Below are positions 1-64,000 of a stretch of 64,000 nucleotides of DNA, piece by piece. The notes under the pieces are model-generated. The model was not told the DNA's origin. It saw only the letters and a list, made by a program, of their open reading frames with translations, and made no database searches. The translations under genes were made by a program, and so were the position numbers. Each line of letters begins with the position of its first letter. Positions within the stretch are counted from its first letter, which is position 1. This DNA comes from Bacillus multifaciens (GTDB lineage: Bacteria; Bacillota; Bacilli; Bacillales; Bacillaceae_G): NCBI RefSeq assembly GCF_030756675.1, contig NZ_JAVBXD010000013.1:1-64000 (forward strand), read 5' to 3'.

Positions 1-175
1 ATTTTTCGACATATAAGTTGCTGTTATGCAGACTGCAACACCACCTGTACTCGCTTTTTCCCTTTGTTTTAAAACATCGCATGTGGCAGGAAAAGGCCCT
101 GACCGCTTCTATGCACGGCCAGATGCTCTCGTCCTCCCCTAAAAAGAAAGAGGTTTTTATGTCGGTTTTTTAATT
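1..175 (+). repeat. Dispersed repeat family A, copy 1
   Basis: About 170 bp beginning TTTTTCGACATATA, with a central block GCATGTGGCAGGAAAAGG followed by CTGACCGCTTCTATGCA and GGCCAGATGCTCTCG, and ending in AAGAAAGAGG, then TTTTTATGTCGGTTTTTTAA. The same order of blocks recurs near 6941, 7853, 23545 (5'-truncated), 24225 and 52395 (degenerate). It is always intergenic and has no convincing reading frame. The family is of the size and type of the B. cereus-group bcr repeats, but I cannot assign a number. Confidence 0.75.
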
Positions 176-377
176 CGTATTTATATAGTATCGATAATTT
201 GTAACAAAGTCTCCATTGATAGCAATGGAGACTTATATTATGTAAAAAAGCCATTCTACTTCTATGCTCAAAATTTAAAAATTTCGATATAATCCTTCAT
301 CGGTTGCAAATATACCGTATTCTCTTTTTTGTATAATGGATTCTCATGATTGTTTTATGAATATATGGCTATGGCAC

Positions 378-406
378 TTGACTTGGGATGGGTATATTGT
401 TAATTA
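378..406 (+). promoter_or_regulatory. Candidate sigma-A promoter for the two-component operon
   Basis: TTGACT at 378-383 and TAATTA at 401-406 are separated by 17 bp and lie about 90 bp upstream of the response regulator start. Assigned by inspection only. Confidence 0.4.
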
Positions 407-493
407 TTATATTTAAATAAAAGGTTATTATGAGTGTTTTAAATAAGAGAAATGTTTTTACATTATTATAAAAGAACAGCGGGGATTCTAGTT

Positions 494-1219
494 ATGAAAA
501 AAAGAATTGTAATTGTGGAAGATGAAGAGAATATTAGAGAAATATGTAAGCGGTATTTAGAGAGGGAAGGGTATGAAGTATATACAGCTGAAAATGGAGC
601 AGAGGGCTGGGATGCATTTCAACAATATCAGCCAGATTTAATGATTTTAGACTTAATGATGCCCAAAAAAGATGGTTGGGAACTATGTGAGGAAATTCGT
701 CAACAATCTAATGTTCCTATTATTATGTTAACTGCTCGGGGAGAGGAAAGAGATCGAATTTTAGGTTTAACAATGGGAGCAGATGATTATGTGACAAAGC
801 CGTTTTCGCCGCGTGAATTAGTATTGAGGGTTCAAATTATATTAAGAAGAGGAAGTCAGCCAGCAGTACAAACGAAAGAACCAGAATCGGAGCTAGAATT
901 AGAAGTGATAGAGTTCTCAGATTTGGAGATTTATCCAACGAAGAGATGTGTATTTGTTTGTGGACATGAGGTTGAGTTAACAGTGAAAGAGTTTGAAGTA
1001 CTTTATACGATGGCAAAACATCCAAAACAAGTGTTTTCTCGGTCGCAACTTCTTGAACAGATTTGGGAGTTTGAATATGACGGATGCACAAATACAGTAA
1101 CGGTGCTAATGAGTCGCTTACGCGAAAAATTAGATAAGCATACGACAAAGAACCGTTGGATTCATACAGTTTGGGGCATAGGGTATCGTTTTGATCCAAA
1201 TGGAGGAAATGAAGCATGA
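494..1219 (+). CDS. OmpR-family two-component response regulator
   Basis: A 241-residue DNA-binding response regulator that would be phosphorylated by the histidine kinase encoded immediately downstream. The receiver domain fills residues 1-120, with the acidic pair E9-D10, the phospho-acceptor Asp near residue 53 (MILDLMMP), the conserved Thr in MLTARG and the Lys in YVTKPF. A winged-helix output domain (Trans_reg_C) fills about 145-235, ending in the typical WGIGYRF. An in-frame ATG at 452 would add 14 residues, but homologues begin at the MKKRIVIVEDE block, so ATG 494 is preferred. The stop overlaps the kinase start by 4 bp (ATGA), indicating translational coupling. The signal sensed cannot be told from sequence. 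Confidence 0.92.
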   Translation: MKKRIVIVEDEENIREICKRYLEREGYEVYTAENGAEGWDAFQQYQPDLMILDLMMPKKDGWELCEEIRQQSNVPIIMLTARGEERDRILGLTMGADDYVTKPFSPRELVLRVQIILRRGSQPAVQTKEPESELELEVIEFSDLEIYPTKRCVFVCGHEVELTVKEFEVLYTMAKHPKQVFSRSQLLEQIWEFEYDGCTNTVTVLMSRLREKLDKHTTKNRWIHTVWGIGYRFDPNGGNEA

Positions 1220-2274
1220 AACTACGTTATCAATTGTTACTGATGAATTTATTAAGCACGAGTATCATGGTCATTGCGATATGGTATAGTGATACGAAAA
1301 TGTTCTTGGCACCGGAACAAACACGGTTATTAACAGGAATTGCGCTTATAGCAATGCTTTTGTCAACGTTTATTTATTGGTTATTAACACGTCCTATTAT
1401 GAGATCGATTCAAAATTTAATCGCATTAACGCAACAATTTAGTGATCGACAATTTGAAACAATCTATATAATTGGACAGGAACCACGAGAGTTTAAAGAA
1501 CTCGCAACAGCTTTTCAAAAGATGGCTAAAAAGTTAGAAGAAGGGTTTACGAAGTTAGAAGAAGGGGAAAAAGCACGTACAGAGCTCATTGCGAATATTT
1601 CACATGACTTACGAACCCCTATAGCCAGCATACAATTGATGATAGAAGCACTACAAGATGATGTGATTGAAGACCCTGACATGAAAAAGCAGTACTTAGC
1701 GACTATATTACAGGAAATACAAAGACTAAATGGCTTAATTAATAATTTATTCGATCTTTCTAAGTTAGAACTCGGGCAAGAAGAGTTTTATCCAACTTTA
1801 ACACATGTGGACAGAGTGTTAATAGACGTACTAGATTCACATTCTATTTTACTAGAGGAAAAACAGATGCATTTAGAAATACATGTTTCTGATACATTGC
1901 CTCAGCTTTGGATGATGCCATGTAAAATAGTACGTGTGATTAGTAACTTGTTACATAATGCGATTCGATATTCTCCTGCATCTTCTACAATTGAGCTGAT
2001 TGTGCAGGAAAATAAGCAGAAGCAGTATGTTCAATTTATTGTGCGTGACGAAGGAGAAGGCATTTCATACAATGATCAATTACGCATATTTGAGCGTTTC
2101 TATAGAACAGATCAGTCAAGAAGTTCACAATCTGGCGGATCGGGGCTTGGGTTAGCTATTGCGAAGTCATTAGTTGAAATGCATAAAGGAGACATTGGTG
2201 TGCGCGATCGCATAGATGGAAAACAAGGAAGTGAATTTTGGTTTACACTTCCTATCACATCAGAAAAGAAATAA
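1216..2274 (+). CDS. Membrane sensor histidine kinase (HPK1 type)
   Basis: A 352-residue kinase partner of the preceding regulator. Two membrane segments (about residues 7-25 and 38-57) enclose only about 12 external residues, so it has practically no extracellular sensor. A HAMP-like linker follows, then the H-box NISHDLRTP with the phospho-accepting His near residue 130, the N-box NLLHNAIRYSP, the G1 box DEGEGIS and the G2 box GSGLGLAIAKS. The short external loop resembles intramembrane-sensing kinases, but the kinase is not next to a BceAB-type transporter here. A good RBS (GGAGG) lies inside the end of the regulator gene. Operon membership is well supported by the ATGA overlap; the stimulus is unknown. 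Confidence 0.9.
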   Translation: MKLRYQLLLMNLLSTSIMVIAIWYSDTKMFLAPEQTRLLTGIALIAMLLSTFIYWLLTRPIMRSIQNLIALTQQFSDRQFETIYIIGQEPREFKELATAFQKMAKKLEEGFTKLEEGEKARTELIANISHDLRTPIASIQLMIEALQDDVIEDPDMKKQYLATILQEIQRLNGLINNLFDLSKLELGQEEFYPTLTHVDRVLIDVLDSHSILLEEKQMHLEIHVSDTLPQLWMMPCKIVRVISNLLHNAIRYSPASSTIELIVQENKQKQYVQFIVRDEGEGISYNDQLRIFERFYRTDQSRSSQSGGSGLGLAIAKSLVEMHKGDIGVRDRIDGKQGSEFWFTLPITSEKK

Positions 2275-2361
2275 GGCGTGAAAGACTTTTGTAATAGTTA
2301 TGTTATGAAAATGAGAGATTTTCTTGCTAATATATAAGTGTTAGAGGAGGGAATTTAACTT

Positions 2362-2847
2362 ATGAAAAGAAAATATATATTCCTTATCGGAGCATTTATA
2401 ATTGTTGGGGGGATATTGTGGTCCTTGTTCCGCCCAGAGAAATTATTTATTGATAAGAAAGTAAATGAAACATTGCCGCAAACAGAAATGAAGTCAAAAG
2501 AAACGAAGCAGGTAATAAGTGAAGGGCAGTTTCAAAGCGGTGTCCATGAAACAACGGGAACAGCAACAATTCACCAATTAGCAGATGGAAAACGTATTTT
2601 ACGCCTTAGTAATTTTGCAACTTCTAACGGTCCAGACGTTCGAGTTGTGTTGGTTCCTACGAAGCAATTGAAAAATAATGAAGATGTTAAAAATTATAAG
2701 TATATTGAATTAGGAAAATTAAAGGGCAACAAAGGCGATCAAAACTATGAAATTCCTGATGAGATAGATGTAAGTACATACGGAGCAGTTTCTGTATGGT
2801 GTAAGAGATTTAACGAGAATTTTGGTGCAGCCTATTTTGCAAAATAA
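2362..2847 (+). CDS. Membrane-anchored DM13-domain protein
   Basis: 161 residues. An N-terminal hydrophobic segment (about 6-22) acts as a signal or anchor, followed by a polar linker and then a DM13 domain (about 55-161) recognisable from GVHETTGTATIH, LRLSNFATSNGPDVRVVLVP and the late WCKRFNENFGAAYF. DM13 is a predicted electron-transfer or redox-type extracellular domain; its function in Bacillus is not established. The RBS AGAGGAGGG precedes ATG 2362. It lies 87 bp after the kinase gene on the same strand and could be a target of, or co-transcribed with, the two-component system; that is inference. A terminator follows directly. Confidence 0.8.
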   Translation: MKRKYIFLIGAFIIVGGILWSLFRPEKLFIDKKVNETLPQTEMKSKETKQVISEGQFQSGVHETTGTATIHQLADGKRILRLSNFATSNGPDVRVVLVPTKQLKNNEDVKNYKYIELGKLKGNKGDQNYEIPDEIDVSTYGAVSVWCKRFNENFGAAYFAK

Positions 2848-2861
2848 GAAATAATAAAAGC

Positions 2862-2894
2862 AGGTAATAGAATTGAAGTCTATTGCCTTTTTTT
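2862..2894 (+). terminator. Intrinsic terminator after the DM13 gene
   Basis: AGGTAATAG pairs with CTATTGCCT (one G-T pair) and is followed by a seven-T run. Confidence 0.7.
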
Positions 2895-2925
2895 GTATAT
2901 AAATCTATTTTAAGTTTTCGAAGTA

Positions 2926-2975
2926 AAAGTCGTTGTTATGCATGGTTAGATTCTCTAGCTCATCTAAAAAGAAAA
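2926..2975 (+). repeat. Relic of dispersed repeat A
   Basis: A short degenerate stretch with GTCGTTGTTATGCATGG, then CTCATCTAAAAAGAAAAG, echoing the ends of repeat family A with the middle missing. Confidence 0.35.
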
Positions 2976-3066
2976 GTAGATAAATTGGAAGAGAAAATAA
3001 TTAAGGGCAATAAATTCATTTAGCTCATTAAAACAAATGAAAGGAAGCGGCTTGTTTCAAGAAATA

Positions 3067-3115
3067 ACAACCCCCACAGAGAACAAGAATGTTCTTTGTG
3101 GGGGTTGTTATTTTA
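3067..3115. terminator. Strong symmetric hairpin terminator
   Basis: AACAACCCCCACAGAGAAC pairs with GTTCTTTGTGGGGGTTGTT around a six-base loop and is followed by ATTTT. No gene now ends immediately before it on the plus strand, so it may be left over from a lost gene. Confidence 0.7.
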
Positions 3116-3868
3116 AAAAGGCTTGGGGGAAGCTCTTTTTTATTTCGTCATGCCTGTAAATATTGCGATATCAAAATATACAGTTAATGGGTTGATTCGC
3201 GCATGTATTCGCGATAAGTTTATCTTACTTTTAATATCTTTCAAATTACTTTCATAAATGTTATAAAAGTCTTTCATAAATATTACAAAAGTCTTTCTTT
3301 GACTGCAAAGACTTTCAGGCAATAGGAATGAAAAGTAAGTGAATAGCAGTCTCTAATGCATGTTAACAATAATCTTAATTAATGGGATTTAAAAGCAACA
3401 ATTGTTAATGCTCTTCGAGAATATTTATTGCTTTTTCAAGTAAAACATCAAATGCATATGATATATATACTGTATTCTATAATACAATAACTGAAATAAG
3501 AGGCTGCAGATCACTTGCTCTATGCAATTGATCCACATACGAACAATCAAGAATTTCTCCTAATCGATTAAAAATACATCTCAAGTAACATTATATATTG
3601 CTTCTCCTTTATTCAAGCAATATGTACATGTCTTCTATTTTCAACACGCTGTAACCATTTTAACACTTGTTGATACATATTTTCTTAATAAGTATTTTAA
3701 TCTCCTCACATGAATATTTAATACTTTCCTTATTACAAATTAAGATCAACGAAAGCTTTTTGTAACATTTACGAAAGTCTTTTGTAATAGTTATGAAAGT
3801 AATTTGAAAGATATTTAAATTAAGATGGGATTCCGAACATTAAATTCTTTTTAATCAGTAGGGAAAAA
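3116..3868. other. Intergenic stretch with decayed coding sequence
   Basis: About 750 bp of AT-rich sequence before the CATA array. The only structure seen is a probable decayed reading frame on the minus strand (entered separately) and two near-identical segments, AAAGTCTTTCATAAATATTACAAAAGTC and TGTAACATTTACGAAAGTC-like motifs (split here), near 3265-3300 and 3755-3810. No intact gene or convincing promoter is visible. Confidence 0.5.
3405..3690 (-). pseudogene. Possible decayed gene, product unknown
   Basis: Read on the minus strand, successive frames give protein-like pieces: MYQQVLKWLQRVENRRHVHI (from about 3690), then RCIFNRLGEILDCSYVDQL, HRASDLQPLISVIVL, and finally TVYISYAFDVLLEKAINILE ending at the TAA at 3405-3407. 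Two frame changes and an internal stop would be required. The amphipathic, coding-like composition is the only evidence. I do not recognise the family; a helix-rich regulator is possible. Confidence 0.3.
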
Positions 3869-3942
3869 CATACATACATACATACATACATACATACATA
3901 CATACATACATACATACATACATACATACATACATACATACA
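3869..3942. repeat. (CATA)18.5 microsatellite
   Basis: A perfect tetranucleotide repeat of 74 nt, 18.5 copies without interruption, ending 2 bp before the RBS GTGAGG of the downstream secreted protein. Repeats of this length are prone to slipped-strand changes. The position between promoter and RBS suggests possible expression variation, not reading-frame switching. Confidence 0.95.
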
Positions 3943-3959
3943 AAGTGAGGAATGGCGTT

Positions 3960-6149
3960 ATGAAAAAAAATTTAAAAACAACTGGAATTGGAAAAAAGGT
4001 AATCCCTGCAACAGCAGCATTAGGTATTCTTTTTTCTATGGCCCCTGTTGCAGAAAATAAGGCTAGCGCAGGGATAGGTACGGTACTAGATGTAACGATT
4101 ACTGCATTAGGTGCTGTAGCAAACATTTATGAGGGACTTGGATTAGCTCCAGGGGATATAGAACCAAGCACTACTATTGATGTATATGCAGAAAATATAG
4201 GTTACAAAGCTCCTAATTTTGCATCTGGGGAATTTAATATTTCCATGCATCATACAAAAGGTGATTCAAATTTTACTAAATCAGTTAAAGTACTCTATCC
4301 AAATGGGAAAATTGAAATTCATAAATTAAAATCTGGGCAGCAACTTAAAATTACTCAAGCGGGTATAATTATAGATCTAAACCCTGATGCAAAATCTGTC
4401 TCAGAACACGATCTTCTTTACATTACGCAAGCACAATTAGACGAAGGAAAGACCGGAGTTGTAATGAATCAAGATCACACTGCATTTGTAGAAAAAGCAT
4501 CTGGTAAAAATCCAAGATTGCTTAATCCACTTTATAAAAAATATTCAGGCGATTCGGCTCAAGACTGGAGCGTGATTGTTTATAGTCAGGATGTCCTATT
4601 TGATTATATATCAAATAAATTATCAAATGAGCAAAAACAACTAGTAACATTGACTTCAAAACCAGTATCCAAAGATGTTCTTTGGAATTATCTCACAAGC
4701 GATTCTGAAGCTCTTGCAGATTTTCATGATCGATCAGTAAATATATTAGCAGATACGACTCAGGCTCTAGAAACATCTATTAGAGTAGGAAACTCTGTAT
4801 TAGACGATAAACCTTATCAAATTATCCCAATTAAAAAAGGAAGCAATAAAGTAGTTGTAAAAAAAGGTTCAGAGTATCTTTCAGGGAAAGATAGAACTAA
4901 GTTCCAATATTCACATTCAATTGGGGATGACGAAATATTAGAACTTGTCCCAATCGAAAATTCTGATGACAATCAATTTAATCTGGTAAACAAGAATGGA
5001 GAACGTTTGGCGAATGATACCCTTCGTTTCAAAGGAAAAACAAACAATGAAATTCATAATTGGCTAAGAGAGTGGTATCCAGGTAAAGAAAATGAGAAAC
5101 AGAAGCATGACGGGATACAGATAGTACCTGATGAAAAGGATTCTAGAATATGGACTGCAAAAGATTCTTCTGGGAACGTGATAAAAAACAGTTGGGTAAG
5201 ATATGGTGGTGATCATTATCATTATGCAGGTTCTGATGGAGTTTTCGTGAAGGGCTGGCATGATGTTGAAGGGAAGACGTATTATTTTGGTTCAAATGGT
5301 GCATTCCGAGGAATGTATATTAACCCAGATATTGATGGTAAGCAATACCACTTTGATCATGAAGGTGTTTTGCAAAAATCAGCATGGCTAAATAAAAAAT
5401 ATTCTGATCATACTGGAGCATTTGTTAAAGAAGGTATACGAGAAATTGATGGTAAAATTTATTATTTCCAAAATTATGAGGCCACTACAAATGAACTGCG
5501 TCTAGAAGATCAATATACCATTCTTCACTTTGATGATAAAGGCGTACTTGAGAGAGTTACTGATCTGAATGGAAAAGCGCCAGGTAGCATAACTTATGTT
5601 ACTCTTGACGAGAAAAAGGTAGCGTTTGAAAAAGATGGGTCTATTAGGAAAAAAGGAGTCTCTAAAATCTTTCTACCTGGAATTACTATGGAAGAAAAAG
5701 ACCAGCCTACACTAGTTTATTACAGCTTGGAAGAAGGGCCTTTCTATTCTGGTTGGAAGGAAATCGATGGTAAAAAATATCATTTTCAGAATGGTAGACA
5801 CTTTACTTTTGATGGTCATGAACCTATTGACGGAAAAAGATATTATTTTAATCAAGACGGAGAGGCTAAGTTAACTGGGTTTGATAAAGTTAATGGTAAA
5901 ATATACCATTATAACGATAAAGGTGAAATGCAAACAGGGTGGCAAGAAATCAATGGTAAGTGGTATTACTTCGATGAGTCTGGAGCAGCTAAAATAGGAT
6001 GGTTCCAAGTTGGTGGCGGATACCACTTCCCTGATTACGGATACTTTACTTATTATGCTAAAGAGGATGGTTCTATTTATACAGATACCAAGGTTGAAAT
6101 TAATGGAAAAACCTATAAGTTTGACAGCCATGGACACAAAGGCTATTAA
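3960..6149 (+). CDS. Secreted protein with C-terminal cell-wall/choline-binding-type repeats
   Basis: 729 residues. A signal peptide (about 1-37: KK-rich start, hydrophobic ATAALGILFSMAPVA, cleavage near NKASA) is followed by a region of about 360 residues that I do not recognise. From about residue 400 to the end there are CW_binding_1-type aromatic repeats (GWHDVEGKTYYFGSNG, GWQEINGKWYYFDESGAA and others), the modules that attach proteins to wall polymers in choline-binding proteins and clostridial toxins. The protein therefore probably acts on or at the cell surface. A GTG at 3945 is in frame but is itself part of the RBS (GTGAGG), so ATG 3960 is chosen. The CATA microsatellite lies directly upstream. 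Toxin, adhesin or hydrolase roles are all possible. Confidence 0.8.
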   Translation: MKKNLKTTGIGKKVIPATAALGILFSMAPVAENKASAGIGTVLDVTITALGAVANIYEGLGLAPGDIEPSTTIDVYAENIGYKAPNFASGEFNISMHHTKGDSNFTKSVKVLYPNGKIEIHKLKSGQQLKITQAGIIIDLNPDAKSVSEHDLLYITQAQLDEGKTGVVMNQDHTAFVEKASGKNPRLLNPLYKKYSGDSAQDWSVIVYSQDVLFDYISNKLSNEQKQLVTLTSKPVSKDVLWNYLTSDSEALADFHDRSVNILADTTQALETSIRVGNSVLDDKPYQIIPIKKGSNKVVVKKGSEYLSGKDRTKFQYSHSIGDDEILELVPIENSDDNQFNLVNKNGERLANDTLRFKGKTNNEIHNWLREWYPGKENEKQKHDGIQIVPDEKDSRIWTAKDSSGNVIKNSWVRYGGDHYHYAGSDGVFVKGWHDVEGKTYYFGSNGAFRGMYINPDIDGKQYHFDHEGVLQKSAWLNKKYSDHTGAFVKEGIREIDGKIYYFQNYEATTNELRLEDQYTILHFDDKGVLERVTDLNGKAPGSITYVTLDEKKVAFEKDGSIRKKGVSKIFLPGITMEEKDQPTLVYYSLEEGPFYSGWKEIDGKKYHFQNGRHFTFDGHEPIDGKRYYFNQDGEAKLTGFDKVNGKIYHYNDKGEMQTGWQEINGKWYYFDESGAAKIGWFQVGGGYHFPDYGYFTYYAKEDGSIYTDTKVEINGKTYKFDSHGHKGY

Positions 6150-6298
6150 GTAATACAAAAAAAGTCTATTTTTATAAGTATCACTCGTTAAAAGGGATGC
6201 TTTTACCTGACTTAAGCATACAACCCTGAAAAACTAAAAATGACGGTTCCACTCAGTGAGTGAGAAAATCGTTTGAAGAGTTAGCTTATATATACAAA

Positions 6299-6352
6299 AA
6301 TGGGTCATATTATGTACTGGATTTTATTCCTATAATATGGTCCATTTTATTT
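6299..6352 (+). terminator. Likely terminator downstream of the repeat protein
   Basis: TGGGTCATATTAT pairs imperfectly with ATAATATGGTCCA and is followed by TTTTATTTTT. Confidence 0.55.
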
Positions 6353-6540
6353 TTACAGGTATACTCATTTCTTGTTGATTCTATCTTTTGAGATTGACGA
6401 AAATATAAATATTTTTGCTCAATTGAAATCACTCTATGAAGCTTTGAGAATTTCTTACTGTACAAAAAAGTTGAAATGTATATAACCGCTCTAAAAAAGT
6501 AAACCCTAACTCAATTTGTATAGTATTGGAGGTGTAACAA

Positions 6541-6930
6541 ATACATATAAAATTATCTCTCATTCAATTATTTCTGTTAATACTGAACTTATTTATATTT
6601 TCTTCAGCCATGCCATTTTTACCTTGGTTTATCGAGAGCGCTTTCGGATGGTTAGGGATCTTGGCTACTACTCCTTTATTGTTAATTATCGGTAGAATCA
6701 TGCCACAACTAAAAAAAAGCGAAGGATTTTGCATAACAAGAACAAGACAAGTTGTTCCTTTTATTGCATCCATTGTTTCACTATGTATCATGTTATTACC
6801 TACCATTGAATTATCGATTGTAATAGCTCTTGCGGTGAATGGTTTAATGGCGATCATCACAATTGCATTTTTGTTGCAAGATTTCTATAGATTGAATAAA
6901 AAACATAAGTTCATAAGGTTTATTATATAA
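6541..6930 (+). CDS. Small hydrophobic membrane protein, apparent ATA start
   Basis: Three to four membrane segments in about 129 residues (LSLIQLFLLILNLFIFSS, WLGILATTPLLLIIG, VPFIASIVSLCIMLLP, IVIALAVNGLMAIITIAFLL). The first ATG (6610) has no RBS and would cut the first segment. A near-perfect RBS GGAGGTG at 6528-6534 lies 6 nt before an in-frame ATA at 6541, which reads (M)HIKLSLIQLF. This means either a rare ATA start or an ATG lost by mutation. The family is not recognised. Transcription may stop in the following repeat. Confidence 0.55.
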   Translation: MHIKLSLIQLFLLILNLFIFSSAMPFLPWFIESAFGWLGILATTPLLLIIGRIMPQLKKSEGFCITRTRQVVPFIASIVSLCIMLLPTIELSIVIALAVNGLMAIITIAFLLQDFYRLNKKHKFIRFII

Positions 6931-6940
6931 ATCTGATTTA

Positions 6941-7105
6941 ATTTTTCGACATCAATATGGTCGCTACTTACTTGCTCCCTTCCTTATTTTGTTTTAAACC
7001 TTGCATGTGGCAGGAAAGGGCACTGACCGCTTCTATGCATGGCCAGATGCTCTCGCCTGCCTAAAAAGAAAGAGGGCTTTTATGTCAATTTTTTAATTTA
7101 TATTT
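6941..7105 (+). repeat. Dispersed repeat family A, copy 2
   Basis: Begins ATTTTTCGACATCA, contains TTGCATGTGGCAGGAAAGGG, CTGACCGCTTCTATGCATGG and CCAGATGCTCTCGCCTGCC, and ends with TTTTATGTCAATTTTTTAAT. It lies directly after the stop of the membrane protein gene. Confidence 0.8.
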
Positions 7106-7320
7106 ATAGAGCTTGTTTATTTCTATCAGCCTTACAGAACTGTCATCTTTATGTAAGGTTAGTAGATAGTTTATTTAATATTTAAATGTAATAATAAAAT
7201 CATAAGAAGTGATAATAAATTTTTAGAAATGATAAGAAAGTGTTGTTCGTAGTTATAACAACAACTAAAAAATGATTGAGAAAAAATTCAATATATACAT
7301 AATAAATGGAGGTAAATGTA

Positions 7321-7533
7321 ATGGCTTTAAAATTATTCGGTATCGTTCTTGGAGTGGTATTAATCTTATGGGGTTTATATAGAATGAAAAGAGATGATGC
7401 ATTCGTAGGAAAAACTCAAACAAGAAAAAATCTTTTCAATTTGTTGATTCTTGGAGAGGCTTCTGGGTTAGGACAATTATTAGGTGGAATTCTACTTGTC
7501 ATTTTAGTAATCGTATCCTTTATAATAAAATAA
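7321..7533 (+). CDS. Small two-helix membrane protein
   Basis: 70 residues. One membrane helix at each end (LFGIVLGVVLILWGLY and LGGILLVILVIVSFII) and a basic loop with KRDDAFVGKTQTRKN between. An ATG at 7306 overlaps the RBS (GGAGGT 7308-7313), so ATG 7321 with 7-nt spacing is the start. Function is unknown; it resembles the many small membrane proteins of the group. A truncated second copy with the same upstream sequence lies at 8735-8880. An intrinsic terminator follows at 7543. Confidence 0.7.
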   Translation: MALKLFGIVLGVVLILWGLYRMKRDDAFVGKTQTRKNLFNLLILGEASGLGQLLGGILLVILVIVSFIIK

Positions 7534-7542
7534 TTTGCAAAT

Positions 7543-7577
7543 AAAAGGAGCTAAGATCTATAGTTTAGCTCCTTTTG
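7543..7577 (+). terminator. Intrinsic terminator
   Basis: AAAAGGAGCTAA pairs with TTTAGCTCCTTTT. It follows the small membrane protein gene by 10 bp. Confidence 0.75.
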
Positions 7578-7852
7578 TTGTGATAAAACCTTTAAGTAAG
7601 ATTAATAATTTTTCTAGGTAAGGAGGGGGTAGCATTAGCAACCTATAAATTCCGTGTTCGCTATCTACCCTCTCACGATAAACTCTTGTATATATTTAAA
7701 CTATATCTTATAATCTAGATACGGACATTTATTAAAGCGGTAAGTTATTACCAATCCATTTTCTTACCTTTTTTCAACAAATCTTTTTCGATGAACCTAG
7801 TTTCCTTAGGTTCTTTTTTTTATGCAACAACTAAAGTATATAAATCAATTTT
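7578..7852. other. Gene-free stretch with two hairpins
   Basis: No reading frame with an RBS is seen. A large imperfect hairpin joins GAGGGGGTAGC (near 7622) to GCTATCTACCCTC (near 7660). A terminator-like stem GAACCTA-GTTTCC-TTAGGTTC with an eight-T run lies at 7795-7822. A short untranslated transcript ending there is conceivable, but no promoter was identified. Confidence 0.4.
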
Positions 7853-8012
7853 AATTTTTCGACATATAGATTGCAACTATGAAGAGGGTCCTGCACTTAT
7901 TGTCTACTTTTGTTTTCAAACCTTGCACGTGGCAGGAAAAGGCCCTGACCGCTTCTATGCATGGCCAGCCCTTCTCGCCCATTTAAAAAAATGCTTTTCT
8001 GTCGGTTTTTCA
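7853..8012 (+). repeat. Dispersed repeat family A, copy 3
   Basis: TTTTTCGACATATAGATTGC start, central CTTGCACGTGGCAGGAAAAG, CCCTGACCGCTTCTATGCAT and a TCTGTCGGTTTTTCAT end. More diverged in the first third than copies 1 and 5. The 74-codon open frame across it is a by-product of the repeat. Confidence 0.75.
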
Positions 8013-8104
8013 TAAAGTAACTGAGTAGTTACCTTTTTTCTAATAATTCTTCATTTCAATTCTTTTGAGTTTCACGTTTGTTGAACTAGTTGATTATATA
8101 AAAA

Positions 8105-8147
8105 AAGTACCCTCCACAATCAGAAATCTTTTCAGATGTGGCGGGTT
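8105..8147 (-). terminator. Terminator of the PlcR-linked peptide transcript
   Basis: On the minus strand ACCCGCCACATCTGA pairs imperfectly with TCTGATTGTGGAGGGT and is followed by ACTTTTTTTA. A second perfect 15-bp inverted repeat (CATACAAATGATCTG and its complement) lies between the peptide stop and this site, at 8188-8241. Confidence 0.55.
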
Positions 8148-8274
8148 ATTCTTTGAATCGTTTCCGTCCCTTTAGGGATCTTACTCATACAAATGATCTG
8201 CATATCAATAATACATCTTTAATATACAGATCATTTGTATGATAATTCTTATAAATAATAACTGAATGATAAAC

Positions 8275-8355
8275 TTACATAAATGCTTTTAAAAGTTCTT
8301 GAACTAATGGAAGTACTCCGCCTATAAATTTCAAAACTGCCATTGCGATTTCCAT
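8275..8355 (-). CDS. 26-residue amphipathic peptide, PSM-like or leaderless bacteriocin-like
   Basis: A complete small gene: AGGAGG (8363-8368 on the minus strand) 7 nt before ATG 8355, and TAA at 8277-8275. The peptide begins MEIAMAVLKFIGG, continues VLPLVQELLKAFM, has no signal peptide, has about zero net charge (two Glu, two Lys) and is strongly hydrophobic with Glu and Lys spaced as on one face of a helix. That is the make-up of phenol-soluble modulins and some leaderless peptides; I do not recognise this exact family. The upstream region has a consensus promoter, a cre-like site inside the promoter spacer and a perfect PlcR box, so expression is probably PlcR-activated (quorum/virulence) and carbon-repressed. 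The transcript would end at the hairpin near 8105. Function as a surfactant, cytolysin or antimicrobial is inference. Confidence 0.7.
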   Translation of the reverse strand: MEIAMAVLKFIGGVLPLVQELLKAFM

Positions 8356-8407
8356 ATTATTTCCTCCTCTTTTTGTGTGTTAAGATGTGATACATCTTTA
8401 TACTTCT

Positions 8408-8436
8408 ATTATAGTAAGCGCTTACAATTATATCAA
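8408..8436 (-). promoter_or_regulatory. Promoter with embedded cre-like site for the small peptide
   Basis: On the minus strand TTGATA (8436-8431), a 17-bp spacer and TATAAT (8413-8408), essentially consensus sigma-A. The spacer contains TGTAAGCGCTTACT (8427-8414), a close match to the catabolite responsive element bound by CcpA, so repression by preferred carbon sources is expected. Confidence 0.75.
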
Positions 8437-8474
8437 CACATTTTAATATGCAATATTGCATATTAAAATGTGTT
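8435..8474. promoter_or_regulatory. PlcR box within a perfect 40-bp palindrome
   Basis: TATGCAATATTGCATA at 8447-8462 matches the PlcR box TATGnAnnnnTnCATA completely. The symmetry extends without a mismatch from 8435 to 8474. It lies 10 bp upstream of the -35 element of the minus-strand peptide promoter. Confidence 0.85.
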
Positions 8475-8639
8475 TTAAACTCTCTTCTTTTTTTATCCTC
8501 TTTACAAAAGGGACATTTTAAAGGGATATTTTTCATCATTTTTAAATTAATATAGTTCGTTCACATCTAAATCGAATAATTTTAAGGGGAATATATGCCA
8601 ATCCTCTTATATAGGGGAATAACACATGCCCCTCAACTT

Positions 8640-8750
8640 AAGTAATTTTAATACTTTCAAATATACAAAAACGTTATTTTTATGCCGCTACTGGTACTTT
8701 ACTTAGCCTTGAGGGTTTAAATGCTAAAGCAGATACAATAACTAAAAAAT
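8640..8750 (+). pseudogene. Decayed fragment ending in a signal-peptide-like sequence
   Basis: One frame reads YFYAATGTLLSLEGLNAKAD and then TITKK before a stop at 8750-8752, which looks like the hydrophobic core and AxA-type cleavage region of a secreted protein. It has no start in frame and no mature domain. Support is weak. Confidence 0.2.
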
Positions 8751-8797
8751 GATTAAGAAAAAGTTCAATATATACATAATAAGTGAAGGTAAATATA

Positions 8798-8863
8798 ATG
8801 ATTTTAAAATTATTACTGATCGTTATTGGAGTGGCATTAATCTCATGTATCTTTTATCATTAA
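8798..8863 (+). pseudogene. Truncated duplicate of the small membrane protein gene
   Basis: The 60 bp before and the first part of this frame repeat the sequence around 7265-7370 (CAACTAAAAAATGATT, AATATATACATAAT, GGAGTGG-ATTAATCT), and the tail AAATAATTTGCAAATAAAA also matches. The middle is deleted, leaving MILKLLLIVIGVALISCIFY plus H. The RBS is degraded to GAAGGT. It is a duplication followed by an internal deletion of about 145 bp. Confidence 0.65.
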
Positions 8864-8876
8864 ATAATTTGCAAAT

Positions 8877-8905
8877 AAAAACCACCCGTGATAATGGGTG
8901 GTTTT
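8877..8905. terminator. Bidirectional terminator
   Basis: AAAACCACCC pairs with GGGTGGTTTTT around GTGATAAT. A-rich and T-rich flanks serve both the minus-strand secreted protein gene and the truncated plus-strand copy. Confidence 0.8.
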
Positions 8906-8908
8906 TGT

Positions 8909-9415
8909 TTACGGATGGTAAACTCCAAATGCGTAATGATAAACAGTATCCTCATTAACTGTCGGAATTGGGTTAGTTTTGTTAGGTCCATTGTAATATC
9001 CAAGAGTTACAATGTCATAATAATGTGTTGATCTTGAAGCATCAAAAGTGTACTCTCCCTTACCAGTAGGGATTTCTGTTGAACCTTCAAATGCACCATT
9101 TTCTCCTACAGTACATAAAATATCCTTTTTAGAAAAAGACATAACGGCATCGAAATAAATGTAAAAAGTTGTACCAGCAGGTACTGCTTTTCCTTCTGCA
9201 TCATATGCAAAACCTTTAAATGTGGCATTTTTATGTGCATTAACACGATACTTCTTACCTTGGCCATAGTTAATGTACTCATTATTACCTATGTTAGTAA
9301 TTTGTACTTTGTTTACAAGTGGAGTGTTTTCAGCTGCACTTGCATTAGTGTTTGGTAACATAAAACTAAACACCATTAATCCAATAAACATAAGTGACGA
9401 TATAATTTTCTTCAT
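8909..9415 (-). CDS. Secreted protein of unknown function, PlcR-box linked
   Basis: 168 residues. A clear signal peptide (MKKIISSLMFIGLMVFSFML with cleavage near NASAAE) is followed by a mature domain of about 140 residues with VQITNIGNNEYINYG, FYIYFDAVMSF and YNGPNKTNPIPTV, probably beta-rich. It lacks cysteine pairs typical of enzymes; I do not recognise a catalytic motif. Two adjacent ATGs are possible (9418 and 9415); the second gives 8-nt spacing from AGGAGG. A promoter (TTGAAA-17-TAAAAT at 9478-9450) and a perfect PlcR box at 9500-9515 precede it, shared with the divergent collagenase gene. It is probably an exported PlcR-regulon protein. Confidence 0.75.
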   Translation of the reverse strand: MKKIISSLMFIGLMVFSFMLPNTNASAAENTPLVNKVQITNIGNNEYINYGQGKKYRVNAHKNATFKGFAYDAEGKAVPAGTTFYIYFDAVMSFSKKDILCTVGENGAFEGSTEIPTGKGEYTFDASRSTHYYDIVTLGYYNGPNKTNPIPTVNEDTVYHYAFGVYHP

Positions 9416-9449
9416 CATTAAATCCTCCTGTATATTTTTTACAACCCAA

Positions 9450-9478
9450 ATTTTACATGTTTTGAAAATATATTTCAA
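9450..9478 (-). promoter_or_regulatory. Promoter of the secreted protein gene
   Basis: TTGAAA (9478-9473), a 17-bp spacer and TAAAAT (9455-9450) on the minus strand, 21 bp downstream of the PlcR box. Confidence 0.5.
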
Positions 9479-9499
9479 TATCTTTATATAATAATACAA

Positions 9500-9515
9500 T
9501 ATGCAATATTGCATA
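9500..9515. promoter_or_regulatory. PlcR box between divergent genes
   Basis: TATGCAATATTGCATA, identical to the box at 8447. It sits between the secreted protein gene (minus) and collagenase 1 (plus) and can serve both. Confidence 0.85.
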
Positions 9516-9579
9516 TTGTATTATTTTGTTGTAATAATATGTTATTTTTTGAAAGGAAAATATAAATGGAGGTAGTATT

Positions 9580-12480
9580 ATGAACAAGAAATCAAAATTT
9601 ACCCAAATGATGCTAGGCATTAGTACAATGGCCTTATCATTTGGAAGTATTCAAACACAAGTGTCAGCGGAAGAAAACACACCTTATAATGTATTGCAAA
9701 AGAAACCAATTGGGATAGAAACTTCAACAGATGAAATTGCACATTCTACAATAGCAGACGAAATGTTGTCTTATGAAGAACGTTTAAAAGTAGGCGATTT
9801 TTCACAACGTCCAGCTAAGGCCGTGAAACGAGCAGCGGCAAAACAATATCAGCAAAAGTACTCTGTGGCAGAGCTGAATAGAATGAGTGATGACGAATTA
9901 ATTGATACATTAGCAAATGTTAGTTGGGAGCAAATCATAGATTTAGGTCAATTTAATGAAGAAACAAAAGCGTTTTATCAAAATAAAGAGCGAATACAAG
10001 TTATTATTGATGAATTAGGTCGCCGCGGAAGCACATTTACACAAGATGATACAAAAGGAATTGAGACGTTTGTTGAAGTATTATATTGCGGTTTTTATTT
10101 AGGCTTTAATAATAAAGAATTAGACTATTTAAATGAGCAAAGCTTCCATGATAAATGTTTACCGGTATTAAAAGCAATTGCAAAAAATCCGAATTTTAAA
10201 CTTGGTACAGATAAACAGGATACAGTGGTATCTGCATACGGTAAATTAATTAGAAGTGCTTCTTGTGATGCTGAAACGGTTCAATATGCAGGGAATATAT
10301 TAAAACAGTATAACGATAATCTTTCTACATATGTAAATGACAAGAATAAGGGAGATGCTTTGTATAATCTTCTCCAAGCGATTGATGAGGATATACAGTC
10401 TTACGTGAGTGGTACAAGAAAAAAAGCAGATGAAACAATATGGTATGGGAAAATTGATGATTTTATAAATGAAATCAGTCGACTGGCTCTTCTGAATCAA
10501 ATGACACCAGAAAATACTTGGTTAATTAATAACGGTGTTTATTATACTGGTCGTTTCGGGAAATTCCATAGTGATTCAAATAAACCTTTAGAAGTACTTA
10601 CACAAGCAATGCGTATGTATCCTCGTTTTAGTGAAGCTTATTTTAATGCTGTGCAAGGAATCGCAACAAACTATGGTGGAAAAGATTACAACGGAAATAC
10701 AGTAGATTTACAGAAAATTCGTGAGGAAGGCCAACAGCAGTACTTACCAAAAACGTATACATTCGATGACGGTTCTATCGTATTTAAAACAGGAGATAAA
10801 GTAACGGAAGAAAAGGTTAAGAGACTGTACTGGGCTGCTAAAGAAGTAAAGGCGCAATATCATCGTGTCATTGGAAAAGATGCAGCGTTAGAAGCCGGAA
10901 AAGCTGATGATGTACTGACAATTGTAATTTATAATAGTCCAGATGAATATAAACGAAATAGTCAACTATATGGATATGACACGAATAATGGTGGGATTTA
11001 CATTGAAGGAGTTGGAACGTTCTTTACATATGAGCGTACACCGCAGCAAAGCCGTTATAGTTTGGAAGAATTGTTCCGTCATGAGTTTACACACTATTTA
11101 CAGGGAAGATACGAAGTTGCAGGGTCATGGGGACAAGGAGAAATGTATCAAGATCAACGCTTAACTTGGTTTGAAGAAGGAAATGCAGAGTTTTTTGCGG
11201 GATCGACTCGCACGAATAATGTTGTTCCACGCCAAAGTGTAATTAGCGGGTTATCATCTGATCCTGCACAGCGTTATACAGCAGAACGAACATTATTTTC
11301 GAAATATGGAGACGGACCAGATAAATGGGACTTTTATAATTATTCTTTTGCACTGCAGTCTTATCTATATACTCATCAATTTGAAACTTTCGATAAGATT
11401 CAAGATTTAATTCGTACAAATGATGTGAATGGTTATGATACATATCGTGAAGCTTTAAGTAAGGATCCAAATTTAAATAAAGGATACCAAGACTATATGA
11501 AGCAGTTAGTTGATAATCAGGGTACATATAATACCCCGCAAGTATCAGATGATTATTTAGCTGACCATGCACCAAAGCCACTAGCTGAGGTAAAGAAAGA
11601 CATTACAGATGTAGCAAAGATAAAAGATGCAACAATGACAAAGCATAAGTCTCAATTCTTTGACACGTTTACATTAGAAGGAACATATAGGGGCGGCGTA
11701 ACAAAAGGAGAATCTGAGGATTGGAAAACGATGAGCAAGAAAATCAATCAATCTTTAGAACAGTTAACGCAAAAAGAATGGAGCGGCTACAAAACAGTTA
11801 CAGCGTATTTTGTCAACTATCGTGTGAATGCGAAAAATCAATTTGAATACGATGTTGTATTCCATGGCGTTGCAACGGGAGAAGAAGAAAAACAGACTGT
11901 TAAAGTAAATATGAATGGACCGTACAATGAGATATTAAATGAAAAAGTTGAGTTTCATAGTGATGGTACAGAAAGCACAGGCGGAAAAATTGTTTCTTAT
12001 CTTTGGGATTTTGGAGATGGTACAACAAGTACAGAAGCAAATCCTACTCATGTATATGGAAAAGAAGGAACATATACTGCAAAGCTAACAGTGAAAGATA
12101 ATAAAGGAAAAGTGAGCCGAGGACAAACAACGGTTACCATAAAAAAGGATGAGCCGGCAGGTCATAACTATCAAGAGGCAAAGGTACTTAGTTTTAATAA
12201 GCTTTCAAAAGGAAATATGGATCGACCTAATATGGCGTATATGTACACATTCAATGTCACATCTCCAAAAGAAGTAGATATTTCTTTTATAGATGAACAG
12301 GGAATTGGGATAAAATGGGATGTGTATCACGAATCAGATCTAGGAAATCCTGTCATTACGGGCCAGGCGGATGGAAATAATATTAAAGGGAAATTTGAAG
12401 CGAAACCTGGGAAGTATTATTTAGTTGCGTTTTTTGAAGAGGAAAATAGAAATGGAACATATTCATTAATAGTAAAGTAA
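9580..12480 (+). CDS. colA: Secreted collagenase 1 (peptidase family M9), one PKD domain
   Basis: 966 residues. A signal peptide (about 1-30, ending VSAEE) is followed by the M9 activator and peptidase units. The zinc site is HEFTH at 501-505 (in LFRHEFTHYLQGRYE) with the third ligand Glu at 533 (TWFEEGNAEFF), the same 28-residue spacing as in clostridial ColG. After a helper region come one PKD domain (about 785-862, SYLWDFGDGTTSTEANPTHV) and a C-terminal pre-peptidase/collagen-binding domain (about 868-966). The enzyme cleaves native collagen outside the cell. GGAGGT gives an 8-nt spacing to ATG 9580. A PlcR box lies 65 bp upstream. Two paralogues are present in the window (25568 and 42711). 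Confidence 0.93.
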   Translation: MNKKSKFTQMMLGISTMALSFGSIQTQVSAEENTPYNVLQKKPIGIETSTDEIAHSTIADEMLSYEERLKVGDFSQRPAKAVKRAAAKQYQQKYSVAELNRMSDDELIDTLANVSWEQIIDLGQFNEETKAFYQNKERIQVIIDELGRRGSTFTQDDTKGIETFVEVLYCGFYLGFNNKELDYLNEQSFHDKCLPVLKAIAKNPNFKLGTDKQDTVVSAYGKLIRSASCDAETVQYAGNILKQYNDNLSTYVNDKNKGDALYNLLQAIDEDIQSYVSGTRKKADETIWYGKIDDFINEISRLALLNQMTPENTWLINNGVYYTGRFGKFHSDSNKPLEVLTQAMRMYPRFSEAYFNAVQGIATNYGGKDYNGNTVDLQKIREEGQQQYLPKTYTFDDGSIVFKTGDKVTEEKVKRLYWAAKEVKAQYHRVIGKDAALEAGKADDVLTIVIYNSPDEYKRNSQLYGYDTNNGGIYIEGVGTFFTYERTPQQSRYSLEELFRHEFTHYLQGRYEVAGSWGQGEMYQDQRLTWFEEGNAEFFAGSTRTNNVVPRQSVISGLSSDPAQRYTAERTLFSKYGDGPDKWDFYNYSFALQSYLYTHQFETFDKIQDLIRTNDVNGYDTYREALSKDPNLNKGYQDYMKQLVDNQGTYNTPQVSDDYLADHAPKPLAEVKKDITDVAKIKDATMTKHKSQFFDTFTLEGTYRGGVTKGESEDWKTMSKKINQSLEQLTQKEWSGYKTVTAYFVNYRVNAKNQFEYDVVFHGVATGEEEKQTVKVNMNGPYNEILNEKVEFHSDGTESTGGKIVSYLWDFGDGTTSTEANPTHVYGKEGTYTAKLTVKDNKGKVSRGQTTVTIKKDEPAGHNYQEAKVLSFNKLSKGNMDRPNMAYMYTFNVTSPKEVDISFIDEQGIGIKWDVYHESDLGNPVITGQADGNNIKGKFEAKPGKYYLVAFFEEENRNGTYSLIVK

Positions 12481-12520
12481 ATCTACTTATGATTTATATA
12501 TAGGATAGTTGTACAAGCTT

Positions 12521-12564
12521 CCTCCTATCATTTTTCCTATCATATTATGAAAAATGATAGGAGG
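12521..12564 (+). terminator. Hairpin that is also the RBS of the next gene
   Basis: CCTCCTATCATTTTTC pairs perfectly with GAAAAATGATAGGAGG. The right arm contains the AGGAGG of the following gene, so the structure both terminates or attenuates collagenase read-through and can hide that ribosome binding site. Confidence 0.6.
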
Positions 12565-12573
12565 TTTATTCAT

Positions 12574-13032
12574 TTGAGGAATAATTTCAATGAAAACAAT
12601 GCCCAGCTTTCACCGCCTTGGAACACATATTTTAATGAAATCAAATTTTCTATCGGGGCAGATCCAGGAGCAACAGTTGGACCACTTATTCCTGCTGGTA
12701 ACAATTATATTATTCTCGTAACAGTAACAGGGAATGAAAAAGCGAGAGCACTTGCAACACTTCTCAAACCTACAATGAATTTTGGAAATGTGAATGTAAA
12801 CATTTTTGTTTCAAATAGAGAAGGGCAGCTCGTTTCGCCGTTACCTTGTCCGTTAAATGCGTTTGGAATAACATCTTTAGTTCAAGTGGCATTAGAAGGG
12901 AATCCGTATTTTGCGAAAGTAGTTGCACAGCCCCAATTACCGGGTGGAAAGAATGTGGTGTGCCAATTTTGTTTTCTACAAATTGTAATGAAACAAGAGC
13001 AGTTAGTGAAAAGAAAGCGGATGTTGAGATGA
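12574..13032 (+). CDS. Hypothetical protein, TTG start, probable 3' frameshift
   Basis: 152 residues as read. AGGAGG (12559-12564) lies 9 nt before an in-frame TTG; the ATG at 12547 is inside the hairpin and upstream of the RBS. The body (PWNTYFNEIKFSIGADPG, GPLIPAGNNYIILVTVTGN) is soluble, compact and without a signal peptide. Near 12955-12965 the better coding sequence moves to another frame: VPILFSTNCNETRAVSEKK then ADVEMK, running to a stop at 13070, whereas the current end (FCFLQIVMKQEQLVKRKRM) looks out of frame. A one-base indel after the GGKNVV codons would join them. Family and function are not recognised. Confidence 0.5.
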   Translation: MRNNFNENNAQLSPPWNTYFNEIKFSIGADPGATVGPLIPAGNNYIILVTVTGNEKARALATLLKPTMNFGNVNVNIFVSNREGQLVSPLPCPLNAFGITSLVQVALEGNPYFAKVVAQPQLPGGKNVVCQFCFLQIVMKQEQLVKRKRMLR

Positions 13033-13082
13033 AAAATAAAGGTATCTTACCGCGTCTTTTTTATAAATGAAAAGAATATCTT

Positions 13083-13119
13083 AAAGCAACCAAATGCATG
13101 ATGAATTTGGTTGCTTTCT
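13083..13119. terminator. Intrinsic terminator between convergent genes
   Basis: AAAGCAACCAAAT pairs with ATTTGGTTGCTTT around GCATGATGA. Confidence 0.75.
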
Positions 13120-13122
13120 AGA

Positions 13123-14025
13123 TTAATACCACCATTTCTCCTGCGGCAGCAAGACAACATTTACATTGAAATTTTGCGCAAACCAATCATACATGAGTGT
13201 CTTTTTTACTAAATACTCCGATGCAGAGTGGGAAACACCAATGAGTGACATATTTGTATGCGGTATGTACTCTTTCATGATGGCATATTTCTTTTTGCCG
13301 TAGTCGTTATCAATATGACAATGCACTTCCCCGGTAATATAAGCCTGCGCTCCTTTTTCCTCAGCTTCTTGCATCATGCTCACTTTATCACCGCAGCCAG
13401 CGATAATTGCGATTTTCGTAATATGAGAACGTGTTTGTCCTTCAAAGTCTACATACGGGATGTCAAAAATCTGTTTTGCTTTTTCTATTAGTTCATTTGT
13501 ATTGGTTGGGGCAATTTTACAAATCAATCCATCGCCATTAGCAAATGTTTCATTTACTGATGCGTGCAGTGCTTTAGCAATGGCGATACTTGTACCATAT
13601 GTTTGATGGCGGTCCATTGGTGCATGGCATGTATATACGGATAGCCCTTTTTCTTTTATTGCTTGTAAATAATGCTCTGGAATAGGAACAAAACCGCGCC
13701 CTGGTAGGCCATGCGGATCGCCGCATTCCATAACAAGCGGGTGATGCATGAATAGTAAGTCTCCAGCTGTTCCTTCAGAAAGAAATCGATCCAGGACTTC
13801 GTCAGTTGGAAAAACAGCTAAAAAGACGTTGCGTACAACATCTGATCCCTTTATCATGAGCCCATTAAAGTATGTCACGAAATCATCTTCAAAGAATCTT
13901 TGCCAAGGAAACGAAATGGGATCATAAGCAGCTGGGAGGAAACGGCTAAACCCAGGGTCTATTCCATATTGGTGCACAGAAAATAATGAATGTAATTGAT
14001 GTTCTATCTCTTGAAGTTTTGGCAT
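13123..14025 (-). CDS. Nif3-like dinuclear metal centre protein
   Basis: 300 residues of the NIF3/YbgI family, toroidal hexamers with two metal ions per subunit; GTP cyclohydrolase-like or hydrolase activity has been proposed, but the physiological role is unsettled. Metal ligand motifs are visible: FMHHPLV (His 94-95), YTCHAPMDRH (His 134, Asp 138), and near the C-terminus ITGEVHCHID and IGVSHSASE. It is a stand-alone version about the length of short bacterial members, without the large PII-like insert. Start ATG 14025 has AGGAGG on the minus strand 6-7 nt upstream. It is transcribed away from the HesB-like gene. Confidence 0.85.
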   Translation of the reverse strand: MPKLQEIEHQLHSLFSVHQYGIDPGFSRFLPAAYDPISFPWQRFFEDDFVTYFNGLMIKGSDVVRNVFLAVFPTDEVLDRFLSEGTAGDLLFMHHPLVMECGDPHGLPGRGFVPIPEHYLQAIKEKGLSVYTCHAPMDRHQTYGTSIAIAKALHASVNETFANGDGLICKIAPTNTNELIEKAKQIFDIPYVDFEGQTRSHITKIAIIAGCGDKVSMMQEAEEKGAQAYITGEVHCHIDNDYGKKKYAIMKEYIPHTNMSLIGVSHSASEYLVKKTLMYDWFAQNFNVNVVLLPQEKWWY

Positions 14026-14160
14026 GAGGAAAACCTCCTTTGGAAAAATATATCAATTCAATTATATAGTTAAAAGAATTTTCTGTATATATAAATCAAA
14101 CCGATTCATAAAAAAGAATGCTACAATAGGATAATCGTGATAGATGTAGGAGGAAAAATA

Positions 14161-14484
14161 ATGAATGTTACAGTGACGGATGCAGCATATGCGAAAATAA
14201 AAGAGATGATTCCGAGTGAGACAAAATATATAAAATTATTTTACGATACAGAGGGATGCGGCTGTGTGATGAGTGGCATTATTGACTTAGTTGCTGTGTC
14301 TGAAAAAGATGAGCGCGACGTAGAAATTTCATCAAACAAGTTTCAATTCATTGCCGATCGAACGAAGCTTGTTTTTATGGATGATAATTTGACTGTTGAT
14401 TTTTCTGATGTCGGAGGAAACTTTCAATTAAAAAGTCCGAGTCAATATTATAATCCGAATATGAAGTTACATGTTCGGGTGTAA
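14161..14484 (+). CDS. HesB/YadR-like iron-sulfur biosynthesis family protein
   Basis: 107 residues. It begins MNVTVTDAAYAKIKEMI and has the HesB-like fold pattern (IKLFYDTEGCGCVMSGI, then FIADRTKLVFMDD), similar to B. subtilis YqkB. The Cys-Gly-Cys motif near residue 38-40 is present, but the C-terminal CxC of true A-type Fe-S carriers is missing, so it is a HesB-like protein and probably not a classic carrier. ATG 14161 has AGGAGG 6 nt upstream; an in-frame ATG at 14143 lacks an RBS. A terminator follows at 14497. Confidence 0.75.
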   Translation: MNVTVTDAAYAKIKEMIPSETKYIKLFYDTEGCGCVMSGIIDLVAVSEKDERDVEISSNKFQFIADRTKLVFMDDNLTVDFSDVGGNFQLKSPSQYYNPNMKLHVRV

Positions 14485-14496
14485 TTGATGAAATAA

Positions 14497-14535
14497 AAAG
14501 AAGAAAGCAGATTATATTTGCTTTCTTCTAATTTA
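14497..14535. terminator. Terminator between convergent genes
   Basis: AGAAGAAAGCA pairs with TGCTTTCTTCT, with T-rich flanks on both strands. Confidence 0.75.
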
Positions 14536-14602
14536 TTACCAAACATAAAATATCAAAAATTAACGAATATTATTTATGGTAATTTCTTAGTGAAAAGTGA
14601 AA

Positions 14603-16297
14603 TTAGGCATATTTTATTGCGGAATCTATGCTATGTTTCTTTTTTTTATTTCTTATAATGCTTCTTAAAAGAATGAAAATCATCAACATAATGAAAGTAG
14701 TAATAGAAGTGTAAAAGGAGAATTTTTGAATACCTGTTCCTGGGTATGATATTTCTATTTTACCTTTTCCTTGGATCGGTACTTCTATCAATCCGTTGTT
14801 AGACATTTTTACAGGAACTATTTTGTTGTTAATTTTCACTTCATAGCCTTTGTAATAAATCATTGGAAGTTCTAAGATATCTTTATTCTTTGCATCGAAA
14901 TTTATATAAAGTTCATTGCCTTCCTTTACTATACGACTTAATTTCGTTGTATGATTTCTTGTTTTCACTTCGTCTTTCTTTCGTGATTTTAAAACATCAA
15001 TCTTTGTAACAGAAGGTAGGTATTCAGAACCTGCACCTATATCGTATGAATCTTTAAAAGTTTGCTCTCCTCTAAATTGATTTTTGTCATGTATACGAAA
15101 ATCTTTATAATATTGAGCTATTGTCGATGCATTATTGATTGATAGAGACAGAAGAATAACTAGCAAACCGATTAAATGATATTTTTTCTTAACAGCATAG
15201 GCTATATAAACAGAACAGCTAAATGCCATTAATAATGTTACAAGTGCAAAAAGTCTAAATGTGAATTGTATAACGTCTAGCATATGGAAGTGTTTCCATG
15301 GGAAATAGTTTGTTGTCATTAGTAAAAATATCATTGCGATTAATAAGCATTTGTCAGCAAAACTAATTATTGTATTTTTCTTTTTAATATTAAATCTATA
15401 TATTAATGGTAAAAACGGAACGTATCCTAATCCTATAATTGCAGAACCTTTATTGTTTAATGTAATACTTCTCCATAATGTTCCAAGTGAATACATCGTA
15501 TCGCTAGGTGTTGTCAAAGTATATGTATTGAGATAGAAGGTATTCGATGCCATTTGCTCTACCATTGGAAAAATAAAAAAAGATGATAGTAAGATTGTTA
15601 CTCCGCCAGCAACAACAAAATAAATTATTTTTGTTTGGAGTCTATTAATTGAAAGGAGCAGGAAGAGCAGTAACATGCAAAAAGCTAATACACTTGATAA
15701 AACATGAGTATAAATTATTCCAGTGAACCCAATCGTTAAAATGTACCACTTTTTTTTCTGTCCATATAAAATTTCATAAATTCCATACAATATAACAGGA
15801 AGAAAGATAAACGCCAATGATTCCCCAAGTGCAGCTCTTTGATAAACATCGAATGCTCTATAGAGTGAAAAGACATACAATATAGTCATAAAGCTTGATG
15901 AAGTTACTTTTTTGCTCATTTTATAGGTACAATAATAAGTTACGCATGCTGTTGCTATTGTATAAATTATTATATAAGTTTTATAGGAAACAACTAAACT
16001 GTATCCTAAATTCAATAAAATAGCCATTGGAAATAGAAAGAGGTTAGAATAAAACCAATTTGTTGCATAACCATATCCATTTAAAAAGGTGCTATCAATG
16101 TAAAATGGGTAGTGAGATGTTTTGATTGCTTCAGCTAATCCGAATACACGATTTAAATGGAATCCTATATCATCTCCCGCCAATACTAAATCTTTGTCCC
16201 AAAATAAATTTATTTGTATAATAACACATATTAATATAAGAACGATGATAGCCAAGAATGCTAAAACATCTTTTTTATTAACCTTTATTAAATCCAC
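14603..16297 (-). CDS. Polytopic membrane protein of the PTPS-related/GT-C type
   Basis: 564 residues starting at GTG 16297 (GGAGGA 9 nt upstream). About ten to twelve membrane helices lie in residues 10-400, then an external soluble part of about 130 residues, and a final helix (TSITTFIMLMIFILLR) before a basic tail. The first loop has GDDIGFHLNRVFGLAEAI, the Asp-containing signature of the membrane 6-pyruvoyl-tetrahydropterin-synthase-related/YfhO-like family, which are probable GT-C glycosyltransferases using lipid-linked sugars. The C-terminal beta-rich part (YKGYEVKINNKIVPV) is typical of YfhO-like proteins. The substrate is unknown. It is monocistronic, between two terminators. Confidence 0.7.
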   Translation of the reverse strand: MDLIKVNKKDVLAFLAIIVLILICVIIQINLFWDKDLVLAGDDIGFHLNRVFGLAEAIKTSHYPFYIDSTFLNGYGYATNWFYSNLFLFPMAILLNLGYSLVVSYKTYIIIYTIATACVTYYCTYKMSKKVTSSSFMTILYVFSLYRAFDVYQRAALGESLAFIFLPVILYGIYEILYGQKKKWYILTIGFTGIIYTHVLSSVLAFCMLLLFLLLSINRLQTKIIYFVVAGGVTILLSSFFIFPMVEQMASNTFYLNTYTLTTPSDTMYSLGTLWRSITLNNKGSAIIGLGYVPFLPLIYRFNIKKKNTIISFADKCLLIAMIFLLMTTNYFPWKHFHMLDVIQFTFRLFALVTLLMAFSCSVYIAYAVKKKYHLIGLLVILLSLSINNASTIAQYYKDFRIHDKNQFRGEQTFKDSYDIGAGSEYLPSVTKIDVLKSRKKDEVKTRNHTTKLSRIVKEGNELYINFDAKNKDILELPMIYYKGYEVKINNKIVPVKMSNNGLIEVPIQGKGKIEISYPGTGIQKFSFYTSITTFIMLMIFILLRSIIRNKKKKHSIDSAIKYA

Positions 16298-16588
16298 GAT
16301 TCTTTATCCTCCGTATATTTTGATTTATATATATTATATGGGAATATAAGGTTATCTTAACAAATAAACAGTAAATATTTTGTCTAATTTTTGTCTAATT
16401 TACGAATGGAAAGAAAAAGGTATTACTTATAAAAAAAGAGGAAATGTTTGAGTGCTATATTTCTCCTGTGAATGGCGAGATAAATATAGTACTCAAGATG
16501 TAGAGAGAAGCGAGGAAGATAGGTGGGAATAGTTCAATGGTCCTATGGTTTGTAAAGTTGGAGAAACAGGTAAAAGAAAATATATCAA
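16298..16588. other. Intergenic stretch, possible remnant
   Basis: No intact gene. A frame from ATG 16444 reads MFECYISPVNGEINIVLKM, then TAG, then REARKIGGNSS and more to a TAA near 16593, which may be a small decayed gene. The same bases form a hairpin TTGAGTGCTATATTTCTC/GAGATAAATATAGTACTCAA. Confidence 0.3.
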
Positions 16589-16626
16589 AATAAGAAAGCA
16601 GAGTAGATCTACTTTCTTATTTTTTG
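16589..16626. terminator. Bidirectional terminator
   Basis: AATAAGAAAGCA pairs with CTTTCTTATT with a T run on the plus side and A-rich flank for the minus-strand gene. Confidence 0.65.
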
Positions 16627-16838
16627 ATTTTCGGTAAGAAAATCAGATATAAAATTGCGATAACAAATGGAATCCAGTTAAGAAAAGGGAAGTGGAAATA
16701 AGTGACGAGAATCATACCAGTGAGAAGAACGCTGAGGACGGCATAGAAAACACTATGTTTTGGTGTATACCAATATAATGTTAAACCGATAAGAGCTGGA
16801 ATAATAAAATGAATAAGAGCAATCAGAAAGAAGAGCAA
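16617..16838 (-). CDS. Small membrane protein, TTG start
   Basis: 73 residues made of three hydrophobic stretches (LFFLIALIHFIIPALIGLTLYW split at about 4-24, SVFYAVLSVLLTGMILVTYF, WIPFVIAILYLIFL) with a KIKK tail. No ATG is available; TTG at 16838-16836 has AAGGAGGG 8 nt upstream, a convincing start. The family is not recognised. It stands alone between a terminator and a 350-bp gap. Confidence 0.65.
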   Translation of the reverse strand: MLFFLIALIHFIIPALIGLTLYWYTPKHSVFYAVLSVLLTGMILVTYFHFPFLNWIPFVIAILYLIFLPKIKK

Positions 16839-16859
16839 TGGAAGTCCCTCCTTTATTGT

Positions 16860-17190
16860 GAACTTACTATATCATATCCATATTTTGTTAGAATGATATC
16901 TTTTTTTATAAAAAATGTTTGAAAAAACGACACAATTCGACTCGTTATTTACAAAAGAAGTTTTGTATAATGTTATTTCTTAAACATATTTAACAATATA
17001 AACACTATCGAAATAGTTAGAACTATATAAATTCATTTGGATGTTCCAACATATAAAGCATTGCTATGGAGAAGTGATTTGTTTTTGTATTGCGTGTGAT
17101 ATGGAATGGATTACATTACATACATTCAACCGCCAGTGGTTTTTAAGTTGTGGATGAAGTAGATATAGAGATTTTGCAGTAGAGGAGTCA
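16860..17190. other. Gene-free region
   Basis: 330 bp of AT-rich sequence upstream of the AtpI-like gene. No reading frame with an RBS, repeat copy or strong hairpin was found; AACATATAAAGCATTGCTATGGAG near 17048 only faintly recalls the start of repeat A. Confidence 0.5.
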
Positions 17191-17194
17191 AAAG

Positions 17195-17566
17195 ATGATC
17201 AATATGTCGTTACAAACATTTAAAGTACAAACGTATTATATTTTAGCATTTATGATGCTCGGCTGGGCATTTACTCCGTTTTCGCCGCATTTTTTAGGAA
17301 TCGGTCTTGGTTTTCTAGTGAGCACGTATTGTGTTTGGATTTTAGGACGCCGCATTGAAAAAATCGGAGAGAGTATAGTGAAGAAAAGTAAGTCACCAAC
17401 TCTTGGTATGATAAACAGATTTGCAGCAGCGATACTTGGTGCCATTATTATGTATGAAATTGAACATCATATGGTGATGTGGGCATTTGCTGTTGGTATT
17501 ATGGGCGGATATATATTAATTGTGATTAATTTAGCATATTACAGTATGAAAGATACGGAGAAATAG
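17195..17566 (+). CDS. AtpI-like (ATP synthase subunit I family) membrane protein
   Basis: 123 residues with four membrane helices in two hairpins (about 14-30, 34-50, 73-90, 95-113), the layout of the ATP synthase subunit I/AtpI family; the conserved GLGFLVSTYCVWILGRR and the Glu-rich EIEHHM region are visible. True atpI lies at the head of the atp operon; here the gene is alone next to pckA, so an ATP-synthase role is uncertain. AGAGGAG precedes ATG 17195 by 8 nt. An in-frame ATG at 17204 is less well spaced. A strong terminator follows. Confidence 0.6.
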   Translation: MINMSLQTFKVQTYYILAFMMLGWAFTPFSPHFLGIGLGFLVSTYCVWILGRRIEKIGESIVKKSKSPTLGMINRFAAAILGAIIMYEIEHHMVMWAFAVGIMGGYILIVINLAYYSMKDTEK

Positions 17567-17604
17567 GAAAGAGGCTTGCGAGATTACTCGTAAGCCTCTT
17601 TTTA
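17567..17604 (+). terminator. Intrinsic terminator
   Basis: GAGGCTTGCGAG pairs with CTCGTAAGCCTC, followed by TTTTT. Confidence 0.85.
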
Positions 17605-17616
17605 TATGTAAGTATG

Positions 17617-17668
17617 TGCATTACAAGAAAACGTGGGCTTTGTCGGTGAGTACTCGTTTTCTTGCAAT
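17617..17668 (-). terminator. Probable 3' hairpin of pckA
   Basis: CAAGAAAACG pairs with CGTTTTCTTG around a 21-base loop; it has no long T run on the minus strand, so it is a moderate candidate. Confidence 0.4.
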
Positions 17669-17717
17669 AACAACATACTTATTCACATGATTTAGGATAT
17701 TTCACAGTAAAGTCAGG

Positions 17718-19304
17718 TTAAGCGATTGGACCGCCAAGTTTTACAATTGTTTCAGAAACAGTATCAAATTTCTTGAAGTTTTCTTTGAACTTATTTGCAA
17801 GTTCAGTTGCTTTTACTTTATAAGCTTCTTTATCAGCCCATGTTTGTTCTGGCATTAATACTTCATCAGGTACACCAGGAACATGAAGTGGTACTTCAAG
17901 ACCGAAGATATCATGTTTTGCTGTTTCAGTGTTGTCAAGCTCGCCGTTTAATGCAGCTTGCACCATTGCGCGTGTATGACCTAAGTTCATACGTTTTCCA
18001 ACGCCATATTCGCCGCCAGTCCAGCCAGTGTTCACTAAGAATACTTTTGCACCATGTTTCTCGATTTTTTCACCAAGCATTTCTGCGTAGCGAGATGCAT
18101 CAAGCGGTAAGAATGGAGAACCGAAGCATGTTGAGAATGTTGCTTGCGGTGAAGTAATACCGCGCTCAGTTCCTGCTAGTTTACTAGTGTAACCGCTTAA
18201 GAAATGATACATAGCTTGCTCTTTCGTTAATCTACTGATTGGAGGCAATACGCCGAATGCATCAGCAGTTAAGAAAATGATTGTATTTGGATGACCTGCA
18301 ACGCTAGGTAATACGATGTTATCAATTGCATCAATTGGATAAGCTGCACGCGTATTTTCTGTTAGTGTTGTGTCATCGTAATTTGCAATGCGTGTATGCT
18401 CATCAAGCACAACGTTTTCTAAAACAGAGCCGAATTTAATTGCATCAAAGATTTGTGGCTCTTTCTCGTGAGATAAGTTCACACATTTAGCATAGCAACC
18501 GCCTTCAATATTAAACACACCGTTATCAGACCAACCGTGCTCATCATCACCAATTAATTTGCGATGTGGGTCAGCAGATAATGTTGTTTTCCCTGTTCCA
18601 GATAAACCGAAGAATAAAGCAACATCGCCTTCTTCGCCTACGTTTGCAGAGCAGTGCATAGAGAAAATGTCTTGCTCTGGAAGTAAGTAGTTCATGATAG
18701 AGAAGATTGATTTTTTCATTTCACCAGCGTATTCTGTACCACCGATTAACACGATACGCTTTTCAAAAGAAACGATAATAAATGTTTCTGAATTTGTACC
18801 GTCAACTTCTGGATCTGCTTTAAAGTTTGGTGCAGATACAATTGTGAATTGTGCATCATGATTTTGTAATTCTTCCTCAGTTGGACGAATGAATAATTGA
18901 TGTGCAAATAAGTTATGCCAAGCGTATTCATTAATAACTTGAAGAGGAAGACGGTAGTTGCGGTCTGCTCCTGCAAATCCTTTGAATACGAATAGTTCTT
19001 CTTTTTCTTTTAAGTATTCCAACACTTTTGTATATAATTTATTGAAATGTTCTTCAGAAATTGGTTGGTTTACAGATCCCCAAGCAATTTTATCCGTAAC
19101 AGATGCTTCGTCTACAATAAATTTATCTTTCGGAGAACGTCCTGTATATTTTCCTGTTGAAACAGAAACAGCGCCAGTAGAAGATAATTGACCTTCTTTT
19201 CTCATTAATACCTTTTCCGTTAATTGCGGAACGCTCAATTGAACCTGTGCATTGCTTCCGTTCAATAGTTCATGTAATCCAATTTGGACATTCGCAGTAC
19301 TCAT
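17718..19304 (-). CDS. pckA: Phosphoenolpyruvate carboxykinase (ATP)
   Basis: 528 residues, normal for the family. It converts oxaloacetate and ATP to PEP, ADP and CO2, the first committed step of gluconeogenesis, in the cytosol. Visible motifs: [11 protein letters not shown] (P-loop, about residue 235), [15 protein letters not shown] (metal and substrate site), EGGCYAKC and [11 protein letters not shown]. The frame is open further upstream (ATG 19344), but MSTANVQIG at 19304 with AGGATGG upstream matches the usual start, and a -10-like TATACT lies so close to 19344 that the longer form would hardly have a leader. It is divergent from the SAM riboswitch/metK unit. Confidence 0.96.
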
Positions 19305-19477
19305 ATTTATATACCATCCTTTATTTGATTTATGAATATTCATCGTAATCCCCACCAAAAGTATAACACAATCATATAAATAATGTATACTATTTATTTA
19401 TTTTTGTTTGTGTTATTATATTATTTTTTTCCATAAATTTCTGGTGTGAAAAACTTATAGGAATATGTGTATTTGGA

Positions 19478-19506
19478 TTGACAAATGAAAGTCATTTCTT
19501 TAGTAT
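19478..19506 (+). promoter_or_regulatory. Promoter of the SAM riboswitch/metK transcript
   Basis: TTGACA at 19478-19483, a 17-bp spacer, then TAGTAT at 19501-19506; transcription would start just before the riboswitch aptamer. Confidence 0.7.
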
Positions 19507-19517
19507 AGTTGAGGACG

Positions 19518-19712
19518 GATACTCTCTTATCCCGAGCTGGCGGAGGGACAGGCCCGATGAAGCCCGGCAACCTCACTTGTATGGATAACAAACAAGTGAA
19601 TAGGTGCTTAAACCTGTGCGAGGCGAATAGTCTCGAGCGATAAGAGCGAAGGGCAAAAAGCAGTATGCAAGTAGCAAATACAACCTTTCCTCTATAAGGA
19701 AAGGTTTTTCTT
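19518..19712 (+). promoter_or_regulatory. SAM-I (S-box) riboswitch with terminator
   Basis: The aptamer runs from CTCTTATC at 19523 to its P1 partner GATAAGAG at 19639-19646, with the conserved core GCTGGCGGAGGGACAGGCCC, GATGAAGCCCGGCAACC and AGGTGCTAA-like segment. An intrinsic terminator AACCTTTCCT/AAGGAAAGGTT plus T run lies at 19682-19710. With high S-adenosylmethionine the terminator forms and metK is switched off. Confidence 0.95.
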
Positions 19713-19810
19713 TTGCACTTGTGTGGGAAAATACATGAATGTCGCAGTTTGTGGCAAATTAAGGATGAGTTCCGTACAATATATACAATTACTGTAGGGA
19801 GGTTTACCAC

Positions 19811-21010
19811 ATGACAAAAAAACGTCATCTGTTCACATCTGAATCTGTAACTGAAGGACATCCAGATAAAATTTGTGACCAAATTTCTGATTCTATTTTA
19901 GATGCAATCTTAGCAAAAGATGCAAACGCACGTGTAGCTTGTGAAACAACAGTAACAACTGGTTTAGTATTGGTAGCGGGAGAGATTACAACTTCTACTT
20001 ATGTAGATATTCCAAAAATCGTTCGTGAAACAATTCAAGGAATCGGTTATACTCGTGCAAAATACGGATTCGATGCAGAAACTTGTGCAGTTTTAACATC
20101 TATCGATGAGCAATCTGCTGACATCGCAATGGGTGTTGACCAAGCGTTAGAAGCACGCGAAGGTCAAATGACTGACGAAGAGATTGAAGCAATCGGTGCT
20201 GGAGACCAAGGTTTAATGTTTGGTTTCGCATGTAATGAAACAAAAGAATTAATGCCACTTCCAATCTCACTAGCTCATAAATTAGCTCGTCGTTTAACGG
20301 AAGTTCGTAAAGATGACACATTACCATACTTACGTCCAGACGGTAAAACACAAGTAACAGTTGAGTATGATGAAAATGGTAAACCAGTTCGCGTCGACAC
20401 AATCGTAATTTCTACGCAACATCATCCAGAAATTGCTTGGGAACAAATCGATCGCAACTTAAAAGAATTTGTAATTAAACCAGTTGTACCAGCTGAATTA
20501 ATCGATGAAGAAACAAAATTCTTCATTAACCCAACTGGCCGCTTCGTTATCGGTGGACCACAAGGTGATGCTGGTTTAACAGGTCGTAAAATTATCGTAG
20601 ATACTTACGGCGGATATGCTCGTCACGGCGGCGGTGCATTCTCTGGTAAGGATGCGACAAAAGTTGACCGCTCTGCAGCATACGCAGCTCGTTACGTTGC
20701 GAAAAACATCGTAGCAGCAGGACTTGCTGACAAAGCAGAAGTACAACTTGCATACGCAATCGGCGTAGCACAACCAGTTTCTATCTCTGTTGATACATTC
20801 GGCACTGGTAAAGTATCTGAAGAAGTACTAGTAGAACTAGTTCGCAGCAACTTCGATCTTCGTCCAGCTGGTATCATCAAAATGTTAGACTTACGTCGCC
20901 CAATTTACAAACAAACAGCAGCTTACGGCCACTTCGGACGTACTGATGTAGATCTTTCATGGGAACGTACAGACAAAGCTGAAGCTTTAAAAGAGCAAGC
21001 TGGTCTATAA
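19811..21010 (+). CDS. metK: S-adenosylmethionine synthetase
   Basis: 399 residues, the usual length. It makes S-adenosylmethionine from methionine and ATP. Signature motifs: [16 protein letters not shown] at the N-terminus, [12 protein letters not shown] (about 134-145), [16 protein letters not shown] (about 275-290), and the C-terminal YGHFGR. ATG 19811 has GGGAGG 8 nt upstream. The gene is preceded by a SAM-I riboswitch, so it is feedback-controlled by its product, as in B. subtilis. A terminator follows at 21026. The codon use is GC-richer at third positions than the neighbours, as expected for a highly expressed gene. Confidence 0.98.
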
Positions 21011-21025
21011 TATAGGAAGAAACAC

Positions 21026-21057
21026 GGAGCTGAGCAAATTTTGCTCAGCTCTTTCTA
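21026..21057 (+). terminator. Terminator of metK
   Basis: GAGCTGAGCAAA pairs with TTTGCTCAGCTC, followed by TTTCT. Confidence 0.8.
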
Positions 21058-21090
21058 TTGCTTAAATTCGCCGATAAAATTTGTAGCCTC

Positions 21091-21276
21091 TTAGTTATTT
21101 TTCTGTTTTTCTAATTTCCCAACGCAAGAAGTACAATACACTTCTCCGCTAAGTTCAATATGTTTTTGCATATTTGTCATCCCGCTTGGCGGATATTGCA
21201 TGTAAATCCAAGAACGTTCGTGTACCGCAATTTCTTTTCCGCATGATGTACACATAGTTGATTTTTTACCAAACAT
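21091..21276 (-). CDS. Small Cys-rich zinc-ribbon-like protein
   Basis: 61 residues with CTSCGKE near the N-terminus and CTSCVGK near the C-terminus, a CxxC pair likely to bind one zinc ion. No catalytic or membrane features. In databases such proteins have sometimes carried misleading transporter names; the sequence gives no sign of transport. It lies 2 bp downstream of the YlaF-like gene and is probably co-transcribed with it. Confidence 0.6.
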   Translation of the reverse strand: MFGKKSTMCTSCGKEIAVHERSWIYMQYPPSGMTNMQKHIELSGEVYCTSCVGKLEKQKNN

Positions 21277-21278
21277 AA

Positions 21279-21461
21279 TTAGTCCCCTTTACGATAACGA
21301 ATTTTTCCTGCGCAAAAAGCCGAACAGAGTAAAAAGAGTGTACCAAATCCCCATCCGCCTATTGCTGCGTATGGTACAACATCTTTTAATGCCATGCCAG
21401 CGCTAATGGAAGCTACGAAAAGGAGAATGAATAGTGTTGTTAATTTTCTCATTGTATCCAT
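21279..21461 (-). CDS. YlaF-like (DUF5325) small membrane protein
   Basis: 60 residues with two membrane helices (LTTLFILLFVASISAGMAL and YAAIGGWGFGTLFLLCSAFC) and a basic end. AGGAGG on the minus strand lies 8 nt before ATG 21461; a longer open frame upstream has no RBS. It resembles the YlaF/DUF5325 family of Bacillus. Function is unknown; it is paired with the zinc-ribbon protein downstream. Confidence 0.6.
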   Translation of the reverse strand: MDTMRKLTTLFILLFVASISAGMALKDVVPYAAIGGWGFGTLFLLCSAFCAGKIRYRKGD

Positions 21462-21602
21462 GTGAATCTCCTCCTTTAGAAATCCTTTATTTAAATTATA
21501 AGGTAAATTATAGAAAAGAAGTGTGACAGGTTTTACATTTTTTTGTGGTTGTATCGTGTATGATAAAATTGAGAGAGGTTTATGAATGGGGAGGAAAATA
21601 GA

Positions 21603-22112
21603 ATGAGCGTCACCGAACATAAAAAACAAGCACCTGTACAAGTTCGTTGTAAAATTATCACGATTTCAGATACGCGAACAGAAGAAACGGATAAAAGTGG
21701 ACAATTATTAAAAGAGTTATTAATAGAAGCAAATCATCAAGTAACAGCGTATGAAGTTGTAAAAGATGATAAAGAAAGTATTCAGCAAGCGGTTTTATCT
21801 GGATATCATCAAGAGAATGTTGACGTTGTATTAACCAATGGAGGAACAGGTATTACAAAGCGTGATGTGACAATTGAAGCTGTTTCTCCATTATTAGATA
21901 AGGAAATCGTTGGTTTTGGTGAGTTATTTCGAACGATTAGTTATTTAGAAGACATTGGCAGCGCAGCAATGTTAAGCAGAGCGATTGGCGGGACCATTGG
22001 TAGAAAAGTCGTCTTTTCGATGCCAGGGTCAACAGGTGCGGTGCGCCTTGCGATGAATAAGTTGATTTTACCAGAGCTTGGCCATATTACATTCGAGTTG
22101 CATCGTCAATGA
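21603..22112 (+). CDS. moaB: Molybdenum cofactor biosynthesis protein B
   Basis: 169 residues, MoaB/MogA-type MPT-adenylating protein acting in molybdopterin cofactor assembly. Motifs: [15 protein letters not shown] near the N-terminus, [16 protein letters not shown] (about 83-98) and [16 protein letters not shown] towards the end. An upstream ATG (21582) overlaps the RBS GGGGAGG, so ATG 21603 is used. The stop overlaps the mobA start by 4 bp. The two genes form a small cofactor operon. Confidence 0.92.
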
Positions 22113-22690
22113 AAATAGCAGGAATTGTATTAGCCGGCGGAAGATCAAGCCGTTTTGGAGAGCCGAAAGCATTAGCAATGTGGCAAGGAAAAACGTTTAT
22201 TGAGCATAGTGTAGAGGCACTAAAAGAAGTTGTTACAGGCATTGTTGTCATTAGCCATCCAAGCATTACAAATGAGCTTTCACAAATACTGAATGTCCCT
22301 GTTGTAGAAGATATCGATTTATATAAAGGAAACGGCCCCCTTGCTGGTTTGTTAACAGGCATGGAATTTGTAAGCGCAGATTGGTACGTCGTTGCACCAT
22401 GTGACACACCAAACGTTTCGAAAGGGTGGGCATTAGAATTAATAGAACGAGCCGATGAAACATATGAAGCAATTGTTCCGCTCGCTGAAGGACGAAAACA
22501 ATCGCTTTTAGCGCTATATCATTATAAGGTAAAAGAAAAAATAGAGCAGTTATTAAAGGAAGAGAAAAGAAGCATGCAGGGGTTATTATCACAGTGTAAC
22601 GTTCAGTATGTAATGGTGGAAGAAGCTGATGTATTTGTTAATGTGAATACAAAAGAAGAGTATAACGAATTACAGAAGAAAAAGAGCTGA
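22109..22690 (+). CDS. mobA: Molybdenum cofactor guanylyltransferase
   Basis: 193 residues. It attaches GMP to molybdopterin to give the guanine dinucleotide cofactor. The N-terminal nucleotide-binding signature [15 protein letters not shown] is clear, followed by the PLAGLLTGM loop and the metal-binding APCDTP motif (about residue 95). Translationally coupled to moaB by the ATGA overlap. A terminator lies directly at the stop codon. Confidence 0.9.
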
Positions 22691-22711
22691 GACTCTTTTT
22701 CTTTTTTTTGT
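22675..22711 (+). terminator. Terminator of moaB-mobA
   Basis: AGAAAAAGAG pairs with CTCTTTTTCT around CTGAGA, followed by eight T. Confidence 0.8.
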
Positions 22712-22820
22712 AAAAAATGCTGAAAATTATTATTCTTCTGGTAAAATAAGTAAAGAATACTTTTAATATTGGGATATAAAGTTTTTAATAAAAGAATGTT
22801 AAACAAAAGGAGCATAAATA

Positions 22821-23453
22821 ATGGAAAGCGAATTACTAAAAATATTTGATGAACATAGAAACCCAGTCGGCGTTGCAACGCGTGAAGAAGTACATAAAAT
22901 AGGGCATTGGCATGAAACATTTCATTGCTGGTTTATAAGTAGAGAAAATGGAGTGAATTATATTCATCTGCAAATTCGTAGTCATACAAAAAAGGATTAT
23001 CCGAGTTTGTTAGACATTACAGCGGCGGGACATATACTAGCTCATGAAACTATGTATGATGGAATACGCGAAGTGCAAGAAGAAGTAGGGATTAATGTCT
23101 CGTTTGATGAACTTATACCATTAGGTATTATTAATTATTGTATTACAATGGAAGATTTTATTGATAAAGAATTGGCTCACGTTTTTTTATATGAAATGAA
23201 AGGCACAATGGACGATTATACACTGCAAGTAGAAGAAGTGTCAGGGATTGTCAAAGTTGACTTTAATCATTTTTCTGAACTTTGGTTAGGAGAAAGAAAT
23301 GAAGTTACAGTAGAAGGGTTTGAAATGAATGAAGCGGGAGAAAAAGTTTCTATTCATAAAACGGTAGATAAAAGTCATTTTGTGTCGCATGAGCTTTCGT
23401 ATTATGAGAGTATTATTACGCTGATCAGGGAGAATATGAAGGTATTGTTCTAA
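22821..23453 (+). CDS. Nudix hydrolase, IPP-isomerase-like subfamily
   Basis: 210 residues. The Nudix region reads ITAAGHILAHETMYDGIREV with QEEVG after it; the REVQEEVG half is canonical, but the spacing to the first Glu is one residue short of GX5EX7REUXEEXGU, so the metal site may be altered. The start (LLKIFDEHRNPVGVATREEV) and the HETFHCW stretch are typical of the group of cytosolic Nudix proteins related to isopentenyl-diphosphate isomerase and YfcD. The substrate is unknown. AAAGGAGC lies 7 nt before ATG 22821. A terminator follows at 23516. Confidence 0.8.
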   Translation: MESELLKIFDEHRNPVGVATREEVHKIGHWHETFHCWFISRENGVNYIHLQIRSHTKKDYPSLLDITAAGHILAHETMYDGIREVQEEVGINVSFDELIPLGIINYCITMEDFIDKELAHVFLYEMKGTMDDYTLQVEEVSGIVKVDFNHFSELWLGERNEVTVEGFEMNEAGEKVSIHKTVDKSHFVSHELSYYESIITLIRENMKVLF

Positions 23454-23515
23454 AAAATGATCGCTCTGTATTTACGAATCTCCTAAAAAACAACTACATA
23501 AGATTGAATTAGAGC

Positions 23516-23550
23516 AAAAGCGCTCAAATATGAGCGCTTTTGCTTTTTGT
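23516..23550 (+). terminator. Intrinsic terminator
   Basis: AAAAGCGCTCA pairs with TGAGCGCTTTT around AATA, followed by a T-rich run that merges into repeat A. Confidence 0.75.
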
Positions 23551-23660
23551 TTTAAACCCTGCATGTGGCAGGAAAAGGACCTGACCGCTCCTATGCGTGG
23601 CCAGATGCTCTCGTCCTCCATAAAAAAGAAAAGGGTTTTATGTCGTTTTTTAACTTATAT
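23545..23660 (+). repeat. Dispersed repeat family A, copy 4 (5' truncated)
   Basis: Starts inside the family at TTTTGTTTTAAACCCTGC and keeps GTGGCAGGAAAAGGACCTGA, CCGCTCCTATGCGTGGCC, GATGCTCTCGTCCTCC and the TATGTCGTTTTTTAAC end. The first 60 bp of the consensus are missing. Confidence 0.75.
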
Positions 23661-23673
23661 ACATATAGAATAT

Positions 23674-24207
23674 CTAAAGCATCAATCCCATAATAAGAGT
23701 ATTATAATACTTACCATTTATATACGTATCTTGTTCCAATAATCCTTCTTCTTTAAAGCCAACCTTCTTATAAAGTTCTATTGCTTTATCATTGTCTTCG
23801 CGAGTTACAAGATGTATTTTCTTCGTTGTGTCATTCTCTCCTGCCCATTCAATAAGTTCTTCCATCAATTTTCTACCTAAGCCAAATCCGCAGTACTTTT
23901 CTGCAATTACGATTCCGAGCGTTCCGACATGTTTCGTTCGCGCCTTTTGTCCGGAGGTAATAGAGGCAATGCTGATAATCTTATCATCCATTGTTGCTAG
24001 TAATATAATTGAATGATGATCTGCTTTAGTGGATTCTATGAAGTTTTCATAATCATGTAGAGACATACTGAACTCATTTTTTCCGAACGAAAGGAAATCG
24101 GTCTCTCCGCCGACTATATTATAAAATTTGATCATAGACTGAGCGTCTTCTTGGGTAGCCTCTCTGATTAGCACTTCTTTTCCATTTTTTAAACACATTT
24201 TTTTCAT
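23674..24207 (-). CDS. GNAT-family N-acetyltransferase
   Basis: 177 residues. Acetyl-CoA binding motif region: VGTLGIVIAEKYCGFGLGRK, then LMEELIEWA (motif A, about 98-125), and the later AIELYKKVGFKEEGLL (motif B), typical of RimI/YhhY-like acetyltransferases. The acceptor is unknown. Start ATG 24207 is preferred (GAAAGAAG about 10 nt upstream); a TTG at 24216 is also in frame. The gene is bracketed by two copies of repeat A (copies 4 and 5). Confidence 0.82.
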   Translation of the reverse strand: MKKMCLKNGKEVLIREATQEDAQSMIKFYNIVGGETDFLSFGKNEFSMSLHDYENFIESTKADHHSIILLATMDDKIISIASITSGQKARTKHVGTLGIVIAEKYCGFGLGRKLMEELIEWAGENDTTKKIHLVTREDNDKAIELYKKVGFKEEGLLEQDTYINGKYYNTLIMGLML

Positions 24208-24224
24208 ATTTCTCAACTTCTTTC

Positions 24225-24415
24225 AATGTTAATTTTTTGATATATAATTGGCGGCTATGCAGAATACAACATGACCGCTACTTGCTTCCTCCTTTTGTTT
24301 TAAACCTTGCATGTGGCAGAAAAAGGCCCTGACCGCTCCTATGCGCGGCCAGATGCTCTCGTCCTCCAAAAAAAGAAAGGGGTTTTTATGTCGGTTTTTT
24401 AACTAGTATATATAG
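24225..24415 (+). repeat. Dispersed repeat family A, copy 5
   Basis: A complete copy: TTTTTTGATATATAATTGGC, a middle with ACCGCTACTTGCTTCCTCC, TTGCATGTGGCAGAAAAAGG, CTCCTATGCGCGGCCAGATG and the TTTTTATGTCGGTTTTTTAA end. Confidence 0.8.
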
Positions 24416-24482
24416 TTATGTTCATCATAATATTAATGTTTAAAATTTTATACTGTTAATTTTTTAAAGTGGTTAGTGAACA

Positions 24483-24523
24483 AAAAAAAGCGAAGAATCT
24501 TTATGATTCTCCGCTTTTTTGAA
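24483..24523. terminator. Terminator facing an orphan PlcR box
   Basis: AAAAAAGCG-AGAATC pairs with GATTCT-CGCTTTTTT. It is about 80 bp downstream, on the minus strand, of the PlcR box at 24603 and would end a very short transcript. Confidence 0.7.
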
Positions 24524-24569
24524 ATAGAATACTAGGGTATCTTGCTATATATGAGGTAATTTCACTCAC
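24501..24569 (-). other. Possible 22-codon reading frame between PlcR box and terminator
   Basis: GTG AGT GAA opens a frame reading VSEITSYIARYPSILFQKSG then ES and TAA inside the terminator stem. There is no RBS and the start would lie at or near the predicted transcript start, so translation is doubtful. It may be the tail of a lost gene or an untranslated RNA. Confidence 0.2.
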
Positions 24570-24602
24570 TATATATTGTAACACCGTAAACCACCCAAAT
24601 TT

Positions 24603-24618
24603 TATGCAATATTGCATA
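24603..24618. promoter_or_regulatory. PlcR box without an obvious target gene
   Basis: TATGCAATATTGCATA, identical to the boxes at 8447 and 9500. On the minus strand TTGGGT-17-TATATA follows, then a terminator 80 bp on. On the plus strand a TTTAT-family repeat begins 28 bp away and the next gene runs the other way. Confidence 0.8.
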
Positions 24619-24646
24619 TCCTAATTGTTGGATTTTATTAATTTGT

Positions 24647-24914
24647 CCCGCTATTCGCGGGCAGTAATACTCCCGCCTCAAAATTCAGCAAAGGCATTGT
24701 CCAGCTTCAGTGGCTAGAATGTTTGGTGGCCTTGCTTCTTCCTACGAGGTAAAAAACACCTCTACGTCAGAAACTCCATCCCCCTCACATTCTGAACGAG
24801 CCACTTCCGCATTTCTTAAGAAGTTAGGTGGGAGATAAACTGCCCATAAAAGCCCGATTGGTTTAACTAATAATCAGTGGGGGGATGAAGGCCCCCCACT
24901 GATTAAAGTTTCAC
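24647..24914 (-). repeat. TTTAT-flanked mobile repeat (family B), 268-bp copy
   Basis: Starts CCCGCTATTCGCGGGCAGTA and ends CACTGATTAAAGTTTCAC, flanked by TTTGT (24642-24646) and TTTAT (24915-24919). The outer arms pair with each other (CTCCCGCCT with AGGTGGGAG, GCGGGCAGT with CTGCCCATA). The middle, from GTCCAGCTTCAGTGGCTAGA to GAGCCACTTCCGCATTTCT, is itself a cloverleaf-like insert, and a terminator-like stem CAGTGGGGGG/CCCCCCACTG closes it. Removing the insert leaves about 150 bp, which fits the bcr1 repeat of the B. cereus group as I remember it (TTTAT target). Confidence 0.8.
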
Positions 24915-24927
24915 TTTATTATTTACG

Positions 24928-25341
24928 TTAAGAAACACACATAAAGTTTCTAATTTGTGAATATCGATAGCTTACTTTGCGTCGTCGTCCTGCTCTCCAT
25001 GTATATCCAGCTACTCCGTGTGTTCTTATTTCAGTAGGGTAAAACCAAAAATCTCTTCCAAAAGGTCCTTGTCCTTTTAACCCAATAAATCCCCATCTTC
25101 CTAAACAATTACACATCGCTGCTCGTATTTGCCCCATTTGTATAGGAGAAGAAAATGCTGATGGTGCTGATGGTGGCTGTGCTGGTGGTGCTGATGTTGG
25201 CGCATCTTCAGCATCGTCGGGACGATATACGTCATCATCGATTTCTCTCATGTCCCCTAAGGACTGATAATTAGGATTTTGCGGATAATACTGTGGTTGA
25301 TGATAATTTGGATGCGGAAAATACATTGGTTGATTATTCAT
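24928..25341 (-). CDS. Pro/Tyr-rich hypothetical protein
   Basis: 137 residues. The first third is rich in Pro, Tyr, Asn, Gln and His (MYFPHPNYHQPQYYPQNPN), then an acidic and proline-rich linker (DDAEDAPTSAPPAQPPSAPS), then a compact basic end with GRWGFIGLKGQGPFGRDFWF and YTWRAGRRRKVSYRYSQI. There is no signal peptide or membrane segment. The composition resembles spore coat or inner-spore proteins, but no family is recognised. GAGGTGA lies 8 nt before ATG 25341. The repeat element just downstream would act as its terminator. Confidence 0.6.
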   Translation of the reverse strand: MNNQPMYFPHPNYHQPQYYPQNPNYQSLGDMREIDDDVYRPDDAEDAPTSAPPAQPPSAPSAFSSPIQMGQIRAAMCNCLGRWGFIGLKGQGPFGRDFWFYPTEIRTHGVAGYTWRAGRRRKVSYRYSQIRNFMCVS

Positions 25342-25486
25342 GAAAACATCACCTCATCTTTTTTTATTCACATTTACAATATTAGTATGTAGTGTGCTTC
25401 CTATATGAAGCTTATTCGTAGCCTAAAAATGCCTGTATCTTCTTTTTGAAAAATTCATAAAATGTTCATAAATTGTTGGGAAATAA

Positions 25487-25502
25487 TATGAAATATTACA
25501 TA
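25487..25502. promoter_or_regulatory. PlcR box upstream of collagenase 2
   Basis: TATGAAATATTACATA fits TATGnAnnnnTnCATA at all fixed positions. It ends 65 bp before the collagenase 2 start codon, the same distance as the box of collagenase 1. Confidence 0.75.
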
Positions 25503-25567
25503 TTTAGTTATTTATATTTAATGATATGTTATTTTATTTTAATGATATACAGATATGGGGGAGAATT

Positions 25568-28500
25568 ATGAAAAAGAAAATGAATAAAATTATGCTTGGA
25601 GTTAGTACAATGGCATTGTCGTTAGGGGCATTGCAAGCTGAAGTATCAGCGGAAGAAAAAGTACCTTACAATGTACTGCAAATGAAACCAGCAGGGATAG
25701 AAACGCCAAAAGATGCCATTTCTCATTCTTCAAAAGCTGATGAAACATTATCATATGAAGAGCGTTTAAAAGTCGGGAACTTTTTACAGAAGCCAGCTCC
25801 CACTATGGAAAGTGTAAAAGAGAAGCAGTCGCAACAAAGCTATACTTTAGATGAGCTGAATAAAATGAGCGATGAGGAGTTAATTGATACATTAGCAAAT
25901 ATTCGCAGCGGACAAATTAAAGATTTATTTCAGTTTAACGAAGCAACAAAAGCTTTCTATGGAAATAAAGAGCGTCTGCAAGTAATCATAAACGGGTTAG
26001 AGAAAAAAGGAAGTACATTTACAAAAAATGATGCAAAAGGAATTGATACGTTTACTGAAGTGCTTCGATCTGCTTTTTATGTCGGATATAATAATAATGA
26101 ATTAAGCTATTTAAATGAGAGAAGCTTCAAAGATAAGTGTTTACCGGCATTAAAAGCAATTGCAAAGAATCCAAACTTTAAACTTGGTACGGCTGAGCAG
26201 GATTTGGTTGTAAATGCTTACGGCGATTTAATGAGGAATGCTTCTAGTGACGTTGAAACGGTGCAATATGCAGCAAAAATTTTAAAACAGTATAATAATA
26301 ATCTCTCTACATATATAAGTGACCGTGCAAAAGGAAACGCTGTATACGCTTTAATACAAGCCGTTGATGTTGATATATATACTGATTGGATCCTTTCGGG
26401 TAAAGAGACAAAAGCGTCAATGTGGTATGGAAAGATTGATAGTTTCATAAATGAAGTCAATAAAATGGCGCTTATAGGTAATGTGACGGATAAAAATGGT
26501 TGGCTCATTAATAATGGGATTTACTGTGCAGGACGTTTAGGGAAGTTTCACAGTAATCCGAAAAAAGGATTAGACGTTGTTACCAAAGCGATGCAAATGT
26601 ATCCATATTTAGGAGAACAATATTTTGGTGCGGTACAGCAAATTGATACAAATTACGGCGGAGTAGATGCCAACGGAAAAACAGTAAATTTAAATCAAAT
26701 TAAAGAAGAGGGCAAGAAGAAATTTTTACCTAAAACGTATACATTTGATGACGGCGCAATTGTCTTTAAAACGGGAGATAAAGTGACAGAGGAAAAAATC
26801 CAAAGAATGTACTGGGCTGCGAAAGAAGTAAAAGCACAATATCACCGTGTGATTGGAAATGATAAAGCAATGGAAAAAGGGCATGCGGATGATGTATTAA
26901 CAGTCGTAATTTATAACACGCCAGATGAATATCAATTTAACCAGCAATTGTACGGCTATGAAACAGGTAATGGTGGTATTTATATTGAAAACGTCGGAAC
27001 GTTCTTTACATATGAACGTACACCGCAGCAAAGTATTTATAGTTTAGAAGAATTGTTCCGTCATGAATTTACACACTATTTACAGGGAAGATATGAAGTG
27101 CCTGAATTATTTGGGCAAGGAGACTTCTATCAAGATGAACGTTTGACATGGTATGCAGAAGGGAATGCGGAATTCTTTGCAGGATCGACGCGTACGAATA
27201 ACGTAGTGCCACGTAAGAGTGTAATAAGAGGTTTATCAAACGAACCAGCAAAACGTTATACAGCAGAGCAAACATTATTTGCAAAATATGGATCATGGGA
27301 TTTTTATAACTATTCCTTTGCATTGCAGTCTTATATGTATAATCAAAAATTTGATACATTCGACAAAATGCAAGATTTAATTCGTGCAAATGATGTGAAA
27401 GGTTATGATGCATACCGAGAGGCGTTAAGTAAAGATGAACAATTGAATAAAGAATATCAAACATATATGCAGCAATTAATTGATAATCGAGAAAAATTTA
27501 CTGTGCCGCAAGTATCAGATGATTATGTAGTAAGTCATGCACAGAAGGCACTAACTGAAGTGAATCAAGAAATTGCGGATGTTGCGAATGTAAAAGATGC
27601 AAAGCTTACAAAGCACAAGTCTCAATTCTTTAATACGTTTACAGTTGAAGGTACGTATACAGGCAATGCAACGAAAGGTGAATCTGAAGACTGGAAAACG
27701 ATGAGTAAACAAGTGAACGAATCATTAGAGAAGCTTTCACAAAAAGAATGGAGCGGTTATCAAACAGTAACAGCGTATTTTGTAAATTATCGTGTGAATA
27801 ATGAAAATCAGTTCGAATATGATATTGTTTTCCACGGTATTGCAACAGATGAAGGCGCAAGTCAAGGAACGATTGTAAGAAGAAAAGATTCATATTCCGG
27901 GGAAGAAAATAACGAAATTCAGTTTAAAAGCGATAGTTCAAAAATTGAAGATCGAAAAATCGTTTCTTATCTTTGGGACTTTGGAGATGGGGACACAAGT
28001 ACAGAAGAAAATCCTACCCATGCATATGAAAAAGCAGGAACGTATATGGCAACCTTAACAATGAAAGATGATCAAGGGAAAGAAAGTAAAGAACAAATGA
28101 CAGTTCATGTAGAGCGAACAAAAGCAACATATTTCGGGGAAGAAAATAGCGAAATTCAGTTTAAGAGCGATAGTTCAAAAGCCGAAGGTCGAAAAGTTGT
28201 TTCTTACCTTTGGGACTTTGGAGATGGGAAAACAAGCACAGAAGAAAATCCTACCCATACATATGAAAAAACAGGAACGTATACGGCAACCTTAACAACG
28301 AAAGATGATCAAGGAAAAGAAAGTAAAGAACAAATGATAGTTACTGTAGATCAAATAGGAGCAACTGAAACAGAACCAAATGATCGTCTTGAGCAAGCAA
28401 ATGAAATTCCGTTTAATACGCTTCTTAGAGGTTCACTTGAGGCTGATGATTCTAAGGATATTTATACATTTAACGTGTCATCACCAAAAGAAATGAATAT

Positions 28501-28708
28501 TTTGGTCAAGAACAAAGATAACATCAATATGATATGGGTGCTTTTCCATGAATCAGATATGAAAAAATACGTTGCATCCGCAAGACCTGAGGACAACCCT
28601 GATGGAAATATGCTTAAAGCAAAGTTTACTGCAAAACCAGGGAAGTATTATTTATATGTGTATGCTCCTGGTTTTGTAACTGGGACATATTCTGTTAAAG
28701 TAAAATAA
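25568..28708 (+). CDS. Secreted collagenase 2 (peptidase family M9), two PKD domains
   Basis: 1046 residues. Signal peptide (about 1-29, LGALQAEVSAEE), then activator and peptidase units with HEFTH at 499-503 and the third zinc ligand Glu 531 (TWYAEGNAEFF; the Phe-Glu of the paralogues is Tyr-Ala here). Two near-identical PKD domains follow (about 775-853 and 854-932, each with SYLWDFGDG) from a 237-bp tandem duplication, then the C-terminal pre-peptidase/collagen-binding domain. Start ATG 25568 has GGGGGAG upstream; a TTG further upstream is not preferred. A PlcR box precedes it. The stop codon TAA lies inside the ATAAA target copy of a 44-bp repeat. Confidence 0.92.
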   Translation: MKKKMNKIMLGVSTMALSLGALQAEVSAEEKVPYNVLQMKPAGIETPKDAISHSSKADETLSYEERLKVGNFLQKPAPTMESVKEKQSQQSYTLDELNKMSDEELIDTLANIRSGQIKDLFQFNEATKAFYGNKERLQVIINGLEKKGSTFTKNDAKGIDTFTEVLRSAFYVGYNNNELSYLNERSFKDKCLPALKAIAKNPNFKLGTAEQDLVVNAYGDLMRNASSDVETVQYAAKILKQYNNNLSTYISDRAKGNAVYALIQAVDVDIYTDWILSGKETKASMWYGKIDSFINEVNKMALIGNVTDKNGWLINNGIYCAGRLGKFHSNPKKGLDVVTKAMQMYPYLGEQYFGAVQQIDTNYGGVDANGKTVNLNQIKEEGKKKFLPKTYTFDDGAIVFKTGDKVTEEKIQRMYWAAKEVKAQYHRVIGNDKAMEKGHADDVLTVVIYNTPDEYQFNQQLYGYETGNGGIYIENVGTFFTYERTPQQSIYSLEELFRHEFTHYLQGRYEVPELFGQGDFYQDERLTWYAEGNAEFFAGSTRTNNVVPRKSVIRGLSNEPAKRYTAEQTLFAKYGSWDFYNYSFALQSYMYNQKFDTFDKMQDLIRANDVKGYDAYREALSKDEQLNKEYQTYMQQLIDNREKFTVPQVSDDYVVSHAQKALTEVNQEIADVANVKDAKLTKHKSQFFNTFTVEGTYTGNATKGESEDWKTMSKQVNESLEKLSQKEWSGYQTVTAYFVNYRVNNENQFEYDIVFHGIATDEGASQGTIVRRKDSYSGEENNEIQFKSDSSKIEDRKIVSYLWDFGDGDTSTEENPTHAYEKAGTYMATLTMKDDQGKESKEQMTVHVERTKATYFGEENSEIQFKSDSSKAEGRKVVSYLWDFGDGKTSTEENPTHTYEKTGTYTATLTTKDDQGKESKEQMIVTVDQIGATETEPNDRLEQANEIPFNTLLRGSLEADDSKDIYTFNVSSPKEMNILVKNKDNINMIWVLFHESDMKKYVASARPEDNPDGNMLKAKFTAKPGKYYLYVYAPGFVTGTYSVKVK
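27891..28364 (+). repeat. Tandem duplication of 237 bp encoding PKD domains
   Basis: The copy from 27891 (CATATTCCGGGGAAGAAAAT) and that from 28128 (CATATTTCGGGGAAGAAAAT) are 237 bp apart, an exact multiple of three (79 codons), and nearly identical along their length, indicating recent duplication. Confidence 0.9.
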
Positions 28709-28709
28709 A

Positions 28710-28753
28710 GTGAATCCCCCATCAATGGGGGCTTACTCCCCAAGAATAGCGGG
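28710..28753 (+). repeat. Family B mini-element, 44 bp
   Basis: GTGAATCCCCCATCAATGGG then GGCTTACTCCCCAAGAATAG and CGGG, flanked on both sides by ATAAA (28705-28709 and 28754-28758). It joins only the two ends of the long family B element in the opposite orientation. The inner CCCCCAT/ATGGGGG stem can serve as the collagenase 2 terminator. Confidence 0.75.
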
Positions 28754-28865
28754 ATAAAGATAGAAATAGAGATACTTCTTCATAGAAAGAAGTGTCTCTA
28801 TTTTATTTATTGAATCGTAACTTATGGAAATTGAGACAATTTTATTATAAATAAACCCGCTAAAA

Positions 28866-29285
28866 CTATTCATTAGCGGGTTTATTTATGATTTTGATAT
28901 TAGGACATTTTTCTTTTAATAAATCGATAAACTTATCTTCTTCTTGTGGTACACAAACTGTTAATGTATTAAATAAACCATACGTAATTTCTAATCGTTG
29001 TCTCGTCCATTTTTTTGAATGTAGTGATTTTCCGTAGTATTTCATATGTTGAATATCTTTAAAAGGGATTTCAGTGTCTGTAAAATAGTATTTAATAATG
29101 AGTGATTTATCGGTGATTGTGTAAGTGGATCTATAAACAAATAAAAAATTGATTATGTTTAACAAAATCATACAACTTAAGTAAACATTATTGTCCTCTT
29201 GTATGAAAAAAAGTGCAACAAAAACGAAAATAGTAACTAATAGTATAAGCATATGAAAAGGATTTTGTTTTACTTTGAATTTCAT
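28866..29285 (-). CDS. Bacterial PH-domain-like membrane protein
   Basis: 139 residues. Two membrane helices in the N-terminal half (MLILLVTIFVFVALFF and LSCMILLNIINFLFVY), followed by a cytosolic bacterial PH-like part (YTITDKSLIIKYYFTDTEIP, FKDIQHMKYY, RLEITYGLFNTLTVCVPQ) as in YyaB-type proteins. Function unknown. GAGGTGG precedes ATG 29285. A TATAAT lies upstream and a perfect PlcR box (29349) is shared with the divergent SunI-like gene, so PlcR control is likely. Confidence 0.65.
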   Translation of the reverse strand: MKFKVKQNPFHMLILLVTIFVFVALFFIQEDNNVYLSCMILLNIINFLFVYRSTYTITDKSLIIKYYFTDTEIPFKDIQHMKYYGKSLHSKKWTRQRLEITYGLFNTLTVCVPQEEDKFIDLLKEKCPNIKIINKPANE

Positions 29286-29348
29286 GTCTATCCACCTCGG
29301 AATTTTAGGTACATAAAATAATTATAATACAATAATTACCATAAAAAA

Positions 29349-29364
29349 TATGCATAATTGCATA
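29349..29364. promoter_or_regulatory. PlcR box between two divergent PH-like genes
   Basis: TATGCATAATTGCATA matches the PlcR box completely. It is 64 bp from the minus-strand gene and 82 bp from the plus-strand gene. Confidence 0.8.
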
Positions 29365-29445
29365 TTTTATCTTTTTGTTAATGAGGTAAAATTTTTAATA
29401 GATTTTTATTATGAAAATCTATTAAAAAAGAAAGGTCTTGATCAA

Positions 29446-29700
29446 ATGCTAGGAATTAAAGTTACAAGGGTAGAAGAAGAATTAATGATTGAATGGCAAC
29501 TAGCAAAAATTTGTATTCCGCTAAAGGAAATTATTGAGGTCACTGAAGATGATACTTACGGTGGAGAAGAAGCGAGTGTAATTCGAATTGGAACGCCGTA
29601 TGGGACAACGGATCGAATTTTGATTAGGACTGAAAAACATAATTATTTGTTGTTTACTACAAATAAAACTTCAATTTTGAATGAAATACATTTATCTTAA
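29446..29700 (+). CDS. SunI/YnzG-like bacterial PH-domain protein
   Basis: 84 residues (start ATG 29446, AAAGGT 9 nt upstream). The pattern [20 protein letters not shown], then [20 protein letters not shown] and TDRILIRT resembles SunI/YnzG-type bPH proteins; SunI gives immunity to the glycocin sublancin in B. subtilis. No bacteriocin gene is adjacent; the role here is open. It has no membrane segment, unlike SunI. A PlcR box lies upstream. Confidence 0.65.
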
Positions 29701-29714
29701 AAATTTTTCATTTT

Positions 29715-29754
29715 AAAAGCTCTTGGGAAGTGTCCTAAGAGCTTTAGTTTTTTA
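29715..29754. terminator. Bidirectional terminator
   Basis: AAAGCTCTTGGGA pairs with TCCTAAGAGCTTT; it lies between the SunI-like and PAP2 genes, which converge. Confidence 0.75.
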
Positions 29755-30292
29755 TGAAAAGCGGAATGAATTGATAATAAGAAACAATGCCGGCTATTGA
29801 TCCGAGACACATGCCAACGAGTACATCAGATGGGTAGTGCAGGCCGAGATAAATACGCGAAATGCCCACGCTAATTGCAACAGGAAGTAGCAAGAATGTC
29901 ATGCTTGGTTCATATAATAAGAAAGGGATAATAACAGAAAAGATAGCAGTCGTGTGTCCAGATGGAAAAGAATGATCCATTAATGGATTCATTGGATACT
30001 TTGCATTATGAATTGTTAAATAAGGGCGTTTTCGCGGATAAAACTTTTTTAAAATTTGCACAGGAATATGGCTAATTGCTAGGGAAATAGCACTTGCAAT
30101 TGCTATGCCTCGTAAAGATCCGTTTGTGAGAACAAGTAAGAATATAATAAGAGAGATTGTAAAAGTTGCACCGCCCATGTGAGTAATGGTGCGAAAAAAG
30201 ATGTTTAATGTTTTGCGTTCAAAATATCGATTAATTCCTTTGAAGATGTAGCACTCTATTTTATATAAGGAGCTGATGAATCTAATTTTCAT
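29744..30292 (-). CDS. PAP2-family phosphatase (undecaprenyl-PP phosphatase type)
   Basis: 182 residues. The three PAP2 motifs are present: KKFYPRKRPY (C1), FPSGHTTA (C2, near residue 108) and SRIYLGLHYPSDV (C3, near 150), with five to six membrane helices. Such proteins dephosphorylate lipid pyrophosphates, including undecaprenyl pyrophosphate in wall synthesis (BcrC type) or other lipid phosphates; which one cannot be decided. AAGGAGG lies 8 nt before ATG 30292. Confidence 0.85.
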   Translation of the reverse strand: MKIRFISSLYKIECYIFKGINRYFERKTLNIFFRTITHMGGATFTISLIIFLLVLTNGSLRGIAIASAISLAISHIPVQILKKFYPRKRPYLTIHNAKYPMNPLMDHSFPSGHTTAIFSVIIPFLLYEPSMTFLLLPVAISVGISRIYLGLHYPSDVLVGMCLGSIAGIVSYYQFIPLFIKN

Positions 30293-30397
30293 CAAATTCT
30301 TCCTCCTTACTACATATATTTGAAGTATCACTGTTATTTTAATAAGTTTTCATTGAGGGAATACTAAGATTCTGTAAAGAAAATGTAGAGTTTTACA

Positions 30398-30430
30398 AAG
30401 AAAAGGCTGCCATGTAAGGTGGCAGCTAAA
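30398..30430 (-). terminator. Hairpin, likely terminator on the minus strand
   Basis: GGCTGCCA pairs with TGGCAGCT; the minus-strand side continues TTTTCTTTG. It lies beyond the family B repeat downstream of the carbonic-anhydrase-like gene. Confidence 0.55.
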
Positions 30431-30457
30431 AAAATTATTTCGTTTGTAAACTTTTAT

Positions 30458-30727
30458 CCCGCTATTTGTGGGCAGTAATACTCCCACCTCAAAATTGAGC
30501 AAAAGCATTGTCCAGCTCTAGCGGCTAGAATCTCCGGTCGTTTCGCCCCCTCGTACGAGGCAAAAAGCGCCTCTCTGTCGGGGACTCCAACGTCCTGTGA
30601 TTCTGGGCGAGCCGCCTCCGCTTTTCTAAAGAAGTTAGGTGGGAGATAAACTGCCCATAAAAGCCCGATTGGTGAGGGCTAATAATCAGTGGGGGATGAA
30701 GAAAACCCCCACTGATTAAAGTTTCAC
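30458..30727 (-). repeat. TTTAT-flanked mobile repeat (family B), 270-bp copy
   Basis: Flanked by perfect TTTAT copies at 30453-30457 and 30728-30732. It begins CCCGCTATTTGTGGGCAGTA and ends CACTGATTAAAGTTTCAC, with outer arms that pair and an inner dyad from GTCCAGCTCTAGCGGCTAGA to GAGCCGCCTCCGCTTTTC. It overlaps the last codons of the minus-strand gene at 30716, supplying its stop codon. Confidence 0.85.
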
Positions 30728-31225
30728 TTTATAATATTGTCCTTTTTCGACGTATTGACGACGAATACGAGCCATATCTTCACGGTCTTCTTCTGTTAGT
30801 TCACGAATTACTTTAGCCGGACGACCGAATGCAAGTGTATTTGGCGGGATTTTTTTTCCTTGCGATACTAAACTGCCAGCACCAATAAATGCACCTTCAC
30901 CAATTTCAGCTCCGTCTAAAATAATGGAACCCATGCCGATTAATGCATCTTTTTTCACTGTACAACTATGTAAAATGACTTGATGCCCAATTGTGACATC
31001 ATCTTCTAAAATAAGTGGATACTTTGGACTTTGATGAAGTGTACATTGATCTTGGATATTAGTCCGGTCTCCGATAATTGTTGGAGAAACATCCCCGCGG
31101 ATGACAGTGTTAAACCAAATGCTTGATTCTTCACCGATTGTAACATCACCTGTAATTGTGACATAGTCAGCGATAAATGCACTATCAGCAATTTTTGGAT
31201 TTTTGTCTTTGTATGGATAAATCAT
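30716..31225 (-). CDS. ytoA: Gamma-carbonic-anhydrase-like hexapeptide protein (YtoA-type)
   Basis: 169 residues of left-handed beta-helix hexapeptide repeats (ITGDVTIGEESSIWFNTVIR, ILEDDVTIGHQVILHSCTV) with the metal-binding His triad pattern of gamma-carbonic anhydrases (LHQSP, IGHQVILHS). Enzymatic activity of this subfamily is unproven. The final residues KVKL and the stop are encoded by the family B repeat, so the original C-terminus has been replaced. It is divergent from ytpA with 74 bp between the starts, as in the ytoA-ytpA-ytpB neighbourhood of other Bacillus. Confidence 0.8.
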   Translation of the reverse strand: MIYPYKDKNPKIADSAFIADYVTITGDVTIGEESSIWFNTVIRGDVSPTIIGDRTNIQDQCTLHQSPKYPLILEDDVTIGHQVILHSCTVKKDALIGMGSIILDGAEIGEGAFIGAGSLVSQGKKIPPNTLAFGRPAKVIRELTEEDREDMARIRRQYVEKGQYYKVKL

Positions 31226-31299
31226 ATAAGTAACCTTCCTCTCCTAGAAACTAATATTAGTGTAGCAAATTATGAAATAGAGTGAAATGGAGGAATTTT

Positions 31300-32100
31300 A
31301 TGTGGAATTATGAAGCAGAAGAGGCGAAAGGTGTTATAGTTATGGTACATGGTGCAATGGAGCATCATGGACGTTACGAAGCACTTGCAGATACGTGGCG
31401 TCATCTTGGCTTTCATGTTGTGATGGGAGATTTACCTGCGCACGGAACAACTTCAAGAAATAGAGGACATATTACGTCATTTGATGAATACATAGAAGAA
31501 GTAAAGACATGGATTAAAGAAGCAAGAAAATATTACTTGCCCCTTTTTCTATTCGGACATAGTATGGGAGGGTTAACCGTCATTCGCGTACTGCAGGAAA
31601 CGAAAATGGATGTGCAGGGAGTAGTCTTGACTTCGCCATGTTTAGGGGTGTTATCAACGCCGAAACTACCGATTCGCACCATTGCGAAAGTGCTAAATGT
31701 CGTGGCGCCGAAAATGCAATTTCATTCCAATATTACAGTTGAAATGGCAACGCGCAATCATGAAATTCGCGATGCGATGGAAAATGATTCATTGTTCTTG
31801 CGCAAAGTATCAGTTCGTTGGTATAGTGAGTTAATTAAAGCTATAGAAGTTGCACATGAAAAACGAGATGAATTTCCAGACGTACCACTCTTGCTAATGC
31901 AGGCATGTGAGGATAAACTTGTAGATAAAACACGTGTCCGCAACTGGTTTGATAGTCTGAAAATTAGTGACAAAGCATACAAGGAATGGCCGAATTGTTA
32001 TCATGAGCTGTTTAATGAGTATGAAAAAGATGAAATTTTTGCATATGCAAAATCATTTGTGGAAACACATTTAATTCAAGAAACAGAAATAAATAATTAA
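31300..32100 (+). CDS. ytpA: Alpha/beta hydrolase, lysophospholipase type (YtpA)
   Basis: 266 residues. The nucleophile elbow GHSMGG (Ser near residue 91) and the oxyanion MVHGAMEHHGRY at the N-terminus are clear, with Asp in CEDKLVD and the catalytic His in NCYHELFNE. In B. subtilis YtpA is a phospholipase reported to make the lysophospholipid bacilysocin; the same reaction is plausible here. Start ATG 31300 has GGAGGA 7 nt upstream. It forms an operon with ytpB 42 bp downstream. Confidence 0.83.
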   Translation: MWNYEAEEAKGVIVMVHGAMEHHGRYEALADTWRHLGFHVVMGDLPAHGTTSRNRGHITSFDEYIEEVKTWIKEARKYYLPLFLFGHSMGGLTVIRVLQETKMDVQGVVLTSPCLGVLSTPKLPIRTIAKVLNVVAPKMQFHSNITVEMATRNHEIRDAMENDSLFLRKVSVRWYSELIKAIEVAHEKRDEFPDVPLLLMQACEDKLVDKTRVRNWFDSLKISDKAYKEWPNCYHELFNEYEKDEIFAYAKSFVETHLIQETEINN

Positions 32101-32142
32101 CAGTATAAATTTTATATTCATTTAGAGGAGATGAAGAAAGAA

Positions 32143-33204
32143 GTGAAAGTACCGAGTAACCCCATAACGCTCATGGCGAAAGTATACCGAGATGTGTTTC
32201 CGGTCGTACACCATGAGCTCGCAATGTGGAAAGAACGCGCCTACCATATTCCGAATGATGAACTCCATAATCAAGCGTTAGCGAGTATTGAGCATAAAAC
32301 ATTTCACTGTGAAGGCGGCGGTATTTTAGCGCTGCTTGCCGATGAATATCGCGAGGAATGCATTCGATTCATTGTAGCATATCAAACAATTAGTGATTAT
32401 TTGGATAATTTATGCGACCGTAGCACATCACTTGATCCCAATGATTTTGCAGCGCTCCATGAGTCAATGCTGGCAGCGCTAACACCAGGGAGTGAAGGAA
32501 GCAACTATTATCGTTACCGTGATGATCAAGATGATGGTGGTTATTTAGATGAACTTGTAATAACTTGTCAAGAAGTGCTTGCGAAGACGAAGCATTATAA
32601 CAAGATTGCACCAATTCTTCACGAACTTGCTTGTTATTACTGTGATTTACAAATTCATAAACATGTAAAGCAAGAAGAAAGAGAAGAGCGCTTAAAAACG
32701 TGGTTTGCAGCACATCGTGAAAAAGTCCCGCCAATGAGCTGGTTTGAGTTTTCTGCTTGCGCAGGTTCAACGCTTGGTATCTTCTGTCTTGTAGCGTATG
32801 CATTCCATGATGAATTAACAGATGATGATATTATGAAAATTAAACAAGGGTATTTTCCTTATGTACAAGGATTACATATTTTACTTGATTACTTCATAGA
32901 CCAAGAAGAAGATCGTATTGGCGGAGATTTAAATTTTTGTAGTTATTATGAAAATAAAGAAGCAACTCTTGAGAGATTGCAACATTTTGTAATAGAAGCA
33001 GAAAGAAATTTAGAACAACTGCCGCATATGAAATTCCATCGCCTCATAAGCCGAGGGCTGCTTGGCATTTATTTATCAGATGAGAAAGTGTCGCAGCAAA
33101 AAGAAATGCAATACATGGCACGGCGCATCGTAAAATACGGAGGCTTTACTTCACGCTTTTTCTATTGGAATGGAAAGATGTATCGGAAGAAGATTGCACA
33201 GTAA
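32143..33204 (+). CDS. ytpB: Tetraprenyl-beta-curcumene synthase (YtpB, DUF2600)
   Basis: 353 residues. The class IB terpene synthase family of Bacillus makes tetraprenyl-beta-curcumene from heptaprenyl diphosphate, leading to sesquarterpenes of spores and membranes. The Asp-rich stretches YQTISDYLDNLCDRST (about 80-95) and ILLDYFIDQEEDRIGGDLNF (about 247-266) bind the Mg-diphosphate. The ATG at 32131 overlaps the RBS (AGAGGAG), so GTG 32143 (VKVPSNPITLMAKVYRDVF) is chosen; the spacing of 12 nt is a little long. Together with ytpA it forms an isoprenoid/lipid operon. Confidence 0.85.
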   Translation: MKVPSNPITLMAKVYRDVFPVVHHELAMWKERAYHIPNDELHNQALASIEHKTFHCEGGGILALLADEYREECIRFIVAYQTISDYLDNLCDRSTSLDPNDFAALHESMLAALTPGSEGSNYYRYRDDQDDGGYLDELVITCQEVLAKTKHYNKIAPILHELACYYCDLQIHKHVKQEEREERLKTWFAAHREKVPPMSWFEFSACAGSTLGIFCLVAYAFHDELTDDDIMKIKQGYFPYVQGLHILLDYFIDQEEDRIGGDLNFCSYYENKEATLERLQHFVIEAERNLEQLPHMKFHRLISRGLLGIYLSDEKVSQQKEMQYMARRIVKYGGFTSRFFYWNGKMYRKKIAQ

Positions 33205-33252
33205 TGAAAACGAGCTGTATTCTACAGGAGGTGGGATGCAGCTCGTTTTTTA
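33205..33252 (+). terminator. Terminator of ytpA-ytpB
   Basis: AAAACGAGCTG pairs with CAGCTCGTTTT, followed by a T run. Confidence 0.8.
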
Positions 33253-33254
33253 TA

Positions 33255-33425
33255 TTAATGCATAAAAGGGTCATTCCGATGCTGATCATCTCTTCCTAAT
33301 TCCTCATGAATAGTTTGGTTATCTGATTTATTTGGCGCTTCGGATTTATATTTTCGCTGTAAGAAAAAACCTACACTAATAAGCAAAATGCAAATGGACC
33401 AAAATATGATACCGAAGATTGTCAT
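33255..33425 (-). CDS. Short single-helix membrane protein (YtzI-like)
   Basis: 56 residues, start ATG 33425 with AAGGAGGTG 7 nt upstream. One N-terminal membrane helix (MTIFGIIFWSICILLISVGF), then a basic and polar tail (LQRKYKSEAPNKSDNQTIHE and onward) ending DPFMH. Its size and place next to ytpB suggest the YtzI-type tiny protein of Bacillus, but the match is by layout only. It shares the ytpB terminator region in convergent orientation. Confidence 0.7.
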   Translation of the reverse strand: MTIFGIIFWSICILLISVGFFLQRKYKSEAPNKSDNQTIHEELGRDDQHRNDPFMH

Positions 33426-33479
33426 GTATTCACCTCCTTTTTCTATTATATGGTAAAATGTAAATACGGAGGTGCTCAG

Positions 33480-33683
33480 ATGAAAAAATTCTTTAAAAAG
33501 TTATATGATAATATCGAAGTTTCGTTATTAGTGTGCCTTTCGATTTCATTTGTACTTGGCATTTATAATATGCTGATGAAAGCAGGTGGACCAACAACTG
33601 TAGATTACATCGCGCAGGCGGTATTAGCAGTTGTTATTATTGTGGATATTTGGTTCTTAAGGCATCAGGAAGAAACGAATTAA
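33480..33683 (+). CDS. Small membrane protein
   Basis: 67 residues with two membrane helices (EVSLLVCLSISFVLGIYNML and YIAQAVLAVVIIVDIWFL), a KKFFKKLYDN start and a polar end. GGAGGTG lies 6 nt before ATG 33480. The family is not recognised. It shares a 54-bp divergent region with the YtzI-like gene and ends at its own terminator. Confidence 0.65.
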   Translation: MKKFFKKLYDNIEVSLLVCLSISFVLGIYNMLMKAGGPTTVDYIAQAVLAVVIIVDIWFLRHQEETN

Positions 33684-33720
33684 GGAGCGCTCATACTTTT
33701 GTATGGGGGCTCCTTTTTTT
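33681..33720 (+). terminator. Intrinsic terminator
   Basis: AAGGAGCGCTCATAC pairs with GTATGGGGGCTCCTT, followed by a run of seven T. Confidence 0.75.
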
Positions 33721-33737
33721 AGTTGTATTCATATCGA

Positions 33738-33846
33738 ATCATGTCGAAAGGTCTTTAAATCGTGTCGAACCGCCGATATATTTTAAAAGTCGCCGATATA
33801 TGATGAAAAACGGTCGATATATTTCAAAAGTCGCCGATATTTTGAT
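33738..33846 (-). repeat. 20-21 bp periodic array, copy 1
   Basis: Read on the minus strand: ATATCGGCGACTTTTGAA, ATATATCGACCGTTTTTCAT, CATATATCGGCGACTTTTAA, AATATATCGGCGG, then the end motif TTCGACACGATTTAAAGACC. Four units with CGCCGATAT or CGGTCGATAT cores start near 33771, 33791, 33811 and 33832. Related arrays are at 35226, 45778 and 57256. Confidence 0.85.
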
Positions 33847-33856
33847 GAGACACCTG

Positions 33857-34408
33857 CTAATTGCCAGAATCTATCAAAAGAGAACGGCAATATTGAATAC
33901 ACCGTTCCGTGGAGTCAATTAGTTCTTGATCTCCCTTTTTCAATCGTATTTGTAATGCTCTTTGAAAATAAGTGAAAGCTGTAGAAATATCTCCTTCGTC
34001 GATTTTACATTTTCCGTAATGCTGATAGAAAAAGTCCTCATACGTAGTTAACTCATTTTGCTGTAATAGGTGTAAAAGTTCATTGAAAATTTTATGTGCT
34101 TCTTCAAAGTTTCTTTCCCAGTGATAAACGTGGGCAAGGCGGAGCTTATTAATAAAAAGTCCTCGTATATGCTGGGAAGTTTCATATTGTTCGATAGCTT
34201 GCCGTAAGTAGAATTTACTTTCAGATAGATTTCCTGCGATACGTTCATAGGTCCCGATTAAACCGCATTGTTTTGCATAGGATATACCTGAAGTAGTTAA
34301 ATTTGTTTTCAAAAATGCAATACCTTGTTTCATCTGTTCAAGAGATAAAGGCTGTTCACGGAGGTTTTCATCAAATGTATAGCCCATTTCGAATGGGATA
34401 TGTTTCAT
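33857..34408 (-). CDS. Tetratricopeptide-like repeat protein
   Basis: 183 residues, all helical, with TPR-type pairs (YERIAGNLSESKFYLRQAIE, HVYHWERNFEEAHKIFNELL, YGKCKIDEGDISTAFTYFQR). No signal peptide or catalytic motif. The ATG overlaps the racemase stop by 4 bp (ATGA) and has AAGGAG 9-10 nt upstream, so the two are translationally coupled. TPR proteins of this type usually bind peptides or partner proteins; the partner is unknown. A link to the racemase reaction is inference from coupling only. Confidence 0.65.
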   Translation of the reverse strand: MKHIPFEMGYTFDENLREQPLSLEQMKQGIAFLKTNLTTSGISYAKQCGLIGTYERIAGNLSESKFYLRQAIEQYETSQHIRGLFINKLRLAHVYHWERNFEEAHKIFNELLHLLQQNELTTYEDFFYQHYGKCKIDEGDISTAFTYFQRALQIRLKKGDQELIDSTERCIQYCRSLLIDSGN

Positions 34409-35100
34409 TTTTTTTGTGTCTCCTTTTGATGAGATAAATACTTGTTTACAACTGCTTTGGCAAGACATGTTGAAGAATCTACAATGTGAAAATGATTTTG
34501 TGATGTCTCTATTACGACATTTAAATCTGTACACGCGATGACAACAGCATCGACAGTTTCAGCTAATTCTAAGCATAGTGTATTCCACAAGTTACTTGCT
34601 TCGGTTGTTTGTCCGATTTTTATTTTATGAATCATTTGATTTATAGCAGTTTGCCAGCTATCTTTTTGGATATAATTGATACCACGTTTTACAAATCCCT
34701 CTTGGTATATACCGGATTGAACGGTTGAATCAGTTGCTAAAAGAGATACTTTTTTAATGTGCGGAGGGATTTCCTTTAGCGTTTCATCCACCATATTTAA
34801 TACTGGAATTGAGAGGGATGCCTGCAGTTGAGCAAAATAAAGATGTGCCGTATTACATGGCATAGCAATAAACTTGACATCCGTACTTTCTAGTTTTTGT
34901 GCCCCGTTTATAATCGCTTTTTCCATCTCTTCATGATTAATGGCTTTATCGATATAAAACGGTGTTGGACATGAGTAAATCATCATATGAGGAAAGTCCA
35001 TGTCATCTTTCGCTCCGTAAATTTCTTGGCATTGTTTTACTACGTTATCAACGAATGGCCCGGTAGACTTTGGTCCCATTCCTGCTAGTATTCCAATCAT
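34405..35100 (-). CDS. Aspartate/glutamate racemase family protein
   Basis: 231 residues. The two catalytic cysteines of PLP-independent amino-acid racemases are visible: MPCNTAHLYF (about residue 82) and VVIACTDLNVV (about 190), with the N-terminal MIGILAGMGPKSTGPF typical of the Asp/Glu racemase group (RacX/YgeA-like). The substrate is not predictable; some members make non-canonical D-amino acids. It lies upstream of the TPR gene with a 4-bp overlap. Confidence 0.85.
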   Translation of the reverse strand: MIGILAGMGPKSTGPFVDNVVKQCQEIYGAKDDMDFPHMMIYSCPTPFYIDKAINHEEMEKAIINGAQKLESTDVKFIAMPCNTAHLYFAQLQASLSIPVLNMVDETLKEIPPHIKKVSLLATDSTVQSGIYQEGFVKRGINYIQKDSWQTAINQMIHKIKIGQTTEASNLWNTLCLELAETVDAVVIACTDLNVVIETSQNHFHIVDSSTCLAKAVVNKYLSHQKETQKK

Positions 35101-35221
35101 TGTTGTTCATCCCCTTTGTTTTAATTCGGATATAGAAATTCTTGTTTCGAGTTAGAGAATCCTGCTTAGACAAAAAAATACGCGCAGTATGCACGTATTT
35201 TTAAGGGTGTAATTATGTTGT

Positions 35222-35312
35222 AATTTGTCGAAGTGTCTTTATCCGGTGTCGAATCGCCGATATATGATGAAAAACGGTCGATATATCGAGAAAAGCGCCG
35301 ATATATCCACGA
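35222..35312 (-). repeat. 20-21 bp periodic array, copy 2
   Basis: Three units with CGCCGATATA (35255), CGGTCGATATA (35275) and CGCCGATATA (35296), spacing 20 and 21 bp, next to the end motif, which reads on the minus strand TTCGACACCGGATAAAGACA then CTTCGACA. It lies between a racemase promoter region and the end of mnmM. Confidence 0.85.
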
Positions 35313-35318
35313 GAAGCT

Positions 35319-35891
35319 CTATCTTTTTTCAATCGCAATAATAAACGGCGGGTTATTTTGTTGATTCATAAATTCGTACTTCAGTACGTGTGCTTCTTTT
35401 TGATCTAGCTGCCCTGCAAATTTGACAACGGCGTCGCGTTCTATTTGTCCTTCAGGATGTCCGTGATAGATGACAAGGACGATGATTCCTTCTGGTGCCA
35501 TAACTTCTAATAACTGCTGCAAGGCAGAAAGAGTTGAGTTTGGTTTTGTGACGATGCTTTTGTCACCGCCAGGAAGATAACCTAAGTTAAAGATAGCTCC
35601 TGTTACTTTTCCTTTTGCGTCTTCTGGTAATACAGTTGTTAATGCATCGTGGCTATCATGAATAAGAACGGTACGCTCAGCCAGTCCTTTTTCTTGTAGC
35701 CGTGCGCTTGAGTTGGTGATGGCTTCTTCTTGAATATCAAAGCCGAATACTTTTCCATTCTCGCCGACAAGCTCTGCTAAAAAGCACGTATCATGTCCGT
35801 TGCCAAGCGTTGCGTCAACAGTGTAATCGCCTTCTTTCACCGCTCGTTCTAGCAGCGTGCGAGCAAAAGGCAAGATGCGGTCTAATTTCAT
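35319..35891 (-). CDS. mnmM: Class I SAM-dependent methyltransferase, YtqB/MnmM type
   Basis: 190 residues. SAM-binding glycine motif DATLGNGHDTCFLAEL (about residue 26) and GFDIQEEAI; NLGYLPGGDKS replaces the NPPY motif, and VIYHGHPEGQ is typical of YtqB. YtqB (MnmM) methylates 5-aminomethyl-2-thiouridine in tRNA to mnm5s2U in Bacillus. The start overlaps the stop of the radical-SAM gene by 4 bp, so the two are coupled and likely work on the same tRNA modification. Confidence 0.85.
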   Translation of the reverse strand: MKLDRILPFARTLLERAVKEGDYTVDATLGNGHDTCFLAELVGENGKVFGFDIQEEAITNSSARLQEKGLAERTVLIHDSHDALTTVLPEDAKGKVTGAIFNLGYLPGGDKSIVTKPNSTLSALQQLLEVMAPEGIIVLVIYHGHPEGQIERDAVVKFAGQLDQKEAHVLKYEFMNQQNNPPFIIAIEKR

Positions 35892-36847
35892 ACTGGCTTC
35901 ACCTCATTTGCATATTTACCTTGCCAGCTGCCGCGGCGTACAAATTCAGCATCAATTGCATTTAATACTTCCCACTTGTTCAAGCTCCACATCGGACCGA
36001 TCATTAAGTCGGGCGGACCGTCACCTGTGATGCGGTGTACGATGACATTTGATGGGATGATTTCAAGCTGATCAACAACGAGATTTACGTAATCTTCAAG
36101 AGAAAGAAATTGGAGTTGTCCTTTTTCATATTGCTTCACCATAGGCGTTCCTTTTAATAAGTGCAGCAAATGAATTTTAATCCCTTGAATATCAAGCTTT
36201 GCGACTTCGCGTGTTGTTTCCATCATCATGTCATAGTCTTCAAGCGGGAGACCGTTAATGATGTGTGAGCACACGTTAATGTTATGCTTACGAAGTTTAT
36301 TGACACCTTCTACATATAAAGGATAATCGTGAGCACGGTTAATCAGAAGCGCTGTCCGTTCATGCACAGTTTGCAAGCCAAGTTCGACCCAAAGGTACGT
36401 ACGTTTATTTAAATCAGCTAAATATTCGACAACATCATCAGGTAAGCAGTCTGGCCTTGTAGCAATCGAAAGACCGACAACGCCTTCTTCTTTTAAAAGA
36501 GGTTCAAATTTTTCTTTTAGCACTTCAACAGGAGCATGTGTATTCGTATAAGCTTGGAAATAAGCAATACACTTACCGTCTTTCCATTTCGTATGCATTT
36601 TTTCTTTCATTTCATGATATTGCGTAACAACATCATCGCGGCGGTCACCAGCAAAGTCTCCAGAACCAGCCGCACTACAAAATGTACAGCCGCCGTATGC
36701 AACTGTGCCATCACGGTTTGGGCAGTCAAATCCAGCATCTAAAGAAACTTTGAAGATTTTCTCGCCGAAATGTCCGCGCAGATGGTAGTTCCACGTATGG
36801 TAACGTTTATTGTCATTTGAATATGGGAAAGGATTTTGGACTTTCAT
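35888..36847 (-). CDS. mnmL: Radical SAM protein of the TIGR01212 family (YtqA/MnmL)
   Basis: 319 residues. The [4Fe-4S] cluster motif is CPNRDGTVAYGGCTFC (about 36-51), the longer spacing characteristic of this YtqA/YhcC family. GLSIATRPDCLPD and VELGLQTVHERT are further family signatures. YtqA/MnmL has been linked to the Gram-positive route to mnm5s2U in tRNA together with MnmM. AGGAGG lies 7 nt before ATG 36847; a longer open frame has no RBS. Confidence 0.83.
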   Translation of the reverse strand: MKVQNPFPYSNDNKRYHTWNYHLRGHFGEKIFKVSLDAGFDCPNRDGTVAYGGCTFCSAAGSGDFAGDRRDDVVTQYHEMKEKMHTKWKDGKCIAYFQAYTNTHAPVEVLKEKFEPLLKEEGVVGLSIATRPDCLPDDVVEYLADLNKRTYLWVELGLQTVHERTALLINRAHDYPLYVEGVNKLRKHNINVCSHIINGLPLEDYDMMMETTREVAKLDIQGIKIHLLHLLKGTPMVKQYEKGQLQFLSLEDYVNLVVDQLEIIPSNVIVHRITGDGPPDLMIGPMWSLNKWEVLNAIDAEFVRRGSWQGKYANEVKPV

Positions 36848-36951
36848 GTTATTCCTCCTCAATGATATGAGCAAAAATCATTATAACATACTCATAAGGT
36901 TCATATAGAACGGACAAGCTAAAGGAGAAATATTGGTAAGGAGGAACAATC

Positions 36952-37215
36952 ATGGCAGAGCGTGAATCACTGGAAGCATGTATTCAAAATGCACATAAAG
37001 CAATGGAGTATGCAAAAGAACAATTAGAAATTGGAATGAGACAAGAACATTACAATACGATGGAATATTCTGATGCACAGCTTCAATTAGAACAGGCTTA
37101 CAATGAGATGCAAACGATGCAGCACTATGCAAATGATGAACAACGCGAACAATTAAATCGCGCACGTATGGCAATACGACAATTACAACATCAAATGATT
37201 ATTACACCGCATTAA
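36952..37215 (+). CDS. ytzC: YtzC-like (DUF2524) small helical protein
   Basis: 87 residues, all helical with a coiled-coil character (AHKAMEYAKEQLEIGMRQE, QLQLEQAYNEMQTMQHYAND). Matches the Bacillus YtzC/DUF2524 family by length, composition and its place next to ytqA. Function unknown. GGAGGAA lies 7 nt before ATG 36952. The next small gene follows after 15 bp. Confidence 0.7.
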   Translation: MAERESLEACIQNAHKAMEYAKEQLEIGMRQEHYNTMEYSDAQLQLEQAYNEMQTMQHYANDEQREQLNRARMAIRQLQHQMIITPH

Positions 37216-37230
37216 TAAGGAGAGATCGAA

Positions 37231-37380
37231 ATGGCAACGCGTTCAGATCAAAATAACCCAGAGCAAAAAACACAAAATGGACATAACGCTGAGTTTTCCA
37301 ATGAACTTGATCCAGTTGTGCAAGCAAAACAAAACAATCGTAAGAAAAGTCAGCCGCAAAAATCGAAGCAATCTGAATAG
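37231..37380 (+). CDS. Very hydrophilic 49-residue protein
   Basis: Starts MATRSDQNNPEQKTQNGHNA and ends KKSQPQKSKQSE. No hydrophobic segment, no Cys, rich in Gln, Asn and Lys, like minor small acid-soluble spore proteins, though I do not recognise the exact family. AAGGAGAG lies 7 nt before ATG 37231, 15 bp after the ytzC stop, so both are probably one transcript ended by the hairpin at 37401. Confidence 0.65.
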   Translation: MATRSDQNNPEQKTQNGHNAEFSNELDPVVQAKQNNRKKSQPQKSKQSE

Positions 37381-37400
37381 AAGAGAAAAGCCGCCAACAT

Positions 37401-37438
37401 GAAACCACTACCACATGATTGTGTTAGTGGTTTTTATT
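37401..37438 (+). terminator. Intrinsic terminator
   Basis: AAACCACTACCACA pairs with TGTGTTAGTGGTTT, followed by TTATT. Confidence 0.75.
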
Positions 37439-37534
37439 ATACAAATAACATTTTATTCTTATATAATAATAAAAAGGAAAAAATAGATAAAAAAGCAATC
37501 TTTTATAAAACTAAACACAAAGGGAGCGGTACAG

Positions 37535-38503
37535 ATGTTTAAGAAAATGTTAGCAAGGTTTGGGAAAGGAGCAGCTAAAGTTGATTTACGCTTTGAGAGT
37601 CGTCCGTATGCAGCGGGAGAGACTGTATATGGAGAAGTACATATTCAAGGCGGTGAAGTAGAACAAAAAATAAATAGTCTGGCTGTAAGTTTCATGATGC
37701 GCTTTATGACAAAACAAGATACGGTCCGACGTGAAATAGCAATGATTCCATTAAGTGGAGCACAAATGATTTATCCGAGCGAACAAAAAGTCATTCCATT
37801 TTCTTATGTGATTCCAACTCATTTGCCAATTTCTCGAGAAGGTGTTTCTTATTATTTTGATACGCATTTAGATATTCAAGGCGGAATAGATCGAATGGAT
37901 TTTGATGATGTTGTTATAGATGCTTCTAAGGAAGTACAAACCATTTTTTATGCGCTCAGAAGTCTAGGGTTTCAGGAGAAATCGAAATCCGGTAAGGTAG
38001 ATACATATGGACAAGAATTTTCTTTTGTTCCTACAGAGTTGTTTGTAATGCAGGTGAATGAAATAGAGATGCGTCTTGCTTATGAAGGAACAGGAATCCG
38101 AATTTGGTTAGAGATAGATTGTCGTAATCGTTATGAAGAGATCGAAGCGAAACGTGAATTCTTTATTTCACAAGATGTGTTACGGGATACAAGACAGGTA
38201 GCGTTTCTTTTAAAACAGTATATAACAGAAATAACGTCCAATCCTTATGGATATATCCAACCGTTTTCTTATGAAACATATCATCATTCATCTCATAGAC
38301 AAGTGGGAAGCCCAATTGCGGGTATGGTAGGTGGATTAGCAGTTGGAATATTAGGTGGCGTATTATTAAATGAATTAATAGATGATGTGGATATAGAGGA
38401 AATAATAGAAGAAGCAGTAGAGGAAATAGAAGAAGACGCAGTGGAAGAATTAGAAATAGAAGAAGAACAAGAAGAATCATTTTTTGGGGATGATGAGGAA
38501 TAA
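37535..38503 (+). CDS. spo0M: Sporulation-control protein Spo0M
   Basis: 322 residues. Arrestin-like two-domain fold with the family start FKKMLARFGKGAAKVDLRFE and FSYVIPTHLPISREG. Spo0M influences early sporulation in B. subtilis and acts in the cytosol. It is longer than the B. subtilis protein because of a Gly-rich stretch (GMVGGLAVGILGGVLL) and a C-terminal tail almost wholly of Glu, Asp and Ile (about 288-322). GGGAGC lies 9 nt before ATG 37535. A relic of repeat B follows, with no obvious own terminator. Confidence 0.88.
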   Translation: MFKKMLARFGKGAAKVDLRFESRPYAAGETVYGEVHIQGGEVEQKINSLAVSFMMRFMTKQDTVRREIAMIPLSGAQMIYPSEQKVIPFSYVIPTHLPISREGVSYYFDTHLDIQGGIDRMDFDDVVIDASKEVQTIFYALRSLGFQEKSKSGKVDTYGQEFSFVPTELFVMQVNEIEMRLAYEGTGIRIWLEIDCRNRYEEIEAKREFFISQDVLRDTRQVAFLLKQYITEITSNPYGYIQPFSYETYHHSSHRQVGSPIAGMVGGLAVGILGGVLLNELIDDVDIEEIIEEAVEEIEEDAVEELEIEEEQEESFFGDDEE

Positions 38504-38529
38504 TTGAAAGAGTGTTCTGTACATGCAAA

Positions 38530-38565
38530 TAAAGAAAATCTCCACTGATGGAAGTTTCACTTTAT
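38530..38565 (-). repeat. Relic of family B repeat, right end only
   Basis: CTCCACTGATGGAAGTTTCA then C and TTTAT (38561-38565) equal the right end of the long element; the left part is gone. The TTTAT provides the stop codon of the broken transposase frame on the minus strand. Confidence 0.55.
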
Positions 38566-38876
38566 TTTAAATGAAGAAAAATCGCTTGAAAGAACTCGGT
38601 TGGTACTTGATTTAGTCGACGTCCAAGCTGCGAGAAACTAATTGATTCCAGATTTGTTGTCTGGCTGAGTTCTTCTGAAAATAAACAGTCTGAAAGTGCC
38701 CGTAAACTCTCCGTTTCATGGAGCTGTGCGTAAAGTAGTGCCTTTAAAAAAGAAGGCATAAAAAGCTTCTTCGTATAGCGATGTAAGTGATAGGCTTTCA
38801 CCTGTTTAGTGATTAAATGGTCTGAAATCGGTAAAAACCATTGTTCAAATGATGTTTTTCGTGTAATCTTATCCAT
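38562..38876 (-). pseudogene. Truncated IS4-family transposase (DUF4372 N-terminal domain)
   Basis: 104 residues from ATG 38876: MDKITRKTSFEQWFLPISDH, then YTKKLFMPSFLKALLYAQLH, ETESLRALSDCLFS and NLESISFSQLGRRLNQ, the N-terminal domain of a well-known IS4-type transposase. The DDE catalytic core is absent; the frame runs straight into the right end of a family B repeat, whose TTTAT provides the stop. It is therefore a remnant whose distal part was lost by deletion or recombination with the repeat. Confidence 0.75.
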
Positions 38877-39039
38877 GAGTTTGATCCTTTTTAGTGGATT
38901 GGGATAGGTTACTACCACCAACCATTATAAAGGATTTTTTTATGCAAAAATGATATTACAGATAATTCTGTCTATCCAGGGGTGTTGAATTATTTTAATG
39001 CGACGCTAGCGAATGAAAATAGATATTATTAAAATAATA

Positions 39040-39085
39040 AATGGCTCCATACGTTACGTGTTTACACGTAACGTATGGAGCCATT
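39040..39085. other. Perfect 21-bp-stem hairpin, orphan terminator
   Basis: AATGGCTCCATACGTTACGT plus G pairs without mismatch with its complement around a 4-base loop TTTA and is followed by TTCTT. No gene ends before it on either strand, since the transposase remnant runs leftwards and the ABC operon starts after it. Confidence 0.8.
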
Positions 39086-39093
39086 TTCTTATA

Positions 39094-39107
39094 TGACAAA
39101 AATGTAA
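39094..39107 (+). promoter_or_regulatory. BceR-type operator
   Basis: TGACA-AAAA-TGTAA fits the TnACA-N4-TGTAA motif bound by BceR/PsdR/YxdJ-type regulators, followed by a second ATGTAAG 10 bp on. It lies about 85 bp before the BceA-like gene. Confidence 0.65.
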
Positions 39108-39190
39108 GATAAATGTAAGTTTAATCTATGGCAGATAATGCTTGAAAGGAGCAAAATAGGAACAGGAAAACAAAGTACAGGAGGATTTAT

Positions 39191-39952
39191 ATGAAAACAC
39201 CAGTTGTAGACGTGAAAAATATTCAAAAAGTATACGGTAAAAAAGGTGAGAGCCAATCACATGCATTAAAAGGCGTATCATTCTCCATTCAAGAAGGTGA
39301 ATTTGTTGGGATTATGGGACCATCTGGTTCTGGGAAAACAACATTATTAAATGTTATTTCAACATTAGATAAGGCGACGGACGGCATTGTTGAAATTGCA
39401 GGTACAGATATTACGAAAATGAAGCAAGGAGAATTATCTGATTTCCGTTCACAAAAATTAGGCTTCATATTCCAAGATTTTAACTTACTAGAAAATCTAT
39501 CAATTTATGAAAACATTGCATTGCCTCTTTCACTGCAAGGCGTTCCTTCAAAAAAGATTGGACCGAAAGTAGAAAAGGTAGCGGAAATGCTAGGGATTTC
39601 AGAGATTCTTCAAAAATATCCATCTGAAGTATCTGGCGGACAAAAGCAACGTTCAGCAGCGGCACGTGCACTTGTACATGAACCAGCCATTATTTTAGGT
39701 GACGAGCCAACAGGAGCACTTGATTCAAAAAACGCAGCAAGTTTGCTAGATGCGATGACAAGCTTAAATGAAGAACAAGGTGTTTCTATTATGATGGTTA
39801 CGCATGACCCCTACAGTGCAAGTTATTGCCGACGTATTTTATTTATCCAAGATGGTGAGTTATATAAAGAAATTCATCGCGGTGGTACACGGGAAGAATT
39901 TTACAAAGAAATTTTAGATGTGCTGGCAGACTTAGGCACACAAAAAGCGTAA
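39191..39952 (+). CDS. BceA-type ABC transporter ATP-binding protein
   Basis: 253 residues with Walker A GPSGSGKTTLL (about 46), Q-loop, signature VSGGQKQRSAAARAL and Walker B AIILGDEPTGALD. This is the ATPase of peptide-antibiotic sensing and detoxification transporters (bacitracin, cationic peptides). The following gene is its large permease. The usual adjacent two-component system is missing, so the operator upstream is probably served by a BceRS-like pair elsewhere. ACAGGAGG lies 7-8 nt before ATG 39191. Confidence 0.9.
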   Translation: MKTPVVDVKNIQKVYGKKGESQSHALKGVSFSIQEGEFVGIMGPSGSGKTTLLNVISTLDKATDGIVEIAGTDITKMKQGELSDFRSQKLGFIFQDFNLLENLSIYENIALPLSLQGVPSKKIGPKVEKVAEMLGISEILQKYPSEVSGGQKQRSAAARALVHEPAIILGDEPTGALDSKNAASLLDAMTSLNEEQGVSIMMVTHDPYSASYCRRILFIQDGELYKEIHRGGTREEFYKEILDVLADLGTQKA

Positions 39953-39968
39953 GAAAGGAGAGGTAGAT

Positions 39969-41813
39969 ATGTTATTTAAGCTTTCCATGTCAGGACTGAA
40001 AAGTAAGCTGAAAGACTATATCGTTTTACTAACTGGTCTTGTTATGTCAATTTCTATTTTTTATATGTTCCAAACGCTTGCGCTGAATAAAGCGTTTCTT
40101 GAATCTAATTCCGTTATTAGTACAGCAATCGGATTTGTCTTTCATGCTGGTTCATTCTTATTAGCAATTATAACGTTCTTCTATATTTTATATGCGAACT
40201 CGTTCTTATTATCTCTTCGTCAAAAAGAGTTCGGTATGTATATGATGTTAGGAGCAAAAAAGCATAAGGTTACATTGCTTATGTTTATAGAAACAATTGT
40301 AATTGGATTCGTGTCTCTTATAATCGGGATTGCAGTTGGTGCAGGGCTAGCACAAGGAATCGGTCAGTTACTTATGAAGCAGCTTGAGTTTCATGCGGAC
40401 GGTTATCATGCATTTTATGTTCCATCGATGACGGTTACATGTATTTTCTTCGTTTCATTATTTGTGTTATCAGCAATTATGAATAGTATTAAATTATCAC
40501 GTATTTCAGTATTGCAGCTTGTGCATGCAGATGCGCAAGCAGAGCGCGTTACTGTAAAAGGAAAAATGACTGTTGTTGTTGCATTTCTTGCACTAATCTT
40601 ATTAGCAATTGGTTATGCTGCTATGATTTATATGGACAAATTACAACAATTTGGTATCATCATTGCATTGATTACAACAACATCTGGAACGTATATGTTG
40701 TTTGCTTCTGTCCTTCCGCTTGTAATCAAAAAGCTGAAAAGTAATAAAAAGCGAAGTGAAAAAGGGCTTAATGCTTTTACATTTGCACAGCTAAACTTCC
40801 GTATTAATAGCTTAACGAGAGTGTTAGCAACGGTAGCGATGTTAGTTGCACTTGGTGCGGGGGCTATTTCTGGTGGTATGGCATTTAAAAATAACAGTAT
40901 GATGATGGTTGATGGTTTTGTAATCTATGATTCGGTCATCCATAACCCAACAGCAGAAGAGAAGAAAATATTAGATGATATTACATTCAATGAGAAAAAT
41001 GAATATCGTTATAAAGTCGATGATAAATTTGTTTATTATTTAAAAGAAGATTTAGAGAAACATCCCCCATTAATACATGATGGTGTAGGAAAAGAAAGCT
41101 TTGGTAAATTCAAGCGTGTTTCAGGAGAGCTTCCTGTAGGTGCCGTTTCGAAAGAGGGTCAAGAAAAAGTAGTAGTAATCCCAGAAAAATGGGGCGAGGC
41201 GCTAGAAAGTATTCAGCCAGTTTATTTATACCGCAATCAAGCGATCAAAATTGTCGATCAGAAGATGTACAATGAAGTAAAAGGAAAAGAAGGCATTGCC
41301 TTCATTGGAAAAACAGATGATTTTATTGCACACAAAAATGGGTGGAAAAAACTTGATGAGTTGCAACTAAAGAAATATAAAGATGTAAAAGCAAATGATT
41401 TAGCAACGAAATATGCGATGTATACTGGATTTTATGGCTTTGCGAGCGGAACCGTATTTATGGGCTTCTTCTTAGGAATTGCGTTCCTAGCAATGATGGC
41501 AAGCTGTTTAATGTTTAAAATCCTATCAGGAGCATCAAAAGATATTACACGTTACAACATGCTTCGTAAAATTGGTGTACGTCGTGAGTTGTTAACGAAG
41601 TCAATTTATAAAGAATTGTTCTTAGTATTCTTATTCCCTGCAATTATCGGGATTGTGCACGTATTAATTGGAATGAATATTTTTAGCTTCATCTTAATTA
41701 ATCCATATTTCCGTATTTGGCTTCCAATTGTTATTTTCGTAGTCATTTACGCAATTTATTATTTCATTACCGTTCAATTGTATAAAGGAATTGTTCTTCC
41801 GAAAGAGGAATAG
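39969..41813 (+). CDS. BceB-type ABC transporter permease
   Basis: 614 residues, FtsX-like permease with ten predicted helices and, between helices 7 and 8 (about residues 310-485), the large external domain that binds the peptide antibiotic or its lipid II target in BceB proteins (SVIHNPTAEEKKILDD through KYAMYTGFYG). It starts 16 bp after the ATPase gene with AAGGAGAGG upstream. Export or target-protection against cell-wall-active peptides is the expected role. The particular drug is not predictable. Confidence 0.88.
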   Translation: MLFKLSMSGLKSKLKDYIVLLTGLVMSISIFYMFQTLALNKAFLESNSVISTAIGFVFHAGSFLLAIITFFYILYANSFLLSLRQKEFGMYMMLGAKKHKVTLLMFIETIVIGFVSLIIGIAVGAGLAQGIGQLLMKQLEFHADGYHAFYVPSMTVTCIFFVSLFVLSAIMNSIKLSRISVLQLVHADAQAERVTVKGKMTVVVAFLALILLAIGYAAMIYMDKLQQFGIIIALITTTSGTYMLFASVLPLVIKKLKSNKKRSEKGLNAFTFAQLNFRINSLTRVLATVAMLVALGAGAISGGMAFKNNSMMMVDGFVIYDSVIHNPTAEEKKILDDITFNEKNEYRYKVDDKFVYYLKEDLEKHPPLIHDGVGKESFGKFKRVSGELPVGAVSKEGQEKVVVIPEKWGEALESIQPVYLYRNQAIKIVDQKMYNEVKGKEGIAFIGKTDDFIAHKNGWKKLDELQLKKYKDVKANDLATKYAMYTGFYGFASGTVFMGFFLGIAFLAMMASCLMFKILSGASKDITRYNMLRKIGVRRELLTKSIYKELFLVFLFPAIIGIVHVLIGMNIFSFILINPYFRIWLPIVIFVVIYAIYYFITVQLYKGIVLPKEE

Positions 41814-41819
41814 AACTTG

Positions 41820-41853
41820 GGAAATACCGAGCGATGGTGCTCGGTATTTTTTA
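41820..41853 (+). terminator. Terminator of the BceAB-type operon
   Basis: AAATACCGAGC pairs with GCTCGGTATTT, followed by TTT. Confidence 0.8.
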
Positions 41854-41881
41854 CATCTACAAGAATGATTTAGCATATTAA

Positions 41882-42058
41882 ACTGTTATAAAACCTTTTG
41901 TGTTAGATGACGGGAAAAGAATTACATTTCATGTAGTATCGTTTAGAGCTGAACAATACTATGACGAAGCATATGTTCAATGTGTTGGAAACAAAACGAT
42001 CTATCACTTAAATAAAGAAGATGCAACAGATATAGGAATGCAATTTGTTAATCGATAA
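41882..42058 (+). pseudogene. 5'-truncated gene fragment
   Basis: An open frame of 58 codons, bounded by TAA at 41879, without a usable start: KPFVLDDGKRITFHVVSFRA, EQYYDEAYVQCVGNKTIYHL then NKEDATDIGMQFVNR and TAA. It looks coding (mixed alpha/beta composition, good third-position bias) and is followed by a terminator at 42070, so it is likely the 3' end of a lost gene. The family is not recognised. Confidence 0.45.
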
Positions 42059-42069
42059 TTTGCTAACTT

Positions 42070-42108
42070 TAAAAAGCACTTATGAAATTTTCAAAAGTGC
42101 TTTTTTTA
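42070..42108 (+). terminator. Intrinsic terminator
   Basis: AAAAAGCACTT pairs with AAGTGCTTTTT, followed by T run. Confidence 0.8.
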
Positions 42109-42710
42109 ATGAACAAGGATTTTATACACAAATCCCCCCTTATCAAGAAGGGTAGCTTGATAAGGGGGGACGCTAAAAAGAAAGAGTAGGAGAAACACAA
42201 GCATGGAAGTGAACAGTAAAATAGTTAAATACTTAATTTTCGGAAAACTTTAAAACTAAAGGGTTTTTTCGTTTTTACTCTTTCTTTATGATATGAGTGT
42301 ATCATTAAAAATAAAATAAATCAACGAAAAAAAGACAATATTCTTATTAATTCGACATTTTTCGATAATTTGACAAATTTCATTCCAATAGAATACTTTT
42401 CTCTAAAAAGCAGGGGGTTTTATGTAAAAAAATTTATACATGACTAAATTATGAGTGTATAAATTTTTTTGATTATTCCGTCTAAAATGTGGCTATTTTA
42501 TGAAATTTAATATTGGCACAGTTCTTGCAAAGATAAAATAGGGAAGGAGGAAGTTTAGCAGAATTTGCAATAAGGGAAGAGCTATTGAAAATATTGGTGC
42601 TGATTTTACCAGTATCATGGGGGATACTGTTGTATAGTAAATGTGTATGAAAAAAGTTTCGGTTTAAAAAGTCAGAATTTTCATTATTTTTAAGAAAAGA
42701 GGAAAATAGT
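42109..42710 (+). other. Gene-poor leader region of collagenase 3
   Basis: 600 bp with two further strong hairpins: TCCCCCCTTATCAAG/CTTGATAAGGGGGGA at 42133-42170 and AAAAAAATTTATACA/TGTATAAATTTTTTT at 42426-42470. Between them a 16-codon frame with TAGGAG before ATG 42203 reads MEVNSKIVKYLIFGKL. A second tiny frame from TTG near 42584 reads (M)KILVLILPVSWGILLYSKC after GGGAAGAG. Neither can be confirmed. No PlcR box fits in this stretch. Confidence 0.4.
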
Positions 42711-45347
42711 ATGGTGAAACACTCGAAATTTTATAAACTGATGCTTGGTGTGGGACTTGTTACAATATCATGTAATGGGATGCACATTCAAGCAGAGACA
42801 AAAGAAACAACTGCGAAGAATGTATTACAGATGGAGCCGGTAGGAATACAGAAATCCGTTGATGAGATAGCGCACTCTTCGAATGTACAAGAAAATGCAT
42901 CCTTTACAAAACGGTTAAAGCTAGCAGATTTATCGCAGCGTCCACCGATGCCGAAAGAAAATACTAAACAGCTAGCTGAAGAAAGAAAATATTCAATGGC
43001 CGAATTAAATCAATTAAGCAATAAACAATTAACTGATCTTCTTGTTACGATTCAATGGTATCAAATTCCGGAATTATTTCAGTTTACGAATGATAGTTTG
43101 AAGTTTTATCAAGATGATAGCCGCATGCAAGCAATTATTGATAAACTAGCAGAACAAGGTCGAACGTATACGCAAGATGATTCAAAAGGAATTGAGACAT
43201 TAGGAGAAGCTTTACGTGCGGCATTTTATTTAGGTTTTTATCATGATGAATTAAGCAAACTAAATGAGCGTAGCTATCATGATAAATGTTTACCAGCTTT
43301 AAAAACGATTGCCAAAAATCCAAATTTCAAACTTGGCACATCGGAACAAAACAAAGTTGTTTCATTGTATGGAAAGCTAATTGGAAATGCATCAGCTGAT
43401 GCTGAAGTGATTCAATATGCAGGTAAAATCTTCAAACAATATAACGATAATCTTGCAACTTTCATTGAAGACTACACAAAAGGAAATGCTGTGTATGAAT
43501 TGATGAAAAATATTGATTTTGATGTTCAGACGTATATGTATGATACGGGCAAAGAACCAAAAGATACGATGTGGTATCGAAACATTGATAGTTTTATTAA
43601 TGAAATAAATCGTTTTGCATTAATTGGTACAGTAACAGATAAAAACGGATGGTTAATTAATAACGGAATTTACTATGCTGGCCGACTTGGTAAGCTTCAT
43701 AGTACACAGGCAATAGGACAGCAGGTTGTTACAAAAGCGATGCAGATTTATCCATATTTAGGACAGCAATATTTTGTTGCGTTAGAACAAATTACTACAA
43801 ATTATGGCGGAGTAGATGCGAACGGAAAAACAGTAAATTTAGATCAAATCCGAGAAGATGGTAAGAAGAAATATTTGCCTAAAACGTATACACTTGATGA
43901 CGGGGCAATCGTCTTGAAAGCGGGGGATAAAGTTAACGAAGACAAAATTAAACGTTTATACTGGGCGGCAAAAGAAGTACGATCTCAATTTTATCGTACA
44001 GTTGGTAGTGATAAGCCGCTCGAAAGTGGACATGCTGATGATGTGTTAACAATGGTGATTTATAATAGTCCGGATGAATATCAATTTAACCGTCAATTGT
44101 ACGGCTATGAAACGAATAATGGCGGAATTTACATTGAAGGAATTGGAACGTTCTTTACATATGAGCGTACACCACAGCAAAGTATTTATAGCTTAGAAGA
44201 ATTATTCCGTCATGAATTTACACACTATTTACAAGGCAGATACGAAGTTCCTGGATTATGGGGACAAGGAGACTTTTATCAAAATGAACGCTTAACCTGG
44301 TTTGAAGAAGGAAATGCGGAATTCTTTGCCGGATCAACACGATTAGATAGCGTTGTACCGCGAAAAAGTATAATTGGCGGATTATCCAATGATCCAGCGA
44401 AACGATATACGGCAGAGCAAACATTAAATGCAAAATACGGAACGTGGGATTTTTATAACTATTCGTTTGCATTGCAATCTTATATGTATAATAACCGTCC
44501 TGAAATGTTTGATAAAATACATGATTTAATTCGTACAAATGATACCTCAGGTTACGATGCGTATCGCTCTGTATTAAGTAAAGATAATCAATTAAATGCA
44601 GACTACCAATTTTATATGCAAATGTTGATTGATAATCGTGATAAGTATACAGTTCCACAAGTATCAGATGATTATTTAGCACAGCATGCTCCGAAAGCGA
44701 TTTCGGAGGTTGAAGCAGATATTACCAATGAAGCGAAGTTAAAAAATGTGAAAGTAACAAAGAATAAATCACAATTCTTTAACACATTTACACTACAAGG
44801 AACATATACAGGAAGTGCGTCAAAAGGAGAAAATGAGGACTGGAAAGCGATGAATCAAGCAACGAATGACATGCTGAAACATCTTTCCGAAAAAGAGTGG
44901 AGTGGATACAAAACATTGACTGCCTATTTCGTGAATTACCGCGTCAATTCAGCTGGACAAGTTGAATATGATGTTGTGTTTAGCGGAATAAATACGGAAG
45001 AAGATACTGCGGTAGAAAAAGAACCAAATAATACATTTGATAAAGCGAATCCACTGTCTTTAAATATATTATTACGAGGCAGCTTAAGTGATCAAGATCA
45101 AGTTGATCGGTTTGTTATTGATGTAAAAGATCCGAAAGATTTACAGATTACCGTTACGAATGAACAGAACCTTGGAATGAATTGGGTATTATATTCTGAA
45201 TTAGACTTAAATAATTATGCCGCATATGCAACAAAACGAGATGGAAATAAATTGCTTGGAAATTATAATGCGAAGCCAGGGAAATATTACTTAAGTGTAT
45301 ATAAATATAGCGGTGGAACAGGGAATTATACGGTAGAGGTAAAATAG
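42711..45347 (+). CDS. Secreted collagenase 3 (peptidase family M9), no PKD domain
   Basis: 878 residues. Signal peptide (about 1-26, ending IQAET), activator and peptidase units with HEFTH at 501-505 and Glu 533 (TWFEEGNAEFF), helper region, then directly the C-terminal pre-peptidase/collagen-binding domain (about 780-878, DQDQVDRFVIDVKDPKDLQI). The PKD module of the two other collagenases is absent. AAGAGG lies about 8 nt before ATG 42711. Unlike its paralogues, no PlcR box is seen upstream, so its control probably differs. The catalytic residues are intact. Confidence 0.92.
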   Translation: MVKHSKFYKLMLGVGLVTISCNGMHIQAETKETTAKNVLQMEPVGIQKSVDEIAHSSNVQENASFTKRLKLADLSQRPPMPKENTKQLAEERKYSMAELNQLSNKQLTDLLVTIQWYQIPELFQFTNDSLKFYQDDSRMQAIIDKLAEQGRTYTQDDSKGIETLGEALRAAFYLGFYHDELSKLNERSYHDKCLPALKTIAKNPNFKLGTSEQNKVVSLYGKLIGNASADAEVIQYAGKIFKQYNDNLATFIEDYTKGNAVYELMKNIDFDVQTYMYDTGKEPKDTMWYRNIDSFINEINRFALIGTVTDKNGWLINNGIYYAGRLGKLHSTQAIGQQVVTKAMQIYPYLGQQYFVALEQITTNYGGVDANGKTVNLDQIREDGKKKYLPKTYTLDDGAIVLKAGDKVNEDKIKRLYWAAKEVRSQFYRTVGSDKPLESGHADDVLTMVIYNSPDEYQFNRQLYGYETNNGGIYIEGIGTFFTYERTPQQSIYSLEELFRHEFTHYLQGRYEVPGLWGQGDFYQNERLTWFEEGNAEFFAGSTRLDSVVPRKSIIGGLSNDPAKRYTAEQTLNAKYGTWDFYNYSFALQSYMYNNRPEMFDKIHDLIRTNDTSGYDAYRSVLSKDNQLNADYQFYMQMLIDNRDKYTVPQVSDDYLAQHAPKAISEVEADITNEAKLKNVKVTKNKSQFFNTFTLQGTYTGSASKGENEDWKAMNQATNDMLKHLSEKEWSGYKTLTAYFVNYRVNSAGQVEYDVVFSGINTEEDTAVEKEPNNTFDKANPLSLNILLRGSLSDQDQVDRFVIDVKDPKDLQITVTNEQNLGMNWVLYSELDLNNYAAYATKRDGNKLLGNYNAKPGKYYLSVYKYSGGTGNYTVEVK

Positions 45348-45362
45348 TTGAATGTAACAGTT

Positions 45363-45411
45363 AAAAATCCCGCTACGGAGAAAAGATAGTTTCTCTGTGG
45401 CGGGATTTTAC
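45363..45411. terminator. Bidirectional terminator
   Basis: AAAATCCCGCTACGGAGAAA pairs with TTTCTCTGTGGCGGGATTTT (one mismatch or wobble) around AGATAG; it separates collagenase 3 from the convergent small gene. Confidence 0.85.
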
Positions 45412-45737
45412 ATTGTATCCTCATCGTATTCTGACAAATCATTATGTGATAACCAATTTTCGTAGAAATCATTTTTTGCTTTTTTTGAAAAAACAACAGC
45501 AGGAGTTTTATCTATTTCTTTGAGCAACTCTCTTGCTGTCGTTTCTCCAAAGTCTCTTATGTAGACTTTTTGATCTAATGGGAATTCCCATATCTTCCAA
45601 TTTGCTGCGTGTTCTTTTCCAACTGGATCCCGTAACCAGTAGAAGGCGATTTCTTTGTTGTAACTGACCACAACTTCATAATCATCTGTACCGATAGCAT
45701 AAGCTTTCAGTTCTTTCTCGTCTTTTCTTCTTTTCAT
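45408..45737 (-). CDS. Hypothetical protein
   Basis: 109 residues, soluble, no signal peptide, no Cys. The pattern KAYAIGTDDYEVVVSYNKEI and FYWLRDPVGKEHAANWKIWE suggests a small alpha/beta domain. I do not recognise the family. AGGAGGAG lies 6 nt before ATG 45737. Its end shares the terminator with collagenase 3, and a 20-21 bp periodic array lies just upstream of it. Confidence 0.55.
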   Translation of the reverse strand: MKRRKDEKELKAYAIGTDDYEVVVSYNKEIAFYWLRDPVGKEHAANWKIWEFPLDQKVYIRDFGETTARELLKEIDKTPAVVFSKKAKNDFYENWLSHNDLSEYDEDTM

Positions 45738-45773
45738 GTGCTCCTCCTCTAGTTAATTTGAAGTCAGCCTTTT

Positions 45774-45893
45774 TTCCGTTATCGACCGTTTTTTGCAATA
45801 TATCGGCGCTTTTCACAATATATCGACCGCTCTTTAGAATATATCGGCGATTCGACACAATATAAAGACTCTTCGGCGATATTCGACATTTAA
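45774..45893 (+). repeat. 20-21 bp periodic array, copy 3
   Basis: TATCGACCGTTTTTTGCAA, TATATCGGCGCTTTTCACAA, TATATCGACCGCTCTTTAGA, ATATATCGGCGA, then end motif TTCGACACAATATAAAGACT and CTTCGGCGATATTCGACA. TATCG cores start at 45780, 45801, 45821 and 45842. Confidence 0.85.
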
Positions 45894-46059
45894 GTAGTCG
45901 ATTCGCTGACCTGAGTCATACTAAAAAGCTCTTAAATCATAAGAATTAACGGAAGTATGTGAAATAGTCCATCCCCTTTTTTGGTCAACCCCATTTTATC
46001 AAAATAGTGAAACAATAAGTGTTATAATAAAAAAGAAACAAATAGGGTGGGGAATAGTA

Positions 46060-46587
46060 ATGAAACAAGCTTTAGTTGTCATTGATATGCAGGAGATTTT
46101 CTTTCTTGAACCGCAAAACTTTTTATATGATAAAGAACGCGTAGTTGAAAATATCAACAAATTAATTACGAAAGCTCACGAAAAAAATATCCCAGTTATT
46201 TTCATTCAACATACGGATGCAGAGGAAACAGATGAAATGTTTGAAGGGAAAGATGGCTGGCAATTACATAAGGAGCTAGTGAAAACTTCCTCAGATAAAG
46301 TGATTCAAAAAACGAAATGGGATGCATTTTATCAAACAGAGCTATTAAACTACTTACAAGAAAAAGAAATTGAGCAAATTATTTTTGCAGGAGCTCAAAC
46401 AGAGTTTTGTTTAGATACTACAATTCGAGCTGCTTATAGCTTAGGATATCAAAATAACCTTCTTGCTAAAAATACACATAGTACAATAACGAGTGCAGTA
46501 TTAGAAGCAAAGCAAATTATTCAGCATCATGAAAACATTTGGAATAACCGATTTTTAAAAATTGTCGAATTGGATACAGTGCTGTAA
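46060..46587 (+). CDS. Isochorismatase-family cysteine hydrolase
   Basis: 175 residues. Catalytic triad pattern of the family: Asp in LVVIDMQEIFF (residue 9), Lys in VIQKTKWDAFYQTELL (about 87-89), and Cys in FAGAQTEFCLDTTIRAA (about 116). A generic amidase or isochorismatase-like hydrolase (nicotinamidase, N-carbamoylsarcosine and related); the substrate cannot be told. AGGGTGGGG lies 6-7 nt before ATG 46060. A strong terminator follows. Confidence 0.87.
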   Translation: MKQALVVIDMQEIFFLEPQNFLYDKERVVENINKLITKAHEKNIPVIFIQHTDAEETDEMFEGKDGWQLHKELVKTSSDKVIQKTKWDAFYQTELLNYLQEKEIEQIIFAGAQTEFCLDTTIRAAYSLGYQNNLLAKNTHSTITSAVLEAKQIIQHHENIWNNRFLKIVELDTVL

Positions 46588-46589
46588 AT

Positions 46590-46628
46590 AAAAGCTAGCA
46601 AACGATGTATTTGTTTGCTAGCTTTTTT
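46590..46628. terminator. Bidirectional terminator
   Basis: AAAAGCTAGCAAAC pairs with GTTTGCTAGCTTTT, followed by TTT. Confidence 0.85.
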
Positions 46629-46629
46629 G

Positions 46630-46812
46630 TTAACGAGTGATATACGTAATTGCAAAAATGACGATTAGCATTGCAATAAACCATAGATTATCACCGATAT
46701 CAAATTTCTTTTTATACTTTTCTTCTTTTAAACTGCGCACCTCATCTTTTAATTCAGTAACAGATGCCTTTAATTCGTTAATTTCTTGAGTTAACTTCGT
46801 CGTATTATCCAT
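46630..46812 (-). CDS. Small coiled-coil protein with C-terminal membrane anchor
   Basis: 60 residues. A heptad-rich helix (LTQEINELKASVTELKDEVR, then SLKEEKYKKK) is followed by one membrane helix (LWFIAMLIVIFAITYI). The layout suits a membrane-tethered assembly factor. Function unknown. It is last in a minus-strand run of four small genes (48180 to 46630). Confidence 0.6.
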   Translation of the reverse strand: MDNTTKLTQEINELKASVTELKDEVRSLKEEKYKKKFDIGDNLWFIAMLIVIFAITYITR

Positions 46813-46836
46813 TCTATTCTCTCTTTTCTTTTGTAT

Positions 46837-47238
46837 TTATCCTAAACTTCCACCTGGTAAAGAAATATGAAGATCATCCCCTATGCTTAACTGCCAGCCT
46901 TCAAAAAAGCTACTATCATGAAAAATATCTAAAAAGATATTTTCGTCAAATTCAATTGTTAAATCGGAAATGGGTGAAAAATGATGTACTTTTTGTACTT
47001 TCCGATTTCGTAGTAGTTTTTTTGCGATTTTACGAAATCTAGATCCATCCTGATTTGTAAGTTCATAGTCTGGTTTTCCTACTTGCACTTCACGAAGGTT
47101 TCTTATACGCCATGCACATTCTACTGTTAAGCATCCATCGTCAAATACGATGATAAGAGGAAGTTTTACTTCAGGGTTTATTTCTTTTACTGATTGACCA
47201 AGTAAATCTGAGAAATTGTACTCACTTATATTTTGCAT
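46837..47238 (-). CDS. Hypothetical protein, DUF6188-like
   Basis: 133 residues, soluble. It begins MQNISEYNFSDLLGQSVKEI, has an internal beta-rich part (LIIVFDDGCLTVECAWRIR) and ends DDLHISLPGGSLG. The pattern resembles small proteins found as antitoxin-like or immunity-type families in Bacillus, but this is a weak impression. AGGAGG lies 7-8 nt before ATG 47238. Confidence 0.5.
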   Translation of the reverse strand: MQNISEYNFSDLLGQSVKEINPEVKLPLIIVFDDGCLTVECAWRIRNLREVQVGKPDYELTNQDGSRFRKIAKKLLRNRKVQKVHHFSPISDLTIEFDENIFLDIFHDSSFFEGWQLSIGDDLHISLPGGSLG

Positions 47239-47267
47239 ACATAACCTCCTGTTCTAAGAAAGGGTTA

Positions 47268-47759
47268 TTAAAATATCCAATCGAAGGCAGTATACATACC
47301 AAGTAGAGCAAACAAAATGATTAATATAAACGCCGAGATGCATCCAAAAGGAATGAGCTTATCCTGCCACGTTTCTTCAGGTTCTTCGATCATTTTTTCT
47401 TTTACTTTTTTTTGAAGAGAAGATGCGATAGGTTCAGAACATAACTTTTGAATTATCTCGTTATCTCCTTTAAATTTTAAGGCTCTAACTATCTGTTTAG
47501 CGTCGTTTCTCATAGATTTTTCAAATAGAGAACACGCTTCAATCATCTCAGGTGTTTTCTGCTCTTCTAAGTACCAATATCGACCAGCCATTGCAGGGTG
47601 TTGTAATTTGTAATAGATATCTCCTAATTTCTTACGAAGGTCTAATGCATTAGGATAAGTCGAAATTAAACCATGTAGTCGATCTCTTGCTTTTCCTAAA
47701 TCATTATTTTGAATATCGTTTTCGATCTTTTTTAACGTTTTTTCAGGTATGTTGTTAAT
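47268..47759 (-). CDS. DUF6584-like membrane protein, apparent ATT start
   Basis: 163 residues. The coding signal runs continuously upstream of the first ATG (47591): IPEKTLKKIENDIQNNDLGK, ARDRLHGLISTYPNALDLRK and KLGDIYYKLQHPAMAGRYWY. No ATG, GTG or TTG is available in frame; ATT at 47759-47757 lies 8 nt after AAAGGAGA, and the RBS overlaps the end of the preceding gene. The helical N-terminal part and GRYWYLEEQKTPEM match the DUF6584 family; one membrane helix (FGCISAFILIILFALLGMY) is near the end. Function unknown. Confidence 0.7.
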   Translation of the reverse strand: MNNIPEKTLKKIENDIQNNDLGKARDRLHGLISTYPNALDLRKKLGDIYYKLQHPAMAGRYWYLEEQKTPEMIEACSLFEKSMRNDAKQIVRALKFKGDNEIIQKLCSEPIASSLQKKVKEKMIEEPEETWQDKLIPFGCISAFILIILFALLGMYTAFDWIF

Positions 47760-47775
47760 GAGATAACTCTCCTTT

Positions 47776-48180
47776 TCATTTTACAAATTGCTTAGGATAT
47801 TCTCTTATATGGTTTTCATCATCACGCCAATCGTACGTTTCTTGTTTCGGAATATGTAAAGTTTGATTGCCGATTTTCACTGTAGTTTCATCAACCCATT
47901 CAACGAGTGGATCGTTATCTGGGTAATTCCAGTATATCGTTTTAGTAGAATTCGTTTTCAGATGGACTAATTCGCCTCTAACAGCGTCTGCACTTAATGA
48001 TCCGCCATCATGGAAATAAGTTTTCAGTTTATAATCTCCATTTGGGGATTCAATCGTTCGAATTAATTTTCCGGTTGGAACACCTTGCAAACTAAAAAAC
48101 TTCCAATATACAAAACAAGCTCCAACAATTAACGTAGAAAGTAATACAATTCCTACTTTTGTTTTCTTGATTTTATTCAT
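47776..48180 (-). CDS. DUF5412-family membrane-anchored protein
   Basis: 134 residues. An N-terminal membrane anchor (VGIVLLSTLIVGACFVYW) is followed by an extracytoplasmic domain with SPNGDYKLKTYFHDGGSLSA, DAVRGELVHLK and TIYWNYPDNDPLVEWVDETT, the pattern of the DUF5412 family. Role unknown. It heads the minus-strand cluster; the next gene's RBS begins at its stop codon, indicating co-translation. Confidence 0.75.
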   Translation of the reverse strand: MNKIKKTKVGIVLLSTLIVGACFVYWKFFSLQGVPTGKLIRTIESPNGDYKLKTYFHDGGSLSADAVRGELVHLKTNSTKTIYWNYPDNDPLVEWVDETTVKIGNQTLHIPKQETYDWRDDENHIREYPKQFVK

Positions 48181-48377
48181 TTGCTTCTCCCTTAAAAATG
48201 GTTATATGTATTTTATACCATTTTGTGGATAATTTCTATGTATGGTCAGGTGCCTGTGTTTTTAGAGGAAATCGCTTAGAAGGAAAGGAATTCGAAAATA
48301 TTTTTTATTTTTTTGTCACAAATAGCGAATTTATGGTTTCTTTATAGTAACAGTAGCTAATAAGGAGGAAGAAATGA

Positions 48378-48923
48378 GTGGAGGTGAAAGCTTCATTGTT
48401 AAATATATATGAACAAGATTCAGTTTCCAATATAGAGTTTCAAGATGTATTTAAAGAATATTATGCTCATGTTGTGAGACAAATTATGAGGATTGTGCGA
48501 GATCAAGCAATTGCTGAAGATTTAGCGCAGGAAGTATTTTTGCAATTATATCATACAGAATGGAAACAGATTGAAAGTTTATCAGCATGGCTTGCAAAGG
48601 CATCCATTTATGCAGCATATAACTATTTGCGATCTGAAAAAAGGCATCAAGCAAGAATCGAAAAAGAAGCAAATTATAAACAGTCAATTAGTAGTCCATC
48701 ATCGGAAGAACAATGTATTCAAAAAGAAGAAATTACTCGTGTACAAAGTACATTAAAAGAAATGGATGAACGTGAACGTACCCTCTTATTAATGAAGTTT
48801 TCTGGATTTCAATACAAAGAAATCGCGGAGGCTACTCATATGGAAGTATCCTCGGTTGGAACATTACTAGCACGTGCGAAAGCGAAATTTCGGAAGATGT
48901 ATAGAGGGATGAAGGAGGGGTAA
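48378..48923 (+). CDS. ECF-type RNA polymerase sigma factor
   Basis: 181 residues with sigma-70 region 2 (FQDVFKEYYAHVVRQIMRIV, DQAIAEDLAQEVFLQLY) and region 4 (LKEMDERERTLLLMKFSGFQ, YKEIAEATHMEVSSVGTLLA). The start is GTG 48378, 8-9 nt after AAGGAGGAA; an ATG 4 bp earlier is in another frame and yields only 12 codons, possibly a coupling mini-frame. It forms an operon with its anti-sigma factor (3-bp gap) and an ABC-2 transporter. The stress or signal and the promoter set are unknown. Confidence 0.9.
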   Translation: MEVKASLLNIYEQDSVSNIEFQDVFKEYYAHVVRQIMRIVRDQAIAEDLAQEVFLQLYHTEWKQIESLSAWLAKASIYAAYNYLRSEKRHQARIEKEANYKQSISSPSSEEQCIQKEEITRVQSTLKEMDERERTLLLMKFSGFQYKEIAEATHMEVSSVGTLLARAKAKFRKMYRGMKEG

Positions 48924-48926
48924 CAA

Positions 48927-50102
48927 ATGAAATGCCAAGATATTGGATTTATTCAGGCGTATTTAGATGGAGAATTAAACCGCGATGACAGAAAGCAATA
49001 TATTCAGCATCTTGACCAATGTAAAGCATGTCAACAGAAGTTAGAAGAGGTGAGCAAACTTAATCAATGGGAACAAGTGATATTGGATGATGAATTTGCA
49101 AACGTTAGTCAAGATATTGATATCAATGTTGATAAAGCTTGGAAAACCTTTGAACAAAATATCCGAACTCATAAAACAAAAGAAACAAACAGTGAAGAAA
49201 TTAAAAAGAAGGGAAGATGGCATAACATGAAGAAATCATCTAAACGTTGGATTACTGCAGCAGCAGCGGCGGCAGTTGTGTGTGTGTCTTTAACAGTTCC
49301 AGAAGTACGGGCAGGAGCAAGCAACTTGTTATCGATTTTTCGAGTAAAGGATGTGCAGTTCGTTCAACTTACCGATTCGGACTTACGTGAAATTGAAGGA
49401 TGGATCTCTAAAACGGAAGAAGGAGAGAAGTCCATTAAAGGAATTGGGAAAATAGGAATTAAAGATAATGGAAGCAAAAAAGATGCTCATTTTCAGTCAG
49501 AACAGCAAGCAAAAGAAGCTGGATATGCTGTTCCAAAAGTACCAAATGGATATCGTATAACGAGTGTGGATGCGAACCCGTCATTTATTATGCAATTTGA
49601 ACTCGATACAGAAAAAGCTAATAAGTTGTTGAAACAACTACAGAGTAATACGCAGTTTGAAAGTGCTTTGAATGGCAAGCAGTTTTCAATCACAGTTCCA
49701 GAATCAGTACGTACACAAATAGAAGTTGAGGGTAATCGAACATCAAGCGCTTTTTCTTATAATGTGATTGATGCACCAAAAATTTCTGTTCCAGAAGGTG
49801 TAGATGTTGCGAAATTACAAAAAACAGTTTTAGAGCTTCCGATTATTCCTGGAAATGTGAAAACGCAACTTGCAGGTATTCAAGATTGGACACATACATT
49901 GCCGATTCCTTATGTAGCAAAAGATGCAAAAGTATCAGAGACAAAGGTTCAAGGAGTAAAGGCCGTTTTATATAATACAGAATATGAAAACGTGCTGATT
50001 TGGGAGAAAGACGGAAAAATGCACATGATCGAGCAACATAAAGAGCAGGGGAAAGATATGAATGCAAACGATCTTACTAAACTTGCAAATGAATTAAAAT
50101 AA
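48927..50102 (+). CDS. Membrane anti-sigma factor with zinc-finger domain
   Basis: 391 residues. The N-terminal zinc-finger anti-sigma domain is seen as QHLDQCKACQQKLEE (His and two Cys, about 28-42). One membrane helix (ITAAAAAAVVCVSLTV) lies around 107-122. The large external region (about 130-391) is DUF4367-like (KVPNGYRITSVDANPSF, NVLIWEKDGKMHMIEQHK). It would bind the sigma factor just upstream at the membrane and release it on a signal. AAGGAGGGG lies 6 nt before ATG 48927. Confidence 0.85.
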   Translation: MKCQDIGFIQAYLDGELNRDDRKQYIQHLDQCKACQQKLEEVSKLNQWEQVILDDEFANVSQDIDINVDKAWKTFEQNIRTHKTKETNSEEIKKKGRWHNMKKSSKRWITAAAAAAVVCVSLTVPEVRAGASNLLSIFRVKDVQFVQLTDSDLREIEGWISKTEEGEKSIKGIGKIGIKDNGSKKDAHFQSEQQAKEAGYAVPKVPNGYRITSVDANPSFIMQFELDTEKANKLLKQLQSNTQFESALNGKQFSITVPESVRTQIEVEGNRTSSAFSYNVIDAPKISVPEGVDVAKLQKTVLELPIIPGNVKTQLAGIQDWTHTLPIPYVAKDAKVSETKVQGVKAVLYNTEYENVLIWEKDGKMHMIEQHKEQGKDMNANDLTKLANELK

Positions 50103-50160
50103 TGATTGGACAAGAGCGGCTCCGCAAAAAGGGGCGGCTCTGTTCCTGTATGGAGCGGAG
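50103..50160 (+). promoter_or_regulatory. Intercistronic hairpin before the ABC genes
   Basis: AGAGCGGCTCC pairs with GGGGCGGCTCT around GCAAAAA (50113-50141); no T run follows. It is more likely an mRNA stability or attenuation element than a terminator. Confidence 0.5.
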
Positions 50161-50167
50161 GTAAAAC

Positions 50168-51133
50168 ATGAACGAAGACTGGATTATTCAAACAAAGAAC
50201 TTAACAAAACAATATAACGGAAAAGGCGGTATCCGTAACATTTCATTAGACGTTCCGCGCGGTACTGTATTCGGATTTATAGGTCCGAACGGTGCCGGAA
50301 AAAGTACGTTTGTGCGAACGATGCTTGGATTGATTCATCCGGATTCTGGAACGGCGCAAATGCTAGGACAGCCGATTGGGACAATTGAATCAAAACGACG
50401 CATTGGCTATTTACCTGAGCTGTTTCGCTATCCAGATTGGCTGACTGGTTGGCAGTTACTTGAAACGCATGCGAAATTATGCGATCTTCCTTTTCGGGAG
50501 CGGAAAGCAAAAATGAATGAGGTTATTGAAAAGGTAGGTCTAAAGGGAAGGGAGAAAGAAAAAATTCGCGGTTATTCAAAAGGAATGCAGCAGCGTATCG
50601 GGCTTGCTTGTGCCCTGCTTTCTGATCCTGAATTGATTTTCTTAGATGAGCCAACATCAGCACTTGATCCAATCGGGCGAAAAGAAGTGCGTCATTTAAT
50701 GGAAGAGCTTCGTGACCAAGGGAAAACAGTATTTTTGAACAGCCATCTATTAAATGAAATTGAACATGTATGTGATCACGTGGCGATTATTAATAAAGGA
50801 GAGCTAATTGTCCAAGGAGATTGGCGCTCATTGATGATGATTCAAACGGAAGTTGAAGTAACACTCGGTGAGAAGAGCGAATTATTTTTTAAACAACTGC
50901 CTTCGTTTATTAAAAATGTAAGGAAGATAGAAGAACGTGAAAATCGTAAACGTTGGATTATAACGCTGCAACAAGAAAATGACATTCCTAGATTGTTAGA
51001 AGCATTTGTAGCACTACACATTCCTGTGTATCAGTTAAATCCGGTTCACCCGCATTTGGAAGATGTGTTTATGTACTGGGTAAATAAGAAAGAGGGGACG
51101 CAGCATGTGGACAATCGCCAAGTTATCATTTAA
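50168..51133 (+). CDS. ABC-2 type transporter ATP-binding protein
   Basis: 321 residues. Walker A GPNGAGKSTFVR (about 38-49), signature YSKGMQQRIGLACALL (about 138) and Walker B ELIFLDEPTSALDP. A C-terminal extension of about 100 residues (EVEVTLGEKSELFFKQL onward) is typical of the drug/lipid export type. The permease starts within its last 29 bp. AGCGGAGG lies 7 nt before ATG 50168. Being in the sigma/anti-sigma operon suggests envelope stress or export under that sigma factor (inference). Confidence 0.9.
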   Translation: MNEDWIIQTKNLTKQYNGKGGIRNISLDVPRGTVFGFIGPNGAGKSTFVRTMLGLIHPDSGTAQMLGQPIGTIESKRRIGYLPELFRYPDWLTGWQLLETHAKLCDLPFRERKAKMNEVIEKVGLKGREKEKIRGYSKGMQQRIGLACALLSDPELIFLDEPTSALDPIGRKEVRHLMEELRDQGKTVFLNSHLLNEIEHVCDHVAIINKGELIVQGDWRSLMMIQTEVEVTLGEKSELFFKQLPSFIKNVRKIEERENRKRWIITLQQENDIPRLLEAFVALHIPVYQLNPVHPHLEDVFMYWVNKKEGTQHVDNRQVII

Positions 51134-51977
51134 AGAAATTTTGCTAAAACGTATTTTTACCATTACGCTATGTATGACTTTTGCCTTTTTACTATTTTAT
51201 GGAGTGGCCATTCATTATGCCGTCAGTGAAATCCTTCCAGGAGAATCTAGTGGTATTTCGGCAGCACAAGATTTTATGAGCAAAACTTTTATTTCTACAC
51301 AACTTCTAGGGGTTGGGTTATACTTTTCTTCGTTTATTACTGCACTGTTAGCTATTTTAAGTAGTGTTGGAAGTATTGCTAATGAAATTGAAAGTCATCA
51401 AATTGATACATGGTTAACGAGACCGATTTCACGCTTTTCCTTTTTAATGGGGAAATGGATCGGCTTATGCTTGTTACTGATTGCGTACGCGGCCTTCCTG
51501 TTTATAAGTATCGTGATTATTCATCAAACAATGGGAGGTAGTACGTTCCATTTAGATTTCACAGCCGCGCAGATTATAAAAGCATTGGCTCTTTTCTTAC
51601 TCCAGCCTGTTATTTTAATTAGTATCGCAATATTACTAAGCACGCGTATGGCAACATTAAATGCTGGCATTGTGTTAATTATTTTATACGGAACTGGATT
51701 TATTGGCGGATTTGTTGAACAAATCGGTACATTGGCACAAAAAACAGCACTTGTGAACATGGGCATAATCGCAAGCCTTTTATTCCCAATTGATACAATG
51801 TATCGTAAAATGACAATCTACTTATTCGATTCATCAGACAATCCTTTATCAATCGCCTCACAAGGAGTGTTCGGGAGTGTTTCAACACCGAGTAACATGA
51901 TGGTTGTTTATGCTGTTTTATATGTGTTAGCAGCTATTTTTATAGCGATTCGTACATTTAAATCACGTGATTTATAG
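51105..51977 (+). CDS. ABC-2 type transporter permease
   Basis: 290 residues with six membrane helices (FTITLCMTFAFLLFYGVAIH, LGVGLYFSSFITALLAILSS, WIGLCLLLIAYAAFLFISIV and others). Overlaps the ATPase gene by 29 bp, which ensures paired synthesis. Start ATG 51105 follows GAGGGGAC. The external loop after helix 1 (SEILPGESSGISAAQDFM) is short, so it is not a BceB type. The substrate is unknown. Confidence 0.87.
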   Translation: MWTIAKLSFKEILLKRIFTITLCMTFAFLLFYGVAIHYAVSEILPGESSGISAAQDFMSKTFISTQLLGVGLYFSSFITALLAILSSVGSIANEIESHQIDTWLTRPISRFSFLMGKWIGLCLLLIAYAAFLFISIVIIHQTMGGSTFHLDFTAAQIIKALALFLLQPVILISIAILLSTRMATLNAGIVLIILYGTGFIGGFVEQIGTLAQKTALVNMGIIASLLFPIDTMYRKMTIYLFDSSDNPLSIASQGVFGSVSTPSNMMVVYAVLYVLAAIFIAIRTFKSRDL

Positions 51978-52061
51978 GAGGATGAAACTTTAGTGTATTT
52001 TCCCAATCCTGTAAAGTGTGAGAAATAACCATTTCGATTTTGAGATTAGTATAAGCTTTAT

Positions 52062-52105
52062 CCGACTATTTGCAGGAGATGAAAAAATACTGACGGAAGA
52101 CTCAC
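52062..52105 (+). repeat. Family B mini-element, 44 bp
   Basis: CCGACTATTTGCAGGAGATG, then AAAAAATACTGACGGAAGAC and TCAC, flanked by TTTAT at 52057-52061 and 52106-52110. Same length and ends as the mini-element at 28710, opposite orientation. Confidence 0.7.
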
Positions 52106-52120
52106 TTTATATATTATAGT

Positions 52121-52153
52121 TAAAGCTCCTTCAATTGTAGAGAAGGAGCTTTA
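52121..52153 (+). terminator. Intrinsic terminator-like hairpin
   Basis: TAAAGCTCCTTC pairs perfectly with GAAGGAGCTTTA around AATTGTAGA. It could end the ECF/ABC operon transcript. Confidence 0.7.
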
Positions 52154-52216
52154 ATTATGAGTTTAAGGATAATATTTACTATGATATAATTCCAATAAAT
52201 GGAGATAAGGAATGTT

Positions 52217-52378
52217 ATGGAATTTATTGAATCAATAGACCCTTTTCTGATGCAGTTGTTCATTGTTCCGCTTATAGTAATTGGATTAGGGCTTTTAGTA
52301 TCTATTCTTGAAAGGTATTTGTTGCAACCCTTTGGAAACGTTCCATCCAAGTTTTCAAGCGATTATGAAAGTTATTAA
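52217..52378 (+). CDS. Small membrane protein
   Basis: 53 residues starting at ATG 52217 with GGAGATAAGG about 8 nt upstream. One or two hydrophobic stretches (FLMQLFIVPLIVIGLGLLVS) and an end YLLQPFGNVPSKFSSDYESY. Not recognised. A degenerate copy of repeat A follows within 20 bp. Confidence 0.5.
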   Translation: MEFIESIDPFLMQLFIVPLIVIGLGLLVSILERYLLQPFGNVPSKFSSDYESY

Positions 52379-52394
52379 TGTGTTGAACGTGGTA

Positions 52395-52515
52395 GATTCC
52401 TTTCTTGACACGCTGTTTTTGTCGTTCATTGACCGTTTCTATGCGTGGCCAGATGCTCTCGCCTGCCTAAAAAAAGAGGGTTTTTATATCGATTTTTTAA
52501 TTTGTATTTATATAG
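52395..52515 (+). repeat. Dispersed repeat family A, degenerate copy 6
   Basis: Only the second half is well kept: ATTGACCGTTTCTATGCGTG, GCCAGATGCTCTCGCCTGCC, then AGAGGGTTTTTATATCGATT and TTTTAATTTGTATTTATATA. Confidence 0.65.
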
Positions 52516-52628
52516 TTTATATTTCATTATCTGAATTTCACCAACTATTAATCAGTTGCCTTCTTATTTAAAAACGACTACAATTTTATTGTTATATAAG
52601 AACGAAAAAAAAGAATCGGAGGGGAACT

Positions 52629-53822
52629 ATGCCAAGGAAAGTATGGCTATTAGTAGCCGGGATGATTATTAATGTCACGGGTGCTTCTTTTTTATGGCCT
52701 TTTAATACAATTTACTTACATGATCATTTAGGAAAGTCATTATCTGTGGCTGGAATGGTATTAATGATTAACTCGTTAACCGGAGTAATTGGTAATTTAC
52801 TCGGCGGTGTTTTATTTGATAAGTGGGGCGGATATAAGTCGATTTTAGTTGGAATTGTGATTACATTATTAGCGATTTTAGGTCTTGTATTTTTCCATGG
52901 CTGGCCATTTTATATTATTTGGCTTGCGTTAATTGGATTTGGTTCTGGAATGGTCTTCCCGGCGATGTATGCGATGGTCGGAACGGTTTGGCCAGAAGGC
53001 GGCCGAAGAGCATTTAATGCGATGTACGTTGGACAAAATGTTGGGATCGCTGTTGGAACGGCGTGCGGTGGTTTAGTTGCCTCTTATCGCTTCGATTACA
53101 TTTTCTTAGCGAACTTTATTTTATACTTTATTTTCTTCTTAATTGCTTTTATTGGATTCCGAGGTATGGAAGATAAGAAAGAAAAACGTGTAGCGGTAAA
53201 AGAAAAGACGAAAAACGGTTGGTCACTTACACCAGGATTCAAGGCGCTTCTTATTGTGTGTGTTGCATATGCTTTATGCTGGGTTACGTATGTACAGTGG
53301 CAAGGGGCGATTGCGACGCATATGCAGGAGCTGAATATTAGTCTTCGCCATTATAGTTTATTATGGACGATCAACGGGGCGATGATTGTTTGTGCACAGC
53401 CGTTAATCAGTATGATTATTCGCGCGATGAAACGTTCTTTAAAACAACAAATTATGATCGGAATTGGTATTTTCGCAGTGTCGTTTATCGTGTTAAGTCA
53501 AGCGCAGCAATTTACAATGTTCCTTGTCGCGATGGTGACATTAACAATTGGTGAATTATTTGTTTGGCCAGCTGTGCCAACGATTGCGAATATCCTTGCA
53601 CCAAAAGATAAGCTTGGCTTTTATCAAGGTGTTGTAAATAGTGCAGCGACTGTTGGAAAAATGTTTGGACCGGTTGTTGGCGGAGCAATTGTTGATTTAT
53701 ATAATATGGAAGTATTATTTATCGCGATCATGGTCATGCTTGTAATAGCAATTATCGCAACGAGTATGTATGATAAGAAAGTACGTGTTGAAGAAACAGT
53801 AGACGAAAAAATTGCAGTTTAG
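52629..53822 (+). CDS. Major facilitator superfamily transporter
   Basis: 397 residues with twelve predicted membrane helices in two halves linked by a charged loop (GMEDKKEKRVAVKEKTKNG, about 180-198). MFS motif A is visible between helices 2 and 3 (GGVLFDKWGGYKS). Similar to YfmO/MdtG-like drug exporters by general pattern, but the substrate is open. AGGGGAAC (about 52620-52625) serves ATG 52629. No terminator is seen before the T-box leader. Confidence 0.85.
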   Translation: MPRKVWLLVAGMIINVTGASFLWPFNTIYLHDHLGKSLSVAGMVLMINSLTGVIGNLLGGVLFDKWGGYKSILVGIVITLLAILGLVFFHGWPFYIIWLALIGFGSGMVFPAMYAMVGTVWPEGGRRAFNAMYVGQNVGIAVGTACGGLVASYRFDYIFLANFILYFIFFLIAFIGFRGMEDKKEKRVAVKEKTKNGWSLTPGFKALLIVCVAYALCWVTYVQWQGAIATHMQELNISLRHYSLLWTINGAMIVCAQPLISMIIRAMKRSLKQQIMIGIGIFAVSFIVLSQAQQFTMFLVAMVTLTIGELFVWPAVPTIANILAPKDKLGFYQGVVNSAATVGKMFGPVVGGAIVDLYNMEVLFIAIMVMLVIAIIATSMYDKKVRVEETVDEKIAV

Positions 53823-53874
53823 TTTGACGGAACATGTAACTTGTTTTAGAATATATTTTAAATAACTCATATGT

Positions 53875-54180
53875 AATAACAGTGAGAAGGAGTAGTAGTA
53901 ATAGAAACTGGTTTAGAGAATTGACGGTCGGTGCAAGTCAATCCACGTTTCGTTATGAACTCGCCTTTGAGTTGCAGTTGTGAAACAAAGTAGCAATTGC
54001 CGTCCATCCACGTTACGGATCTAAGCGAATGTATATTAGTGCTTGTTCAAAAAGGAGGATAAAGAAATCGGATAGCGATCTTTACCGGACGTTTTGAACA
54101 TCCTTTATTACATTAATTTAGGGTGGTACCGCGGGAATCTATAACCTCTCGTCCCTTTTCTGGGATGAGGGGTTTTTTGT
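53875..54180 (+). promoter_or_regulatory. T-box leader of leuS (Leu specific)
   Basis: Contains the T-box AGGGTGGTACCGCG at 54120-54133 and the terminator AACCTCTCGTCCC/GGGATGAGGGGTT with T run at 54143-54178. The specifier loop has GAACTCGCC (53958-53966), giving CTC, a leucine codon, which fits the leuS gene downstream. Uncharged tRNA-Leu would stabilise the antiterminator and switch the synthetase on. Confidence 0.93.
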
Positions 54181-54225
54181 ATTTTTGGCGGTGAAAATAT
54201 ATAGAATTTGAATGGAGGGTATTTC

Positions 54226-56634
54226 ATGAGCTTCAATCATCAAGAAATTGAAAAGAAGTGGCAAGCGTATTGGGAAGAAAATAAAACATTCCGTACGCCA
54301 GATGAAACAGAAAAACCAAAATTTTACGCACTAGATATGTTCCCATATCCATCAGGTGCAGGGCTGCACGTAGGACATCCAGAAGGATATACAGCAACGG
54401 ACATTTTATCTCGTATGAAACGTATGCAAGGCTATAACGTTCTTCATCCGATGGGATGGGATGCATTCGGTCTTCCAGCTGAGCAATATGCACTTGATAC
54501 TGGAAACAGCCCAGCTGAATTTACAGAGAAAAACATTAACACGTTCCGTAACCAAATTAAAGCATTAGGCTTCTCTTATGATTGGGACCGTGAAGTAAAT
54601 ACAACAGATCCAAACTACTACAAGTGGACGCAATGGATCTTCTTACAGCTATTTGAAAAAGGATTAGCTTACGTAGATGAAATCCCTGTAAACTGGTGCC
54701 CAGCACTTGGTACAGTACTTGCGAACGAAGAAGTAATCGATGGCGTGAGTGAGCGCGGCGGACATCCTGTTGAACGTCGTCCGATGAAACAATGGATGCT
54801 GAAAATCACTGCATATGCAGATCGTCTTCTAGAAGACTTAGATGAACTTGACTGGCCAGAGAGCCTAAAAGATATGCAGCGCAACTGGATTGGCCGTTCT
54901 GAAGGTGCTGAGGTTCACTTCAAAATTGACGGTACAGATGAGAAATTTACTGTATTTACAACGCGTCCAGATACATTATTCGGTGCAACGTACTGTGTAC
55001 TTGCTCCAGAACACGCGCTTGTTGCAGAAATTACAACAGCAGAGCAAAAAGAAGCAGTGGAAGCGTACATTGATTCTGTAAAAGCGAAAAGTGATTTAGA
55101 GCGTACAGAACTTGCGAAAGAAAAAACCGGTGTATTCACTGGTGCTTATGCAGTTAACCCAGTAAACGGTGAGAAATTACCAATCTGGATCGCTGACTAT
55201 GTACTTGCTACTTACGGAACAGGTGCTGTAATGGCAGTTCCAGCTCATGATGAGCGCGATTACGAATTTGCAAAAACATTTGCCCTTCCTATGAAAGAAG
55301 TTGTAAAAGGCGGAGACATCACAAAAGAAGCACATACGGATGATGGCGAACACGTAAACTCTGCATTTCTAGATGGTTTAAATAAAGAAGAAGCAATTGT
55401 AAAAATGATTGAGTGGCTTGAAGTAACAAGTGCAGGAAATCAAAAAGTAACATACCGTCTTCGTGACTGGTTATTCAGCCGTCAACGTTACTGGGGAGAG
55501 CCAATCCCAGTTATCCATTGGGAAGATGGCACAATGACAGCTGTGAAAGAAGAAGAATTACCATTAGTTCTTCCAAAAACAGAGAACATTCGTCCATCTG
55601 GTACAGGAGAATCTCCACTTGCAAACATCGAAGAGTGGGTAAATGTTGTCGATCCTGAGACTGGTAAAAAAGGTCGTCGTGAAACAAACACAATGCCGCA
55701 ATGGGCAGGTAGCTGCTGGTATTACCTACGTTACATGGATCCAAACAACAGCGAAGCACTTGTAGATCCTGAAAAAGTAAAACAATGGCTTCCAGTTGAT
55801 ATTTATATCGGTGGTGCAGAGCATGCAGTACTTCACTTACTATATGCACGCTTCTGGCATAAAGTATTATATGATATCGGTGTGGTTCCAACGAAAGAGC
55901 CATTCCAACAACTATTTAACCAAGGTATGATTTTAGGAGAAAACAACGAGAAAATGAGTAAATCAAAAGGTAACGTTGTAAATCCTGATGATATCGTAGC
56001 AAGTCATGGTGCAGATACACTTCGTCTATACGAAATGTTCATGGGGCCATTAGATGCTTCGATTGCTTGGTCTGAAAATGGCCTTGACGGAGCACGTCGT
56101 TTCTTAGATCGTGTATGGCGTCTATTTGTTCAAGACAATGGTGAACTAAGTGAGAAAATTACAGATGCACCAAACAAAAATCTTGAAAAAGTATATCACC
56201 AAACAGTGAAGAAAGTAACGGAAGATTATGCAGAGCTGCGCTTTAACACGGCAATTTCTCAAATGATGATGTTTATTAACGATGCATATAAAGCAGAAAC
56301 ACTTCCGAAAGAATATGTAGAAGGTTTCGTGAAAATGATTGCACCAGTTGCACCGCACGTTGCGGAAGAACTTTGGAGCAAGCTTGGATATAGCGAAACA
56401 ATTTCATATGCAAGCTGGCCAACATTTGATGAGTCTAAACTTGTAGAAGACGAAGTGGAAATCGTTGTTCAAGTCATGGGTAAAGTACGTGCGAAGTTAA
56501 CAATGAAAAAAGACGCATCAAAAGAAGAAATGGAACAACTTGCACTTGAAGCAATTAAAGAACAAATTAAAGGGAAAACAGTTCGTAAAGTAATTGTTGT
56601 TCCTGGAAAACTTGTAAATATCGTAGCGAACTAA
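54226..56634 (+). CDS. leuS: Leucyl-tRNA synthetase
   Basis: 802 residues, class Ia synthetase. HIGH motif seen as [10 protein letters not shown] (about 41-50), [10 protein letters not shown] near residue 576, the CP1 editing domain between ([26 protein letters not shown]) and a C-terminal anticodon-binding part. ATG 54226 has GGAGGG 6 nt upstream; an ATG at 54208 in frame lacks an RBS. Expression is controlled by the T-box leader. Confidence 0.98.
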
Positions 56635-56635
56635 T

Positions 56636-56668
56636 GAAAAAGGGCACCTATTTTTAGGTGCTCTTTTT
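56636..56668 (+). terminator. Terminator of leuS
   Basis: AGGGCACCTA pairs with TAGGTGCTCT around TTTT, followed by TTTT. Confidence 0.85.
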
Positions 56669-56778
56669 ATGTTTTAAACGGGATGAAAGAGTTGAATTTT
56701 AGCATAGACAAACACCTATTTTTCTTTTTGCAATATGATAACATCGACACGTTAAATTCGGAGGAAGAGGTGAACGGA

Positions 56779-57015
56779 ATGAATTATAGTGAACAACGAC
56801 AAATGCCAAGTCCATATGGTATGGGCGGATTTCCGCAGGCGCAAGTAGGACATCATCCACATGGAGGCTATCCTTATGGCTATCATCATGTGGGGTATCA
56901 TCCATATCATCATCATTATCCATATCATCACCATGGCTATCAACATGTTATTTATCATCCGCATCATCATCATCACCATGGCCATCATTATGGCATGCCG
57001 TATCAAGGCCAATAA
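56779..57015 (+). CDS. His/Tyr/Gly-rich small protein
   Basis: 78 residues, about 35% His with Tyr, Pro and Gly (HHPHGGYPYGYHHVGYHPYH and similar). GGAGGAAGAGGTG lies about 6 nt before ATG 56779; the frame upstream is open, but without RBS. Composition suits a spore coat or metal-binding surface protein; no family is recognised. A terminator follows. Confidence 0.65.
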   Translation: MNYSEQRQMPSPYGMGGFPQAQVGHHPHGGYPYGYHHVGYHPYHHHYPYHHHGYQHVIYHPHHHHHHGHHYGMPYQGQ

Positions 57016-57037
57016 AATGTAAAATTTATCAACTATG

Positions 57038-57068
57038 TAAAATCTCCTTCTATGCAAGGAGATTTTTT
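57038..57068 (+). terminator. Intrinsic terminator
   Basis: AAATCTCCTT pairs with AAGGAGATTT, followed by TTT. Confidence 0.75.
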
Positions 57069-57103
57069 ATTTGGGAATGATAAAAAAGAAGGGGGTGTTA
57101 CAT

Positions 57104-57214
57104 ATGGGTAAAGGAAGAAGCAATAACGCTGTAAAAAGACAGCCAAACTTTGATGATTCATCTAATTTCTCTAAAGGGAAACAAAGTCAAACGACAGCAC
57201 CGAAGAAGAAATAA
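57104..57214 (+). CDS. Basic 36-residue protein, possibly a minor spore protein
   Basis: MGKGRSNNAVKRQPNFDDSS, then NFSKGKQSQTTAPKKK. AAGGGGGTG lies 6-7 nt before ATG 57104, so it is likely to be translated. No hydrophobic part or Cys; the Lys/Ser/Asn/Gln composition is like small acid-soluble or other spore core proteins, not assignable to a known family from sequence. A perfect terminator follows 5 bp after the stop. Confidence 0.6.
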   Translation: MGKGRSNNAVKRQPNFDDSSNFSKGKQSQTTAPKKK

Positions 57215-57218
57215 TATA

Positions 57219-57247
57219 GAAGGAGCCATCTGTAGATGGCTCCTTTT
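57219..57247 (+). terminator. Intrinsic terminator
   Basis: AAGGAGCCATC pairs with GATGGCTCCTT, followed by TTC. Confidence 0.75.
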
Positions 57248-57254
57248 CAAAGTA

Positions 57255-57386
57255 TTCATATATCGGCGATTTTTAGCATATATCGACCGTTTTTCATCAT
57301 ATATCGGCGACTTTTAAGATATATCGGCGACTTTTAAGATATATCGGCGCTTCGACACAACATAAAGACCCCTCGACAATAAATGA
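57255..57386 (+). repeat. 20-21 bp periodic array, copy 4 (five units)
   Basis: Units CATATATCGGCGATTTTTAG, CATATATCGACCGTTTTTCA, CATATATCGGCGACTTTTAA (twice) and ATATATCGGCGC, then end motif TTCGACACAACATAAAGACC and CCTCGACAAT. TATCG cores start at 57261, 57281, 57302, 57322 and 57342. The largest and most regular of the four arrays. Confidence 0.9.
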
Positions 57387-57399
57387 CAAGATCTCACCG

Positions 57400-57828
57400 T
57401 TATTTTCCTACTTTTTCAAGTGCTTCTTGACGCTGGCGTTCAATTTCAGCACGAAGTTGTGGTTCTGGTGCTTCCCATCCTTCAGGTTTTAAAATTTTGC
57501 CGTCACCTTCGCGGAAGCGTGGTTTTCCGTCTGGGAATAATTTTGCCATGTTTGCATTGTTTACAATTTCAAATCCTTTATCAGGACGTACACCCATTTC
57601 GGCAAACGTTCCAAATGCAAAGTAAATTAAGTCAATTAGTGCATCATATTGATCTTCTACTGTGTTTGCTTCTAAGAACTCTTCTAGTTCTTCTTGCATG
57701 AAGCTTGCACGAATTTTTGCACGCTCTTCTGTTAATTTTGTTGGTGCATCTGCAACAGGGTGACCGAATATTTCATGCATTTTCGCAACAAGCTCGTAAC
57801 CTTTATCTAAACCTTTTTCGTTTGTCAT
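57400..57828 (-). CDS. MazG-like nucleotide pyrophosphohydrolase family protein
   Basis: 142 residues of the all-alpha NTP-pyrophosphatase fold. The metal-binding motifs EELEEFLEA (about 46-54) and DQYDALIDLIYFAFG (DxxxD, about 59-68) are present. Probably hydrolyses a non-canonical nucleotide triphosphate; the substrate is unknown. The C-terminal part (FREGDGKILKPEGWEAPEPQ) is typical of this Bacillus subgroup. Start ATG 57828 has GAAAGGATG upstream. Confidence 0.8.
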   Translation of the reverse strand: MTNEKGLDKGYELVAKMHEIFGHPVADAPTKLTEERAKIRASFMQEELEEFLEANTVEDQYDALIDLIYFAFGTFAEMGVRPDKGFEIVNNANMAKLFPDGKPRFREGDGKILKPEGWEAPEPQLRAEIERQRQEALEKVGK

Positions 57829-57913
57829 GTTATTTCATCCTTTCTCGTTCTTTTCCGACTGTTATTGTAACATGATTTCGGTTAGGGCTGTGTACATTCT
57901 ACTTTTACAAATG

Positions 57914-58096
57914 CTATTCTTTTTTTTCTGTTAAGGATAGCGCGATATCTATTCCAAACATTCCAATGATAAGTACCGGTACTGTTACAAGGAGATAACG
58001 TGTAAGGGAAGCGTTTTTTAAATATGTATGAGCAAATAAAAAGACAGTACAAAAGAGAATGATATGTAACATAGGCTTTATCAATTTTTTAGACAC
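57914..58096 (-). CDS. Small membrane protein
   Basis: 60 residues with two membrane helices (LHIILFCTVFLFAHTYL and YLLVTVPVLIIGMFGIDIAL) and a charged tail. GAGGTGG lies 7 nt before the start at 58096. Not recognised. Confidence 0.6.
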   Translation of the reverse strand: MSKKLIKPMLHIILFCTVFLFAHTYLKNASLTRYLLVTVPVLIIGMFGIDIALSLTEKKE

Positions 58097-58192
58097 GGTG
58101 CCACCTCATTTATAATTCTTACCTTTTAGTATATGGAATGAAATGTACTATGAAAAGCCATTTTGCGTTTGATCCTCTTTCAAATTAAGAGG

Positions 58193-58322
58193 AGTTTTTA
58201 GGTTCATCACCGTAACATGGGGTTGATTTTTTGAAAATGAATCATTTTTAATACACCACTCGGAGTGGAGTGTGCATCTATCTATATGTCACCCCCGTCT
58301 TTTGGTGATGAACCAGTTTTTA
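58193..58322. mobile_element. 114-bp MITE with 8-bp target duplication (ISL3-like ends)
   Basis: Element 58201-58314. Left end GGTTCATCACCGTAACATGG, right end (reverse strand) GGTTCATCACCAAAAGACGG; the first 11 bases are identical and about 20 of 26 match overall. The element is flanked by perfect AGTTTTTA at 58193-58200 and 58315-58322. It has no coding capacity, so it depends on a transposase elsewhere; an 8-bp duplication fits the ISL3 family. The right copy contains the TAA stop of gerIC. Confidence 0.8.
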
Positions 58323-59426
58323 TTCAATAACTCCTGAATTTGTAATATCAACCTCATATTGTACTTTTACCGGAACATCTTTGTACATTTTTCTCCATTC
58401 TTTTAATTGAAATGGTCTGTAGTGCTCTTTAAATTTGGCACCTAAAGCAAGTGAGTCTGCACCTAGAGATTGAAGTTTTTTAACTAATTTTGCACCATCT
58501 GTATTCAAGTTCTTTACGACATCTTTTCGTATTATTTCTACATTTTTTTTATTTTCTAAGTTCGTATGTTTTGAAATCTCTTGAATACGCGCTGCCATTT
58601 TTACGCGAATAACAAAGGAAGGTTTTCCGTCCTTTACATGTACATGATAAGAAGGGGAAGAACGAATATTGTTAATGATCGTATAGCCTAACTTTGTTTT
58701 AAACTCATGGGAATCCAGTTGGCTTTTCTCGAGCAGCGTTTTGAAAAGAAACATATCTTTTTCTTCTACTTTTCCGACATATTTATCTTGTTTGAAAAGA
58801 GCAATACTTGTAACTTTAATGCTATTCTTTTTTTTCTTTAATATAGGCATATACGTATCTTGTCCGTCACGATAATATCGGAAAGTTTGCATGTATAAAT
58901 TATCGTTTGGTAAGAGACCTGTTTTCATATTATGTTCCAGCATTTTTTTGATGTAAATTGCTACGTTAGAAGCAGTGCTGTATTTGCCCGATAAAAGTTT
59001 CTCACCTTCGTTATTACCGCCTCCTTCTAGGATACCGACATATACTAAGTTTCCGATATTTACATCGCGAATAAGTGTATCGAATGCACTAGAGAGCCCT
59101 TTTTTAGCTAATTTTTCTGTGAAAAGAGTAACGCGTATTTGTCCGCTTGCAAGAGGCTGTCCCGATTCTAAAGAGGTTGTTGTTTTCACTTGTTTAATTG
59201 TATTTCCATACCCTTGAAGTACTTGTACTTTATTTCCTTTTCTTTGAATTGGACACACGTAAGTTACTTTTACTCTTCCACGGTCTGAACCCGCATCTGA
59301 AGCGACATCAAAAACAGCACCTTGAATAAGGCTAATATCGTCAATGATATTTTTTGGGACACATGCGGTTGTAAAAAGTAAACATAAGCTAAAAAGGAAT
59401 ATTACTTGTTTCTTAATGTTTTCCAT
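58320..59426 (-). CDS. gerIC: Spore germination protein GerC-type (GerIC/GerHC-like) lipoprotein
   Basis: 368 residues. A lipoprotein signal with lipobox LLFTTAC (Cys 22) is followed by the Ger(x)C fold in the usual three domains (DISLIQGAVFDVASDAGSDR, then VGKVEEKDMFLF, and the terminal KFKEHYRPFQLKEWRKMYKD). It sits on the outer face of the spore inner membrane and works with GerIA and GerIB as a nutrient receptor. The start overlaps the gerIB stop by 25 bp. A MITE target duplication contains the stop codon. Confidence 0.88.
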   Translation of the reverse strand: MENIKKQVIFLFSLCLLFTTACVPKNIIDDISLIQGAVFDVASDAGSDRGRVKVTYVCPIQRKGNKVQVLQGYGNTIKQVKTTTSLESGQPLASGQIRVTLFTEKLAKKGLSSAFDTLIRDVNIGNLVYVGILEGGGNNEGEKLLSGKYSTASNVAIYIKKMLEHNMKTGLLPNDNLYMQTFRYYRDGQDTYMPILKKKKNSIKVTSIALFKQDKYVGKVEEKDMFLFKTLLEKSQLDSHEFKTKLGYTIINNIRSSPSYHVHVKDGKPSFVIRVKMAARIQEISKHTNLENKKNVEIIRKDVVKNLNTDGAKLVKKLQSLGADSLALGAKFKEHYRPFQLKEWRKMYKDVPVKVQYEVDITNSGVIE

Positions 59427-60496
59427 TTCTTTTTCACCCACATTATAAGAAATAAGATTGGGATGTATACAAACACAATCCAAAAGCTTGCTTTTGATAT
59501 ATAAGAGATAAAATTATTAATGTCATGCCGTTCTGTTAGGAGCTGTGAGATAATGACGGTTATGAATAATAAAGAAAGTAATATGTACTTTTGTTTTACA
59601 TGAAAGACTTCGTGTAATCCTCTTGTTGCAGCCCATAATGGTAAGACAATACTTGCAATGACAATGAGGGCATAGCCAGAAATCGCAATATATTCTAGAC
59701 GCTCAATGAAAGGAAGATGAATGACTTGCGTGATCGATAGCTGTGACCAAATTGTCTTTGACAATTGTTTTTCGCTAAAAAAGGTAAAAGCAAGGATTGT
59801 ACTTAATAAATATAAAAAGTTAGAATATAAAACACCATATTGTGCAAATTTATGAGATTTCTCAGGCGTTTTGATAAATGGATACATCATCAAAATAACT
59901 TCAAAACTAATCAGTGTATAAGTCGATGCTTGAGCTGCTTTTAAAATATCCCCAAAAGAATGATTGAATATAGGAAGTAGGTTTCCGAAATTTCCATATT
60001 TAATGACCACAAGTAGCAGCATGATATATCCGCATGTAGCGACAACAGAAACAACGCAAATACCGGTCATAACTCGAAAGCCGGATGAAATAATGTAATA
60101 ACTAAGTATCGATAAAAAGATTGTTAATTTCCATGTGGCGGCCGTTGGGAACATCCAAACTTGAATAATTTCTACGTACGTGCGCATAACGGAGACACTG
60201 ACAAGAAAGAAATATGCCATAAAGATTAGAGTGCATGCATTGCCTATCCATTTTCCGAATAGATGTTGATGTAATGTAATCAAGTTTCCGTTTACACCTT
60301 CTAATAAACGGTATATCATCCACATAAGAATATGAACGATGATACCCGCAATAATAACCCCGATCCATGCATCGTATCCGGCCGCTTTTGCAATAACACG
60401 TGCAAATCCAAGAACACCAACACCGAATTGCGCGCCATGGACTAAGAAAAAAACAAAAATGGGAGATACTTTATAGTTGATTTTAACTGTACTCAT
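59402..60496 (-). CDS. gerIB: Spore germination permease GerB-type (GerIB/GerHB-like)
   Basis: 364 residues with ten predicted membrane helices, APC-type amino-acid permease fold, the germinant-binding subunit. The start MSTVKINYKVSPIFVFFLVH with GAGGAGCG upstream is typical. QFGVGVLGFARVIAKAAGYD is the conserved first helix region. The gene begins 16 bp after gerIA. In the gerI/gerH operons the receptor responds to inosine and aromatic or other amino acids; this specificity is presumed by locus, not shown by sequence. Confidence 0.88.
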   Translation of the reverse strand: MSTVKINYKVSPIFVFFLVHGAQFGVGVLGFARVIAKAAGYDAWIGVIIAGIIVHILMWMIYRLLEGVNGNLITLHQHLFGKWIGNACTLIFMAYFFLVSVSVMRTYVEIIQVWMFPTAATWKLTIFLSILSYYIISSGFRVMTGICVVSVVATCGYIMLLLVVIKYGNFGNLLPIFNHSFGDILKAAQASTYTLISFEVILMMYPFIKTPEKSHKFAQYGVLYSNFLYLLSTILAFTFFSEKQLSKTIWSQLSITQVIHLPFIERLEYIAISGYALIVIASIVLPLWAATRGLHEVFHVKQKYILLSLLFITVIISQLLTERHDINNFISYISKASFWIVFVYIPILFLIMWVKKKWKTLRNK

Positions 60497-60512
60497 ATGC
60501 GCTCCTCGCTTT

Positions 60513-62354
60513 TTATTCATCGAAATCTGTCATACGTTTTTTAGACACTTCTTTTACATAACGACTAACATGTTGTGGTCTTTCTTGAACCCCGCGCGTA
60601 GTTATTTTAGATAAGGGCATTCGTACGAAGGCGTCTTTTGCTAACTGTTTGCGAAATGGATAAACAAATGCATACGGTTTTCGAAGAGATGATAATCGAA
60701 AAAGCCGTGTTAATAGAATGATAAATCCTAGCGAAATTCCTAATAATCCCCATAACTCGGCAAGTATGAGAAAGGGGAAGCGAAGTAAACGAATAGCATT
60801 TCCCATTTTATAAATCGGTGTAATAAACGATGCAAGTGCAGATAGGGCGACGATGATTAATAAAATATTACTTGTTAATCCCGCTTGGACTGATGCCTGT
60901 CCGATAACGATACCGCCTACAATACCGAGCGTCTGCCCGACCTTCATCGGTAATCGGGCTCCTGCTTCGCGGAGAAGATCAATAGCTAACTCCAGAAAAA
61001 TAGCCTCTATGATAGGTGGAAATGGTACTTGTGCCCGCGATAAAATCAATGTCTCAAGCAAGTCACTTGGAATTAATTCATAGTGATAACTAAGCACGGC
61101 TACATATAGGGGCGTTGCACAAATGGAAAACGTAACTGCGACAAGACGTAATAAACGGGAAAACGTTGCATAAAACCATGACACGCTGTAATCTTCTGGA
61201 GAGATAAAGAAATCCAGTAGAGATACAGGTGATAATAAAACATTTGGCGAGCCATCAACAAATATAGCAATTTTGCCATCAATGAGCCCGTTGCTGACAC
61301 GATCAGCCCGTTCTGTATTAATAAATGTTGGAAAAATAGATGTATTGCCCATTAGCTGGGGAATATAATAGCTATCATTAATTTGCTCATATTGAATTGT
61401 GTTTAAGGTATCTTCTAAATATGTAACGTTTTCTTTTTCTGCTACATTACTCAAATACATGATAACAACTTTTGTTTTGGAGAATTCTCCAATTAACAGT
61501 TCTTTCGTTTTCAATTCAAGAACTGGCAACCGTTTTCGAACAAGGTTTATGTTTGTATCGATATCCTCTACAAATCCTTCTTGCGGTCCGATAACTGTTG
61601 ATTCGTTCAATGGGATAGTCGGTAATCTATATTTTTCAATTGCAATGTTTGCAAGTAGGCATTCCGTATCATGCTCATGTAGTTGAATGATAGCATGCCC
61701 TTTTAAAACCATTTCTTCAATTTTTTTCACGTCACTTGTAATGATGAGTCCGCTTATTGGAACCATTGCCTTTATTTCTTCTAGTGTTTGTGCAGTATGG
61801 TGCAATAAAGCAGGCATTAAATAATTTTGTAATCTCATCCCATCCATTGACGTACGAAAAAATGAGATCCAATAAGGTTTAGCTGGGTCGTCAGAAGTTT
61901 GATAGCGAACAAAATCGCTTGATTCTCGTAATTTTTTGATAAGCTCTTGTAGTGAATGCGCAGTTTCATGCTCTGGTTTACTAAAGTCAAAAATGCCGTT
62001 TTGACTTTGCTTTGATTGTTGATTCGTTGTAGTTTGCTTGTTTGCTTGAGTTTGCTGTTGATTTGCTTGCTGCTTGTTTGTCTGCTGTTTGTTGTTTTGA
62101 GCCTGCTGTTGGTTTGCTTGTTGTTTGTTGTTTTGAGCTTGTTGCTTGTTTGTCTGCTGTTTGTTGTTTTGAGCCTGCTGTTGGTTTGCTTGTTGTTTGT
62201 TGTTTTGAGCTTGTTGCTGATTTTCCTGCTGCTTGTTCGTTTGCGCTACTTGATTACTGTTTGTTTGTTCATTTTGTTTCTTTTTCGTATCTGTATTGTT
62301 CTTTTCTACTTGCTTATTATCGTTCTTCTTTTTGTGAAACCATTTGAAAAACAT
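60513..62354 (-). CDS. gerIA: Spore germination protein GerA-type with Gln-rich repeats (GerIA/GerHA-like)
   Basis: 613 residues. A start MFFKWFHKKKND leads into a hydrophilic N-terminal region with about four to five 12-residue tandem repeats of the type NQQQAQNNKQQA (about residues 30-105), then the GerA core (SQLIKSL-like soluble domain and membrane helices from about 350). Such Gln-rich repeats are known from the gerI/gerH receptors of the B. cereus group. Part of the inner-membrane nutrient receptor. Start ATG 62354 has AGAGGGA 6-7 nt upstream; a longer open frame lacks an RBS. Copy number of the 36-bp repeat may vary among strains. Confidence 0.88.
   Translation of the reverse strand: MFFKWFHKKKNDNKQVEKNNTDTKKKQNEQTNSNQVAQTNKQQENQQQAQNNKQQANQQQAQNNKQQTNKQQAQNNKQQANQQQAQNNKQQTNKQQANQQQTQANKQTTTNQQSKQSQNGIFDFSKPEHETAHSLQELIKKLRESSDFVRYQTSDDPAKPYWISFFRTSMDGMRLQNYLMPALLHHTAQTLEEIKAMVPISGLIITSDVKKIEEMVLKGHAIIQLHEHDTECLLANIAIEKYRLPTIPLNESTVIGPQEGFVEDIDTNINLVRKRLPVLELKTKELLIGEFSKTKVVIMYLSNVAEKENVTYLEDTLNTIQYEQINDSYYIPQLMGNTSIFPTFINTERADRVSNGLIDGKIAIFVDGSPNVLLSPVSLLDFFISPEDYSVSWFYATFSRLLRLVAVTFSICATPLYVAVLSYHYELIPSDLLETLILSRAQVPFPPIIEAIFLELAIDLLREAGARLPMKVGQTLGIVGGIVIGQASVQAGLTSNILLIIVALSALASFITPIYKMGNAIRLLRFPFLILAELWGLLGISLGFIILLTRLFRLSSLRKPYAFVYPFRKQLAKDAFVRMPLSKITTRGVQERPQHVSRYVKEVSKKRMTDFDE
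62035..62245 (-). repeat. 36-bp tandem repeats inside gerIA
   Basis: On the plus strand the block TTGTTTGTTGTTTTGAGC recurs at 36-bp spacing, alternating with GCTGTTGGTTTGCTTG and GCTTGTTTGTCTGCTG. It encodes the Gln/Asn/Lys-rich 12-residue repeats. Confidence 0.85.
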
Positions 62355-62583
62355 ATGTATTCCCTCTTTACCCAAATAAGATAACTTTAGTCTGTGGGAA
62401 TTTTTATATATTATACATATATTTGTGTGCGAAAAAGTGAAATACGAATAGCGCGGGAAGCAATTTTGGATACAGAGTAATATGAGTTTTAGAGGAAATA
62501 ATAATTGAATAAATAAAGGAAATGTGGAGGGGGAAAATGTAAGTAAAGAGATTGAAAATGTATGAATGAAAGGAGAGTAATAG

Positions 62584-63544
62584 ATGAAAACAACACGTTC
62601 TTGTAAAATCAAAACCATCAAAATGGAACAAAGGGAACAACTTCTTGATTTGATTCGTACATTCGAAAGTGCCAAACGTTATAGTTTTAATCGTTTAACA
62701 GAAGGACATCACGATAAAGAATTGATCAAGAAATTACAACACGTGTATTCCTTAAATAAACGTTATTGTGAAGATGCAGTTTTACAAGCACAAACCATCA
62801 TTTCCTCTCAAAAAGAACTCCTTCCTGTTTATGTAGAAAATAATCAAAAAAAGTTAGAACAAACCATACAAAAAATAGAAGAATATGAAAGTGGTCGAAA
62901 AAGACCAAAAAAAGTACTATTAGACGTTTGTTTAAACGGTTTACGAAAGCGAAAACAAAAATTAGAACAAAAAATTGCGATGTATGAAACGCATATTGCA
63001 AACGGTACATTACCGCCTGTTATTTTCTCAACATGTTGGCGGCATTGTGCTAGAAGATTTACATTTTCAACAATCTCATGATACAGACAAATACAGTAAT
63101 CGCAAATTTTATCAGTTTACTTACAAGAAGATGGTAAGTAGTTTAATCAGAATGGGGCTTCGCAATGGATTTTCCGTCAAAACGGTGAACCCTGCTTATA
63201 CAAGCGTGATTGGAAAACTAAAATATAGTAAAAAGTATGGGATTAGCGTTCATGAAACTGCTGCGTTTACGATTGCACGTCGTGGACTCGGACTACAAGA
63301 AAAACTACCAAAAGAAATGATTTCTTTGTTACAAAACCAAATCTCAACAAAACTTCATATTCTTATTGCTTCATTGGAAGAAAGCAATAAGAATACAAAG
63401 AAGGTATATAAGAAATGGTTACAAACCATCGCAACATGGAAAGACCATCACAACTGGAAATTATGGAGTATCCTTCATAAAACAGTGTATATGAGTAATC
63501 AACAAATTTTATTTCAAATCAAGAAGGGAGGGAACCTGGTTTAA
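62584..63544 (+). pseudogene. TnpB-like (IS200/IS605 accessory) gene, internal deletion and frameshift
   Basis: The N-terminal part (MKTTRSCKIKTIKMEQREQL to NGTLPPVIF, 62584 to about 63018) is in one frame; from about 63020 another frame carries FSQHVGGIVLEDLHFQQSHD, NRKFYQFTYKKMVSSLIRMG, NPAYTSVIGKLKYSKKYGIS and VHETAAFTIARRGLG. Between GTLPPVIF and GIVLED a stretch of roughly 170-200 residues found in relatives is missing, including the first RuvC catalytic region. The junction is out of frame, so no full protein can be made. AAGGAGAG lies before ATG 62584. It lies between gerIA (divergent) and the metX-like gene. Confidence 0.8.
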
Positions 63545-63764
63545 AACTTATATCCCTTTGCGTATAGTTGACTCGGATGAATGATTATGCGCAAAACAAG
63601 ACCGTTCCTAACAGGAACCTGCCGTTATTCTTTCACAGTAGGTGAAATGAGAAGGTGATAGCCTTGCGGACAGGAAAAAGGTGAGATTCCTTTTCGGTAG
63701 TTGGCTTTTGTCTTGGTTCGCCAACGTTTTGATAGATTTTTATAAGTTTTTTAAACCAGGCGAA
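63532..63764 (+). ncRNA. Structured region after the TnpB remnant, possible omega-RNA/right-end relic
   Basis: Starts at AACCTGGTTTAAAACTT and ends with AAGTTTTTTAAACCAGG, a near-perfect inverted repeat about 200 bp apart. In between are hairpins such as CCGTTCCTAACAGGAAC, CACAGTAGGTGAAATGAG and AAGGTGAGATTCCTTTTCGG. TnpB genes usually have a 3' guide RNA region at the right end; this would be its place. The RNA is not demonstrated. Confidence 0.4.
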
Positions 63765-63767
63765 AAG

Positions 63768-64000
63768 ATGTTATATGTACAAAAGCAAGTATTTCGGCTA
63801 GAGAAATATACATTTGAAGACGGTACATCAATTCCAATCCAAATTGGCTATGAAACATACGGTACGTTAAACCGTGAAAAATCAAATGCTATTTTAGTTT
63901 GTCATTATTTTAGTGCAACGAGTCATGCGGCAGGAAAGTATACAGAGCAAGACTTAGTTCCAGGTTGGTGGGATGAGTTAATTGGACCCGGAAAAGCGAT
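63768..64000 (+). CDS. Homoserine O-acetyltransferase-like protein (MetX-type), partial
   Basis: The first 77 codons are in the window. [20 protein letters not shown], then [14 protein letters not shown] and [18 protein letters not shown] are typical of the MetX alpha/beta-hydrolase family (GYETYG and VCH-x5-SHAAG). MetX makes O-acetyl-homoserine for methionine synthesis, but the paralogous hydrolases are similar and the nucleophile region is outside. There is no clear RBS; the inverted repeat of the TnpB remnant ends 7 bp before ATG 63768, which may have altered the leader. Incomplete because the window ends. Confidence 0.75.

Follow-up and report, generated by a model that had tools for sequence, protein, structure and literature searches.

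The closest described system is the Spp family of the Bacillus cereus group, which Brillard and Lereclus reported in 2007 as a 78-bp ORF for a 26-residue peptide, with a PlcR box on one side of it and the cereolysin O gene on the other in strain ATCC 14579 (PMC1913518). In the sections of that paper available to us, two further paralogues are given for ATCC 14579, with orthologues across the B. cereus group and none in NVH 391-98. The peptides, which were named Spp there, have no predicted signal peptide and carry Gly-Gly at positions 12-13 in all published orthologues, while their genes have sigma-A-like promoters and a PlcR box (consensus TATGNAN4TNCATA) about 100 nt upstream; Spp1 is given as 2.9 kDa, with its last 13 residues at 1.5 kDa. 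Expression of lacZ was PlcR-dependent for all three genes of ATCC 14579, pep1-3, of which pep2 and pep3 are reported to lie near no particular gene (PMC1913518). As far as the accessible text goes, Gohar et al. in 2008 included the genes as sppc1-3 (Bc5101a, Bc2463a and Bc3185a) among 45 PlcR-controlled genes (PMC2464732), and SppC1-3 are repeated as PlcR-regulated antimicrobial peptides in PMC6199538. The accessible text of a 2026 review contains no Spp, its three occurrences of "spp" all being "Bacillus spp.", nor does it contain "small peptide", "antibacterial peptide" or "phenol-soluble" (PMC13247181). Our literature search found no functional follow-up on Spp in the text that it covered.

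Leaderless bacteriocins of the B. cereus group such as toyoncin and bawcin, in the descriptions at hand, have no leader, as we read Spp, and are active on Gram-positives, though toyoncin has 70 residues whereas Spp has 26 and is PlcR-controlled. Like Spp as we read it below, the phenol-soluble modulins and delta-lysin are short, leaderless, amphipathic, quorum-controlled and encoded by tandem small genes. The modulins work as bulk membrane-active peptides that are used whole, and they are exported by a Pmt-type ABC transporter. Spp differs from this group in showing no sequence or profile match to it and in having a Gly-Gly-x-x-Pro centre. Double-glycine bacteriocins and competence peptides, finally, have in common with Spp the Gly-Gly motif and a first half that is the less variable one.

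The spp copy of the window and its surroundings

The window, which is the whole 64-kb stretch of DNA that was analysed (64,000 nucleotides), contains one spp copy, with the following features in and around it.

8275..8355, minus strand: spp gene, a 26-codon ORF for an Spp-type peptide (ORF list; B. arachidis copies 77-81% identical; masses)
8363..8368, minus strand: ribosome binding site AGGAGG, 7 nt 5' of the ATG, same or near-same in aligned relatives
8408..8413, minus strand: -10 hexamer TATAAT (promoter scan), identical in five of five aligned promoters
8413..8426, no strand assigned: cre-like palindrome with core GTAAGCGCTTAC, between -35 and -10, core identical in four of five promoters
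8431..8436, minus strand: -35 hexamer TTGATA (promoter scan)
8447..8462, no strand assigned: PlcR box TATGCAATATTGCATA, 91 nt before the ATG, fitting TATGNAN4TNCATA
8435..8474, no strand assigned: perfect 40-bp palindrome with the PlcR box at its centre; the window has none longer
8185..8242, minus strand: long 3' hairpin in the transcript (arms found, fold), without an adjacent U-run
about 8100..8146, minus strand: possible transcription terminator, a hairpin and then a T-run, found by eye and partly in the computed fold

Read from 8355 to 8275 on the minus strand, the gene encodes MEIAMAVLKFIGGVLPLVQELLKAFM, a peptide of 26 residues with Gly-Gly at positions 12-13, a net charge of about zero and no signal peptide as judged by eye. 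Its computed mass of 2862.6 Da, and that of 1500.9 Da for its last 13 residues, agree with the 2.9 and 1.5 kDa of Spp1. The window peptide has all of the Spp features that were tested (length, Gly-Gly position, box distance, promoter and masses), and the likeness to the published family extends to the missing signal peptide, a sigma-A-type promoter, a box at about 100 nt, multiple copies and a cytolysin-linked member. The window gene is thus almost certainly a copy of spp (sppc), a PlcR-regulated family of the B. cereus group, as matched by the published description and by relatives on plasmids of Bacillus arachidis; the identification was made by features and by these relatives, not letter by letter against Spp1 of ATCC 14579. 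The earlier note on this DNA had stated that no such peptide was known in the PlcR regulon, which was wrong, since Spp/Sppc was published in 2007-2008 (PMC1913518, PMC2464732) and the gene family is already described.

Over its full length the peptide has a hydrophobic moment of 0.435 against a shuffle mean of 0.151, and about 1 in 10,000 shuffles reaches as high a value (20,000 shuffles). The moment of the last 13 residues taken alone is also unusual, being reached by 0.13% of shuffles, and the amphipathicity of the first 13 alone is not significant, with 9% of shuffles as high. A helix would be kinked at the Gly-Gly-x-x-Pro in mid-peptide (Pro16). Sequence searches of Pfam, NCBIfam and PDB chains with the window peptide gave no match at E up to 10, where a 26-residue query has low power, and Rfam at gathering scores gave two matches in the window, neither of them at the spp locus. 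Membership of the modulin family by descent was rejected on the empty Pfam, NCBIfam and PDB-chain searches. What the earlier note had proposed for the gene itself, a 26-residue amphipathic peptide without signal peptide behind a PlcR box and with AGGAGG at 7-nt spacing, is borne out by the ORF list, the box and the shuffle test in the one case, and by the site at 8368-8363 in the other.

The window also contains pckA, metK and leuS, and, to judge by locus numbers, the spp copy in this setting corresponds to none of the three sites in ATCC 14579. In that strain pckA is BC4762 in the available text of PMC2358912, whereas the spp genes are Bc5101a, Bc2463a and Bc3185a, so that the window site would be unused in ATCC 14579 if gene order is shared. 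The window copy stands alone; some 1.2 kb separate it from the first of the window's three collagenase genes, and the gap contains a divergent gene, apparently for a small secreted protein. The three genes are of the M9 type and lie within 64 kb (9580-12480, 25571-28708 and 42711-45347), with PlcR-box pattern matches before the first two (9500 and 25487) and further matches at 24603, at 29349 and, inside an ORF, at 37628. A second PlcR box stands in a 36-bp perfect palindrome at 9490-9525, between the collagenase gene at 9580-12480 on the plus strand and the divergent ORF on the minus strand (8909 to about 9421), which looks like a small secreted protein. Around spp there are duplicated stretches (7258-7370 and 8735-8847; 6987-7067 and 7909-7989), and a 75-aa ORF (7306-7533) recurs in what appears to be a truncated second copy, an ORF ending at 8863; DNA similar to this region, with small hypothetical genes in it, is also present on the B. 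arachidis plasmid unnamed1. At 3868-3942 an ACAT tetranucleotide is repeated perfectly 18.8 times, just upstream of a choline-binding-repeat protein gene (GTG 3945 or ATG 3960 to 6149); the tract is a candidate for phase variation.

Tandem relatives on Bacillus arachidis plasmids

Of 72,556 plasmid records searched by tblastn, 3 contain the peptide, each of them from Bacillus arachidis YX15. There are nine places in all, and the best one of each record is 76.9-80.8% identical over the whole length. Plasmid unnamed1 (NZ_CP127373.1) has a three-gene tandem array (L001 2855-3227) and one single copy, and plasmid unnamed3 has one copy. In the case of plasmid unnamed2 (NZ_CP127374.1), there are four complete tandem copies with identical peptides, preceded by a first copy that differs slightly and runs across the record start, in two halves that were not joined.

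NZ_CP127374.1 (unnamed2), L010 1-685 and L011 1-160: five-gene spp array

This array, which contains a 77% identical relative, has a PlcR box before its first gene and a "thiol-activated cytolysin" gene 48 bp after its last, which is the layout of spp1 and which ties the window peptide to Spp. Each of the tandem genes in the arrays of three and five has its own ribosome binding site, suggesting a need for dose. In gene tables that are stated to be incomplete, no listed gene overlaps any of the nine complete B. arachidis copies, in keeping with the earlier suggestion that the gene is of a kind missed by annotation. A tblastn search of phages gave no Spp relative, a pattern scan of viral contigs gave no strict match and eight loose ones, none of which has an Spp-like ORF by eye, and a scan of a contig set without B. 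cereus-group members gave two matches (Desulfatitalea and Sphingomonas), neither of them with an Spp-like ORF.

All nine complete B. arachidis copies keep the 26 codons, the frame and the Gly-Gly. The check suggested in the earlier note, for frame breaks under a kept promoter, therefore returned none, and promoter and frame are conserved together among these plasmid copies. Each of the nine comparisons with the window gene gives a pN (0.089-0.132) lower than pS (0.15-0.38), but these comparisons involve few sites and are not independent of one another, and among the B. arachidis copies themselves pN exceeds pS in several pairs. When the same substitutions were placed at random in the window gene, for six of the nine copies, 0.05-0.96% of 20,000 trials yielded a peptide that was free of stops and scored as high by BLOSUM62. 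Simply counting changed residues set apart only the two copies that had diverged most (0.6% and 3.1%) and gave ordinary values for the remaining four (10-21%). This substitution bias gives modest support to selection on the kind of residue. The complete copies differ from the window peptide at one or two of the first 13 residues and at three or four of the last 13, and an argument for a leaderless peptide from conservation of both halves was dropped, because the halves differ, the first being less variable.

Promoter, spacer palindrome and 3' end

The PlcR box at 8447-8462 stands, as had been claimed, inside the 40-bp perfect palindrome at 8435-8474, whereas 30 simulated versions of the window (first-order Markov) had no palindrome longer than 22 bp. 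The claim of a consensus promoter, TTGATA-17-TATAAT, likewise held, with the hexamers at 8436-8431 and 8413-8408 upstream of spp, 11 of 12 consensus matches and a 17-nt spacer. Five promoters were aligned, namely that of the window, two of unnamed1 and one each of unnamed2 and unnamed3, and the 5' leader is partly conserved among them.

The cre-like site between the hexamers has one mismatch to the 14-base B. subtilis consensus and one mismatch to the 16-base B. cereus consensus WWGWAARCGWWWWCAW (PMC2358912, seen in part). Across the window, however, there are 7 matches to the 14-base consensus against 8.3 expected and 2 to the 16-base consensus against 2.3 expected. The cre-like site announced by the earlier note is thus present in the spacer, but such matches occur in the window at chance frequency, so that the motif by itself proves nothing and was rejected as evidence, and the weight of the site is at most that of its position and conservation. 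The spacer palindrome is kept in all five aligned promoters. In the fifth, the cytolysin-linked promoter of unnamed2, ATAAGCGCTTAT takes the place of GTAAGCGCTTAC, with both ends altered and the palindrome retained, and such a symmetric change suggests a symmetric binding site between -35 and -10, and hence repression. Because this promoter does not fit the cre ends, CcpA would be the likeliest among possible readers of the site, and CcpA control of spp is tentative, its chances standing somewhat below even. The available text of PMC2358912 names nhe and hbl as putative CcpA-regulated operons of ATCC 14579, and BC5101, cereolysin, BC3185 and BC2463 have no occurrence in its main text. The conserved cre-like palindrome is the ground for the putative carbon control.

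The terminator that the earlier note had placed after the gene was not called by a pattern scan of 7900-8600. A hairpin does exist at 8185-8242, yet it lies beyond the interval then assigned to the gene and has no adjacent U-run. The 216-nt 3' stretch folds with z = -6.7. The long hairpin (ACAAATGATCTG...CAGATCATTTGT) is found after spp in the window as well as after three B. arachidis copies or arrays, and this recurrent element may stabilise the mRNA or be a small repeat.

L001 about 3256-3320, L009 about 284-350 and L004 about 1616-1690: like hairpins of B. arachidis

Mode of action and alternative explanations

In the reading of the locus as a whole, as an Spp copy that PlcR would drive and that may encode a leaderless membrane-active peptide, our confidence is about 0.7. 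According to this reading, PlcR-PapR would turn the window spp copy on at high cell density, and the whole 26-residue peptide would be made without a leader and would lie on membranes as an amphipathic helix. It would reach the outside without the Sec pathway and, in bulk, would disturb the membranes of competitors or host cells, perhaps aiding the cholesterol-dependent cytolysin that is co-transcribed with one family member, and on good carbon spp would be kept low by a CcpA-type repressor bound at the spacer palindrome. The sequence itself shows the gene, its promoter, the PlcR box and their conservation; we infer that the peptide bypasses Sec, is formylated and acts on host cells, and a phenol-soluble-modulin-like toxin or surfactant, as the earlier note had it, is unproven. 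That Spp is a convergent B. cereus-group counterpart of the phenol-soluble modulins (leaderless, under PlcR and cre control, with tandem dose and made with a cytolysin) is a rather unlikely proposition.

The published view is that Spp is a bacteriocin-like precursor, in which the first 13 residues are a double-glycine leader and an ABC transporter with leader peptidase frees an active 13-mer. In the available text of PMC1913518 the Gly-Gly at 12-13 is found in all published orthologues, and the synthetic C-terminal 13-mer had greater activity than the full 26-mer, a point in favour of cleavage; the assays concerned antibacterial action only and required millimolar doses, the authors named hydrophobicity as a possible cause of the greater activity of the 13-mer, and they described synthesis and secretion of Spp as without evidence (PMC1913518). 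The Gly-Gly is also found in the window copy and in nine of nine complete B. arachidis copies, and there is less variation in the first 13 residues than in the last 13. Cleaved precursors usually have a leader that is better conserved than the core, so the conservation pattern is not in favour of a leaderless peptide and fits a cleaved leader equally. Double-glycine leaders carry an acidic/Leu pattern, however, and the first 13 residues, MEIAMAVLKFIGG, do not have it when judged by eye against the consensus. A C39-peptidase ABC transporter is encoded on one of the three plasmids, unnamed1, where the adaptor gene ends about 4 kb from the single spp copy, but five annotated genes of other or unknown kinds lie between the two, and the transporter has a neighbour of its own, a 71-aa ORF with a textbook-looking leader, LTQEEMLNIDGG, which Spp does not resemble. 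The other two spp-bearing plasmids have no C39 domain at E <= 0.1, and none is found among the window ORFs scanned with Pfam. Amphipathicity over the whole peptide and arrays with as many as five genes are the better fit to a bulk membrane-active peptide used whole, and on balance we lean towards a leaderless, membrane-active peptide, whose probability as judged from sequence comes close to even, over double-glycine cleavage, which we regard as rather unlikely.

The stretch of unnamed1 at L020 1691-5607, in which a C39-peptidase ABC transporter, a HlyD-type adaptor and the divergent 71-aa ORF with its Lys-Gly repeat (no Pfam family) are found together, looks like a bacteriocin cluster; transporter and adaptor are 4-5 kb from the single spp copy.

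Three further explanations were considered. The ORF might be a leader peptide or an RNA element governing a downstream cytolysin gene, with which the recurrence of the 3' hairpin and the partial conservation of the 5' leader are consistent, but there is no minus-strand ORF of at least 110 aa between the window spp and position 1217, pep2 and pep3 lie near no particular gene in the available text of PMC1913518, nucleotide changes lean towards retention of the peptide, and five near-identical tandem genes make poor sense as an attenuator. We consider this improbable, and an attenuator or leader peptide was rejected on account of the stand-alone copies. A toxin of a type I toxin-antitoxin pair, that is, a small hydrophobic membrane peptide checked by antisense RNA, would likewise be short, hydrophobic and multicopy, as the spp product is on plasmids and in this chromosomal window, and a weak promoter-like match (9/12) does lie on the opposite strand at 8219-8246. 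Promoter-like matches in the spp region are nevertheless near chance (7 against 3.9 +/- 2.0 expected), the pattern of the peptide is amphipathic and not transmembrane, and activation by a quorum-sensing virulence regulator is a misfit, so that this explanation, rejected for want of a sound antisense promoter, has very little probability. The least probable is a chance ORF beneath the PlcR-driven promoter of a non-coding transcript: 26 codons are short, and the interval 4000-13000 has 135 overlapping ORFs of 20 aa or more, but in relatives the ribosome binding site, frame and peptide are conserved together and the substitutions are biased, and on the conserved frame and this bias it was rejected.

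Returning to the reading of the gene as an spp copy, the additions to the published record are the arrays of three and five genes, the spacer palindrome kept in five of five promoters and the poor fit to a double-glycine leader; the palindrome, the tandem arrays and the plasmid copies go unmentioned in the available text of PMC1913518 and PMC2464732. Together these additions tilt the balance from cleavage to a leaderless amphipathic membrane peptide that would resemble modulins in its working but not in its descent. As Spp genes are missing from the gene tables examined and from Pfam and NCBIfam, their rediscovery will go on. If the leaderless, modulin-like reading is true, descriptions of how B. 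cereus lyses and competes lack one membrane-active product of the PlcR regulon, and the puzzle of 2007, a small peptide made with cereolysin O, would become testable.
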